Source: a virus
IMG/VR virus record: IMGVR_UViG_3300010401_000809
Coordinates: 1 to 42,385 of that record
Length of the DNA stretch: 42,385 bases
Strand: one strand, 5' to 3'
Part shown: piece after piece, positions 1 to 42,385 of the stretch
How positions within the stretch are numbered: position 1 is the first letter of the stretch
Layout: every line of letters starts with the position of its first letter
Made by a program: the position numbers and the translations under genes
Notes under the pieces: model-generated
The model's database searches: none
Seen by the model: the letters and a program-made list of their open reading frames with translations, nothing else
Told to the model about the DNA's origin: nothing

Positions 1-1299
1 TTAGTGGACTACGATCGTTTCATTTTTCGGTTTTCGCACAATTTCGCACAATTGATTTCCAACACGGTCGACCGCTTCGCGCTTCATCGGATCCTCCGAT
101 TGGATGTAGATGAACTGCGTCTCCACGTCGGCATGGCCCACGATGTCAGCGATCGCCCTTGCGGGGATGCCGGCCGAGTGGGCAAGAGTCTGAAACGTTC
201 TTCTAAACGTTAACCAGGTTGCATGAGGGACTCCGATGGCGTCACACGCCGGGAAGACGTGGCGCCGGAGAATGTTGTTGGAGTTTTCCAAGCGATTGGT
301 TCGTGTCCCAAAGACCAGGTCTTCGGGTTTTCGCTTCCGTGCGCGGCCGACCCAATCCTGGATCAGCTCGAGTACCCAAGGGTGCACGTCAATCGCGCGG
401 AGACCCGCTTCGGTTTTCGGAGTATCGATCGTGCCCAGGTAGGAAGCCTGAGCCACCGTAATCCGTCCGAAACGCCTGTCGCCGGCCGCCGCCACAGCGA
501 CGTCGCACAATCGGAGTGCGAGCAGTTCGCCGCGGCGCATGCCGCTCGTGATGGCGAGGGCCGCCATCACCTTTGCTTTACCGGACAGCGCCCCGATCAG
601 GAGGCCCGCCTGTTCGGCCGACAGCGCCCACTTCGCAAACTTCGGTTTCAGCTTGGGAAGACGGACGCCTTCAACAGGATTAAACGGCACGCCGGTTCTG
701 GGATCGACCGGCTGCCGGTACCACTCGAGGGCAGACTTCATCACGGCCCGCAACACTCCCCGTATGTCATGAAGAGTGTGTGCGGAGTACTCCTGCCGCG
801 CCTGGCCGGACTGATAGCCGGCCTCGCGCAGCTCCGTGAAGAAGCGCTGGATGTTGGCGGTTGTCAGTTCCGAGACAAGTCCCGGACCAAACCGCGGAGT
901 CAGATGGACGTCCAGGATGGTTTTGCGGCCCACCCGGGTCGATAATTTTTCGTACATCGGTAGAATGTCCCGTTCGTAACGGGCGGCGAGTTCACTGAAG
1001 TTCGGGATCTGCAGGGGAGGTGGAAGGACCACCTGCCGGGCGGCAGCGAGCCGATCGGCAAGCGTGGACTCGGCATCGCGTTTCGATACGCCGGCGCCGA
1101 GTTTTTCGTACTTCATCACGCGCCGCTTTTCTCCGGCGTCGTTGAAGACGGTTTCCCACCAACGGATTGCTAATCCTTGCTTCAGCTCCACAAGCGCACC
1201 CGTCCCGTAAGGACGAGGTTGCTTTCGTCGAGCCATGAGAGAGATAAACCTTTCCCTCATTGACGCACGTTGTTCTGGTGCGGACGGGATTCTATCCAC
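1..1299 (-). CDS. int: Tyrosine recombinase, phage integrase
   Basis: A 432-residue integrase that would join phage and host DNA at the att sites. The N-terminal arm-binding part (about residues 25-90) is followed by a SAM-like core-binding domain (about 100-200) and the catalytic domain. Visible catalytic residues are R255 (SGMRRGE), K295 (TPKT), R366 (LTFRRT), H389 (VGH) and the nucleophile Y398 (FIYIQ). The first His of the usual HxxR box is Leu363; I recall similar WLT-type boxes in other integrases, so this need not mean loss of activity. The start is GTG at 1299 behind GGGAGGGTC; ATG at 1260 and 1236 are alternatives. It is the last gene of the leftward operon headed by the XRE repressor, just after the excisionase. 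Confidence 0.95.
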   Translation of the reverse strand: MDRIPSAPEQRASMRERFISLMARRKQPRPYGTGALVELKQGLAIRWWETVFNDAGEKRRVMKYEKLGAGVSKRDAESTLADRLAAARQVVLPPPLQIPNFSELAARYERDILPMYEKLSTRVGRKTILDVHLTPRFGPGLVSELTTANIQRFFTELREAGYQSGQARQEYSAHTLHDIRGVLRAVMKSALEWYRQPVDPRTGVPFNPVEGVRLPKLKPKFAKWALSAEQAGLLIGALSGKAKVMAALAITSGMRRGELLALRLCDVAVAAAGDRRFGRITVAQASYLGTIDTPKTEAGLRAIDVHPWVLELIQDWVGRARKRKPEDLVFGTRTNRLENSNNILRRHVFPACDAIGVPHATWLTFRRTFQTLAHSAGIPARAIADIVGHADVETQFIYIQSEDPMKREAVDRVGNQLCEIVRKPKNETIVVH

Positions 1300-1366
1300 G
1301 ACCCTCCCGTGTTCACGAGATATCTTTTAGTTTTCGAAACGGCTTACAAACACAAACGGACGGAAA

Positions 1367-1606
1367 CTACCTCTTGCCGCCCCGTTGGCGGTCAATCCAG
1401 GCTTTCAAACGGGACTCTTCAAAGCGTGTGTACCGGCCTACCTTCACGTAAGGCAGGGGGTTGGCGGCTTTCGGTGTGGCGTGTTGGTAGACCCAGCTGG
1501 GAGCGACAGAGAGCAGCTCCGCGGCCTCCTCGACAGTAAGGAGTTGCTCGACTTCGGCGGGTGCCGAATCCACGACCCGAGGAAACGCCGATTCCACGCG
1601 ACTCAT
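1367..1606 (-). CDS. xis: Excisionase-type HTH protein
   Basis: A 79-residue protein with one MerR-like winged helix of the HTH_17 excisionase family at about residues 22-72: LTVEEAAELLSVAPSWVYQH forms the helix-turn-helix, followed by the wing KVGRYTRFEESRLKAWI. Such proteins bend att DNA and steer integrase towards excision. An AGAGG sequence stands before the ATG at 1606. It lies 67 bases upstream of int on the same strand, which fits a paired integration-excision role. It could also act as a small transcription factor. Confidence 0.85.
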   Translation of the reverse strand: MSRVESAFPRVVDSAPAEVEQLLTVEEAAELLSVAPSWVYQHATPKAANPLPYVKVGRYTRFEESRLKAWIDRQRGGKR

Positions 1607-1745
1607 TAAACAGACCTCTTCTGGGACGGAGAACAGACAGAATGGAGGGGCTACACATCCACAGTCACTCTGCCGAAAATCGAGGGGAATGCCCGCAAAG
1701 CACTCCCCTCACCTCGACGAAAAAAAGACGACTCAACCAAAACGA

Positions 1746-1818
1746 TTGCGACGACGGGATTTGAACCCATGACCTCCAAGTTATGAGCCTGGCAAGCTGA
1801 CCTCTGCTCTACGCCGCG
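1746..1818 (-). tRNA. tRNA-Met (CAT), initiator-like
   Basis: A 73-nt cloverleaf reads leftward. Acceptor CGCGGCG pairs with CGTCGCA except for a C1-A72 mismatch; D stem GAGC/GCTT; anticodon stem CCAGG/CTTGG with loop CTCATAA (anticodon CAT); variable loop AGGTC; T arm ATGGG-TTCAAAT-CCCGT; discriminator A at 1746. C1-A72 and the A11-T24 pair are hallmarks of bacterial initiator tRNA-fMet. The third hallmark, three G-C pairs next to the anticodon loop, is missing (A29-T41, G30-T40, G31-C39). CCA is not encoded. It lies between the excisionase gene and the 103-residue gene, so it is phage-borne or part of an attachment site. Confidence 0.9.
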
Positions 1819-1828
1819 AGAAACATTG

Positions 1829-2140
1829 CTACGCCAGGTTGGGCTCCCAGTGGGCGTCCGGAAGCGTCCAGACGTTGTCCTCTCCGTAGGGCAGCCCGAT
1901 CTTCCCGGCGATCGCGTTGATATAGCCGACCTTTTTGGACGGATCGGTTTCGTAGGCATTTTTTCGGAGCACTTCCACAAAGCCCGACAAGCTCATGCCG
2001 TAGTAGGCCGCGACGATCTCTTCCGGGATTTCCCCAGACAAGCCCATCTCGGGAGTGATGTAATCACCCACCCTTTTCTCCAGCTGGAGCTTGCGAACTT
2101 TTTCCTCGAGCTCTCTGAGTTTTTCTTCAGTGCTGGCCAA
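1829..2140 (-). CDS. Small phage protein with N-terminal coiled coil
   Basis: 103 residues, function not recognised. Residues 3-25 are charged and heptad-like (EEKLRELEEKVRKLQLEKR), suggesting a coiled coil; the rest is mixed and hydrophilic. The start is a TTG at 2140, one base after the stop of the upstream 53-residue gene, with AAAGGCGG as a ribosome binding site, so translation is probably coupled. It ends 10 bases before the tRNA gene. Expressed in the same leftward run as the repressor and integrase. Confidence 0.7.
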   Translation of the reverse strand: MASTEEKLRELEEKVRKLQLEKRVGDYITPEMGLSGEIPEEIVAAYYGMSLSGFVEVLRKNAYETDPSKKVGYINAIAGKIGLPYGEDNVWTLPDAHWEPNLA

Positions 2141-2141
2141 T

Positions 2142-2303
2142 TTACGCCGCCTTTCTCTCGCCGGGATCCGGATCGTCGTACTCGGCGGATGGTTTGGGTT
2201 TAAGGAACACGGCGCCGATGAAGACGCCCATGCAGAAACCGGCGAGAACTGAGGAGAAGATGACGACAGCGAGCAACACGTGGAGGTCAGAGAGGTTATC
2301 CAT
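2142..2303 (-). CDS. Small single-span membrane protein
   Basis: 53 residues, starting at ATG 2303 behind GGAGGTCCC. A short polar N-terminus (MDNLSDLH) is followed by one long hydrophobic segment (about residues 9-34, VLLAVVIFSSVLAGFCMGVF and on) and a short charged tail ending KPKPSAEYDDPDPGERKAA. It overlaps the upstream 94-residue gene by 8 bases and is followed directly by the TTG of the next gene. Small membrane proteins in a repressor-integrase operon are often superinfection exclusion or immunity factors; here this is inference only. Confidence 0.7.
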   Translation of the reverse strand: MDNLSDLHVLLAVVIFSSVLAGFCMGVFIGAVFLKPKPSAEYDDPDPGERKAA

Positions 2304-2580
2304 GGGACCTCCGGATGTTGCCGGCGCGGCGGTTGCCTTCCCGCTCGCGCCGCTTCCGATCGATATAGCGCTGCCGTTTGCGCAGCGCGCTGAATTTCTT
2401 GCCGAGGGGGCTGCGCGAGTCGCGGGGTGACACGAACTTCTTGCCGGCCGCGAGCATCTTTTCGGCCTGGTCGAGCTCCTTCGCCGCGGTTAGCAGCCTT
2501 TCGTGGCCCGTGAGCTCGCCGGCGTCGCGCCGCCGCCGCATTTCCTCGGGAGGGAGAAGTTCGCCCGTACGGCTATCCAT
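2296..2580 (-). CDS. Small basic hydrophilic protein
   Basis: 94 residues, very rich in Arg, Lys and Glu, with no membrane segment and no recognised domain. The start ATG at 2580 overlaps the stop of the upstream membrane-protein gene by 8 bases (ATGGATAG), and its own stop overlaps the next start by 8 bases, an unusual repeated junction. The C-terminal third (LRKRQRYIDRKRREREGNRR) could bind nucleic acid. Tight packing between two membrane-protein genes supports that it is translated. Confidence 0.65.
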   Translation of the reverse strand: MDSRTGELLPPEEMRRRRDAGELTGHERLLTAAKELDQAEKMLAAGKKFVSPRDSRSPLGKKFSALRKRQRYIDRKRREREGNRRAGNIRRSHG

Positions 2581-2752
2581 TGCGCTTGACCTTCCGGTAG
2601 AGCTTGCACAGGAGAAACACGGCGATGCTCACGGCCACAGCGAGCCAGCCGGCGTCGGATCTTGTCATGACGCCCTCGAAGACGACCAGCAGGACAAGCA
2701 CACCTATGACCGCAAGAAGGGCAACGAGGGTATCGGCCACATCGGCCGTCAT
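2573..2752 (-). CDS. Small two-span membrane protein
   Basis: 59 residues. Two hydrophobic segments, about 7-26 (DTLVALLAVIGVLVLLVVF) and 35-48 (WLAVAVSIAVFLLC), are joined by a short loop (EGVMTRSDAG) and followed by a basic tail (KLYRKVKRNG). The start ATG at 2752 shares ATGA with the stop of the XRE repressor gene, so the two are translationally coupled. This coupling suggests expression in the lysogen. A holin-like or exclusion role is possible but nothing in the sequence decides it. Confidence 0.7.
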   Translation of the reverse strand: MTADVADTLVALLAVIGVLVLLVVFEGVMTRSDAGWLAVAVSIAVFLLCKLYRKVKRNG

Positions 2753-2997
2753 GACGCCTTTCTTCCCTTGGCTTTAGAAGGCTCGGTTAACAGGTCTTCC
2801 ATGGGCACATCGAGGACATCCGCGACCTTTTTCACTGTGGGCGGATGTTGGTTTTTCCCAGTTAAGACGTGGGAGATGGTTGCCTGAGAGACGGATTCTT
2901 CGTCCCCGAAGCGTTCGCGGATTTGATCGGCAACCCAGCCTTGGGATTTGCCGAGGAGCATCAGTTTGCGTTGAAGCTTTTCGAAAGCGTAGTGCAT
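2749..2997 (-). CDS. XRE-family repressor (Cro/CI-like)
   Basis: 82 residues, almost all of it one five-helix HTH_XRE domain: LGKSQGWVADQIRERFG, then VSQATISHVLTGKNQ as the recognition region, then TVKKVADVLDVPMEDLLTEP. There is no CI-type dimerisation or cleavage domain, so it resembles Cro or the short repressors of many small phages. Its ATG at 2997 lies 8 bases after a CAGAAT -10 with no Shine-Dalgarno, so its mRNA is probably leaderless. The promoter carries one half of the palindrome found at the early promoter, consistent with autoregulation. Confidence 0.9.
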   Translation of the reverse strand: MHYAFEKLQRKLMLLGKSQGWVADQIRERFGDEESVSQATISHVLTGKNQHPPTVKKVADVLDVPMEDLLTEPSKAKGRKAS

Positions 2998-3004
2998 TGG
3001 GCGG

Positions 3005-3035
3005 TATTCTGCACATTATTACGTATAAGCGTCAA
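3005..3035 (-). promoter_or_regulatory. Leftward promoter of the repressor operon with operator half-site
   Basis: Read leftward: TTGACG (3035-3030), an 18-base spacer, CAGAAT as -10 (plus-strand ATTCTG, 3006-3011), then 8 bases to the ATG at 2997. The sequence GTGCAGAAT (3014-3006) equals one arm of the palindrome at 4503-4523, and the spacer starts with CTTAT in both promoters. No ribosome binding site is present. Confidence 0.7.
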
Positions 3036-3082
3036 TCAGTATTTTTTAGCGCAGCCCGTTTTCTCTGGCAGGATTTCTTTTC

Positions 3083-3565
3083 GTGCTGAAGCTAAACGAC
3101 ATCGCGCAGGTTCAGGAGAAGCTTCTTCGAATCCGGGAGAAGGAGAACCCAGGAGTTAGCGTTCGAGAGTTCGCCAGAAAGGCGAGGATCAGCCCAAACC
3201 AAGTCGCGCGCATGGAGGGCCGGCTTACCCAACACAACTACAAGCGAGATCCCGGTGCAAGCCCCACAATCGAGCGTCTGCGACTCTATCTAGCGGCCTG
3301 CAATTACACGCTGGGTAAATTCTTTTCCGAGATCGAAAAGGTGAGCTACCCGGAAAACATCAGCGACGATCACGCGGAACTCCACGGTAGATTGCAGAGT
3401 CTTCTCGATTCCGGAGAAGACGCGGAGCGCCGAATAAAAGAGCAGCTTCAACTTCTCGAGATCTGGTTAGTACAGGGCCACCCCACCGGGCGGGAGGGGA
3501 AGGATTCCAAGGAAGGGCTCGTGACAGGACGTCACAAACGAAAACAAACAAGGAAGGCCGGTTGA
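3083..3565 (+). CDS. HTH transcription regulator, divergent from the repressor
   Basis: 160 residues with an XRE-like HTH at about residues 25-88 (VSVREFARKARISPNQVARM, then a longer second half PTIERLRLYLAACNYTLGKF), followed by a charged helical segment and a basic tail (GRHKRKQTRKAG). The start is GTG at 3083 with AGGA ten bases upstream. It is divergent from the 82-residue XRE gene across an 85-base control region, the classic layout of a lysis-lysogeny switch. Which of the two keeps lysogeny cannot be told from sequence. Confidence 0.8.
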   Translation: MLKLNDIAQVQEKLLRIREKENPGVSVREFARKARISPNQVARMEGRLTQHNYKRDPGASPTIERLRLYLAACNYTLGKFFSEIEKVSYPENISDDHAELHGRLQSLLDSGEDAERRIKEQLQLLEIWLVQGHPTGREGKDSKEGLVTGRHKRKQTRKAG

Positions 3566-3705
3566 GGGGTAACCACTACAGTGCATCCGCGCTGCAGGAA
3601 TACCTGCGTCAAGAGCGAAGCGCGATCGCTGTCTTGACCGAGCGGCACCTGGTGTATTGCGAGGGGTGTCGGAAGAAGCTCGCCGACACCATACGAAAGT
3701 CGTAA
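3562..3705 (+). CDS. 47-residue protein with CxxC motif
   Basis: A short gene starting at TTG 3562, which shares TTGA with the stop of the HTH gene, and preceded by GGAAGG. The protein has a basic helical N-terminus (SALQEYLRQERSAIAVLTER) and then HLVYCEGCRKKLADTIRKS, a small Cys-x2-Cys element with a nearby His that may bind zinc. Coupling to the HTH regulator suggests a partner or modulator role. Function unknown. Confidence 0.6.
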   Translation: MRGNHYSASALQEYLRQERSAIAVLTERHLVYCEGCRKKLADTIRKS

Positions 3706-3735
3706 GGCTATTCGACTGGAGGTTGAATCGCGATA

Positions 3736-4446
3736 TCAGAAGTCGGCGCGGTGTTTGAAAATTTCCTTGCAGGGCCCTTCCATGGCCGCCAGCATCGTGG
3801 TAGCCCACGGAGTCACTGCCAGAAAGATCGGGATCGGCGACAAGTCCGCCGCGGCCGGCATCGCCTTCCCGCTGGCCGGACGTCCTTCAACGAGGCCCGC
3901 CACGATCAGTCCTGTCAAGCGGTCCACAAACCCCTGTCCAGTTTTTATTTTCACCTGCAACAGGTACGCCGAGACTCGATGTGAGAAGAAATGCTCCGGA
4001 AAAGTAAAGGCCGTCTGTGCCTCTAAGATGCCTTCCGTGACAAGCATCGAACTGAAGAGGCACCGTAGGTATGGATCCTCCCCTTCATCCTCTTCGTCCC
4101 AGCTCTCGCTCTCTTGGAGTTCCCGGCTTCGCATTTGCTGTAGATAGAAATGCGCGCAGGCTGCAGCTTCAAAGACGACAACGTCAAACGAGGGGACGCT
4201 CTTTATTATTCCCGTTTTTCTGAAGGACTCGTCGACCCTATCTCCTAGTCGCCCTGCAAGGTGCAACGACAACAGCGCCACACCTGCCGCCGCGCGCACC
4301 TCATGATCGGCAATGCGAGAGCAGTATGCCTCGATCGCTCGGCCATTTATACGATCTCCGTCCCTGAGTTCGGCGACGTAATTTTGAAGCTCAGTTCCTC
4401 GCGGCGTCCCGCGTAGTTTGCGCGCTAAAACCTCCAGCCATTTCAC
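3736..4446 (-). CDS. Unknown 236-residue protein, moron candidate
   Basis: A soluble, mostly helical protein without a recognised domain. An acidic stretch (SESWDEEDEGEDPY) divides a helical N-terminal half from a C-terminal half rich in Ala, Leu and Pro. It reads against both flanking rightward genes and has its own 5' region (4447-4493) next to the early-operon operator, so the same repressor might influence it. Position between regulator and early operon, opposite in strand, is typical of morons (lysogenic conversion or superinfection immunity genes). No function is assigned. Confidence 0.7.
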   Translation of the reverse strand: MKWLEVLARKLRGTPRGTELQNYVAELRDGDRINGRAIEAYCSRIADHEVRAAAGVALLSLHLAGRLGDRVDESFRKTGIIKSVPSFDVVVFEAAACAHFYLQQMRSRELQESESWDEEDEGEDPYLRCLFSSMLVTEGILEAQTAFTFPEHFFSHRVSAYLLQVKIKTGQGFVDRLTGLIVAGLVEGRPASGKAMPAAADLSPIPIFLAVTPWATTMLAAMEGPCKEIFKHRADF

Positions 4447-4493
4447 AGCTGCGAACTCTACACAAGGGTTAGAGAGACACTTAAAAATACTTA

Positions 4494-4523
4494 TTGACTC
4501 TTATTCTGCACATCGTGCAGAAT
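4494..4523 (+). promoter_or_regulatory. Early-operon promoter with palindromic operator
   Basis: TTGACT (4494-4499), 18-base spacer, CAGAAT (4518-4523). A perfect inverted repeat ATTCTGCAC (4503-4511) / ATC / GTGCAGAAT (4515-4523) covers the spacer and -10, so a bound repressor would block polymerase. The 12-mer TATTCTGCACAT (4502-4513) recurs at 3005-3016 in the repressor promoter. Confidence 0.8.
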
Positions 4524-4533
4524 GCCGCTCACG

Positions 4534-4797
4534 ATGAACAACACGCCACGCCGCACTCCCAAACAGGCCGATTTCTACCGCATGCTCCTGGAGTCTTCGA
4601 GCGCCACTGTTGACCCCAACACGTTTCATCAGTCCGTCGAGCAAGAGCTGCGATTCGTCACATTCAAAACCCGCAACGGATCCGTTATCGACGTAGTGGT
4701 GCGTGCGAACGGGAAGAAGACCGCGCGAGTCCAGGCGCAGCAGCTTGTGGAGAGCGGGGAACTGTGTAGTGGGCTGAAGTTTGTGGAGGTGAGTTGA
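4534..4797 (+). CDS. First gene of the early operon, unknown
   Basis: 87 residues from ATG 4534 (MNNTPRRTPKQADFYRM). An in-frame ATG at 4522 overlaps the -10 hexamer, so 4534 is preferred; it lies 10 bases after the -10 and has no Shine-Dalgarno, pointing to a leaderless transcript. The N-terminus is basic, followed by a compact alpha/beta region (LRFVTFKTRNGSVIDVVVRA). As the first product of lytic growth it may be a host-takeover or regulatory protein; I do not recognise the family. Confidence 0.65.
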   Translation: MNNTPRRTPKQADFYRMLLESSSATVDPNTFHQSVEQELRFVTFKTRNGSVIDVVVRANGKKTARVQAQQLVESGELCSGLKFVEVS

Positions 4798-5051
4798 TGC
4801 GTAGGACAAAGCGTTTCCAGATCGGCGACGTCGTGCTGATCGAACGCCCGAAAGGAAAGTCCGGGCAATGCTTGTCGTTTCACGCGGAGATCACTGGAGA
4901 GGAATACGACCGTCCCAACGGCCGCATCACACGCTTCCAACTTCGCCGTCGTGTCTACGGAAGACAGGGGCCACGCCTGATCGGTCCGATCCTTATTAAG
5001 CGGCGCGGTGAGATTCATTCCCTTGTTGCGCGGAACGGAATTCCGGCATGA
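4797..5051 (+). CDS. Small basic early protein
   Basis: 84 residues, beta-rich (FQIGDVVLIERPKGKSGQ, then ITRFQLRRRVYGRQGPRLIG), possibly an SH3-like or OB-like small barrel. ATG 4797 overlaps the upstream stop as TGATG and is preceded by GGAGGTG. The TTG at 4794 is an unlikely alternative. Function unknown; net positive charge would allow nucleic acid contact. Confidence 0.65.
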   Translation: MRRTKRFQIGDVVLIERPKGKSGQCLSFHAEITGEEYDRPNGRITRFQLRRRVYGRQGPRLIGPILIKRRGEIHSLVARNGIPA

Positions 5052-5284
5052 GCCGCTTCTACGACATTGAAATCGAACCTGCCGACGCGCGCCAACGCTT
5101 CGCCCAGGGAGAGAAGGTCTACGTACAGTGTCAGGCCTGCCGCCGTGAGGAACTGCACACGGTTACCGGATTCACGAGCGACGGTTTTCTCGCAGTTCAC
5201 GACGGCATCCTTGAGCTCGAAAAATCTCCGAATCACCCAACGCGCTACCTGGTGACCCGCTTTTTCCGAAAGGAGCTCGCGTGA
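5048..5284 (+). CDS. Small early protein with CxxC
   Basis: 78 residues, starting with an ATGA overlap to the previous gene. A Cys pair in VQCQACRREELHTV could be half of a zinc site or a redox pair; no second pair is present, so zinc binding would need dimerisation. The rest alternates short strands (VTGFTSDGFLAVHDG) and a basic C-terminus. Part of the tightly coupled early operon; no function known. Confidence 0.65.
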   Translation: MSRFYDIEIEPADARQRFAQGEKVYVQCQACRREELHTVTGFTSDGFLAVHDGILELEKSPNHPTRYLVTRFFRKELA

Positions 5285-5604
5285 ACACCATCGAGATCCA
5301 CTACCGCCTGATCGTGATCCGCGAGCGGCTCGAGCAACTCCAGGGCGACCTCATTGTCATCGGCGACGAACTCCACAGCGGAATCGCACTGCGGATCCTG
5401 GGGACGGCCGAGCGGAAATTGCACGAAGCGGCCGAGGGCCTGCAGGCCGTAGCCACAGCGAACAGTCCGACGGCGATGCTTGAAGCGTCGCTATTCAATC
5501 TCGAGGAGCGCCGGCAGTGTGCCGCTACCGGTGCGGACGTCCTCCCTTTCCGGGCACACAAACAAGAACGCCGGCTGACCGATGACAACGGCCAGCCGGC
5601 TTAA
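5281..5604 (+). CDS. Helical early protein
   Basis: 107 residues from GTG 5281, sharing GTGA with the upstream stop. The first 80 residues are predicted helical and amphipathic (YRLIVIRERLEQLQGDLIVI; then LRILGTAERKLHEAAEGLQ), compatible with a small helical bundle; the tail is polar. The last codons encode a strong RNA hairpin (5570-5600). It is followed after 42 bases by the Rad52-like gene. Function unknown. Confidence 0.65.
   Translation: MNTIEIHYRLIVIRERLEQLQGDLIVIGDELHSGIALRILGTAERKLHEAAEGLQAVATANSPTAMLEASLFNLEERRQCAATGADVLPFRAHKQERRLTDDNGQPA
5570..5600 (+). other. RNA hairpin at end of gene, before the recombination module
   Basis: GCCGGCTG (5570-5577) pairs with CAGCCGGC (5593-5600), with an inner ACCG/CGG pairing, immediately before the TAA stop. 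There is no T run, so it is not a typical terminator; it might slow ribosomes or shape mRNA decay between this gene and the annealing protein. Confidence 0.5.
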
Positions 5605-5646
5605 CGGGTAAACGAACGAAACAACAACGACGGGAGCGTACACGAA

Positions 5647-6348
5647 ATGAACCGACAACTTTTAGAGAAACTTTTTGATCCTGGGCAGATCCGGCAACGC
5701 AGGGGCGACGACGGCAAGACGTACGAGTACATCGAGGGCGCCGCGATCGTGCAACGTCTCAATGACGCGTTCGAGTCCGCCTGGTCCTTCGAGGTCCTGG
5801 AGCACCGCATCCTCGACAACGAAGTCGTGGTCCTTGGGAAGCTGCTCGCCGGCGGCGTCGAGAAGATGCAGTTTGGCGCCTCGCAGATCACGCGCAGAAC
5901 GAGAGACAAGAGCATCATCTCGATCGGCGACGATTTGAAGATTGCCGCGACGGACTCCCTGAAGAAGTGCGCGACGTTGCTGGGCATCGGCCTGCAGCTC
6001 TACTTCAAGAAAGATACGGCGCCGGCGCAAGCCGTGAAGCCCGCGCGGCCGGCCGCGGCCGCTGCGCCGAAAACGGAACAGCCGGTGCGATCGATTCGCG
6101 CGGACGTGGCAACGGTCAGGGCGGCGATCGCCGCCACTCCTCCTGCTTCTGTTGCCGAATCCGATCGCATCACCGCGAAGCAGATCGCCGCCATCACGAC
6201 GTTGGCGACGGCTCGCGGTTGGGGCCAGCGGGGACTGCGCGACCACACCATGGAGCGCTACCAGCGCATGCCCGACCAACTGACGAAGGACGAGGCCGCC
6301 CTGCTGATCAACCGCCTGCAGCTGCAGCAGCAGCCGGTGCGCGCATGA
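5647..6348 (+). CDS. Rad52/Rad22-like single-strand annealing protein
   Basis: 233 residues. The Rad52 core covers about residues 7-120: AIVQRLNDAFESAWSFEVLE, then GVEKMQFGAS and IGDDLKIAATDSLKKCATLL, a pattern well known from phage Rad52-like annealases. A low-complexity Ala/Pro linker (about 125-165) leads to a C-terminal element (ITAKQIAAITTLATARGWGQ) often found after such cores. The protein would coat ssDNA and anneal complementary strands during phage recombination and replication. It is coupled by ATGA to the exonuclease gene, giving an annealase-exonuclease pair analogous to lambda Red. Confidence 0.9.
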   Translation: MNRQLLEKLFDPGQIRQRRGDDGKTYEYIEGAAIVQRLNDAFESAWSFEVLEHRILDNEVVVLGKLLAGGVEKMQFGASQITRRTRDKSIISIGDDLKIAATDSLKKCATLLGIGLQLYFKKDTAPAQAVKPARPAAAAAPKTEQPVRSIRADVATVRAAIAATPPASVAESDRITAKQIAAITTLATARGWGQRGLRDHTMERYQRMPDQLTKDEAALLINRLQLQQQPVRA

Positions 6349-7298
6349 GCGCTGCGGCGTTCGTGTTTCCCGAAGTTCCGGACTGGCCGCGGCCGGCGAC
6401 GTCGAAGACCCGGATCAATACGTATCGGACCTGCCCGCTCCGCTACGGTTTTCAATACGTATCGCGCCAGGCACGGGAGTTTGTTCTGGCCGCCGAGCTC
6501 TTCGGCCGGGCGATGCACCAGGCCGTGGCGCATTACTACCGTGGCCGGCAGCAGGGTGTGATCGTCACGCATTCCGTCCTTGCTGAAGAGTTCCGCCTGG
6601 CGTTTGCCGCGGAGATCGAGAAGACGGAGGCGCCGCTGCGTTACGCGAACGGTTATGACGAGAGCTCGATGCGATCGCTCGGCATCGAATTGCTTTCGAT
6701 CTTTCTGCGCGATGTGCGGCCGCGGCGCATCGTCGCCGTCGAGCAACGCTTTGCGGTGCCCCTGGGAGAACCCGCTGCCGGGGTGACCGCGATCCTCATC
6801 GGGATCCTCGACTTGGTCGAAGTTGACGAAGACGGCGACGCGATCGTGGTGGAGTTGAAGACCGGGCCCGGCCGCATCAGCGACCGGCAGGCGTTCGAGC
6901 AGCTTGACGGCAGGGTGTATGCGTATGCGTTGACGCAGCTCGGCATGCGGAAGCCCGGCGAATCGATGTTGACGCGGTATGACGTCCTCATCAAAAGAAA
7001 GCATCCTGCCCTGGCACAGACCTACGCCGCCCAGACTGACGGCCGGATCCGGGCGTTCGCGGATTGGGTGCAGCCGGTTCTCGAGGGGATCCGGCGTGAG
7101 CGGTTTTCTCCAAAGCGCGGCTGGTATTGCGCGCACTGCCCCTTTCAGAACCGATGCCAGGTGAAACCTCTCTGCAGTTTGCCGGCTGTCAACCGGCAAA
7201 GCCTCGCGGGTTCAGGCGTTCCATTGATCAATCCCGCTGTGTACGCAACCAGAGCGGCGGCGCCCGCAAGCGCCGCCGTTTTAGGAGCGCGGCAATGA
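6345..7298 (+). CDS. PD-(D/E)XK exonuclease with Fe-S cluster (Cas4/AddB/RecB-like)
   Basis: 317 residues from ATG 6345 (ATGA overlap with the annealase). Nuclease motifs are H58 (GRAMH), D156 (GILDLVEV) and E170-x-K172 (VVELKTG). Cys30 together with C262, C265 and C271 (GWYCAHCPFQNRCQ) form the four-cysteine arrangement that holds a 4Fe-4S cluster in Cas4 and AddB nucleases. It would resect DNA ends to give ssDNA for the Rad52-like partner. The ~40-residue tail beyond the Cys motif is poorly structured and its DNA is full of inverted repeats. Upstream in-frame extension to 5967 is only a shadow of the annealase gene. Confidence 0.9.
   Translation: MSAAAFVFPEVPDWPRPATSKTRINTYRTCPLRYGFQYVSRQAREFVLAAELFGRAMHQAVAHYYRGRQQGVIVTHSVLAEEFRLAFAAEIEKTEAPLRYANGYDESSMRSLGIELLSIFLRDVRPRRIVAVEQRFAVPLGEPAAGVTAILIGILDLVEVDEDGDAIVVELKTGPGRISDRQAFEQLDGRVYAYALTQLGMRKPGESMLTRYDVLIKRKHPALAQTYAAQTDGRIRAFADWVQPVLEGIRRERFSPKRGWYCAHCPFQNRCQVKPLCSLPAVNRQSLAGSGVPLINPAVYATRAAAPASAAVLGARQ
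7178..7282 (+). other. Two hairpins in the exonuclease tail, one terminator-like
   Basis: TTTGCCGG (7178-7185) pairs with CCGGCAAA (7193-7200). CGGCGGCGC (7255-7263) pairs with GCGCCGCCG (7270-7278) and is followed by TTTT (7279-7282), then the AGGAG ribosome binding site of the next gene. The second has the look of an intrinsic terminator inside coding DNA, so it may attenuate the downstream early genes. Confidence 0.55.
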
Positions 7299-7927
7299 GC
7301 TGGGGAATGCACGAATATGGACAAGACCCCGACCGGCCAGACCTTTGCGTGTGTGGGGAAGGCCGGGAGCACGCGCTGCATTTGACGGCGCCTCTCGAAC
7401 CGACTTGCGTGGAATGCGGCTGCACCGAGTCGCAGGCCTGCCCGGGCGGATGTTCCTGGGTCGAGCTGAACAAGGACACCAATGAAGGACTGTGCTCGAA
7501 GTGTGTCGTCGATATCGCGGCGCGCGAGGACGTGCAACTCGTCACGCCGCGATGGGTGGACTGGGACGCACCCGTAGACCCCGAGACGTTGATGGAGCCG
7601 GTGGGCTTTGTCCTGCGTGAGGGCGCCGACTGGATGCTGGTTCTGCGCATCGAGTGCCAGTTCTACAAAATGCCCGTCCACGACGGCGAACCCGAGGGAA
7701 CGAAGGAAGACGTGGATCTCGGCGTTAAGGGCTGGGGTGAGATGAAGCGCTACGGCCTATCACGCCTCGGTCCCGGCGTGTGGAAGTTGTCGCCGTCGCT
7801 GTGGGCGCCCGGCGCCTTGCACGCGTTCATTGTCCTTGTGGATGTTCCGGAGCCTGCGCCGTTCGCGCGATCGACATCCCTACTGGTTTCTCCGAGTGGG
7901 GAATGGTTGGAGCTGCCGCGGTTATGA
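7295..7927 (+). CDS. Cys-rich zinc-binding early protein
   Basis: 210 residues from ATG 7295 with AGGAG upstream and an ATGA overlap. The N-terminal third has a cysteine cluster: CVCGEGREH, then CVECGCTESQACPGGCSW and LCSKC, a small zinc-binding module I recognise from many phage proteins of unknown role. The C-terminal part (about 95-210) is a beta-rich domain of unknown type. No catalytic motif is seen. It follows the recombination genes in the same operon and may bind DNA or a host protein. Confidence 0.7.
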   Translation: MSWGMHEYGQDPDRPDLCVCGEGREHALHLTAPLEPTCVECGCTESQACPGGCSWVELNKDTNEGLCSKCVVDIAAREDVQLVTPRWVDWDAPVDPETLMEPVGFVLREGADWMLVLRIECQFYKMPVHDGEPEGTKEDVDLGVKGWGEMKRYGLSRLGPGVWKLSPSLWAPGALHAFIVLVDVPEPAPFARSTSLLVSPSGEWLELPRL

Positions 7928-8313
7928 GCAAGCACCGGTCCGTCCGCGGCGTTCCTATCAATCCCAAACTCCCCCGGCGTTTCAGTGACACGCCCAACGA
8001 CGCCCGTCCAGCATCGCACGATCGGTGGTGGAATCAGCCCTACATCGAAACGGAGACCGTCGAGCAACTGGACGCTATGTATGCGGGCCGCACCGACGAC
8101 TACGCCGAGGCGGGCCGGAAACGTTGGGCCGCTAACCGCGAGAAATGGTTGGCCGCATGGCCGTCCGGCACTCGCTACGACGTGAGGTGCCTCGATGGCG
8201 GCGCGTGGGACCGGCCTACATGCTGGGGCATGTTCGCGACGCTCGACGAGGCTATTGCCTGCGCTTCGTTCTCGGGTCTGGATGACTTTCGACGTTCAAG
8301 ACGGACCCTATAA
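7924..8313 (+). CDS. Unknown early protein
   Basis: 129 residues from ATG 7924 (ATGA overlap). Rich in Trp and Arg (DRWWNQPY, RKRWAANREKWLAAWPSG). The C-terminal half (YDVRCLDGGAWDRPTCWGMF, then a DEAIACA helix) resembles the short beta-beta-alpha units of small phage proteins. No family recognised. It ends with TAA exactly before the noncoding stretch at 8314. Confidence 0.6.
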   Translation: MSKHRSVRGVPINPKLPRRFSDTPNDARPASHDRWWNQPYIETETVEQLDAMYAGRTDDYAEAGRKRWAANREKWLAAWPSGTRYDVRCLDGGAWDRPTCWGMFATLDEAIACASFSGLDDFRRSRRTL

Positions 8314-8527
8314 ATGTCCACGAATGTCGCGGGACGGCCCACCGATGCCGTAAACGGGTCACGCTGCCGTGTGCGTGTTGTATCGATCAAACGCGGCAAT
8401 TCATCTGGGAGACGGCGGAGCAATCCGGACCCGCATTCGGGACACGCCGTCTTCGCTTCAGTCAAGGAAGAGAGTCGGGCGGTTTCTCTTGCCAGTGAGC
8501 CGCCCGGTTTTCTCGAGAAAGGATTCC
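8314..8527 (+). other. Noncoding stretch with two hairpins
   Basis: Frames here give only Arg/Ser-rich, unlikely peptides. Two structures are visible: AGACGGCG (8410-8417) pairs with CGCCGTCT (8445-8452) around an inner CCCG-CATT-CGGG hairpin, and CGGGCGG (8476-8482) pairs with CCGCCCG (8500-8506) followed by GTTTTC. The second could be a weak terminator and the first a structured leader or small RNA. The AAAGGA ribosome binding site of the next gene follows. Confidence 0.45.
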
Positions 8528-8725
8528 ATGCAGACACGCGAATCGGTATGCGACGACATTGCGCGGAGTGTCGACAAGATAAAGCACGGCCTGCAGCGGA
8601 TCGTCGATTTTCCGGAGGCTGCCGAAATGGTCCAGCGGGAAGCCGCGAAAGCCTCTCAGGAATTGCACGGGATCGAGGCGGCGATCGGGAAGCTGCTCGG
8701 GATTGCGGAAAGCGCAGGAAGGTAG
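8528..8725 (+). CDS. Small helical early protein
   Basis: 65 residues from ATG 8528, with AAAGGA five bases upstream. Almost entirely amphipathic helix (DIARSVDKIKHGLQRIVDFP; then AAKASQELHGIEAAIGKLLG), so probably a helical hairpin or dimer. Longer readings starting at 8369 run through the hairpin region and are not credible. Function unknown. Confidence 0.65.
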   Translation: MQTRESVCDDIARSVDKIKHGLQRIVDFPEAAEMVQREAAKASQELHGIEAAIGKLLGIAESAGR

Positions 8726-9043
8726 GTGTGCCCCCCCCCATCCGACCCGAACAATCCGAACCGGCCTGTCTTTGGAGACCAGGAGTGGATCGCAAAGCGC
8801 GGCCCGCTGCGCCCGCGGAAGACCCCTGTCCCGCTCCGCGTGCGAAAGCGGAAGCCGGACGCGACGACGGAGATCTGGTTCCGCGTCGAAGGCGAAGCCC
8901 GGCGTTTGCAGTGCGAGGTTTGTGGGACGGCGCGCTGGACCGTCGTCTCGCAGGACAAAGGACTCGCCCTGCTGCGCTGCGGTGTTGGTCATCAGTTCGA
9001 ATGCGCCGACGGCTTCTATTTCGACAAGCCGACGGACTACTGA
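8726..9043 (+). CDS. Small zinc-ribbon-like protein with C9 tract at its start
   Basis: 105 residues from GTG 8726, directly after the previous stop and behind AGGAAGG. Codons 2-5 contain a run of nine C (8731-8739), encoding Pro-Pro-Pro. The C-terminal half has LQCEVCGTARWTVV and LLRCGVGHQFECADGF: four Cys and a His in a zinc-ribbon-like layout with beta strands. Slippage at the C9 tract would switch the gene off almost at once. Function unknown. Confidence 0.65.
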   Translation: MCPPPSDPNNPNRPVFGDQEWIAKRGPLRPRKTPVPLRVRKRKPDATTEIWFRVEGEARRLQCEVCGTARWTVVSQDKGLALLRCGVGHQFECADGFYFDKPTDY

Positions 9044-9056
9044 GAGGAGAAGGTTT

Positions 9057-9509
9057 GTGAGACTCGACGCCTTACTGAAATTCGTTGCCCTGGACGGGGA
9101 TTGCGCTCGTTGCCGGATCGACTTCCCGCGCGTACCTGACGAAGCGCTGGAGTTGTTCACCGTCCCCGAGTTGCTCCGCCTGCGGTTTCTCGTGGGAGCC
9201 CAGGAGTGGATCGAGCCGGTCGAAGTTCTCGACTATCAACTATCCAGCAGCAGCACGAAGGCGGCGCACTCCCATGTGGCCTGTACGGTACGCGCGCCAC
9301 GGCAGCATTGGGCGTTTGCACGGGAACGGCGCTCACCCGCTCCGCTAAGCGTGGCGGTGGAGATCGAGCGCCTGCAGCCGAACCTATTTACGGCGGAACC
9401 TCACCTGGAAGAGTCCGCAGCATTCATCAATCAAAGGGCCAGCAGGGCCCGGCACTCCCGCCCGTCAGTAGGGGGGGGTAGCGGCTCACCGAAAGGAAAA
9501 CGGCTGTGA
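9057..9509 (+). CDS. Unknown early protein with G8 tract near its end
   Basis: 150 residues from GTG 9057 behind GAGGAGAAGG. The N-terminus has a CARC pair (ALDGDCARCRIDFPRVPDE), the middle is Ser/Arg-rich and less well ordered, and the C-terminus (VEIERLQPNLFTAEPHLEES) is again protein-like. A run of eight G (9471-9478) encodes GGG near the end; a slip there would change the last dozen residues. The stop shares GTGA with the next start. Confidence 0.55.
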   Translation: MRLDALLKFVALDGDCARCRIDFPRVPDEALELFTVPELLRLRFLVGAQEWIEPVEVLDYQLSSSSTKAAHSHVACTVRAPRQHWAFARERRSPAPLSVAVEIERLQPNLFTAEPHLEESAAFINQRASRARHSRPSVGGGSGSPKGKRL

Positions 9510-10291
9510 CCACACGAGAGTTAGGCATCACGCTCCACGAAGAATTAGACCGCCGGGAAAAACTGATAGCAGTCCTTGAGGACGAGTGCGGCGCGATCCG
9601 CAAGACCCTCGAGATTGTCGAGCGCGGCGGATCCACGCCCGAAGCGCAGAACCGCGTCACGCGCGTGATTGGACGCCGCGGCAAGGGAAAGAAAGTGCAG
9701 CCCGATGGGGGGGGGATCGGTGCGGCTGCGGCCGGAGCTTCAAGCGCGGCACCGGTTTCGCGAGTCACCAGCGGGGCTGCAATGGCAGGCCGGCTCCTGC
9801 CGCGGAGGACGACTGACAACGCCATGAAATGCCAAACCTGCGGAGCCGAAGACTTCCCCACGAAAGCCGCCGTCTCGAACCACGCACGCAATTGCGACGG
9901 TGTTCTTAGAACTCCGGCCGAGCGGAAGAAGCTCGCCATGGACCGCTGGCTGGGAAAGAAGGGCAAGACAACCTTGCGTGGTACCGGACGGCCGCGGAAA
10001 GAGATCCGCGCGATCGAACCGGAAGGCGAGGACCCGGAAAGCGAAGACCCGGCCGCCGAGGACGATAGCGACGACTTCGACGAGGAGATCCCGCCCGCGG
10101 CTGCGGCCGTCCGCGAAACACGCATGTCGCTGCCGATGAAGAAGCCGGAGAGCACGCCATCACCGACGCAGTATTGGGTGCCGTGCTTGACCTGCGGCGA
10201 GAAATTTCCCGACTCCAAATCATTGGGTATTCACCAGACCCGGGTGCATTTCAGCGGCGAACCGGCCATGAGCCGGAGACAAGGAGCATAG
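9506..10291 (+). CDS. Zinc-finger protein fusion read through a G9 tract
   Basis: As it stands, the zero frame from GTG 9506 runs 261 residues. Residues 1-67 are helical (DRREKLIAVLEDECGAIRKT). After the G9 tract (9707-9715) come about 36 low-complexity residues, mostly Ala, Gly and Ser, and then a second protein-like part with two fingers: KCQTCG...HARNC (C2HC type) and PCLTCGEKF...HQTRVH (C2H2 type), joined by an acidic linker. The Ala-rich join suggests that two genes have been joined by the tract length; see the two entries below. Confidence 0.6.
   Translation: MTTRELGITLHEELDRREKLIAVLEDECGAIRKTLEIVERGGSTPEAQNRVTRVIGRRGKGKKVQPDGGGIGAAAAGASSAAPVSRVTSGAAMAGRLLPRRTTDNAMKCQTCGAEDFPTKAAVSNHARNCDGVLRTPAERKKLAMDRWLGKKGKTTLRGTGRPRKEIRAIEPEGEDPESEDPAAEDDSDDFDEEIPPAAAAVRETRMSLPMKKPESTPSPTQYWVPCLTCGEKFPDSKSLGIHQTRVHFSGEPAMSRRQGA
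9707..9816 (+). other. Alternative (-1) frame after the G9 tract: C2HC zinc finger
   Basis: Re-reading one G of the nine-G run puts translation into a frame encoding CGCGRSFKRGTGFASHQRGC, a plausible finger (C-x-C-x12-H-x3-C) like the two fingers downstream, and then a TGA at 9814-9816. The product would be about 103 residues. The finger, its clean stop, and a new ATG eight bases later argue that this is the ancestral frame. It can be reached by -1 slippage, by a tract of 7 or 10 G, or it may reveal a sequencing error. Confidence 0.6.
9824..10291 (+). CDS. Two-finger zinc protein, likely separate start
   Basis: 155 residues from ATG 9824, in the same frame as the 9506 reading but with a GGAGGAC about 12 bases upstream, so it can be made alone. 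An N-terminal C2HC finger (MKCQTCGAEDF, SNHARNC), a basic stretch (TLRGTGRPRKEIRAIEPEGE) that resembles an AT-hook, a highly acidic linker, and a C-terminal C2H2 finger. Such layouts suit a DNA-binding regulator. Family not recognised beyond the fingers. Confidence 0.6.
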   Translation: MKCQTCGAEDFPTKAAVSNHARNCDGVLRTPAERKKLAMDRWLGKKGKTTLRGTGRPRKEIRAIEPEGEDPESEDPAAEDDSDDFDEEIPPAAAAVRETRMSLPMKKPESTPSPTQYWVPCLTCGEKFPDSKSLGIHQTRVHFSGEPAMSRRQGA

Positions 10292-10510
10292 ATGCCGGTG
10301 CCCACAGTTTTCATCACCGACGAACGCCTGGACGACTGGAAGGCGAAGCTACGGCAATCCAACGCGACGCCACTGGCTCTCATCGGCGTAGGCCATGACC
10401 ACAAAAGCGGCGAGCTTGTGGTTTGCATTCCTGAAAACATTGATGGCAGATACATCGCGGACATCCTGCTAGGCGTCGCACGGAAATTGAAGGCAGGAGG
10501 AGGGGCTTGA
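10292..10510 (+). CDS. Small alpha/beta early protein
   Basis: 72 residues from ATG 10292, immediately after the upstream TAG, with AAGGAG before it. A short alpha/beta fold is likely (PLALIGVGHDHKSGELVVCI; then DGRYIADILLGVARKLKAG). No motif for an enzyme. The end encodes Gly-Gly-Gly-Ala on the strong GGAGGAGGGG ribosome binding site of the next gene, whose TTG overlaps this stop. Confidence 0.65.
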   Translation: MPVPTVFITDERLDDWKAKLRQSNATPLALIGVGHDHKSGELVVCIPENIDGRYIADILLGVARKLKAGGGA

Positions 10511-11112
10511 AAACAATCGAGTCCTATCCGCTCACATGGCCGGAAGGATGGAAGCGCACGGTGCCGCTGGAGATCCGGCGCAACTGGCCATTTCACCGCG
10601 GCTCCCTCGGCAAGCACCGCGACAGCTTAGAAGATGAAGTCCGAAAGCTCGGCGGCATCAATCTGATCATTTCGACAAACATGAAAGTCCGGAAGGACGG
10701 CGGGATCATCGTCGGACAGGCAGAACCTCGCGATGCCGGCGTCGCGGCATACTTCACGTACAACGAAAAGCCGATGTGTTTCGCGTGCGACCAGTTCGAA
10801 ACCGTGCGCGAGAATATCCGGGCGATCGCACTCACGATCGAATCCATCCGCGCAATCGAACGTTACGGCGCCTCCGACATGATGGAGCGCGCCTTCAAGG
10901 GCTTCACCGCCATTCCCGAAAAAGCGGGCGAGTACTGGCGCGACGTCCTGCAGTTCCCGCCGGAGCAGAAAGTGACCGCCGCCGATATCGAGACAGCCTT
11001 CAAACGCCTGGCGCACGTCGCACATCCAGACAAGGGCGGGGATGTCGAGCAATGGCACCTGCTGAACAACGCGCGGCAAAACGCGCTGCGGGATATCGGA
11101 GCCCAGCGATGA
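10507..11112 (+). CDS. J-domain protein (DnaJ-like co-chaperone)
   Basis: 201 residues from TTG 10507, with a strong GGAGGAGG. The N-terminal 140 residues form an unrecognised domain (with MCFACDQFETVRENIRA). The C-terminal 65 residues are a J domain: helix II ADIETAFKRLAHVAHPDKGG carries the essential HPD at 173-175, followed by WHLLNNARQNAL. J domains stimulate the ATPase of DnaK. Phages with a J protein may use it to load or remodel replication complexes or to fold virion proteins; which applies here is unknown. Confidence 0.85.
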   Translation: MKTIESYPLTWPEGWKRTVPLEIRRNWPFHRGSLGKHRDSLEDEVRKLGGINLIISTNMKVRKDGGIIVGQAEPRDAGVAAYFTYNEKPMCFACDQFETVRENIRAIALTIESIRAIERYGASDMMERAFKGFTAIPEKAGEYWRDVLQFPPEQKVTAADIETAFKRLAHVAHPDKGGDVEQWHLLNNARQNALRDIGAQR

Positions 11113-11357
11113 ACTGCCACTTCTGCAGGCGGAGTACAAACGGCGTCATGGTCTATGGAATCGCCGACGGCAAGTGGATCTGCGCGAACTGCTGCGCCAG
11201 CCTTAAGCCTGACGCCGGGCTGACGACAGACCAGATCGAGGCGCTTATCAGACTGTGCCATCCGGATCGGCATCGTGGACCCATGGAGCAGCTCGCGACC
11301 ACGACGACGCAATGGCTGCTCAATCTAAGAAAGAAAGCAAGGCGTGCCACTCCCTGA
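11109..11357 (+). CDS. Zinc ribbon joined to a partial J-domain
   Basis: 82 residues, ATGA overlap with the J protein. The N-terminus is a treble-clef or ribbon-like module (NCHFCRRS, then WICANCCASL), and the C-terminus is the HPD-bearing half of a J domain (IEALIRLCHPDRHRGPMEQL, then a helix to the end). Helix I is replaced by the zinc part. It is probably related to, or a partner of, the preceding J protein. Confidence 0.7.
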   Translation: MNCHFCRRSTNGVMVYGIADGKWICANCCASLKPDAGLTTDQIEALIRLCHPDRHRGPMEQLATTTTQWLLNLRKKARRATP

Positions 11358-11598
11358 CACTTTCGCCGAACTCATGTCCGCCGGCTACGTCCACCAGGGC
11401 GCAGGACATTGCAGCGGCTGCCGCGCCCGCATCGAATGGTTCCTTACACCGAAGAACCGAAGAATGCCGTTCAGTTTGAAACAGGAGGTTGTCGTGGGAC
11501 AGACGTCACTCTACACACGGAAGGCGGATACGTTGTACGAACCCCACTGGGCCAGTTGTCCGATGGCTCACCAATTCAGGAGGAGGCGCGCGTCATGA
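11344..11598 (+). CDS. Small Cys/His protein
   Basis: 84 residues from GTG 11344, overlapping the upstream gene by 14 bases. A GAGHCSGCRARIEWFLTPKN segment with a Cys pair and a later EPHWASCPMAHQFRRRR suggest a four-ligand zinc site (C, C, C, H). The C-terminus is strongly basic. The last bases hold the AGGAGG for the next gene. Function unknown. Confidence 0.65.
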   Translation: MPLPDTFAELMSAGYVHQGAGHCSGCRARIEWFLTPKNRRMPFSLKQEVVVGQTSLYTRKADTLYEPHWASCPMAHQFRRRRAS

Positions 11599-11741
11599 AC
11601 TGTAAACGTTGCGGCCAAGACTTCTGGATTCCCGAATTCTACGCGCTCGGCCATTGCCGGGACTGCCTGGAAATCATCGTTCTTGAATGGGAGGCCTTCC
11701 AGGAAGAACCGATCCCATTTGAACTGGAGTTCCCGTCGTGA
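11595..11741 (+). CDS. 48-residue zinc-ribbon protein
   Basis: Starts at ATG 11595 (ATGA overlap, AGGAGG upstream). MNCKRCGQDFWIPEF and ALGHCRDCLEII give a C-x2-C ... C-x2-C ribbon; the C-terminal half is acidic (LEWEAFQEEPIPFELEF). The longer reading from 11409 is not supported. Very small zinc proteins like this are common in this early operon. Confidence 0.7.
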   Translation: MNCKRCGQDFWIPEFYALGHCRDCLEIIVLEWEAFQEEPIPFELEFPS

Positions 11742-11992
11742 ACGACCGCGCGAAGAAGATCTTCGAACAATTGGTGGTCCTTCCCCACGACGAATACCTG
11801 GAGGGGCTGAAGGCGGGACATCCCCTCGTGTGTATGCGCGTCGCGGATATGCCGCAAAGCTTTCTCGACAACAAGATCGGGGAATGCGTGCTGTGCTCGC
11901 AGAAGATCTGGTACCGGCCGTACAACGAGATCGCGACGAACAAGATCTGCGCCCACTGTGCGATGGAAATGTCGAACGCGAGGGATTGTTAA
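11738..11992 (+). CDS. Small protein with C-terminal zinc ribbon
   Basis: 84 residues from GTG 11738 (GTGA overlap). The helical N-terminus (RAKKIFEQLVVLPHDEYLEG) is followed by a four-Cys ribbon: GECVLCSQKIWYRPY and KICAHCAMEM. Its TAA stop shares the bases TTAA with the stop of the antisense 67-residue gene. Function unknown. Confidence 0.65.
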   Translation: MNDRAKKIFEQLVVLPHDEYLEGLKAGHPLVCMRVADMPQSFLDNKIGECVLCSQKIWYRPYNEIATNKICAHCAMEMSNARDC

Positions 11993-12192
11993 GATGCGCG
12001 CCGTTGCTTCTCTTGGCGCGCGAGCCGGAGCTGCTCGACAAAGGCTTGCCGCGGCGCTATCCGGTGCGGCCGGCAGAGAAACTCTCCAGCCTCGATCTGT
12101 TTGCCCAGGGCGACGTCGTCCATCTTCGACAACCGCGCGGCGTATTCGGCGGCGTTCTTGTCGGTCCAGTTCTCGGAGGTAAAGGCGTACAT
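11989..12192 (-). CDS. Small antisense gene inside the early operon
   Basis: 67 residues on the minus strand: MYAFTSENWTDKNAAEYAAR, then a helix LSKMDDVALGKQIEAGEF and a basic helical tail QAFVEQLRLARQEKQRRAS. The pattern resembles a family of short phage proteins I have seen but cannot name. The gene fills exactly the gap between two plus-strand genes: its stop shares TTAA with one and its start shares CATG with the next. No credible plus-strand product covers this gap. An AGGG precedes the ATG. Confidence 0.6.
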   Translation of the reverse strand: MYAFTSENWTDKNAAEYAARLSKMDDVALGKQIEAGEFLCRPHRIAPRQAFVEQLRLARQEKQRRAS

Positions 12193-12475
12193 GCCCTGTG
12201 ATCGTATCGAAACGCCAAGCGGTTACGCCATTGTCTGCGGAGGAAGACGTCGTATGTCCAAACCGGAATCGGAGCAGCTGAAGAAACAAATGGCGTTGAT
12301 CGAGCGCATGCGCAAGGCGCGCGACGTCCTCCGGCAGATGGGCCAGGAGGCCAACGCGATCGGCCTACCCCTGGCCGCGCGGGAGTGCGACTTTGCGTCG
12401 ACGACGTTGGGGAATGCGCTCAATAATCAATTGAAGGCGATGAAGAGCGAAGGGATACCGGAGGGGTTTCAATGA
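12191..12475 (+). CDS. Small early protein
   Basis: 94 residues from ATG 12191 with GGAGGTAAAGG upstream. The N-terminus MPCDRIETPSGYAIVCGGRR is a compact two-Cys unit that I recognise from short phage proteins; the rest is helical (EQLKKQMALIERMRKARDVL). The start codon overlaps head-to-head with that of the antisense gene. Readings from 12101 would run antisense through that gene and are not favoured. Confidence 0.65.
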   Translation: MPCDRIETPSGYAIVCGGRRRMSKPESEQLKKQMALIERMRKARDVLRQMGQEANAIGLPLAARECDFASTTLGNALNNQLKAMKSEGIPEGFQ

Positions 12476-12732
12476 CCCCGATGTGGTACGTCTATTCGTG
12501 GGGACCGCGGCTCATGGGTTTCTCGCGTAAGGGGCAGCGGTGCCGCGTGCTGGTTCGAGGGGCGATGAATTCCGCGCTCGTGGAGTTCGAGGATGGGTTT
12601 CAGGCGGTGATTTCACGGAGCGCCTTACGACGTGAAAGGGTTGTCGCTACCGCTACGGTCCAAACAGCACGGCCGCAGGATTCGTCGTCTTGCCTTCCCA
12701 CAGCGCCAGGATGCCTTCGACGGTTCGATTGA
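12472..12732 (+). CDS. Last gene of the early operon, overlaps the late operon
   Basis: 86 residues, ATGA overlap. The first 55 residues are protein-like and beta-rich (KGQRCRVLVRGAMNSALVEF, EDGFQAVISRSALRR); the last 30 (from about [13 protein letters not shown]) look random and lie over the 3' end of the convergent 2126-residue gene. The real ancestral stop may have been earlier. The 80-base overlap means that early and late mRNAs share complementary ends. Confidence 0.6.
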   Translation: MTPMWYVYSWGPRLMGFSRKGQRCRVLVRGAMNSALVEFEDGFQAVISRSALRRERVVATATVQTARPQDSSSCLPTAPGCLRRFD

Positions 12733-15700
12733 TCTGGGGCGCCGGGTAACCAAGGATCTCGCCTGCCGCCTCGTTGGCGGACCTCAGGGCGCCCGCCGTG
12801 ATCTCGCCCTCACTCACCTGGTGACTCAACCGCTTGAGCGTGCCCAGGACGCCCACGGCCGCGGGACCGCTATATTCGCCGCTTTGGACGAACCCGCTCA
12901 GCTCCCTGGCGAACACAAACATTCCCACCGCGTGATCAAAGGTTTCGCCGGCAAGTTTGCGCGCGAAGCTCTCCTTGTCCTTCTTGCGGGAGATCTGATG
13001 CACAAGCATGGCCGACGCAATCGGTACCGCAGCGAGCAGCGTGGCGTCCACGATCTTCCGCCCCGCCGGCGCTTTCTTCTTGATCAGCTCCCGGAACTGC
13101 CGGTGCGCGGACAGCTGATAGGTCATGAACGTGGAGAAGACCTTCCCTAAAGGTTCTTTCTGGACGCGCGCCAGGTCCTTGATCTGGCCGCCGCCAAACG
13201 CGTCGAGGATGGCGCGATCGGCGATCGATCGCGCATCGTCCGGAGCGCGGCCGGCGGCGCCCGCCTTTTCATACGCGGCGATCCAAGTGGGAATCTCAGC
13301 GAACTGGATGATGCGGTGCACCGCGTACAAATAGCTGTCGGCGACGGCGGCCGTCACTTCGTGCGTGACCCCGACCTTGGCGGCAAAGTCGTGAACCGCG
13401 GCAGACCATTTGCCGCGGCTGAGCCCGATCTGATCGCGGATTTCATCCAGCTCCACCATGCGTGTCTTCCAGCGCAGCCGCATCTGATCGGAGGTGCCGG
13501 CCACCCACTGCGCGCTGAACTCCGCATCGCGGGCACTGCCAAACCATTTCACCAGGCCCTTCCCGACAGAGACGGGGTCAACGCGAAACATTCCCGACGT
13601 GAGGTTGGTGACATGCATCAAGGCGGTAACGGCGCTCCAGCCGAGGCGTGCCTGCACGGCCTTTCCACGAATCGCCGAATAGAGCCGGTACCAGTCGCCA
13701 GGCGGCGTCCTCCCAATCGCGATGTCCCGGATATCCCCTTTGATCTCCTTGAACATTTGATCGCCGTAGTTGCGCATCAGCGCGTCCTGCACATCCCTTC
13801 GGCCGAGGAGCCGTCCGGCGTCGATCAGAGTTTCACGGTGAGTCAGATCGTGGATGACCTGCTGCAGGTGTTCGGTGATCACGCCGAAGTCGGCCCGCAA
13901 CGGTTCGGTGACGTTCTCGAGCCGCGCGACCGTGTGCCCGTCGGACGTCATCGCGCGCAGGTACGAGGACTTGCCGATGAGATCTGCAAAAGACGCTTCG
14001 GCGTTGGATCCGGCACGCGCGGACAACTGATTCTCGTATTTGATGGGGAAGTACCCGCCTTCTTCTCTGCCGAAGCGCGTCACGAAAGGCGACGGCTCGA
14101 CCTTCTGGGGCGCCACTCCCGTCGTCTTCTTGTAGAGCGCGGAGATTTCCGGCCAGTAGGAATCGATGTGATTCCAAATGGAACGCACAAACGTCCAGTC
14201 TTTTTCGTCCAGCGTGTTCAGGATTGCCGCGATCTGGAATTCATCGAGCGGCCCGGTGCCGCCGATTCCGCTTGCGAGCAGGCGCGATCGGTTGCCATCG
14301 TTGCCGAAGTTCAGCGCCGTCATCAGGCGCGCCATCTTCGAGAGGCTCCCGCCAATTTCAGGAATGAACTGTGTCTGATAGAGCGAGGATTCTTTTCCGC
14401 CGAAAGCGGTGTTGTAGATTTCCGACACGGCCGCCGTGGCTCGCTCGAACCGGACCGCCTCTGCCGTTCCCGATTCATCAAACGGCCGCATCACGTTCTC
14501 GTGCATCCAGCCGCCGTCGCGCCACCCGTCGATTTCACGTGTCAGCGTCCCCAGGGGCAGATGCCCCAGCTCGAAACTCTGAAGATTGCGCGTCGGCTGC
14601 GCACCTGGCAGCCGCGGCTCGAGGATCCGCTTCCGGGTCCCCGGGGAGTACGCGTCGATTGAGACCACTCCGTCCGCCGCCAGAGCGTCCAGATCAGCTT
14701 TCGCATCCGCACGCAGCAACTTGTTTTGAAAATTCGCCCAGTGCTCGATCGACTTCACGGCATCGCGGAGACCGCGGAGATCTCCGATCGTCATGTCGCG
14801 GTAGTTCTGCTGGCGTGCCTCGTTCTGCAGATCCAGGGGAACGGCGAGCTCGTGGCCCTGCGCTTCCTGCGATTTCATGAAGTCCAGAAGCGTGGCTCGC
14901 TGATCGAGTTCCTTATTCGTGCGCTGCTTGAATTCGAAACGCTCGAGCAGCTTGTCGATCTGATCGAGGTAGTCGCCTCCGGCCTTACCGATGCGCTGCC
15001 GCGTGGAGACCTTGTCGAACGAAACCGCGTACTTCCGAATTCCCTCGACGTCGCTCTGGGCCTCCAGGGCCGCGTGATGCAGCTCGACGCTCATCATCTC
15101 CTGGAGCTTGTGATCGAAGGCGCCCTGGAAGTCGCCGCTCGTCGCTGCCTCGAGGGCCGCCCGGCCGGCCCGCCGCGCGGAGACCCGGTAGGTTTCGGGC
15201 CGGACGTCTCCCGCGCGCATTTTGGTGATCTCGTCCTCGGCCCAGTGACGCACCTGCTGCAGTGTCGGAAGAGTCTTGAGCAGCTGCTGGCCTTCGCGTT
15301 GCGCGCCTTCGATCGTATCGAGCTTCTTTTGAAGTTCGTCGATCTCGGATTGTTTGCGGCCCTCCGCGATCGCGAGCTTCAGGTTCGACTCCGCCTCGAG
15401 CCAGCGGCGTTCGTAGGCCGCATTCGCGCGCTGCTCAGCCAGAGCGTCTCTGCCTTTCAGGTCCGCGGCTTTCGTGAACGGCGCAACCTCCCGCTGCTTC
15501 TTGCGGATTGCCTGGAGTTCGAACTCGATAATTTTGGAGCTTTCCCCGAGAACGGCATTGCGGGCGATTTCCGGCAACTCGCCGCCGAGCAGCTTGTCGC
15601 CGTGCGTCTCCCTCATCCGTTCGTCGGTCAGTGCCTCGATCAGCGGCTTCATCGGTTTTGCTTTCGCGTCGATGATCGCGCGGATCATTTCGTCGCCTGA

Positions 15701-18700
15701 CGAGAACCCGAATTCTCTCGCGATCAGATCCGGATCCACGCCGCCGTTTCGGGTGTAGACGTAGGGTTTAGGGAGCTCTTTGATAAACGCCTCGCCGTAT
15801 CGATCGATCAGGGCCTGGCGGTCGAGCTTTACGGCCGAGTCCGGAGGCACCGCGGATCCGTCCGGCAATTTGCCCCGTTGAAGAAATTCCAGCGCCCGGT
15901 ACACCGGCTGCCGCTGCACTTCACTTGCGACTTGCTCGCGAACCTTCACGCGCTCCCGATCCCACCATTCCTCGTTTTCACGGAAGACGTCGTGGAGGAG
16001 CTGGGCCTGGACGGTTTCTCTTGCGCGCTCGCGGCCCTGGTCGAGCGTGGGCTTGTAGGCTTCAAACTCCGCGTCCGTCATCCCGAGCTTTTGCCGGACG
16101 GCCGCATTGCTCAACATGGAGGCCACGCCGGCGTCCTGCTCGGCTTGCGCGATCTCGCGGTCCGTGGCCATCAACCGGTCGAAAACACCAGTAACTTCCG
16201 GCGTCAGCTCCACGCGCAGGTCCTGCAGCGACCGGTACACGCGGCGCAGCCACCCGGAGAAAGCAATGAAGACGGAGCGGAGCTCAGGGCTCGGCGTTTT
16301 ACCTTCACGCAGATACGCCTCGTAGGCGCGTGCCCACTTCTCATGTTGTTCGCGGCCGATCTGATCGCGCGCGGAAACGCCAAGAAATTCGAGCGCCTTG
16401 TTGTAGTCGTCGACGACGCGTCTCTCGCTGTCGGTCAGCTCTCCCGGGCGCGTGCGCAGCTCCTCGACGACGTCGCCGAAAACTTCCAGATACATGTGCC
16501 CGGTCTCATGGAGGAAGGTCGAGAGGTTTGCCTTCTGCAAGAGCTCGATATTGAAAGTGCGTCCTGGCGTGATCTGGAAACGGCCGCGCGGATTGTCTTC
16601 GCCTTGCAGGTATTGGCTGCGTTCGGAGGCGAGCTGCTGCCGCAGCGGCTCGTGATTGAGGTCCGGCGTTGCTTCCAGCAGAAGGCGCCAGCGCTGTCCC
16701 CGTTGCGCTTCCGACTTCGCAGCAAGAACCGAGTCGAGTAACTTTGCAGCGGGATCCCCGCCGCTCTGGCGAACCTGCTTCCGGTATTCTGCAAAGCGCT
16801 CCGGTGACGGGGGCGCGGACTGCTCGAACAGGTCTCCCGATCGCGGATCGATCTCCGCGGCCGCCGCATCGTTCAGGAGCTTCTTAATCTCTTCGTTGGA
16901 CATTTTTGCGATGTCGACGTCGAGCGACTTCAGATAACCGTCGAGCTGCTCGTACATGGAGACCTGCTCCATGCGGGCCATGTCGGCCTGCTGTGGCGCG
17001 TAGACGGGCTTGCCGCGAACCTCACGTTCGATCACATCGAGAAACTCCGCGACCGACGAACGCTCGGGAAGATAGCCCGCCTCGGCCGCGAGCTCGCGCG
17101 CGGTGTCGAGGGGCATCCCCTTCGCCTGGACAAGATTCCGTTCACCGCGCCGGCGCTCGGCATCAACCTCGAGAGACTTGAGCTCTCCTCCCTGGTCCAT
17201 CACTCCTCCCTTGGCGCGGAGGAAGTCGACGAGGGACGGTCCATAGGTTTCCTTGCCCGGCTGCGGGACACCCTCTTTACGCAGCTTGTTCAGGACCAGA
17301 TCCATGGCGTCTGTTTTGGGAAGGACGCGCAAGAGATCCGAGGAGGGGCGGTTGATCCGCAGCTGATAGGGTTCGTAAATGGAATACGGATCCCGGCCTG
17401 TGCGTGCACCGAGCGATCGAAAGACTCGCGTGACGCTTTCCGCGTAGGCCTCGACGGCCGGCGCATCGAAGCCGCGTCCGCCAGTGAGCTGCCCGATAAC
17501 GTCCTGGCGCACGCGATCGGCGGAGGCCTCCAGGGACTGCTTCTGCTCCTCCGGCATCGCCGCGATTTGGGTTTCAGTGGAAGCGAGTTCACGCATGGCC
17601 ATGCGCGACTGTTCTTCTTCGCGGGCATTCTGTTGTTCGGGATCCCGGCGCAGCTCGCGCACAAAGAACGCACGGGTCTCTTCGGGCGCCAGGAGTTTTG
17701 TGGCCGCCTCATCGACGCGGATCGCGAGTTGACCGTCCGTCGCGACAGCCTGGTCGTAGGCCTCCGGAGTCACGCCCACCTTCTGCGCTTCCTCTCGCGG
17801 ATCCGCGCCCTGCTTTTGCCAGAACTCATTCCATTGGTCGACGTCCTGATGGAACGTTTCGATGGGACCGCCCTTCGTGATCGAGGCGATGAGCTCCTGA
17901 ACTTTCGGCGGAAGACGCTGAAAGGTTTTCGAATCGGCGACAGCCTTCCCCAGGTCCTCGAAGAATTGTTGCTGTTCGGGCTTCTCCGGTCCGGAGGCCT
18001 CTGGCCGCTGCAGACTCGCCCCAAGCGCGGGCAAGAGATGGTGCAGGCCTGCGCGGGCAACGCCGCCGCTGATGGCTCCGATCGCAAAGTCCGAGGCCAG
18101 GCCTTCGGCGATCGGGTGGTTGGGATCGATCGCCGTTTTTGTGATCAGATTATTCGCCACGCCTTGCGCGACCTGGACCACGCCCTGATAGCCGGTCGAG
18201 AGGGCGACGTCCGTCAGCCGGCGCAGAATGGCGTTTTGAATCTGCGGCGGGACCCGGTCTAGAAGTTTGTCCAGGCCGTACTTCCCGACGACACCCATCA
18301 CCACCGCTCCGGCGACCTCAGCGGCGTCCGAAGCTGCGGTCCCTTCCTTGCCCACGGCTTTAGCCTGGCCGTGAATGGTATCCGCTCCCATCGCCATCAA
18401 AGAGGGAAGAACGGTTTCCGGGGCCCAGATCGACTGGGCGATCTGAGCCCCGAGCTGGCCGAGTGCTCCAGCGGACTGCGTCAGGATGTTCTGTTGCTCG
18501 GGAGAGGGCGCGATCCAGAGAGTGCCGATATCCTTGAAAGCCTGTCCGGCTTCCTGGAGGGCGATCGAGATCGAGCCTTGATCACCGCGCTCTTCTCCCA
18601 ACGCGTGAGCGCCGATATCGATGATGTCGCCGAATCCCGCAGTGATACCGCCAATGGCTTCCGGAACCCCTGCGGCGAGCGATCGGCCGGCGTTCAGGAT

Positions 18701-19033
18701 CTGCTCGAGCGTGGAGAGATGCTCCACATCGTCGTGCGCCAGCTTGGAGTTGTTAGGATCCGTCAACCACCGCGCCAGCGCGGGCGACTGCTGGATCACT
18801 TGCTGGTAGGGAAAGTTCTGGACGGTGTTGCGCTTCGTGATCTGGTCGAAGTTCCGAGCCGCGATATCCGGAGGGATCCCACTGTCGGCGGCAAGCGATA
18901 GTGTTTTCGCGTGCTGGTCTGGAGTGGTGTTCGCGGCTGCGAACAGCGATTGCCGTAACGCGGACTCGACACCATCACCTTTGTCGGGAAGACTGATGCT
19001 CCGCGCGGCCGCGTCGTATTCGTTCTGGCTCAT
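12653..19033 (-). CDS. Giant virion/ejection protein with HETGH peptidase-like domain
   Basis: 2126 residues from ATG 19033 (ATGA overlap with the upstream core protein; longer reading to 19213 rejected). Position after two other core proteins fits the gp16-like inner-core protein that enters the host cell with the DNA. An N-terminal region (about 80-330) has hydrophobic Ala/Gly-rich segments. Residues 842-846 are HETGH within [20 protein letters not shown], a zinc-peptidase signature seen in large polyvalent phage proteins. Long charged coiled-coil stretches follow (about 1050-1350), and near the C-terminus a hydrophobic segment ([20 protein letters not shown]). No transglycosylase motif is seen. 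Roles in envelope penetration and in cleaving a host protein are inferred. Confidence 0.8.
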
Positions 19034-21120
19034 TTCTTCAGCGCTTTTCTCATCGCTGCGATGTTCGCCTCTGTCACGGGACGCCCCGCGCGGCGCAGGG
19101 CGGACGCAATCTCGACAATCACGTCGCGCGGCATGGAAACTCCCGCGACGCTCATCGATTCGCCGTCCTTCAAGTCGTACGCGTGCTTCTCGACGTCGCT
19201 GTCCCAGATCCACCCAGGGACCTTAATCGTGCCTTTGATCACCAGCCCGTCCACGAATCCTTGAATGTCGTCGTCGGAGACCGCTGGTTTTTTGCCCGCC
19301 TTGATCTGCTGCAGTTCTTCGCGCCGCTGAAACTGCGCCACAAGGCCGTGAACGTTGGCGATAAGGTCGTCCCTGGTCTTGACGTCCATACCGCCCGTGA
19401 TCGGCTGCAGCGTGTCCTTGATGATAGTTTCGGCGCCGCGGAAGTCATTGAGCAGCTGATCGGCCTTGCCGGCATCGCCTTTTTGGATCGAGGCCTGCAC
19501 TTCCGCCAGGTGTTTAAAGTCCGCGCTATCGAGCCGGTTCAGATATTTCGTCAGATCCGTGTTGACGAATTCTCTTTGTGTTGCCGGATCCGCGGAGGAG
19601 GCGCGCAGGAGCTTGTAGTAGAGAATTGGATCCGTCTCGATCTTCTTCTCTCCCGGCATCAAGCTTTTCGAATACTCGAGTAGCGCCTTCTGGTTCGCGA
19701 TCGGCAGCTTATTGAGCAGCGCTGCGGGGATGAGATCCATCGGTGTCTTGCCGGGATTTACCCTCAGGATGTTCGCCGCATCGGTTTCGAAATTGTCCAG
19801 GATCGCTTTCGCCTGAGCCGCCGACGCGCGGACCTGGTCGGCCTGGTCCTGCTTCTGCACGGCAAAGCGTGCACGCACCCGCTGCTCGGTCTCATCACGC
19901 AACTTCACATCCGGGATCTTGTCCACTTCCGCGAGCAGCTCCGTCAGTGTGGGCTCAGAGGAACCGCCATCGATCATCCGCGCCTGGCGATCGTGCAGGA
20001 CCTGCGCGTAGGAGTCGGCCGCTTCTGATGTTTGAAAGATCCCCAGATGCTTGCCGGTTTTCTTGTACTGCGCGATCGCGTCGGCGTTCGAAAGTATCTT
20101 GCCGTCCTCACTCACGGTCGGAATGAGAACTTCTTTCCCGTCCATTTCCACGCTAATGCTGCGCACGGTCGATACGGATCCGTCCGCGTTCTTCACTTGC
20201 GGACGGTTCTCCAGGTCGATGTTGCCCGGCTGAATCATGCCGACGGTGTATCCCTGGAGGATGTGGGAGGCTTGCTGCTGAGCGTCAGATCGCAAGGTGC
20301 TGACGTCCAGAGCTTTCGTCACGGCCGCCAGGGCGCTGCCTTCAATGTCCCCCTTGTGTGCTTTGAAGTACTCCGCCGCGTTGCCGTCCTGTCCCGCCGC
20401 GAGTAATTGATCGATGACGCCCACGCGGACCTGGCTTACCGCGGCATTCATGGATTTCTGGATCCACTCCGCGCCCTTCCCGTAGTCGGTCCCGTACACG
20501 TACACGCGTCTGCGGATATCCTCGAGGCTGTTCTCGACTTCCAGGGGATCGTTCGCGCTGGCAAGCGCGGATTGAACCAGATTGTCGACGCCGGCGGCGA
20601 GCTGCGTTGTCGCCGCGTTTTCGAATTCCTGCGCCTGGTGCGTCGTGATCCGCTCACTGAGGGCCTGCCGGCGGCGCACGCCCAGCTCCGCAAACGCATC
20701 CTTCTGCTCCTGGTTGTGCAAGCTCTGATACGTCAGGTCGTATTGGTCGTCCCAGGTCTTGAGCGCAGACTCGTGAATGCCGCGGGCGTCCTCTCCATGT
20801 TTGTTCAGGACGCCGTTGTCGGGATCGAACAGGATGTTCTGCTGCAGCTTCACCATGCTGTCGTCCGCGCCCAGGATCGCGACGTTGTTCTGCCGGCGCT
20901 GCTCTTTCTCGAACTCCTGCTGTTTGTACTGCAACTCGCCGGACAGCACGCCCTGGCCCGCACGCGCGGCGGTTTCACCGATGCCGGCGCCGAGACTTTC
21001 CGCGGTGGGAGCTCCGGAGAATTGTGCGGTCGGGAGTTGAACGCCAGGGATTGGGCTCTTCTGCGCGGCCGGCGCGGCATTGGTCTGAATTTGAGATTGT
21101 GGGATCCGGACGACTGGCAT
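19030..21120 (-). CDS. Internal virion (core) protein, gp15-like by position
   Basis: 696 residues. The N-terminus is Pro/Ala/Gln-rich; most of the rest is charged helix. Around residues 298-385 is a domain familiar from phage structural proteins: [20 protein letters not shown], then [20 protein letters not shown] and [20 protein letters not shown]. Its role is unknown but it recurs in ejection and tail proteins. The start at 21120 overlaps the upstream stop by one base (TAATG). Gene order gp14-like, this, giant protein matches the T7 ejection-protein order, so it probably forms part of the DNA channel. Confidence 0.75.
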
Positions 21121-21803
21121 TAGCTGATCCTCCCGCTGCTCACGATCGGAGGAGTAGTCCGAGTACTCCGGCTGGACGAATAGCCCTGATAGGCGAGATT
21201 CGCCGCGCCGCCGAGGATCGTCGAGACCGCGCCGGCGCGGCCGGCGGCCTGCGCATTGTTCCCGCCCATGCGCGTGGACAGCGCCTGAACCCGTCCGATT
21301 CTCCGGGTCGATGCCGCCTCGAGGTCCGCATTTTTGAGCAGCGCGTCACGCTGCTGCCGGGAGTTTTCCGCTTCGACCTGGTAGCCCCAGGCCTCGCGCG
21401 CGGCATTCACCCGGATCGTCACCAGGTCCTGCGCAAAGGTGTAGCGGGAACTCTTCTCCATGTCTTGCGGCGAACCCACACTGACGTCGACACCTTGCGC
21501 CGCGTAGTTCGCGCGCTGAGCTCCGATCGCCTGACGGCCCGTCACCGCATACCGGTCCGCATCCTCGAACCCGCGCCGGACCGCGTCGCGGCTCTGCGCT
21601 TCAAGCATCTTCGCGTTCCAGGTCAACACTCCCGCGTTGGTGTCCGCCGTCGCCTCGAGGAGCTGCGCGTTCAGTTCGGACGTGTCCTGAATCTCGTTGG
21701 CGTTCACCTGCGCCTGGCGTTTTTGCGCATTGCCGGCTTTGATCTGGGAGCCTGCCGAGAACGCGGTTCCCGCGATCGCCGTGATTGCTGCTGTCGCTGC
21801 CAT
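21120..21803 (-). CDS. Small core/ejection protein, gp14-like
   Basis: 227 residues. It starts with a hydrophobic Ala-rich segment ([20 protein letters not shown]) and continues as long polar helix rich in Ala, Gln, Asn and Arg ([26 protein letters not shown]-like stretches), with [15 protein letters not shown] in the middle, a phrase typical of podovirus virion core proteins. Such proteins insert in the host membrane on infection. Tail is Ser/Thr-rich. Confidence 0.75.
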
Positions 21804-22726
21804 CAGCCGCCCACCTTTCCGGCCGGAATAATCCCCAGAATCGCGAGCGGAAGCGGCTCCTCGAGGCGCAGGAAGACCCGGCCCGGCCGCCGCCAGGAGG
21901 CGTCCATCGTGACCTTGACGATTTCGCTACGGGTGTCGCCGCTGGTCAATCCGAAGATGTCGGTAGCCAGCGCGGAGCCGGCCTCCGGACGGAACGACCG
22001 CAAGTGGTCTTCGTCCGGTCCGACTTGCATGGTTCCGCGGCTCCGGTCGACGAGGATCGACGCGCTCCGCACAAGCTTCTGCTTGTCACGGACTTCCGTG
22101 GTGGCGCTATCCAGGTCCAGCGTTTCGAAGTCCGCGGTGATCGGCAGGCCCACATGCACAATGTCGTAGAGCCCGCCGAGGGAGACTTCGCCGCCGCTGA
22201 CGGTGCCGCTCAACACAACACCGTTGGCGAGGATCGAGACGTCCTCGCCCTCGAGGTGATCCAGGTTGGCGACAACGTCCACTGCAAGAGACCAGTTGAC
22301 CGTCGCCGTGTCCCGCAGGGTGGCGTCGACTTCATCCACTGCAGGAGGGGTGGCTGCGGGCAGGAAGTTGGAAGGGTTGCCGCGCACCACTGTTGGGCTA
22401 TCGTAGGCCGTGATCGTGATTCGCGTGATCGCGCCGCCGGGCACCCACACCGTCACGCCATTGCCGACGTCGCCCGCATCGAACTTGGCCGTGTCGCACG
22501 TCACGGTGATTTCGTCTGCCGCTTCCCAGCCCCCTCCGGACGTGAGCGTGACTTGCGACCCGTCCACACTGATTCCGTTGTAGGAGAGGAATGAATCCAG
22601 GAACAATCCGTCCAGCCGGTAGTCCTCGACCTGCCGGGAGGCCATGCGCTCGATGTAACGCTTGGTCTCGCCATTGATGGTTCGCCGGGTGATGACGTAA
22701 AGGTAGTCTTCAATTTTGGCTGTCAT
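21803..22726 (-). CDS. Tail nozzle protein (gp12-like), C-terminal part
   Basis: 307 residues. It begins in mid-family: EDYLYVITRRTINGETKRYI ERM is the sequence that normally follows, within one chain, the WHRH block of the nozzle or stabilisation protein encoded by the neighbouring gene. The rest is beta-rich, with a domain containing ILANGVVLSGTVSGGEV and a terminal part ending SWRRPGRVFLRLEEPLPLAI. It starts by ATGA overlap with the 723-residue gene, so both halves would be made in equal amounts and could assemble into one subunit. Confidence 0.75.
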   Translation of the reverse strand: MTAKIEDYLYVITRRTINGETKRYIERMASRQVEDYRLDGLFLDSFLSYNGISVDGSQVTLTSGGGWEAADEITVTCDTAKFDAGDVGNGVTVWVPGGAITRITITAYDSPTVVRGNPSNFLPAATPPAVDEVDATLRDTATVNWSLAVDVVANLDHLEGEDVSILANGVVLSGTVSGGEVSLGGLYDIVHVGLPITADFETLDLDSATTEVRDKQKLVRSASILVDRSRGTMQVGPDEDHLRSFRPEAGSALATDIFGLTSGDTRSEIVKVTMDASWRRPGRVFLRLEEPLPLAILGIIPAGKVGG

Positions 22727-24894
22727 GCGTACAGGTACTCCACCCAGCAGTCGTAAACGTAGAGATGGATCGTCGCGCTGAAATCCTGAAACAGGGAGTG
22801 TCCCTGCATCGCCCGGACGAAGATGTCGGCGGCGCCCCCTGGAAACGTCGACGCGAAGTCCACTGCTGTGAAAGTGTGGGTATAGTCGGTCTTCGCCACA
22901 TCCACGCTGCCTCCCGAAAAGAGGTTCACGATAGACGACGCCGGGAACGCGTTCGTGTACGCATTGAAGATATCGATCAGCGACTCGGGAGCACCTCCGG
23001 TCGCGCCGCCGACGCTGACTTCCGCCACGACGTGGACCGTAGCGCTCACGAGTGTTTTCAGCGGATCTGGCTCAGGAAACGCCGAGAGAATCAGCTGCGC
23101 GTAGTTCGGTGTCAACGGCCGCGTCGAATCAATCTGACAGTCGGCCCGCGTGAGCGATTCGCCGAAATCCTCATCCGCATCGATCGCGAGATCTCCATCC
23201 TCGATCCGCGAGCGCAGAGCATTTACATAGACGGGGTCTTCCCACTCTTCGTATGTCAGCGGGCGGAATCGAGTTTCCGCAGGCGGAGTTTCGGCGGCCA
23301 CATCTGGAATGTCCGGCTTCCCCTCGGGCAGCACGCGCGCGTCTTCAAAGTACCCGACCGTGTTGTGGCGGTGCCAGGCGAAGGCCTGCATTTCGCGCAC
23401 GTAGGTCATGCCGAGCAAGTAACCGTCGTCGCGGACGCACCACACAATCGAATGCGGAATTGCCGCGTAGTCCATCCGCTCAATCACGCGCTTATCGAAA
23501 AGGTGCGGCGCGAAAAGCGTCAGGTCCCGGCCGCCCACAGCCTGTTCGGTCTGCTCGAAATTCAGGTCGCGCACGCCACGCGCGCGGGCCTGCACGAAGA
23601 CGATCGTGTTGCCGATAACGACCGGCATGATTAGGCTCGATCCGTAATAAGAATGCTGGAGCAGGTTGATGGCGCCCGGCGTCAGGATGCCGTCCTGGTC
23701 GCCCAGGGCAACGCCTTCGGATCCACCCGTCAAGATGATGAGCCGTCCCGCTTCGACCATATGGCGCACGTCGCTGACGGCCCTCGACTTCACCCGGAAC
23801 GTGACCGCGTCATCGTCCTGTAGCGGACGGTTGACGGAGAAGTTCGAGGGGAACCCCGTACGCGAGGCATTGACGAGTTGCGGATCATTGTCCGTTGCGG
23901 CAAACAGACGCCGCTGCTGGTAGGACGCCGAGGCTTGCGGGTAGTCTCCACTCGCAGCAAAGAGCACGCGTGCAGTGGGAGGCGTTTCCGAAAGGTCCGG
24001 AATGATACCGGGATCGTTGAAGGAATTGCTCGCCGCCGTCCCGATGTAGCCGTAAACGCCGTTTCCCGCCTGGTCCAGATACACGTTGTATTCGGCAGCG
24101 TCAGAGACGGCGCCCCAGGACAGTGTGTTGGGAGCTGCATCCGTCGGCGCGTCGCAGGCGCACGAATCGGAGCCGGACGGCAACGACTCTTCGAGCGTTT
24201 CAGCCTTCACGGCTGTCACGACGTAGTCATAAGTGAAGGCCGTGCCGGCGCCGGCCACCGCCGCCAGACTCGCCGGCGCGGCGATCGACGGCGCCGTCAC
24301 CACAGCCGTGAGCGTCCAGCGCGTGGGATACCGGCGCAGTTCATACGGGGGATAGTTGCGGCTGGTGATGGTGAGGATGTCCCCGTCCTGCGAGGTCTGC
24401 AGGTTCGCCAGGTCCTCCGCCTGGTACGGCGTCGGAATCTCAAAAGTGTCACCCGTCTGGGCGTACCAGAAATCCGCGGTGTTTGTTCCCGCGCCCGGCT
24501 CGTCGTTCGCGGCCGCGGACGTATGGTCCTGCAGGCAGTAGTAATTCACGCCGCCGTGCACGACCAGGCCGCCCTGCTCGTAGTCCGTCATGTCCAGCCA
24601 CGCGTCCGGACTGCCGACAGTGACGACAGAAGCATCCTGGATGAACCGGATGTATTCCTCGCCCACCTCGAGCAGGTAGGCATCGTCTTCGTTGAAAACG
24701 AATTTGAGCAGGTACGTGCGGACGCTCGAGTCTTTTACTTCAGTCACAAACTCGAAGCCCGCGCGGTTGGCCACGCCGCCGTGGCGCATGACAAAGAAGT
24801 TCAGGCAGGTCTTGAGAGCCTGCTGGTAGACCTCCTGCCGGGCGCCGCCGAAGAGTGACGAGCCGATTTCTCCGTACTCAAAGGAGCGTTGCAT
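22723..24894 (-). CDS. Tail nozzle protein (gp12-like), N-terminal part plus extra domain
   Basis: 723 residues. Residues 1-528 are a recognisable nozzle/stabilisation protein: YQQALKTCLNFFVMRHGGVA NRAGFEF start, PYQAEDLANLQTSQDGDILT, ASYQQRRLFAATDNDPQLVN, RHMVEAGRLIILTGGSEGVA, GNTIVFVQARARGVRDLNFE, VWCVRDDGYLLGMTYVREMQ and AFAWHRHNTVGYFEDARVL. After PEGKPD, where the family continues with the RRTING block, the chain instead carries about 195 unrelated residues (IPDVAAETPPAETRFRPLTY to EYLYA), beta-rich, perhaps a surface or adhesion domain. The block is resumed in the next gene. Confidence 0.85.
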   Translation of the reverse strand: MQRSFEYGEIGSSLFGGARQEVYQQALKTCLNFFVMRHGGVANRAGFEFVTEVKDSSVRTYLLKFVFNEDDAYLLEVGEEYIRFIQDASVVTVGSPDAWLDMTDYEQGGLVVHGGVNYYCLQDHTSAAANDEPGAGTNTADFWYAQTGDTFEIPTPYQAEDLANLQTSQDGDILTITSRNYPPYELRRYPTRWTLTAVVTAPSIAAPASLAAVAGAGTAFTYDYVVTAVKAETLEESLPSGSDSCACDAPTDAAPNTLSWGAVSDAAEYNVYLDQAGNGVYGYIGTAASNSFNDPGIIPDLSETPPTARVLFAASGDYPQASASYQQRRLFAATDNDPQLVNASRTGFPSNFSVNRPLQDDDAVTFRVKSRAVSDVRHMVEAGRLIILTGGSEGVALGDQDGILTPGAINLLQHSYYGSSLIMPVVIGNTIVFVQARARGVRDLNFEQTEQAVGGRDLTLFAPHLFDKRVIERMDYAAIPHSIVWCVRDDGYLLGMTYVREMQAFAWHRHNTVGYFEDARVLPEGKPDIPDVAAETPPAETRFRPLTYEEWEDPVYVNALRSRIEDGDLAIDADEDFGESLTRADCQIDSTRPLTPNYAQLILSAFPEPDPLKTLVSATVHVVAEVSVGGATGGAPESLIDIFNAYTNAFPASSIVNLFSGGSVDVAKTDYTHTFTAVDFASTFPGGAADIFVRAMQGHSLFQDFSATIHLYVYDCWVEYLYA

Positions 24895-24897
24895 GGC

Positions 24898-25539
24898 TCA
24901 CCGGTTCCGGATCCACTCCGCCTCCTGGGGCTGTTCCTCTTGTTCTTCGTTGCCGTCCTGCGCATCGGCGACCGCAAGCGACAGGCGAAATGCCGCGAAG
25001 CATTTCTCAGCCATGCCTTCGATCTCCGAAACCGGCATCGCGAGCTTGTAGGCGAGGTACAGCGCGAGCGCCTCAATGAAGTCCGCTTCAAATTCCTCGG
25101 GATCGGTAATCAGGAGCGTGTACTCGATTTCGATCTCTTCGTCGTAGCTGGTGAAGATCAACTTGCCGCGCACCTGGTCGGAGGGATCCGCCTCGGGATT
25201 GGTGATGCCGGCACCGATCTTGAACTGTGGAGGATTGGTTTCTTTCCGTCCCGCCGGCGTCACGATGCGGCGCACACTCACGCCATCTGTGGGATAGAGA
25301 AACTCGTAGGTCCAGTCGCCATTGACAGGATCCGCCTGGGATCCGTCGACGAGATCCGGCGATTGATACGAGGTTGCAAATTGCCAGGGCGCTGCGCGCA
25401 ACACGTAGCGCACCGCAGTGTCCCAGACCAGCCGGCCGAGCGTCGCTTCCTTGGTCTCGTCGGTGTCGACGTCGTCGGCAAGGACCGAGTGTCCCAGGTG
25501 GATCAGGGCCATGTTGAAGATTTCCGTTTTGGTCGCCAT
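24898..25539 (-). CDS. Tail adaptor protein, gp11-like (tail tubular protein A)
   Basis: 213 residues. The N-terminus TKTEIFNMALIHLGHSVLAD and LVWDTAVRYVLRAAPWQFAT are the hallmark helices of T7 gp11-like adaptors, which form the ring between portal and nozzle. The middle is beta-rich and the helix EFEADFIEALALYLAYKLAM is also typical. An acidic Glu/Gln-rich tail follows. It is next to the nozzle gene, as in T7. Confidence 0.85.
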   Translation of the reverse strand: MATKTEIFNMALIHLGHSVLADDVDTDETKEATLGRLVWDTAVRYVLRAAPWQFATSYQSPDLVDGSQADPVNGDWTYEFLYPTDGVSVRRIVTPAGRKETNPPQFKIGAGITNPEADPSDQVRGKLIFTSYDEEIEIEYTLLITDPEEFEADFIEALALYLAYKLAMPVSEIEGMAEKCFAAFRLSLAVADAQDGNEEQEEQPQEAEWIRNR

Positions 25540-26157
25540 CTACTGAATCCCGTACAGGGTGAAGATCGACCCCGTTTTGAATTTGTTGGTTGCCGAGAGA
25601 TCGATCTGGCTGATGGCGGCCGCACTTATCCAGCTGACGACATACGTGTACGCGAAAAGATTGGTAACTCTGGCTCCAGCCGTCGCAACGCTGGATCGGG
25701 CAGTTTTTTCAAATGTTGTGTCCTTATAGTCTGGAATGAAAATTTCAATCTGACCTCGCGAGTTCGGGCTGTCGGACGTCGCACCGGGGAGCAGGCCAAT
25801 TACACCGAAAGCTTGTGCTGCGCTGTGGTTGGCAGCAACTGTAGTGTCTACGCCGTACAACCATTGGGAGTCGTAGAGTGACCCACCAGTGCCGTTGAAT
25901 TGAATGGTTGTGACCGCCGTGACGGCGTTTTGGATGTCGCGGCCGGTCACGACCAGCCTCAGATGGTTGTAGGTGCCCGGAATTGAACTGAATGTGACTG
26001 TCGCCTGGTCGGAGCCGAGCACCTGTCGCGAAATCTGAACCCACGCTCCACTATTGCCGGCCGTGACGCCCGCGACAAGCTTGCGCATCACATCGAGCCA
26101 CACGCTGGTAATCAGGCGCTTCTCGTTCACAACGGGTTGAGTGCGGGGGAATTCCAT
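25540..26157 (-). CDS. Fibre-tip-like structural protein
   Basis: 205 residues. From residue 40 on it looks like the jelly-roll tip of phage tail fibres: VTFSSIPGTYNHLRLVVTGR, IQFNGTGGSLYDSQWLYG, GQIEIFIPDYKDTTFEKTAR, AAAISQIDLSATNKFKTGSI FTLYGIQ. The short N-terminus (residues 1-39) would be the attachment part. It is a candidate receptor-binding protein. Its stop touches the start of the adaptor gene, with no gap. Confidence 0.7.
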   Translation of the reverse strand: MEFPRTQPVVNEKRLITSVWLDVMRKLVAGVTAGNSGAWVQISRQVLGSDQATVTFSSIPGTYNHLRLVVTGRDIQNAVTAVTTIQFNGTGGSLYDSQWLYGVDTTVAANHSAAQAFGVIGLLPGATSDSPNSRGQIEIFIPDYKDTTFEKTARSSVATAGARVTNLFAYTYVVSWISAAAISQIDLSATNKFKTGSIFTLYGIQ

Positions 26158-26170
26158 TAGTAGCCACCGA

Positions 26171-28282
26171 TCATGGGAGGACCTGCGTGCTGCCGAAGAT
26201 GACGATGGATTGATCGAAGGTGACGGTCGCGGCGGGCGATAGCCCGTGCGTGCCGCCTTTCCAGTTAAACGTAGTGGAATCGCCAGGGGTCACCGAATCC
26301 AACGCCGCCGTCGACGTCGATCCGCGCTGCGTCCATACACCGCCCGCAATGTCGTACATCTTCAGTGAGCACAAATTGTTTGTGGCGTCGTGGATCAGGG
26401 CATAGCCGTACGTCGTGTTTGCGAGCGAATCAATCACGGATCCTGTCGTGGAGCTCGTTGGCGCCGCAGAACTGCCGTGAGCACGCGGACCGAAGCCAGA
26501 CGTACCAGAGCCTCCAGACTTATTCACCCATTGCAGAACGCAATCAATCGTCAGACCGCCAGACGAGGTGCTGACGACGAAATCGATACCGGTGTTTGAC
26601 AGGTCGCCTGCGAGTGTGGTGCTGATCAATCCCTGCTGAATGACAACCGGCGCGCTCTTATATGCGGTCCAATTTATAGACTGGTCGGCGGCCGCACTGA
26701 GATCGATGATCCACGATTTGGCTGAGCCAGAGCCGTTGTAGGAAGAGTTTCGAATGTTAATCGACTTCGGCAACTGGCCGAGATCTGCGCCATTGACCGT
26801 CATCGCCGTGAGCGGCGTTGGGGTGGTTGTCCACACACCGCCTTGAGCCACTGTGGAGGCCGCCAGGATCGTTGGGTCGAGAACGGCTCCGATAGTGCCA
26901 TTGTCCGCGGTGTTCAAAAACTCCGCGTCATTGGCAAGCACATTCGCGCTTCCAGAGCCGCCGGAAACATGACCGACCAGCGAAACCATCGCAAGGACAG
27001 CCGATGGGGCGGTCGCCGAGGGCGTGAAGGCTGTACTTAAACGATCCGCCGCAGACGGCGTGAAAGTGCCCGACGCCTGCCAATTGAGGGTATTGCCGGC
27101 CAGGACCGTCGTGAACGGGGTTGAAGCGTCTGCCCCATTGACCTGAAGTTTTGCCGTATAGCTCTTGTTAAGGCCCCCGGGGACCCCGGCGAATCGAGCG
27201 TAAAGTCCGGTCACTGTAAATCCAGTCAGCACCGGCGTCTCGACCTGAGAGACGTTCGCAACCGCCACCGCCGCGCCGACTCCAGAAACAGATACGTAAT
27301 TTGCAACAGCTGTTGAGAGGCTGGCGGATGTGACCGACGGGATGATGAAGTCGCCCGCGGTGTTCATCGTAATCGCAACGCCGTCCGATGTCGTGCTCGC
27401 CGTTGGGGTGGAGCCCGTAAAAGTCCAATGCACGGCAACTCGATCCTGCGGGTACACCGGCAGACATGGCGACAGGACCAGATGAACTTCGCCGCTCGTG
27501 ACCGTTCCGTCGCTGTACACGTTCGCGTAGGCCGTGTCCGTCCGGTTTACCTGAAGGGTCGCGGTTCTGCTCTTCGTCGCTCCTGGTGCGGTGTCGAGTT
27601 GTGTGTAGAAGTCTGTAATGCAACCCGTGGTGGGGATCAGGGTTTCACGAGCCGTCGAGACCGTCCCTCGTATGTTCCCGGCCAATGGCAGGAAGTCGTC
27701 CACCGTGGTGGAAAGGGAGGTCCCGCCAACGCTGCCGAGAACCGTAGTGTAGGCCGCGGTCGGAAAGAAGTTGATCTGCCCCGACAGGCGCGTTGCCGCT
27801 GGCGTGTTCGCGGGCGTTGTTCGAATCGTGACAAAGTCGCCTGCGGTGATCGCCTTGTTGGGCGTGATACTGCAGGTCTTTATGGCCGAAGTGATGACAC
27901 AGGTGCCGCCGGCAGCGGTGGACATGGAACCCGGAGTCGTGCCAGTTCTGAGATCGATGGTCCATGTCGCAGTGCCCCCGGGGACGACGTCGGTGGTGAA
28001 CGTGGCGTCAGTTACGACACCCGCAGCGGCAATAATCACCACACCGTTCTGAACCGTCGAGGTAGAGTTGCCCGAGCTGGCAAACGGAGCTAGAAAATGG
28101 ACCGCGCCCGTATTCGGGACGGCGAGGTTCGAGAAGAACCAGGGGTTGTTGGTGGGGGACGCCGCCGCGCCGCCGCCAGACGGACCGGTGCCCAGCAGTA
28201 AAAGGCCGCCGTTCTGCGCAGCGATCGTGCACTGAAGGAACGCGAACACGGTCGCGCTGAAAAGGATTAGGAATTTACGCAT
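26171..28282 (-). CDS. Large exported beta-rich protein with signal peptide
   Basis: 703 residues from ATG 28282 with GAGG upstream (the reading to 28546 is not favoured). The first 22 residues are a Sec signal peptide: MRKFLILFSATVFAFLQCTI then AAQ, a likely cleavage site before Gln. The mature part is Thr/Ser/Ala/Gly-rich, beta-type, with repeated strand-rich modules (for example TATWTIDLRTG, TKSRTATLQVNRTDTAYANV, NKSYTAKLQVNGADASTPFT) and a C-terminal part resembling lectin-like sandwiches. Several Cys fit disulphides. An exported protein in a virion operon is unusual. Confidence 0.75.
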   Translation of the reverse strand: MRKFLILFSATVFAFLQCTIAAQNGGLLLLGTGPSGGGAAASPTNNPWFFSNLAVPNTGAVHFLAPFASSGNSTSTVQNGVVIIAAAGVVTDATFTTDVVPGGTATWTIDLRTGTTPGSMSTAAGGTCVITSAIKTCSITPNKAITAGDFVTIRTTPANTPAATRLSGQINFFPTAAYTTVLGSVGGTSLSTTVDDFLPLAGNIRGTVSTARETLIPTTGCITDFYTQLDTAPGATKSRTATLQVNRTDTAYANVYSDGTVTSGEVHLVLSPCLPVYPQDRVAVHWTFTGSTPTASTTSDGVAITMNTAGDFIIPSVTSASLSTAVANYVSVSGVGAAVAVANVSQVETPVLTGFTVTGLYARFAGVPGGLNKSYTAKLQVNGADASTPFTTVLAGNTLNWQASGTFTPSAADRLSTAFTPSATAPSAVLAMVSLVGHVSGGSGSANVLANDAEFLNTADNGTIGAVLDPTILAASTVAQGGVWTTTPTPLTAMTVNGADLGQLPKSINIRNSSYNGSGSAKSWIIDLSAAADQSINWTAYKSAPVVIQQGLISTTLAGDLSNTGIDFVVSTSSGGLTIDCVLQWVNKSGGSGTSGFGPRAHGSSAAPTSSTTGSVIDSLANTTYGYALIHDATNNLCSLKMYDIAGGVWTQRGSTSTAALDSVTPGDSTTFNWKGGTHGLSPAATVTFDQSIVIFGSTQVLP

Positions 28283-28289
28283 CGGCGCC

Positions 28290-29207
28290 TCAGGGAACCG
28301 CGATCCGCGTGTACCAAACCTTCCCGGAAACGCGCGAAGAGGTGCTTTGTGCGAGACACCAGTCGTTTCCCGGAAGCAGCGAATAGGGCAGCCCGATCGA
28401 GCTATAGCCTCCATTGGCGGCAAAACTCTCCCCGTTGGCTGCAGTCGTCGAGCCGGAATGCGCAAGGGTTCCTGTGCCGCACGTGGTGCCCGAGCCTTCC
28501 CATTCGCTGGTAATTTCGGCCGCGCCGGCGACGACGCGAACACCACAGATGACGGTCAGCATCCCGGGCAGGCCCGAGACGACCTTCGTGCTGGCCGTTT
28601 GAGAAATCGCCGCATCCGCAAGGACCCTGTCGGCGCACGGATTACGGGAGGGTGGCGGACTCACCTTCAGTCCGTAGCCATCAAATGCCGCGGACTTCCC
28701 GAACAACCCCGGACCGGTCAGGGTCACCGAGGTTGGATTGAGCGGCTTTGAACTGAGGGCGGACCGCAGGTTGCCGAAGGCGGCCAACAAATCCGAATCC
28801 GCCTCCGCCGCTTCCGTCAATCCAATCCAGATCGGGAACACGCGGGCTGTGCCGGTGATCGAATCAATCGTGAACCGGACATGCGTGCAGATTGCCGAGC
28901 CGCGAATCGTATCGCCCGCAAGGGCGGCGCTGCTGCCAATCCGGAACGAGGTGGTTCCTCCATCACGGCTGCATTCAAGAGCAACCGGCAACGCGGTCGG
29001 CGTGCCACTCACGCTGTAGGTCAGGATGTGATCGGTCGCCCCGTACGCCGTAATGTCGTACCAGGTGGAGCTGCCCGCCGCCGCCATCGACGGCATTTGA
29101 ATCAGCGCGTTCTGATTGGTCGCAACCGTGCGTGTCTGCGCTCCAGCAAAGGGCGCGACGATAGCGGCCCACACGAGCGCGATCAGGAGAAGATGCTTCC
29201 GTGCCAT
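28290..29207 (-). CDS. Exported Cys-rich protein with signal peptide
   Basis: 305 residues, ATG 29207 behind AAGGAG. Signal peptide MARKHLLLIALVWAAIVAPF then AGAQ (cleavage probably A-G-A before Gln). The mature part is beta-rich, with WYDITAYGATDHILTYSVSG and an LECSRDGG segment, and six cysteines (ALEC, AIC, NPC, VIC, TTC, WCL), an even number consistent with three disulphides in an oxidising compartment. It lies 7 bases before the 703-residue gene. No family recognised. Confidence 0.75.
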   Translation of the reverse strand: MARKHLLLIALVWAAIVAPFAGAQTRTVATNQNALIQMPSMAAAGSSTWYDITAYGATDHILTYSVSGTPTALPVALECSRDGGTTSFRIGSSAALAGDTIRGSAICTHVRFTIDSITGTARVFPIWIGLTEAAEADSDLLAAFGNLRSALSSKPLNPTSVTLTGPGLFGKSAAFDGYGLKVSPPPSRNPCADRVLADAAISQTASTKVVSGLPGMLTVICGVRVVAGAAEITSEWEGSGTTCGTGTLAHSGSTTAANGESFAANGGYSSIGLPYSLLPGNDWCLAQSTSSRVSGKVWYTRIAVP

Positions 29208-29228
29208 TTTGGAAAACTCCTTTTTTCC

Positions 29229-29257
29229 ATGAGCGGGACGGAAACCGCCCCGCTCAT
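29229..29257 (-). other. Strong hairpin between exported-protein genes
   Basis: ATGAGCGGG (29229-29237) pairs perfectly with CCCGCTCAT (29249-29257); an inner CGG-AAA-CCG extends it past one mismatch. No T run follows on either strand. In the late mRNA it sits between two exported-protein genes and just before the AAGGAG of the second, so it may protect mRNA or tune expression. Confidence 0.6.
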
Positions 29258-29270
29258 CAGCTCTCGATGC

Positions 29271-29774
29271 TTAGAACCCCTGGTAGTAGGTCGCGTGCCA
29301 CTCCTGCGCGAGATTCGCGGCCGCAGCCGGCCCGACAAAAGTAGTGGCCGTGCCTGGAGAAGTGCTCTTCGCGCAGCCGCCGGTTGCCGGCGCACCAAAG
29401 GCGAAATCTTTGTCGTAGTTGATCGTCGCCGTGGCGGTCAGGGAATACTTGACCGCGAACGAGTTGAAGTTCGTCGACGTGGTGACCGCGTTGGTTTGAA
29501 CCGTCGCTGTACCGTCCTGGTGTGCGCCGTAGTGGAGGTAGCACACGTAGTTGTACATGCCGGGCGGTGGCGCGGGAATTGTGAGCGTTACCTGGTTGTT
29601 GACCGCGGCCGTTGAGGAAATCGGGATGACGGCCGTCTGCGCGGGCGCCGCCTGGACGAGACTGCCGCCCGCCGGCAGTGGGGATTGTGCCGAGATTCGC
29701 CCAGGGCCGACGAGCATCGCGCCGACCAACACCAGGGCGGCCAGAGACAGAATGGGATATTTGAAACCTTTCAT
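29271..29774 (-). CDS. Small exported protein with signal peptide
   Basis: 167 residues, ATG 29774 behind GGAAGGAG. Signal peptide MKGFKYPILSLAALVLVGAM, ending GRISAQS (cleavage after S-A, before Gln). The mature part has a Pro-rich start and a beta-sandwich-like body (QVTLTIPAPPPGMYNYVCYL, FAVKYSLTATATINYDKDFA) with two Cys that could pair. It is the first of three consecutive genes with signal peptides, directly after the capsid genes. No family recognised. Confidence 0.75.
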   Translation of the reverse strand: MKGFKYPILSLAALVLVGAMLVGPGRISAQSPLPAGGSLVQAAPAQTAVIPISSTAAVNNQVTLTIPAPPPGMYNYVCYLHYGAHQDGTATVQTNAVTTSTNFNSFAVKYSLTATATINYDKDFAFGAPATGGCAKSTSPGTATTFVGPAAAANLAQEWHATYYQGF

Positions 29775-29828
29775 GAGAAATGTTCTCCTTCCATGGAATG
29801 CGTTAACGTTTTGAGTTTTCGAAAGCGG

Positions 29829-30137
29829 TCAGATCGCCGCGACGGCGTCTTCGCCGTCCTTGCCGGCACGGATATCGGCCGACTCGGCATCGAGCGCTTT
29901 CTGCGCACCGTTTTCTTTCGCCGGGGTTACGCGAGCGTTGTCGGGCACCCGCTCCATCCAGCGCTGCGAGAAAAGCTTCGGATCGTGAAGATGGAACACG
30001 GCGCCCGCTCGCAACCTCTGTCCACGGTAGACGCCGATCTCTCCCTCTCTGACGCGAACGCGAAGGCCTTGAGGCCTCTCCGTGTCTCGCGCGGTTTCTT
30101 TGGCCGCGGACTTGCCCGCAGCATTTGCTTTTGCCAT
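29829..30137 (-). CDS. Small structural-region protein
   Basis: 102 residues, ATG 30137 with AAGGAGG upstream. A basic Ala/Lys-rich N-terminus is followed by VREGEIGVYRGQRLRAGAVF HLHD and LFSQRWMERV, a short beta module familiar from small phage head-region proteins (sequence pattern: rRxGdVF, FSxRWMExV). The tail is polar. Role unknown; by position head completion or a minor capsid component. Confidence 0.65.
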   Translation of the reverse strand: MAKANAAGKSAAKETARDTERPQGLRVRVREGEIGVYRGQRLRAGAVFHLHDPKLFSQRWMERVPDNARVTPAKENGAQKALDAESADIRAGKDGEDAVAAI

Positions 30138-30159
30138 AAGTGACCCCTCCTTGGGTCAG

Positions 30160-30185
30160 GAGGCCGGAGCCGCAGCTCCGGCCTC
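30160..30185 (-). other. 11-bp hairpin after the capsid genes
   Basis: GAGGCCGGAGC (30160-30170) pairs perfectly with GCTCCGGCCTC (30175-30185). In the leftward mRNA the loop is TGCG closed by C-G, a cUNCGg-type tetraloop of high stability. There is no T run. Placed directly after the cement and capsid genes, it may stabilise the capsid mRNA or reduce read-through. Confidence 0.65.
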
Positions 30186-30192
30186 GATGTGA

Positions 30193-30630
30193 CTAGCTGA
30201 TCGTGTAACCCTTGGCGTACTTCTCCGCCCGCTCCATGAACATGGACTTGGGCATCAAGAACGCGTCGACGGTGAAATCGACCGTACCGGTGATGTCGTA
30301 GTAGGCGCCCCAATACCGCAGGGCGCTCGGGCCCCCGGCCGGAAGCGCGATGAAATACGCTTTTCCCACCGCGATGTCGGCGGTCGCCAGGTCGACTTCG
30401 CCCACGATGGTCGGCGTACCGAGATTCGAGGCGGCCGACATGATCGCCTGGAACTTCGCGCTGCCGGTGTTCGTGCCGATCGCCTTGATAAAGACGCCGA
30501 TGCCCACAGGCTCGCCCACGCCGAGCTTGCGCTTGGGCGTGACGTTGCCGGCGTCGAAAGTGTTGCCAGAAGCCGCATCGGCAGTGACTTGCTGAGCGGC
30601 GGACAGTTGAAGCAATGCATCCAAAAACAT
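30193..30630 (-). CDS. Capsid cement protein, Bbp16-like
   Basis: 145 residues. MFLDALLQLSAAQQVTADAA and LGVGEPVGIGVFIKAIG, followed by a beta-rich body (IVGEVDLATADIAVGKAYFI ALPAG, LRYWGAYYDITGTVDFTVDA) match the Bbp16 family of Bordetella phage BPP-1, which decorates and stabilises the capsid surface. It lies 27 bases after the major capsid gene, the usual place, and has an AAGGAGGG ribosome binding site for high expression. Confidence 0.8.
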   Translation of the reverse strand: MFLDALLQLSAAQQVTADAASGNTFDAGNVTPKRKLGVGEPVGIGVFIKAIGTNTGSAKFQAIMSAASNLGTPTIVGEVDLATADIAVGKAYFIALPAGGPSALRYWGAYYDITGTVDFTVDAFLMPKSMFMERAEKYAKGYTIS

Positions 30631-30657
30631 TTCAGCCCTCCTTGGCTATGTGGCGCG

Positions 30658-31647
30658 TTAGCTGATCGCCGATTCGGTCTCGAGTAGCTGATCGCACAAG
30701 CGGAGAGGAATCCGCCGGAACGTCATCACCTCTTCACCGTCCAGTGTCGTTTCCCCGAGACAACCCGACAGGATCGCGTCGTCGCGGCCCTGGATGTCCA
30801 GGAACTCCAGGAGCGTGGAGTTCATGTAGATGCGGGTGTTCTTCTTGTTCCGGATGCGGTGGTACGCCTTGATCAGATTCTTGCGCAGATCCGCGGCGCT
30901 GGACTCGGTCGTGAGGTTGCTGATATCGATGTTGCAAATTCGAACGCATTTCCTCCAGTCCCCGACGAAGAGACCGATGTTCCAGGCCCATTTGTCGAGC
31001 AGCGCATCCATAAGCGCGCCGGTGACGCCATTGGCGTTCTGGATCACGACGCTACCTTTGTCCTCGTGGACGAGTCCTGCCGGCGTGCCTTTCGGGTAAA
31101 GAGCGCACATCTGATCGGACCAGTCGATCATCCAGATCGAACTGTTGTCCGAACCTGTGCCCCCGGCATTGATGATATGGGACGCGTTCGCAGCCGACAA
31201 ATCGTCGTAGTAGGACGAGAAGCCGACAAACTCTTCGGGCGCCGACGGGTTGCCGTAGAACAGAGTCTGCGCAACCTCCTGGCCCACCGCCTCGACGTGG
31301 GGAATCGCTTCCGACAAACGGAACGCGTTCACGTTGCCGCCGAGCTCCGCGAGCTTCTTGTCGACCTGAGACCAGGATTCCAGGTTGCCGCACTGGAAGT
31401 CGACCTGGGTCTTGCTGCCCTTGGACGGCAACACGCCGGCGTTGAGCAGGCGCCATGTGGCCGAGGCGAGTCCTGTTCGAATGGTGCCTCGGTGTCCGGT
31501 AGGAAGGTTGCCCTCCATCACCGGCATGTCCTTGATGATGTCGTTGCTCTGTTCGAGCAGTTCGATGACGCGCGCGATCGTCCCGTTCGGATCCAATCCT
31601 TTGGCGTAGTCCGAGAGCGTCATTGACGCTGTGCTAAGTGTTGACAT
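30658..31647 (-). CDS. Major capsid protein, Bbp17-like
   Basis: 329 residues, starting MSTLSTASMTLSDYAKGLDP. Segments typical of this HK97-fold family: ELLEQSNDIIKDMPVMEGNL, HRGTIRTGLASATWRLLNAG, VDKKLAELGGNVNAFRLSEA, EVAQTLFYGN, EEFVGFSSYYDD and, near the end, NKKNTRIYMNSTLLEFLDIQ and RIPLRLCDQLL. No N-terminal delta domain is visible, and a separate scaffold gene lies upstream. This is the shell subunit. Confidence 0.9.
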   Translation of the reverse strand: MSTLSTASMTLSDYAKGLDPNGTIARVIELLEQSNDIIKDMPVMEGNLPTGHRGTIRTGLASATWRLLNAGVLPSKGSKTQVDFQCGNLESWSQVDKKLAELGGNVNAFRLSEAIPHVEAVGQEVAQTLFYGNPSAPEEFVGFSSYYDDLSAANASHIINAGGTGSDNSSIWMIDWSDQMCALYPKGTPAGLVHEDKGSVVIQNANGVTGALMDALLDKWAWNIGLFVGDWRKCVRICNIDISNLTTESSAADLRKNLIKAYHRIRNKKNTRIYMNSTLLEFLDIQGRDDAILSGCLGETTLDGEEVMTFRRIPLRLCDQLLETESAIS

Positions 31648-31681
31648 GATTCCCTCCTTGGAACCTGTTCAGAGTTTCTGT

Positions 31682-32299
31682 TTAGGAAGCCTTGTTCCCG
31701 TAGAGCACGTCGGCTGTGTTCTTGCGGTCGGGCTTCTTGTCTCCCGGAAGTTTCTTCAGGCCGCCGTCTTCTCCCATGGCCTTGCCGATCCAATTGACCA
31801 GGCGAATCCACTCGGGATGGTTTCCGTATCCGGATTCGTTGAGCAATTTACCGAGGGAGGATTCCGGGTTTGCTTCGGCGAAAGCGTCCATCACGCGCCT
31901 CACGTTGGCTTGCGTTGCCGGATATTTGTCCCCACCCAGATCCTTGTCGGCTTTCGTGTCGGCCTCCCACTTCTTTGCGAGCTCCGGAAGAGAGGCCTTT
32001 TGCCTTCCAAGCACGCCGTCCACAACCTCCTGCGTATGCGCAACCAGCTTGGCAGCGTCTTCCTGGGAAAGTCCTCGCTCTCGCGCAAAGGCGGCGATCC
32101 TCTCCTGGTCCGCGGCAAGCGGTGAGTTGTCGGCGAATTTAAGTTCGTATTTCGCGGGCACCGCTTTCTTGCGGGCCTCCTCGAGTTGAGTTTTTGTTTC
32201 CGCGGCCGCGGCGTCGCGTGCCTGCTTCAGCGCCGCTTCGAGAAGCGGCTTTTGTTCCGCTGTCAGTTGTTCCGACAGCGGCTTGGGTTCATCAGCCAT
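31682..32299 (-). CDS. Capsid scaffolding protein
   Basis: 205 residues, highly charged and helical, Ala/Lys/Glu-rich (LTAEQKPLLEAALKQARDAA; LSQEDAAKLVAHTQEVVDGV), with a conserved-looking KYELKFADNSPLAADQERIA block found in podovirus scaffolds and a C-terminal helix before PGDKKPDRKNTADVLYGNKA that may dock on capsid subunits. It sits immediately before the capsid gene, as scaffolds do. ATG 32299 follows AAAGGAG. Confidence 0.8.
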   Translation of the reverse strand: MADEPKPLSEQLTAEQKPLLEAALKQARDAAAAETKTQLEEARKKAVPAKYELKFADNSPLAADQERIAAFARERGLSQEDAAKLVAHTQEVVDGVLGRQKASLPELAKKWEADTKADKDLGGDKYPATQANVRRVMDAFAEANPESSLGKLLNESGYGNHPEWIRLVNWIGKAMGEDGGLKKLPGDKKPDRKNTADVLYGNKAS

Positions 32300-32314
32300 T
32301 CGTTACTCCTTTGC

Positions 32315-33274
32315 TTAGCGATACGACCACGTGGCGAACTGCCGGACGTCGAGGTTCTTGACGGCCGCCGAGGTGGACTCGATATAAAACACCGGCGCCC
32401 CCGCGGTTGCCGGGGTCCAAGCGGATGCAATCTTGGTGATCTCCGCTTTGTCTTTGAAGCAGCGCATCGTGCCGTTCGCGTCGATTTCCACGCGGAGCCG
32501 GGTGTAGGTCGCCGCGGCCGGCATCACAACGCCGGTGTCCACGCCTGTGGCGGTGGTCAATATCGAAGCGGCCTCATCGGCCTTGTTGTGGGGCGCGAAC
32601 AGTTCCGTCGCGGCTGTGAGTCCGACGTGCATCAGCAGACCCGCCATGTCGTCCTGGACCATCGTGATGGTGGTCGCCGCGCAGGTTGCCGCGACATCCA
32701 GAGCGTCGGCTGCCGTTCCGAGGAACCCGCACCAAATGCCACGCAGGGTGATCGCCGTAACGTTCGTAAACTCCACGTCGATAACGAGGAGTTGGCCGGT
32801 GCTGGGCTTCATCACCCCAGCTTCCATACCCAGGGCGATGAGACGGGACGCGGTGGCGGTGGTGGTCAGACGGCCGACCTTACCCCCGACCGTGGCCGTC
32901 TGGACCACAAGGCCGGAGTCGCTCACTTCCTTGCCGTGCCCGAAGATGCGCAGTCCGGAGCCAGGCACCGTGTAGGCTGCGGCCGTATCGGCCAGGGCAA
33001 TGCCGACACCGTCGCCGAAGTCGGCGTGAACACCAAACAACGGGCGCTGCCTGAATCCCACGGGCGTGTAGTACGGGCTGTCCTTCGTGCCTTCGTTGAT
33101 AAACAGCACGCCGTTGGTTTTGTCGAACAGGAAGCCGCCCGGCTCGATATAGCCGGCGAGCGTCCCTGTCGTTCCACTGGAAGGTGCGCCATCGAAAGAC
33201 ATGTCCCTCAAGGGGTACATGCTTTCCTGGGCGCCCCGGGTTTTGAAAACAAGGTTACGTGGTCTCAGTCCCAT
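32315..33274 (-). CDS. Virion protein of unknown type (head fibre or decoration)
   Basis: 319 residues. N-terminal GLRPRNLVFKTRGAQESMYP and GGFLFDKTNGVLFINEGTKD look like a short attachment module; the rest is an Ala/Thr-rich beta sandwich (GLVVQTATVGGKVGRLTTTA, LVIDVEFTNVTAITLRGIWC, GTMRCFKDKAEITKI). ATG 33274 follows GGAGGAT. Placed between the Bbp19-like protein and the scaffold, it is probably a capsid-surface protein. Exact role unknown. Confidence 0.65.
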   Translation of the reverse strand: MGLRPRNLVFKTRGAQESMYPLRDMSFDGAPSSGTTGTLAGYIEPGGFLFDKTNGVLFINEGTKDSPYYTPVGFRQRPLFGVHADFGDGVGIALADTAAAYTVPGSGLRIFGHGKEVSDSGLVVQTATVGGKVGRLTTTATASRLIALGMEAGVMKPSTGQLLVIDVEFTNVTAITLRGIWCGFLGTAADALDVAATCAATTITMVQDDMAGLLMHVGLTAATELFAPHNKADEAASILTTATGVDTGVVMPAAATYTRLRVEIDANGTMRCFKDKAEITKIASAWTPATAGAPVFYIESTSAAVKNLDVRQFATWSYR

Positions 33275-33650
33275 CGTCGGAATCCTCCGTTTGCGGTTTC
33301 GTTTTGGTTTGGGCGTGCTCGGCCTGGCGCTGTTGTTCCAGGTCGCGGGCGGCCGCCTCGCTCATCATTTTCAGCAGCGCCGTGTTGTCGGCGGCGATCA
33401 CTTCGTGCATGACGAAGAGACCGACATTGCGCTGCCCTTCGTTGAAATGGATGCCAGTCCCTTCGGCCCAGATGGACTGGTAAATCTTGCAGCGCTCTAT
33501 CAGGCGCCAAAGGAAACGGCGGCCCTCTGGAAGGCTGAGCAGTTTTCGGAGATCCGTCATCTCCTGCAGGCGCGCCAGCTTTTGTTGGCGCGTCGCACGC
33601 TTGACCTGGCCGGCGTCGGCCCCATTGTCGACAGCGGTGTACGGGATCAT
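33255..33650 (-). CDS. Bbp19-like small protein
   Basis: 131 residues. LLSLPEGRRFLWRLIERCKI followed by GTGIHFNEGQRNVGLFVMHE VIAADN matches the Bbp19-like domain (EGRRxLWRLLExC ... FxEGxRxVGLxL) known from phages such as BPP-1. The family lies between portal and scaffold genes; function unknown. The C-terminus is Gln/Glu/Thr-rich. Its start shares ATGA with the portal stop and its end overlaps the next gene by 20 bases. Confidence 0.85.
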   Translation of the reverse strand: MIPYTAVDNGADAGQVKRATRQQKLARLQEMTDLRKLLSLPEGRRFLWRLIERCKIYQSIWAEGTGIHFNEGQRNVGLFVMHEVIAADNTALLKMMSEAAARDLEQQRQAEHAQTKTKPQTEDSDDGTETT

Positions 33651-35305
33651 GCCGGTACCGCCTGCCGAGCGAGACTGTAGTCGCGCGCAGCTCCTGCCAT
33701 CTTCGCCGCCACGTCCGCCTGCTGGGCCTGAGCCTGTTGCTGCCGGGCCTGGTCGAAGAGCGCGCGAGCATCGTCATCACTACGGAGCAGCTCCGGAGGC
33801 ACGCCGTAGGCATCCGCAAAACGTTCCACGATCTTGAAGGCGTCGAGCTTGAAGGCGACCTCCAAGAAGTTCTGAGAGAGCGGCAACACGTCGGCGACAA
33901 AGTTCCGGAAACTGGAAACGCCCGCCATTTTCTGCGCAAGCGCCATCACCGACTGGTAAGTGACTTTGAGCTTTACGCCGTCCAGTTCGGGCGGCGCCGG
34001 CGGGATTTTACCCGCGCGATCGGCCATGCCGTAAACGCGATCGATCAGCGGTTCGTGCAGCTCGTCCTTGTTGCGCTCGACGACAGGGCCGAGGGCGAGG
34101 AACTTCTCTTCTTTCCGTTCCAGGATCTCCGTCGCCGTCTTCTGCGGATTGGCGCCCATCGCGTCGGCTTGCGCCAACATCAGAAACAGGGGCTCGTAGA
34201 ACGCCTTCTGGATCATGTAGCGGATGTCGGCAATGTCCTCGCGGATCTCGCCGACAGGAATATTCACTTCCCGTACCGGCCGGATGCCTTGCTGCTGCTG
34301 GAGCTGGTCGACGAAGTTCACCCCTCCCGGGAGGAGGTTCACGCCGACACCGCGCAATTGAGTGGGAACCTGCACGCTCGGGTTGATCATCAACTCGACG
34401 CCCTGAGCCTTGCGGCGTGTCATGATCTGCAGGCCTTTGATATCACCCAAGGCCGTGACGCCTGGAGAATCTGTCCCGTAGATGTCTTCGGCCGCGGCTT
34501 CCCAGCGCGGCGCCATGACGGGGAATTCGTTGTAGCCGGACTCGCGCAGGAACCGGCCGGTCTCCGCTCCCTTCTCAAACCAACAAGAGGACCACCGCTT
34601 GTATTTCGCGAGCAGCTTCGAGGGATCCGCCTCTGGATTCGGCGCAACGAACCAACAGATCTCGGTTGTCTGCTCGTACTCCCCCCGATCGAAGAGTTTC
34701 TGCGCTGTTGGCGACAGGGCGTCGTAGCCGAACTCGTCGGCCATTTGCCGGACCGACAGGGTGTACTCGCGAAGGAAGGTGTCGACCTGCTGTCTGCCTG
34801 AAAGGCCGAGGGCATACGTGCCGATTGGATAGGGATAGCAGCGGAACAACTCCCGCTCGTCATCCATCACGCCCATGCAGGCCGTGCCAAACAATCCCTC
34901 GTCCCCGTAGATCGTCGGAAGCGACGTGTACAGGTTTGAGAGCACCATGAAACTCGCAAGGATTTCGGTGACGTCCGAAAGCCACTGCTTCACCGGCCGG
35001 AACTTCGCGAGCTCCGGATCCGGAGTCGAAAGACTGAACCATGGACGCGATGGCGATGTGAGTCCGGAGTGCATGCCGGCGGCGAGTGTGCGGTGCGCAA
35101 ACGTCGCCGTTGAATCAAGAATCTTCAGGTTGCGCCGATCGCCGCGGTTCCTGTCCGTCACGTAGCGGCGCAGCCGGCCAGGCTTGACGAAGTCGGCGCA
35201 GTCCCGCCATTGCGGTTCAAAGCTCGCCTTCTCCATCCACAGCGCGGAGCGGGTCGATTCGTATTGTTCCCGCTTCGTGCGGTTGTCTTTCGTGTCGAGT
35301 GCCAT
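33647..35305 (-). CDS. Portal (head-tail connector) protein, T7/BPP-1 type
   Basis: 552 residues. Recognisable blocks: RSALWMEKASFEPQWRDCAD F, RRNLKILDSTATFAHRTLAA GMHSGLTSPSRPWFSL, GDEGLFGTACMGV, a long wing and stem, VNLLPGGVNFVDQL, IQKAFYEPLFLMLAQADAMG and a Gln/Ala-rich C-terminal crown (LFDQARQQQAQAQQADVAAK). The dodecameric ring forms the DNA gate at one capsid vertex and binds terminase and the gp11-like adaptor. Confidence 0.92.
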   Translation of the reverse strand: MALDTKDNRTKREQYESTRSALWMEKASFEPQWRDCADFVKPGRLRRYVTDRNRGDRRNLKILDSTATFAHRTLAAGMHSGLTSPSRPWFSLSTPDPELAKFRPVKQWLSDVTEILASFMVLSNLYTSLPTIYGDEGLFGTACMGVMDDERELFRCYPYPIGTYALGLSGRQQVDTFLREYTLSVRQMADEFGYDALSPTAQKLFDRGEYEQTTEICWFVAPNPEADPSKLLAKYKRWSSCWFEKGAETGRFLRESGYNEFPVMAPRWEAAAEDIYGTDSPGVTALGDIKGLQIMTRRKAQGVELMINPSVQVPTQLRGVGVNLLPGGVNFVDQLQQQQGIRPVREVNIPVGEIREDIADIRYMIQKAFYEPLFLMLAQADAMGANPQKTATEILERKEEKFLALGPVVERNKDELHEPLIDRVYGMADRAGKIPPAPPELDGVKLKVTYQSVMALAQKMAGVSSFRNFVADVLPLSQNFLEVAFKLDAFKIVERFADAYGVPPELLRSDDDARALFDQARQQQAQAQQADVAAKMAGAARDYSLARQAVPA

Positions 35306-35345
35306 CCGTGGCTTTCTTTAAAGAAACCCGATTAAAACCCTGTTC

Positions 35346-35534
35346 TTATTGCTGGGGCCCGCCCGTGACGTCGTGATCCTTCGACAGTGCGCCGAGCACT
35401 GCGATCGCGGCCGCGGGAATAAGGTTTCCCGCTGTGATCGGATCCTGCGTCTTATCGCCTGCCAGGCGAGGGCCCACCATGATGCACATCGCACCCAGGA
35501 TCCCCGCGAGTGTTGTCTTCCATGACTTCTTCAT
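35346..35534 (-). CDS. Small membrane protein, holin candidate
   Basis: 62 residues: MKKSWKTTLAGILGAMCIMV forms a first hydrophobic segment, and LIPAAAIAVLGALSKDHDVT a second, with polar loop and tail. The pattern WKTTLAGI ... GALSKDxDVTGG is common in small phage proteins beside lysis genes. It overlaps the peptidoglycan enzyme gene by 4 bases, so a holin or holin-like role is likely but unproven. Confidence 0.65.
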   Translation of the reverse strand: MKKSWKTTLAGILGAMCIMVGPRLAGDKTQDPITAGNLIPAAAIAVLGALSKDHDVTGGPQQ

Positions 35535-35902
35535 TTACCTTCTCCTTCGATTACCTGCAGCTCCCGATCGCCGCTGGCTGCAATCTTCTCCCGCGTCAGC
35601 CGCGTCAACACGATGCAACCGTGCGACGCATCGCCCGACCCGTCATCTCCATGGATGCGAAACAACGTCCGGCCAAACATTTCATTCGCCGCGTCCGGCG
35701 TCAGCCGGAGCGTCACCGGTCCGCACTCGTGCGAGTGGTACGGATCGCCGATTCGATAGACCCCTCGAGGTAGAGGCCCCACGTCGGCCACTGCCTGGAG
35801 CTCCGGGGCGTTCTTTCCTCTGCCGTTCCCCGCGTAGCCCGTGTCGATCAGCACGCCGTTGTGGCGCAACGCTCCGGTCTTTTGTTCGTAAGTCCACGTC
35901 AC
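35531..35902 (-). CDS. Tlde1/DUF2778-type peptidoglycan enzyme, lysis candidate
   Basis: 123 residues from GTG 35902. The tlde1 domain fills the protein: GPLPRGVYRIGDPYHSHECG, PVTLRLTPDAANEMFGRTLF, then RIHGDDGSGDASHGCIVLTR with the catalytic His and Cys of the L,D-transpeptidase-like fold. Known tlde1 proteins are secreted toxins that cut or exchange L,D-linked peptides in peptidoglycan. No signal peptide is present. Placed between two small membrane proteins in a late operon, and with no other lysin in the window, it probably serves as the endolysin. Confidence 0.8.
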   Translation of the reverse strand: MTWTYEQKTGALRHNGVLIDTGYAGNGRGKNAPELQAVADVGPLPRGVYRIGDPYHSHECGPVTLRLTPDAANEMFGRTLFRIHGDDGSGDASHGCIVLTRLTREKIAASGDRELQVIEGEGK

Positions 35903-36069
35903 ACGTGCCCCTCGATCCGGTCCATCCGCTTATGTGCTTCCACAAACCGCTCGTTGTCGCGCACTTCGTGGTCTTTCATCCACTGCAACACCGCGCCGGT
36001 CCTGATCAACACCGTGGCCAGCGTGACCACGCCGACACAGATACTGACGATTGTGAGTAAGTGGTCCAC
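35899..36069 (-). CDS. Small membrane-anchored helical protein
   Basis: 56 residues from GTG 36069. One hydrophobic N-terminal segment (LLTIVSICVGVVTLATVLI) is followed by a charged helix (MKDHEVRDNERFVEAHKRMD RIEGHV). The layout (membrane anchor plus coiled region) suits a pinholin regulator or an i-spanin-like protein. The stop shares GTGA with the lysin start. Too short for certain assignment. Confidence 0.65.
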   Translation of the reverse strand: MDHLLTIVSICVGVVTLATVLIRTGAVLQWMKDHEVRDNERFVEAHKRMDRIEGHV

Positions 36070-36072
36070 GTC

Positions 36073-36564
36073 TCAATACCCCAACAGTGTCTTTGCCGGC
36101 CGCAGATTGCTCTTCATCGCCGCGCCGCCGAGAATCGTCGACGGCGGCAGGGCCTGCCTCTTCTGTGGCGCCGCGGCGCCTAAGATCGTCTGCCGGTCCG
36201 GCGCTTCCGGACTAGGTCCTGCGGGCGCATCGGGCGGCTTCGGCAATCCCGCCAGGTCTTTCGTGAACGTGTCGCGCCAGCTCTGAATAATCGGATCCAG
36301 CGTTTGCTGCGCCTTGTCGACCACGGTCTTGTGCGTACCGCTCAAACCCGCAAACGACGTCGCGTCTTTCTGGAGCCCGGCAATCTCTTCTTCGAGGCGT
36401 GACTGCGCTTTGGTCACCTCGTCGTAGGTCAGCGTTCCCGCACTCCGCTTCTCACCCAGCGGATCCACGATCGCGGCGACGCGCTTATGGAACGGATCCT
36501 GGTAGTTCTGCACCCAGAGGCTCTCCGTTTTTCTACCCTGACCGATACCCACCGTCGCGCTCAT
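36073..36564 (-). CDS. Virion-region protein with TILG repeats
   Basis: 163 residues from ATG 36564 (ATGA overlap). A helical, charged middle (TLTYDEVTKAQSRLEEEIAG, TVVDKAQQTLDPIIQSWRDT) is followed by a disordered tail with three copies of a short motif: [18 protein letters not shown] and AKTLLGY, spaced 17-18 residues. Repeated short motifs at a C-terminus may dock to capsid or portal. A longer reading to 36633 is possible but less likely. Role unknown. Confidence 0.65.
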   Translation of the reverse strand: MSATVGIGQGRKTESLWVQNYQDPFHKRVAAIVDPLGEKRSAGTLTYDEVTKAQSRLEEEIAGLQKDATSFAGLSGTHKTVVDKAQQTLDPIIQSWRDTFTKDLAGLPKPPDAPAGPSPEAPDRQTILGAAAPQKRQALPPSTILGGAAMKSNLRPAKTLLGY

Positions 36565-36806
36565 ACCAGATCGCAGGGCCTGGAGCCCTGCGTCATCATC
36601 CGGCAGACTTCCGAGCGGTCGCAGTCGTCGCAATCTTCAGGCTCACCACTTCGGGCGTCTTCGTACTTCACCTTCGCGGCATCGCGCGCTTCTTCGAGGG
36701 GCCGCCGGATGCGTGGCTCCTCGAGGAGAAAGTCGCGATGCCGCGAGTAGAGTGCGTTTATTTCATCGCGCACCTCCCGAAACTCTTGACGCGCCGTGGC
36801 TGTCAC
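36561..36806 (-). CDS. Small protein with Cys cluster
   Basis: 81 residues from GTG 36806 (GTGA overlap). The first two thirds are charged helix (FREVRDEINALYSRHRDFLL; LEEARDAAKVKYEDARSG) and the end has ECDD-type cysteines, CDDCDRSEVCRMM, plus a last Cys in RPCDLV, so a C4 metal site is possible. Function unknown. Confidence 0.6.
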   Translation of the reverse strand: MTATARQEFREVRDEINALYSRHRDFLLEEPRIRRPLEEARDAAKVKYEDARSGEPEDCDDCDRSEVCRMMTQGSRPCDLV

Positions 36807-37069
36807 GCGGTTGCCGCCTGTGCCTGTGCACGCAATTCACGCCGCGCAGCCTTTCGCTCCTTAACCGGCCGGCGGTCTTTGTCGAGGCGCACGAAGGCGC
36901 CCGACGGATGCATGGCGTAGACGCCACCACTGCGCATGCGAAACGGCTTCGCTTCCCCTACTTGCTGTCTGATCCACTCCTGAGTCCAACGATAAACGGT
37001 TCGGAATCGTGATCGACGGCCGGCGTTATCCGACGAGGCGTTTTGCGAAGATGGTTTCAATCGGTTCAT
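36803..37069 (-). CDS. Small basic protein
   Basis: 88 residues from ATG 37069, which has a perfect AAGGAGG and therefore is preferred although it overlaps the upstream gene by 44 bases. Strongly basic; VYRWTQEWIRQQVGEAKPFR MRSGGVYAMHPSGAFVRLDK suggests a helix plus beta hairpin and then an Arg/Ala-rich helix. A DNA or RNA contact is plausible; no family recognised. Confidence 0.6.
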   Translation of the reverse strand: MNRLKPSSQNASSDNAGRRSRFRTVYRWTQEWIRQQVGEAKPFRMRSGGVYAMHPSGAFVRLDKDRRPVKERKAARRELRAQAQAATA

Positions 37070-37607
37070 AGCCCTCCTTGGCCAAGACTTTCCCCAGCAT
37101 GGGGTGTGCGATTTTCGTGTGGTGGTAGACGACCTCCGCGCCGTCCTTTTTCAGTTCTGCTTCACTGAACCGGATGAGCCCGATGCCGGCGCGGCCGCCG
37201 CGATGCTCGGGCGCGACAAACAGCACGTCTTCGACGGCCTGCAGGCTCGTCATGTAGTGCGGATTCGACGACACGAAAAACGTGGCGTATCCGATCAGTG
37301 TGCAGCCGCTGGGGAACTCGTCGGGCTCTGCGCCCCTCTCCATGCCGCACGTAACACAGAAACACACTCTTTCCTCGGAGTCCGCCTCGACGGGCGATCC
37401 GCCAGCGCGCTGTGTTCTCCAGTTGTGCTCCTGGCGCGCCGTGTAGATCCGCAGAATATCGAGCATCTGCATCTCCTGGTACCGACTCTCGTCGACAGCC
37501 AGGGGAATGTCCGGATACGCGGAGATCTCCGCTTTGTGGCGCTCGAGTAACGGCAGTGCTTCGCTGTAGAAACCTTCGAAGGATTCGCGCTGGAAGAGGA
37601 TCTTCAC
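37026..37607 (-). CDS. GNAT-family acetyltransferase
   Basis: 193 residues from GTG 37607 behind GGAGGG. The acetyl-CoA motif is VEDVLFVAPEHRGGRAGIGL (Q/RxxGxG/A-like loop RGGRAG), followed by the AELKKDGAEVVYHHTKIAHP helix-strand and the C-terminal GKVLAKEGYEPIETIFAKRL. Unusually, a CxxC segment (CFCVTCGMERGAEPDEFPSG) lies before the GCTLIGYATFF strand. Substrate unknown; similar GNATs lie near terminase genes in many podoviruses. Confidence 0.85.
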   Translation of the reverse strand: MKILFQRESFEGFYSEALPLLERHKAEISAYPDIPLAVDESRYQEMQMLDILRIYTARQEHNWRTQRAGGSPVEADSEERVCFCVTCGMERGAEPDEFPSGCTLIGYATFFVSSNPHYMTSLQAVEDVLFVAPEHRGGRAGIGLIRFSEAELKKDGAEVVYHHTKIAHPMLGKVLAKEGYEPIETIFAKRLVG

Positions 37608-37849
37608 TGTCTGCCCTCCGTCTCGCGAATGAGCCGGGCTGATCGAAAATTCGGGATGTGCGTTACAGGCTCGAGCGGATCGACCTGCGCTTCGTCGAAC
37701 CACAGGCTGTCCTTTGGCGCACCACTGTCGCCGATTCCTTCGGGCTGGATCCACACGCGCGGACTCGCATACAGGTATTCAGTTCGCGCAATGACGATGC
37801 CGGCGAAACCGCTGATCTTGTCTTTGACCTTCTGCCCCACCACGATCAT
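37604..37849 (-). CDS. Small SH3-like protein
   Basis: 81 residues from ATG 37849 with AAGGAG upstream. VGQKVKDKISGFAGIVIART EYLY and PRVWIQPEGIGDSG, then SLWFDEAQVDPLEP form a short beta barrel seen in many phages between terminase and virion genes; role unknown. The stop shares GTGA with the acetyltransferase start. The reading to 37873 lies partly in the terminase gene and is not needed. Confidence 0.7.
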   Translation of the reverse strand: MIVVGQKVKDKISGFAGIVIARTEYLYASPRVWIQPEGIGDSGAPKDSLWFDEAQVDPLEPVTHIPNFRSARLIRETEGRQ

Positions 37850-37862
37850 GCCGCGCGCTCCT

Positions 37863-39389
37863 TCACATCCCACCGCGGTGCGCTTCCGTGTAGGGATCCC
37901 ACTCCGCTTGCGCCTGTTGGTTCGCGTCGCGGTACGGATCGAATTCTGTTTTCGCCTGGGAAGAGTTGCGGCCCCGGATCTGGTCTTCCAGTTGCCCAGG
38001 CATATCCGGAAGCATGTAGGTCTGCGCCAATGCGTCGGACTCGTTTGGCGACTCGCCGATCCGCGCCTTCACCTGGTCTTTGTCCTCGATGATCAACTTG
38101 CCCTGCTTGTAGCTGTAAGTCACTTCGGTGAGTTGCCGCACCAGTCCCGGACAGTTCAAGGGCAGTTGAGCGCCGCCCTTGATGCCCTGAGCCATGTTCC
38201 ACCAGCCATAAGCGCGCATGTTGTAGTAGCGCGGATCCGGAACGGGCGCGTGATACTGAACGCTCATGATCGTCCCGACGTCTTCCTGAATGATCAAAAT
38301 ATCCCGCGCGCCTGCGGCCCATCCGCCAGTTCCGTCGAGCACTGTCAGCTCCTGGCGCCAGCGCTGGCGTGCGAGCATCACACGATTGGCGATGTTGACG
38401 GAGACCGGAGATCCGCGCTTGTGGCGCATCACGATAAACGGCGTTCCTGGGATCCCGATGCGCAGGCCCTGCCGCGGGAAAAAAATCGTCGGATCGGAGC
38501 CGTACCGCGACACATCCACTCCAAGCCGCTTCTGAGCCCAGTTGTAGGCCGAGGCCTCGAGATCCCGCTCTTGCGCCTCCTGTACGTCCTTGAGGTCCAT
38601 CAGCGCCTGAATCGATCCGGGAGGAAACTCTCCAAGAATCGTGGCCATCACCCAGGGATCGTCTCGTCCGTACAGCTTGATCTGCCGCTTCGCGTTTTCC
38701 AGGTCGATCCTGGGACATCGCTTCTTGCTGTCCGGATCCCCGGTCATTCGCGTCATCAACCAACCTGGCGTTGTGGCCATGTGGTAGAGCGCTCCACTGT
38801 GGCTTGTAGGGTTCCCGCCACCGACGAGCTTCGCGAAATCGTGTTCTGAGGAAAAAATCTGCTCTGCCGACTTCAGTACCGGTACCGGAATTTCCCCGCA
38901 CTCGTCGAGCGTCACCATCATGTAACGAGCGTGCAGCCCGGAGAGTGTCCGGCCCTGCTGATTCGGGTCTGCTCGCTTCGGCCAGTTGCGCGCCTCGAGA
39001 AACCATGTTTCCGGATGGTCGACCGAAGAGAACCGCGTTGCGGTCCATCGAAAGGCACGCTTTAGATATTCCGAGCGTTGCTGCCAGACAGATAGCTCCG
39101 GCCAGAAGTTGCCGCGCAAGTTGTCCTCGGTGACGGAAATACAGAAGCCCTTCGGATGTAGCCCTTTTCGCCCATGACAAGAGACGAACCAAAGATTGGC
39201 GACAACCTCCACGGCGGTCTTTCCCGCTCCCGTGCAGGCCTGTAGACCTTGTCTCTTCTCGTTGGGATCCTGAGACGGCAGCTTGCGAAGAAAATCCTCC
39301 TGCGACAGGTCTGGAGTGAACTTGCATTCCTCGAACGCAAAGGCGACGGGGTTGTCCCGCCAGTATTTGATGCGTTCGGGTGCTTTCAT
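37863..39389 (-). CDS. terL: Terminase large subunit
   Basis: 508 residues. The packaging ATPase has Walker A ACTGAGKT (51-58) and Walker B MMVTLDECGE (D162, E163). The C-terminal RNase H-like nuclease has LGVDVSRYGSDPT (D292), VLDGTGGWAAG and SPNESDALAQTY as the acidic metal ligands. It cuts concatemeric DNA and drives it through the portal. It overlaps the small-subunit gene by 4 bases (ATGA). Confidence 0.95.
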   Translation of the reverse strand: MKAPERIKYWRDNPVAFAFEECKFTPDLSQEDFLRKLPSQDPNEKRQGLQACTGAGKTAVEVVANLWFVSCHGRKGLHPKGFCISVTEDNLRGNFWPELSVWQQRSEYLKRAFRWTATRFSSVDHPETWFLEARNWPKRADPNQQGRTLSGLHARYMMVTLDECGEIPVPVLKSAEQIFSSEHDFAKLVGGGNPTSHSGALYHMATTPGWLMTRMTGDPDSKKRCPRIDLENAKRQIKLYGRDDPWVMATILGEFPPGSIQALMDLKDVQEAQERDLEASAYNWAQKRLGVDVSRYGSDPTIFFPRQGLRIGIPGTPFIVMRHKRGSPVSVNIANRVMLARQRWRQELTVLDGTGGWAAGARDILIIQEDVGTIMSVQYHAPVPDPRYYNMRAYGWWNMAQGIKGGAQLPLNCPGLVRQLTEVTYSYKQGKLIIEDKDQVKARIGESPNESDALAQTYMLPDMPGQLEDQIRGRNSSQAKTEFDPYRDANQQAQAEWDPYTEAHRGGM

Positions 39390-39934
39390 TCTTCATTGCT
39401 CGCCTCAAGAATCTCCTCAAGCGTTTTCACCATTCGCAGCTCATGCTTCTCGATCAAGTGGCCTCTCAGCTTCAGTGACAGCTCCGTCATTTCGCGGCGC
39501 TCGGCGAAGTCGACAAGGTGAACGCGGTCGACAATCACGCCCTGGTGCGATGCGGTTTTCGTCTGCATCGCGTGAAGGCCCTGGTAAACCCGGCGCGCTA
39601 AGAGTTTGTCGGTGACGCCGGCCAGCTCCAGGATCTGAGTGAAGAGCGCCTGAACTGCAGGCCGCTCCTCGATCTTCGCCTTCGCGTTCTCAGCGGTGCT
39701 TGGCGCGTATCCTGCCTCGAGCGCCGCCTCTTTTTTTGTCGCGCCGGCCACTCGGCTTCTGACGTACTTTCGCTGCTGCGGCGTGACATCGCGCGGCGAT
39801 CGCGCGGACTGTCGACCTGGCGATGCCGCTTTCTCTGGCGATCGCTTTGATCGTTGTTTTGCCGCTCCGGACTTGCCGGGCAATTTCTTCTGCATCGACT
39901 CTCTTACGAGGGCGACCGAGCCGCTTCCCTTCAC
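39386..39934 (-). CDS. terS: Terminase small subunit
   Basis: 182 residues if started at ATG 39934. The DNA-binding part is TPQQRKYVRSRVAGATKKEA ALEAGYAPSTAENAKAKIEE (HTH of the terminase_2 type), followed by an oligomerisation helix region. The first ~60 residues are basic low-complexity sequence read over the 3' end of the serine recombinase gene in another frame (245-base overlap). The true start may be inside (ATG 39895, or GTG near 39757). It would choose the pac or cos site. Confidence 0.8.
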   Translation of the reverse strand: MKGSGSVALVRESMQKKLPGKSGAAKQRSKRSPEKAASPGRQSARSPRDVTPQQRKYVRSRVAGATKKEAALEAGYAPSTAENAKAKIEERPAVQALFTQILELAGVTDKLLARRVYQGLHAMQTKTASHQGVIVDRVHLVDFAERREMTELSLKLRGHLIEKHELRMVKTLEEILEASNEE

Positions 39935-40364
39935 GCCGGGCCCGGTCCACTCCCATCTGCACGCGTTCCCGGATCAGCGCGCGTTCCAACTCCGCGACAG
40001 CGCCCAGGACCGTGAAGACCATCTTTCCCATCGGTGTCGAGGTGTCGATCGACTCCGAGAGCGATACGAAATCGACGCCCCATGACTTAAAGTCATCGAG
40101 CGCCGCGATCAGATGCTTGACCGATCGGGCGAAGCGATCGAACCTCACCACCAGGACCGCGTCGAACTTCTTGGCCTTCGCGTCAGCCATCAATCGATCG
40201 AGTTCCGGACGCCGCTCCTTCGCGCCACTCCAGCCGCGATCGGCATACTCGCCAGAGACTTTCCACTTCCGCGACTTCGCCCAGGGCCTCAGCGCCTGGA
40301 GCTGGGTCTCGACGTCCTGCCCGTGCTGCTTTGTCGAGACGCGGGCGTAGAGGGCGACGCGCAC
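39690..40364 (-). CDS. Serine recombinase (resolvase/invertase family)
   Basis: 224 residues. The catalytic domain has YARVSTKQ with the nucleophile S10, VVRFDRFARS (R77, R80) and VDFVSLSESIDTSTPMGKMV, then the E helix ELERALIRERVQMGVDRARR and a RxGKRLGRPRK linker. The C-terminal HTH is GKTTIKAIARESGIARSTVR. An Arg/Lys/Ala-rich tail (about residues 190-224) overlaps the terminase gene. It could invert a phage segment, resolve dimers or serve a mobile element. No inverted crossover sites were recognised in the window. Confidence 0.9.
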   Translation of the reverse strand: MRVALYARVSTKQHGQDVETQLQALRPWAKSRKWKVSGEYADRGWSGAKERRPELDRLMADAKAKKFDAVLVVRFDRFARSVKHLIAALDDFKSWGVDFVSLSESIDTSTPMGKMVFTVLGAVAELERALIRERVQMGVDRARREGKRLGRPRKRVDAEEIARQVRSGKTTIKAIARESGIARSTVRAIAARCHAAAAKVRQKPSGRRDKKRGGARGRIRAKHR

Positions 40365-40736
40365 TTAGGCCTTGTCGCGGTACTCCGCTTTCTCGTTACA
40401 GGGATTGACGGCCTCGCCGACTCCGGCGGGCGGTCCATACAACTGATACATCTGTTGGACCCAAATCGCTCCAGGACCAGAAGACACGCTGACGCGCAAG
40501 GGTTGCTGCTTGCTTCCGAACGTCAGGAGCTCCACGAAGACGTCCGCGCCGTCGGTGATCGCCTGCCGCTGTTCCGGCGTCAAAGCCCACCGCGTCATTA
40601 CAGGACCCTCGGTGGTGTTCCCACGAAGGACGCGAACAGGGGTGTATTGCTTTTGCGAGCGGGCTACTTCGGTTTCGAATTCACGGAGTCCTTCAACAAC
40701 AGGGCCGCTTGCAGCAGACAGAAAACTCAGCATCAA
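40365..40736 (-). CDS. Small conserved-looking phage protein
   Basis: 123 residues. YTPVRVLRGNTTEGPVMTRW ALTPEQRQAI then DVFVELLTFGSKQQPLRVSV resembles short phage proteins (VxTRWxLTxxER ... LxVLTFxxPLQPV) that I have seen but that have no known role. The stop is directly next to the start of the recombinase. The C-terminus (AVNPCNEKAEYRDKA) is polar. Confidence 0.65.
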   Translation of the reverse strand: MMLSFLSAASGPVVEGLREFETEVARSQKQYTPVRVLRGNTTEGPVMTRWALTPEQRQAITDGADVFVELLTFGSKQQPLRVSVSSGPGAIWVQQMYQLYGPPAGVGEAVNPCNEKAEYRDKA

Positions 40737-40742
40737 ATCTCC

Positions 40743-41009
40743 TTAAGGCGCGATCGGCGTACTCACACAAAACGACACTTTGAAATCGCCGTTGGGATTC
40801 GGAAACTCACTGCCGTAGTTGTGATGCCCGGCAGCTATAACCTGAACTTCCGTTCCCGCAGGGGCGCCGTCGATCGCTTTCACAAGACACTCGACTGCGA
40901 TATCCGCGTGCACCATGTCGCCACCACAACTACGGTTCGTTTCCAACTGCTGCCGGAGTGACGCCTTCGCCGCTTCCTTGGATCCGCCGGCTGAAAAGTA
41001 AAACGACAT
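40743..41009 (-). CDS. Small protein with HH motif
   Basis: 88 residues from ATG 41009, directly after the upstream stop (TAGATG). An N-terminal helix (SKEAAKASLRQQLETNRSCG) and an alpha/beta body (DIAVECLVKAIDGAPAGTEV QVIAAGHHNYG) are seen. The fold cannot be named. Part of the leftward operon upstream of terminase. Confidence 0.6.
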   Translation of the reverse strand: MSFYFSAGGSKEAAKASLRQQLETNRSCGGDMVHADIAVECLVKAIDGAPAGTEVQVIAAGHHNYGSEFPNPNGDFKVSFCVSTPIAP

Positions 41010-41180
41010 CTAAGCCCATCGCCTCAGCGCATCGATCGCGGTCAACTCCGGAACAACCTGGTTGGAGTACTTTCCGGTTGTCGCTTCTGACATCAGGCGA
41101 ACACTCGCCCACTTCACAAGCGAACGTGGCAAACGCCACGCGATCCAAATCCAAATTCGCTCAATGACTCGACCCCTCAC
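41010..41180 (-). CDS. 56-residue protein
   Basis: GTG 41180 shares GTGA with the upstream stop. The N-terminal half is Trp-rich and hydrophobic (IWIWIAWRLPRSLVKWASVR), compatible with a membrane-associated helix; the C-terminal half, EATTGKYSNQVVPELTAIDA LRRWA, is a pattern I recognise from short phage proteins of unknown role. Shortness is offset by coupling at both ends. Confidence 0.65.
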   Translation of the reverse strand: MRGRVIERIWIWIAWRLPRSLVKWASVRLMSEATTGKYSNQVVPELTAIDALRRWA

Positions 41181-41461
41181 AGCTTCACGTCCTCCGCTTC
41201 CGTCACTTCCACTTCGAACCGCCGTACGGCGCCGCCGTAGCCCACGCGGTTCGCGGACGCAAACTTGTCTTTCAGTCGCGCCACTCTCCCGTTACCGAGT
41301 GATACGGCGCGCCCTGCTGCTAAGTGCAGGGCGAGCTCGTCGGTGAGTGTGTCGGACAGCTTGTAGCCACGCTTACCCGCGGCGATCGCGCGCTGTTGCC
41401 GCAGGACCAGTTTTCGCAGGACCTCTTCGCTCAACTCTTTTTTGTTCACCGGCTTGCTCAA
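41177..41461 (-). CDS. Small basic helical protein
   Basis: 94 residues from TTG 41461, which shares TTGA with the upstream stop and has GGGAG seven bases before; TTG 41467 is an alternative. N-terminal helix (ELSEEVLRKLVLRQQRAIAA GKRGYKLSDTLTDELALHLA), then a small beta part with AGRAVSLGNGRVARLKDKFA. Function unknown. Confidence 0.6.
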   Translation of the reverse strand: MSKPVNKKELSEEVLRKLVLRQQRAIAAGKRGYKLSDTLTDELALHLAAGRAVSLGNGRVARLKDKFASANRVGYGGAVRRFEVEVTEAEDVKL

Positions 41462-41628
41462 GGACAAACTCCCGCGCTGGCATGCGCCGGGCGCAATGAG
41501 ATCGGATCAATCGAAGGCCCGTAAGAAATCTCTCGAGCTCCTGCCGGTACCGGGAAGCAGACAGGTTCCGGCCGCTGCAGCTCGCACGCCAGGTCCATCC
41601 AGATCCGTAGAAAGGTTTCCCAGTTCAT
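41458..41628 (-). CDS. 56-residue protein
   Basis: ATG 41628 (ATGA overlap), MNWETFLRIWMDLACELQRP then EPVCFPVPAGAREISYGPSI. A short amphipathic helix and a Pro-rich tail with three Cys. Support comes from 4-base overlaps on both sides rather than from family resemblance. Function unknown. Confidence 0.5.
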   Translation of the reverse strand: MNWETFLRIWMDLACELQRPEPVCFPVPAGAREISYGPSIDPISLRPAHASAGVCP

Positions 41629-41879
41629 CCGATCTCCGACACGTGAACAAATCCCGAACGGCCGCGGCGACGACGTCCGGGCTGACGGAAGTCGAACATC
41701 AAGGACAACACCCGCCGCTCGAGTTCCTTATAGGAATAGGGATCGCGAGAAGGGGATACCGAGAGCTGAGGAATGGTTTGCGGTTTGTAAACTGGAGTTG
41801 ACGGAGCTGGAAAATCCGAACGGCGTTGTCCCTGCAGTGGGCCAGAGTCAGAAAAGGTAAAGGCAAGTTGCGTCGACAT
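41625..41879 (-). CDS. Small unknown protein
   Basis: 84 residues from ATG 41879 with AGGAG upstream. Mostly disordered N-terminus (Ser/Pro/Gln-rich), then SYKELERRVLSLMFDFRQPG and a basic stretch RRRRGRSGFVHVSEIG. The 136 bases upstream (41880-42015) hold no credible gene; they contain an imperfect AAGGGG/CCCCTT hairpin only. Confidence 0.55.
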   Translation of the reverse strand: MSTQLAFTFSDSGPLQGQRRSDFPAPSTPVYKPQTIPQLSVSPSRDPYSYKELERRVLSLMFDFRQPGRRRRGRSGFVHVSEIG

Positions 41880-42015
41880 CCGTGTCCGCTCCTAGCTTCA
41901 AATCACTTTTGCGAAACCTTCATGGTTCCGCACGCCGTTCCTACTTCATGCAGGAAGCGGTTGCGATCTTCGCAGGATGCCGACCGGGAGGGAAGGGGCT
42001 GTTTCCCCCTTTACG

Positions 42016-42189
42016 CTAAACCGTGACAGGCGCTAGTTTTCGGCGCTGGTCTTTCGCGTTCTCTTTGTGGCGGCGGTTGAAGTAGACCTTCCGTGAGGTT
42101 TCCGAGACTTCAAATTTCAACTCGCAGTCATCACAGCCACAGGCACACGTGCGGACAACGCGCTTGGACGTGGTGTTCTTCTTGCTCAT
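42016..42189 (-). CDS. 57-residue zinc-binding protein
   Basis: ATG 42189. The N-terminus is basic (MSKKNTTSKRVVR), then TCACGCDDCELKFEVS gives four close Cys, then a helix with His (KVYFNRRHKENAKDQRRK). A compact zinc knuckle is likely. No Shine-Dalgarno precedes the start, but TACAAT lies 8 bases upstream, so its transcript may be leaderless. Function unknown. Confidence 0.65.
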   Translation of the reverse strand: MSKKNTTSKRVVRTCACGCDDCELKFEVSETSRKVYFNRRHKENAKDQRRKLAPVTV

Positions 42190-42197
42190 GGACCGCT

Positions 42198-42215
42198 ATT
42201 GTACGGCGCTGTCAA
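42198..42215 (-). promoter_or_regulatory. Possible leaderless promoter
   Basis: Read leftward, TACAAT (42203-42198) stands 8 bases before ATG 42189, the same distance as in the repressor promoter, and the start lacks a ribosome binding site. A TTGACA (42215-42210) is only 6 bases upstream of it, which is wrong for a -35. So it is only a candidate, perhaps depending on an activator. Confidence 0.3.
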
Positions 42216-42385
42216 AGGCCGGCGCGTGATCCTTCAGGGAAAATAGAGCTATCGCGTATCTGTGCGCGCCGCCTCTCCTCACACCAGGCCTTGATCGTCT
42301 TGCCCACAAGCTCCCCGCGACCCTCCGCAATCGCCTCAAGATTGATAAACGCGTACTTCCCGTCGATTTCAAACGTGAGGAGCAC
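42212..42385 (-). CDS. Small protein at window edge
   Basis: 57 residues if GTG 42385 is the start; the gene may extend beyond the window. VLLTFEIDGKYAFINLEAIA forms a strand-helix unit, then EGRGELVGKTIKAWCEERRR AQIRDSSIF. A small alpha/beta protein with a basic helix; it could contact nucleic acid. Family not recognised. Confidence 0.55.
   Translation of the reverse strand: MLLTFEIDGKYAFINLEAIAEGRGELVGKTIKAWCEERRRAQIRDSSIFPEGSRAGL

Follow-up and report, generated by a model that had tools for sequence, protein, structure and literature searches.

The window, a stretch of 42,385 nucleotides from a soil-type bacterial virus, carries between its head and tail genes an inserted cassette with three consecutive genes, whose products of 167, 305 and 703 residues are predicted to be exported through the Sec pathway and to begin with Gln after cleavage. 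As a tentative explanation, we propose that the trio encodes adhesin or decoration proteins, which would fold in the periplasm and join the virions at lysis. Modification of the host envelope is nearly as likely.

Profile matches to a GP7-type capsid protein, a Bbp16-like protein, a head-tail connector, and a nozzle indicated that the window phage is a podovirus of the epsilon15/BPP-1 type, and probably a temperate one. The temperate lifestyle was suggested by the integrase gene at positions 1–1236 together with a tRNA-Met gene close by. The ORFs of the trio were found on the minus strand between the head and tail genes, as the sequence-only reading had described (Table 1). In the case of the 703-aa protein, the mechanical ORF finder extended the frame to a 791-aa form, and a GAGG motif is located shortly upstream of the 703-aa start. 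The nozzle ORFs at 22723–24894 and 21803–22726 matched parts 7–506 and 506–711 of the phrog_376 profile, respectively. No tail fibre gene was found at the usual place after the 2126-aa protein.

Table 1. Virion operon of the window phage around the inserted cassette.
Feature	Position	Strand	Evidence
Major capsid protein GP7 (epsilon15/BPP-1 type)	30658..31647	-	PF20911, E 7.5e-105
Bbp16-like capsid protein	30193..30630	-	PF21190, E 3.9e-11
102-aa protein, positional counterpart of BcepC6B gp10; final head-side gene ahead of the insertion	29829..30137	-	
167-aa exported protein (predicted)	29271..29774	-	signal peptide 1-29, Gln30 at +1
305-aa exported protein (predicted)	28290..29207	-	signal peptide 1-23, Gln24 at +1
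703-aa exported protein (predicted)	26171..28282	-	signal peptide 1-22, Gln23 at +1
205-aa protein without signal peptide or family match; closes the inserted cassette	25540..26157	-	
Tail tubular protein A-like; conserved tail-side genes resume here after the insertion	24898..25539	-	phrog_394, E 1.2e-35
Tail nozzle (tubular B-like), two adjacent ORFs	21803..24894	-	phrog_376
2126-aa protein with LPD22 domain; last gene of the virion operon	12653..19033	-	phrog_9880

Signal peptides were predicted with a heuristic that scores the charge of the n-region, a hydrophobic 10-mer, and an AxA-type site (cut-off 3.4). The values for the 167-, 305-, and 703-aa proteins (4.11, 4.45, and 3.70) were the three highest, and the only ones above the cut-off, among the 35 window genes of 100 or more amino acids; the adjacency of the three top scorers had a P of 0.005. 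Shuffled whole proteins reached these scores in 1, 1, and 7 cases per 5000, and shuffles of the first 60 residues in 23, 2, and 14 cases per 5000. By the same heuristic, all three proteins have the positive n-region, hydrophobic core, and AxA-type site within 15–38 residues that are typical of Sec/signal peptidase I preproteins, and they lack a lipobox. Thus, the scores, the shuffles, and the comparison with neighbouring genes agreed with the clear signal peptides previously noticed in the sequence. The predicted cleavage sites (ISA/QSP, AGA/QTR, and IAA/QNG, respectively) leave Gln as the first mature residue in 3/3 proteins, as had also been claimed, versus a Gln frequency of 3.5–4.3% in these proteins. 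The trio contains 2, 6, and 7 cysteines, and several neighbouring virion genes encode 0–1; however, the capsid protein has 6. The earlier remark on several cysteines therefore held as a count but not as a distinctive trait, and an unusual cysteine content was dropped as evidence. No family match was obtained for any of the three proteins in Pfam and PHROGs, or for the 167- and 703-aa proteins in a PDB sequence search, and homology to tail fibre or spike families was thus absent from these searches. The Pfam matches Cupredoxin, Epiglycanin, and bPH_11 were below the cut-off and were rejected.

In an alignment of the 12-member family of the 167-aa protein, the Gln at +1 was invariant (12/12), as were the cysteines C78 and C134. 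Mean column conservation was 0.23 in the signal peptide, 0.41 in the linker, and 0.64 in the domain. The invariant Gln after the AxA-type site, found next to such a poorly conserved hydrophobic segment, points to selection on cleavage. At the level of sequence, Sec export of the trio is well supported, since the signal peptides pass the sequence tests, all 12 family members keep the Gln, and a second phage carries the trio as well (see below).

According to the structural model, the 167-aa protein consists of a signal peptide, a variable linker, and a single jelly-roll-like beta-sandwich (pLDDT >90 for 90 residues), which is unlike an outer-membrane barrel. In the fold search, the model resembled viral jelly rolls, carbohydrate-binding modules, and a phage protein without a signal peptide. 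With no E value below 1e-3 and a TM of about 0.3, the PDB matches were weak, and so was the likeness to carbohydrate-binding modules. The best viral fold match lacking a signal peptide, a Curvibacter phage protein, was rejected as a clue to function, as it is encoded outside the annotated virion gene block of that phage. The N-terminal half of the 305-aa protein was modelled poorly (pLDDT about 30–40), and the C-terminal domain alone (305-C) was used. This beta domain of ~125 aa with conserved cysteines, modelled with moderate confidence, resembles stand-alone phage proteins of ~106–118 aa, whose length leaves no room for a signal peptide. The 703-aa protein comprises three putative repeats of ~100 aa followed by a C-terminal region of ~240 aa; repeats 2 and 3 match each other (E 7e-4), and the match of the first repeat was not significant. 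The beta-rich character previously proposed for all mature parts was thus borne out by the two available models, confidently for the 167-aa protein and moderately for the C-terminal part of the 305-aa protein. The modelled folds are of the beta-sandwich type, and other phages have versions of them that lack a signal peptide.

Comparison with seven reference phages of the same capsid family revealed no counterpart of the trio at the head-to-tail point; consequently, the trio and the adjoining 205-aa gene represent an inserted cassette. As is characteristic of morons, these are accessory genes absent from the same site in relatives. Terminator-like sites around the cassette occurred at chance level, and a consensus scan detected no sigma-70-like promoter within 25400–30700, although host promoters may differ from the consensus. 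The trio genes are tightly spaced and share the strand of the late genes.

A search for the trio elsewhere, which the sequence-only reading had called for, showed that all three families, each with a signal peptide and the Gln, recur together in the phage L002, whose coat protein is unrelated. The 167-aa family was also present in further phages, mostly inside runs of 2–7 signal-peptide proteins after the capsid gene. Runs of signal-peptide genes occupy the head-to-tail slot in L004, L005, L006/L007, and L013, and most signal-peptide genes of records G001–G003 are located there; tandem paralogues occur in L005, L006, and L008. In L002 and L004, a signal-peptide protein is encoded directly 3' of the capsid gene, and the L004 protein shows a weak match to a PHROG of virion structural proteins (E 4e-5). 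Phage L013, which belongs to the same capsid family as the window phage, encodes a relative of the 305-aa protein in the same slot. Immediately ahead of tubular A, it also encodes a protein of 725 aa that carries a signal peptide followed by Gln at +1. This protein matches the PHROG tail-fibre family 33320 over residues 39–715 (E 3.5e-23), and related tail fibres, those of Bcep43 and Bcep781, align with it from residue 166 on only. An N-terminal motif search for other signal-peptide tail-fibre proteins of this kind returned the L013 contig alone. The occurrence of similar genes at a similar place in unrelated phages suggests a shared use of the host export system.

No homologues were detected in annotated phages (167-, 305-, and 703-aa queries), in plasmids (the L002 relative of the 305-aa protein as query), or in 84,980 bacterial and archaeal genomes (profiles of the 167-aa protein and 305-C), which precluded a direct host assignment. 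The Q-rule, that is, Gln right after the cleavage site, has been linked to Bacteroidota hosts, glutaminyl cyclase, and pyroglutamate (Bochtler 2018, PMC5837995). In the phage set, Gln occupied +1 in 21/26 signal-peptide proteins; among plasmid genes, it did so in 20/23 from Acidobacteriota versus 5/23 from Proteobacteria. This shared bias makes an acidobacterial host plausible for the window phage and suggests that the “Bacteroidetes-only” Q-rule extends to Acidobacteriota. The Gln bias also provides a simple sequence clue to the hosts of uncultivated soil phages.

If the trio encodes late-joining adhesin or decoration proteins, its genes would be read together with the virion operon, and the signal peptides would route the products through Sec, where signal peptidase I would expose the Gln, probably capped as pyroglutamate by the host. 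The beta-sandwich domains would fold and form disulfides in the oxidising periplasm. At lysis, virions leaving the cytoplasm would meet these proteins and gain receptor-binding or surface-decoration parts, which is the weakest step of the scheme. The insertion, the signal peptides, and the conservation are evident from the sequence itself. A precedent for late joining is that completed particles can take up P22 tailspikes or T4 Hoc/Soc in vitro; nevertheless, we know of no tailed-phage virion protein that reaches the particle via Sec export, and a search of the open-access literature found none. The signal-peptide tail-fibre protein of L013, in the same slot and capsid family, argues for a link to the virion, and the counterparts of the trio folds that lack signal peptides, as well as the absence of a tail fibre gene after the ejection proteins, unlike in BcepC6B/phiV10, count for an adhesin or decoration role. 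On these grounds, the earlier inference that exported proteins are not virion parts, and hence alter the envelope or block superinfection, does not follow. Against our proposal are the lack of a sequence match to known fibre, spike, or decoration families, the weak PDB matches and the non-virion location of the Curvibacter gene, and the dispensability of the cassette in relatives. In addition, the role of the missing receptor-binding protein could fall to another gene product, e.g., the 319-aa (32315–33274) or the 205-aa protein.

Envelope-acting proteins need no late-joining step, and it is quite possible that the trio are late-expressed morons that act in the periplasm, at the outer membrane, or outside the cell by covering receptors, changing the surface, or assisting release, without being virion parts. 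Receptor covering would act against superinfection or the loss of progeny to debris. The predicted cleavable signal peptides without a lipobox, the conserved cysteines, the Gln rule as a host export habit, the empty site in the seven phages of the same capsid family, a pattern typical of accessory genes, and the tandem paralogues are all consistent with this role. Envelope-acting phage proteins such as lambda Lom and Bor, phi80/N15 Cor, and T5 Llp are precedents, as are the Q-rule genes of P. gingivalis phages. However, an envelope role leaves unexplained the L013 tail-fibre protein, the head-to-tail placement in unrelated phages, and the absent tail fibre gene, and the beta-sandwich fold of the 167-aa protein and the missing lipobox fit neither an outer-membrane barrel nor a lipoprotein.

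The trio could also be ordinary virion proteins that keep a misleadingly signal-like hydrophobic segment for membrane insertion or particle packing. The operon position and the L013 match agree with this, and cleavage is itself predicted from sequence; nevertheless, the poor conservation of the segment next to an invariant Gln, and a Gln bias that fits exported bacterial proteins, make it improbable. There is a similarly small chance that the proteins serve the lysogen by converting the host surface for adhesion or polymer binding in soil, as the integrase with the nearby tRNA-Met and the weak likeness to carbohydrate-binding modules might suggest. Against it, the consensus scan found no promoter-like site of their own (host promoters may differ), and the genes are tightly spaced on the late-gene strand.

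Tailed phages are understood to assemble their virions in the cytoplasm. Groups of genes for exported proteins inside the virion operons of unrelated phages would represent either a common, undescribed late remodelling of the envelope or virion maturation with a periplasmic branch. It is a rather doubtful generalization that, in some tailed phages of Gln-rule hosts, particles are completed outside the cytoplasm, with adhesin, fibre, or decoration proteins being Sec-exported, pyroglutamate-capped, disulfide-bonded, and fitted at lysis.

The earlier statement that no named phage system has this form is nearly right, with partial parallels in Lom/Cor and the P. gingivalis Q-rule genes. Tail-gene regions also encode the signal-peptide proteins Lom of lambda and Cor of phi80/N15, which act at the outer membrane and resemble the trio in being encoded among virion-region genes. 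Unlike the trio, they are single genes for an outer-membrane barrel or lipoprotein rather than runs of soluble beta-sandwich proteins, and no Pfam or PHROG match ties the trio to either. Head decoration proteins of the T4 Hoc and Bbp16 types adopt jelly-roll or Ig-like folds, coat the capsid, and in many phages are encoded near the capsid gene. They share the beta-sandwich and capsid-near position of the 167-aa protein but remain in the cytoplasm and lack a signal peptide. Nixviridae phages of P. gingivalis are reported to carry five Q-rule signal-peptide genes of unknown function, suggested to be outer-membrane modifiers (PMC10367356). Like the trio, these have a Sec signal peptide and Gln at +1 and are read as adapted to host export; the host, however, belongs to Bacteroidota, the likeness noted here is one of export features, and the passages on these genes mention no run of beta-sandwich genes placed consecutively between the head and tail regions (PMC10367356). 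The PHROG 33320 member of L013 shares the signal peptide, Gln at +1, and genomic slot with the 703-aa protein, which has no sequence match to that family. Finally, BcepC6B, phiV10, Caulobacter BL94, and others share with the window the capsid family and the order of Bbp16-like, portal, tubular A, and nozzle genes. In these epsilon15/BPP-1-type podoviruses, unlike in the window, the interval from the small gp10-like gene(s) to tubular A encodes neither a counterpart of the trio nor any signal-peptide protein, and BcepC6B and phiV10 carry their tail fibre genes downstream, after the ejection proteins.

The virion operon of the 42,385-base virus record lies on the minus strand, with the terminase-side genes first and the gene for a 2126-aa protein last. 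A 102-aa gene precedes the genes for the three signal-peptide proteins of 167, 305 and 703 aa, and a 205-aa gene that lacks a signal peptide comes after them, ahead of tubular A. The phage is probably temperate because an integrase and a tRNA-Met gene lie near the left end; together with the resolvase near the right end, these may represent an attachment site and two recombinases. The L,D-transpeptidase-like gene and its small neighbors perhaps form a lysis cassette.

Positions and matches of window features
Feature	Position	Strand	Match or location
Integrase	1-1236		near left end
tRNA-Met, complete	1744-1819		near left end
Rad52-like annealing protein, then PD-(D/E)XK nuclease	5647-7298		phage recombination pair
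Nozzle, other ORF of two	21803-22726	minus	
Nozzle, ORF with binding module	22723-24894	minus	CBM 5/12 carbohydrate-binding module, residues 98-135, E 9.2e-8
703-aa protein	26171-28282	minus	
305-aa protein	28290-29207	minus	
167-aa protein	29271-29774	minus	
319-aa protein	32315-33274		among head genes; no family match
Small membrane-type protein	35346-35534		adjoins L,D-transpeptidase-like protein
L,D-transpeptidase-like protein, Tlde1/YkuD type	35531-35902		upstream of portal gene
Small membrane-type protein	35899-36069		adjoins L,D-transpeptidase-like protein
Serine resolvase	39690-40364		near right end
Portal		minus	PF12236, E 9.8e-144
Capsid protein, GP7		minus	PF20911, E 7.5e-105
Bbp16-like protein		minus	PF21190, E 3.9e-11
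Tubular A, nozzle, gp14-like, ejection-type proteins		minus	after Bbp16-like gene, in operon order

Signal peptides were called with a heuristic score (charge, hydrophobic core, AxA-type site), not with SignalP. Of the 35 window genes that encode 100 aa or more, the trio alone exceeded the cut-off of 3.4, and the chance of three such genes being neighbors was 0.005. The pass rate of shuffled window proteins was 0.3%, and shuffling each trio protein over its whole length reproduced its score in at most 7 of 5000 cases. Gln, about 4% of residues, directly follows the predicted site in all three.

The Gln after the predicted cleavage site is also conserved among relatives. When 12 members of the 167 family were aligned, mean column conservation rose from 0.23 in the signal peptide to 0.41 in the following linker and 0.64 in the domain; the Gln after the site (+1) was identical in all members, and C78 and C134 were invariant. 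One member (L005, 10426-10941) has QQ|Q in place of the AxA site. Across the phage set, Gln followed an AxA-type site in 21 of 26 signal-peptide proteins. The simplest reading is selection on the cleavage product, beyond a mere hydrophobic start.

All three families recur in the 9-kb contig L002, in the order 305, 167, 703, each with a signal peptide and Gln at +1; its coat protein falls in a different PHROG (phrog_283), and a fourth signal-peptide protein is encoded directly after the coat gene. Profile searches with the 167 family retrieved L004 to L010, which are phages with a G+C content of 40-66% whose capsids are of several types (phrog_283, 771/264, 617/10). In L004, L005 and L006/L007 (the latter two, near-identical in this region, were counted once), four to seven signal-peptide proteins in a row separate the capsid gene from the head-closure or tail genes; L008, L009 and L010 have two or three signal-peptide genes at the 167 homolog or close to it. 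Across three whole records (cut-off 3.3), 4/6 (G001), 5/8 (G002) and 4/4 (G003) of the signal-peptide genes were located in the head-to-tail interval. The 703 family was found in the window and L002 only, and the empty search of other records carries little weight. Two or three diverged 167-family copies stand in tandem in L005 (9384-10941), L006 (7253-8241) and L008 (10013-11047), a pattern that a rapidly changing surface protein might show.

Seven reference phages share the window's capsid family: BcepC6B, phiV10, Caulobacter BL94, Limnohabitans DC33, Microcystis Mel-JY33, Pseudomonas Shamal and ctEw122. After the capsid gene, all seven have a gene for a Bbp16-like protein, then one or two small genes, and next the genes for tubular A and the nozzle. 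Their capsid-to-nozzle stretches contained neither trio counterparts nor signal-peptide proteins; the sole signal-peptide match in the fetched regions was the endolysin of Shamal, farther upstream. By gene order, the trio and the 205-aa gene are an insertion. The codon model fitted these four genes less well (0.08-0.24 per codon) than core virion genes (0.28-0.37), which is consistent with accessory genes, although the model had been trained on core genes.

In the 167 model, a disordered linker joins the signal helix to a beta-sandwich that was modeled with confidence (pLDDT >90 over 90 residues); its PDB matches were weak and of the jelly-roll or carbohydrate-binding-module kind. Its top viral fold match (TM 0.72 on target) was a 126-aa phage protein without a signal peptide, which we located in its genome record from its length and composition. 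The C-terminal beta domain of the 305-aa protein is similar to phage proteins that consist of such a domain alone; at about 106-118 aa, these have no room for a signal peptide. Because these matches are to phage proteins lacking signal peptides, the modeled trio proteins look more like phage domains that acquired export signals than like host envelope proteins captured whole.

In L013, a phage of the window's capsid family, the same interval holds a relative of the 305 C-terminal domain and two more signal-peptide proteins. A 725-aa protein with a signal peptide and Gln at +1, encoded just before tubular A (11969-14146), matches a tail-fiber PHROG over residues 39-715 (E 3.5e-23). In BcepC6B and phiV10, tail fiber genes come after the ejection proteins, whereas the window has none at that place; for this reason, the inserted genes or the 319-aa gene, itself a further candidate for surface binding, are candidates for receptor binding. 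Both the L013 match and the absent downstream fiber gene draw the interpretation towards the virion. Exported trio proteins might meet virions at lysis and join them, a possibility we advance tentatively; P22 tailspikes and T4 Hoc/Soc can attach late, to finished particles, in vitro. Against it, we know of no tailed-phage virion protein that travels through Sec, and lambda Lom and phi80/N15 Cor, signal-peptide proteins from tail-gene regions, act at the outer membrane. Action of the trio on the host envelope, as the sequence-only reading had proposed, has almost the same probability, and the sequences do not cleanly separate it from late joining.

Gln at +1 corresponds to the Bacteroidetes Q-rule (PMC5837995), stated to be exclusive to that phylum (PMC10653852). 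Under the same pipeline, plasmids of Granulicella tundricola and Acidisarcina polymorpha (L014-L019, L036-L038), a small sample from a single family, Acidobacteriaceae, had Gln at the predicted +1 or close to it in 20/23 non-lipoprotein signal peptides, compared with 5/23 for the two Proteobacteria, Sinorhizobium and Cupriavidus (Fisher p = 1.8e-5). Within this limited sample, the Acidobacteriota bias stands against the stated exclusivity. The window's G+C content of 61% would suit an Acidobacteriota host; the assignment is unproven, since profile searches of 84,980 bacterial and archaeal genomes found none encoding the 167 or 305 C-terminal families.

Searches of the open-access literature yielded no description of a recurring run of beta-sandwich signal-peptide genes that unrelated phages carry between head and tail genes. 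A periplasmic branch of virion maturation would be a categorically new reading, and we consider it unlikely. Late operons of phages are known to encode single exported proteins, and one report notes Q-rule signal-peptide genes in P. gingivalis phages (PMC10367356).
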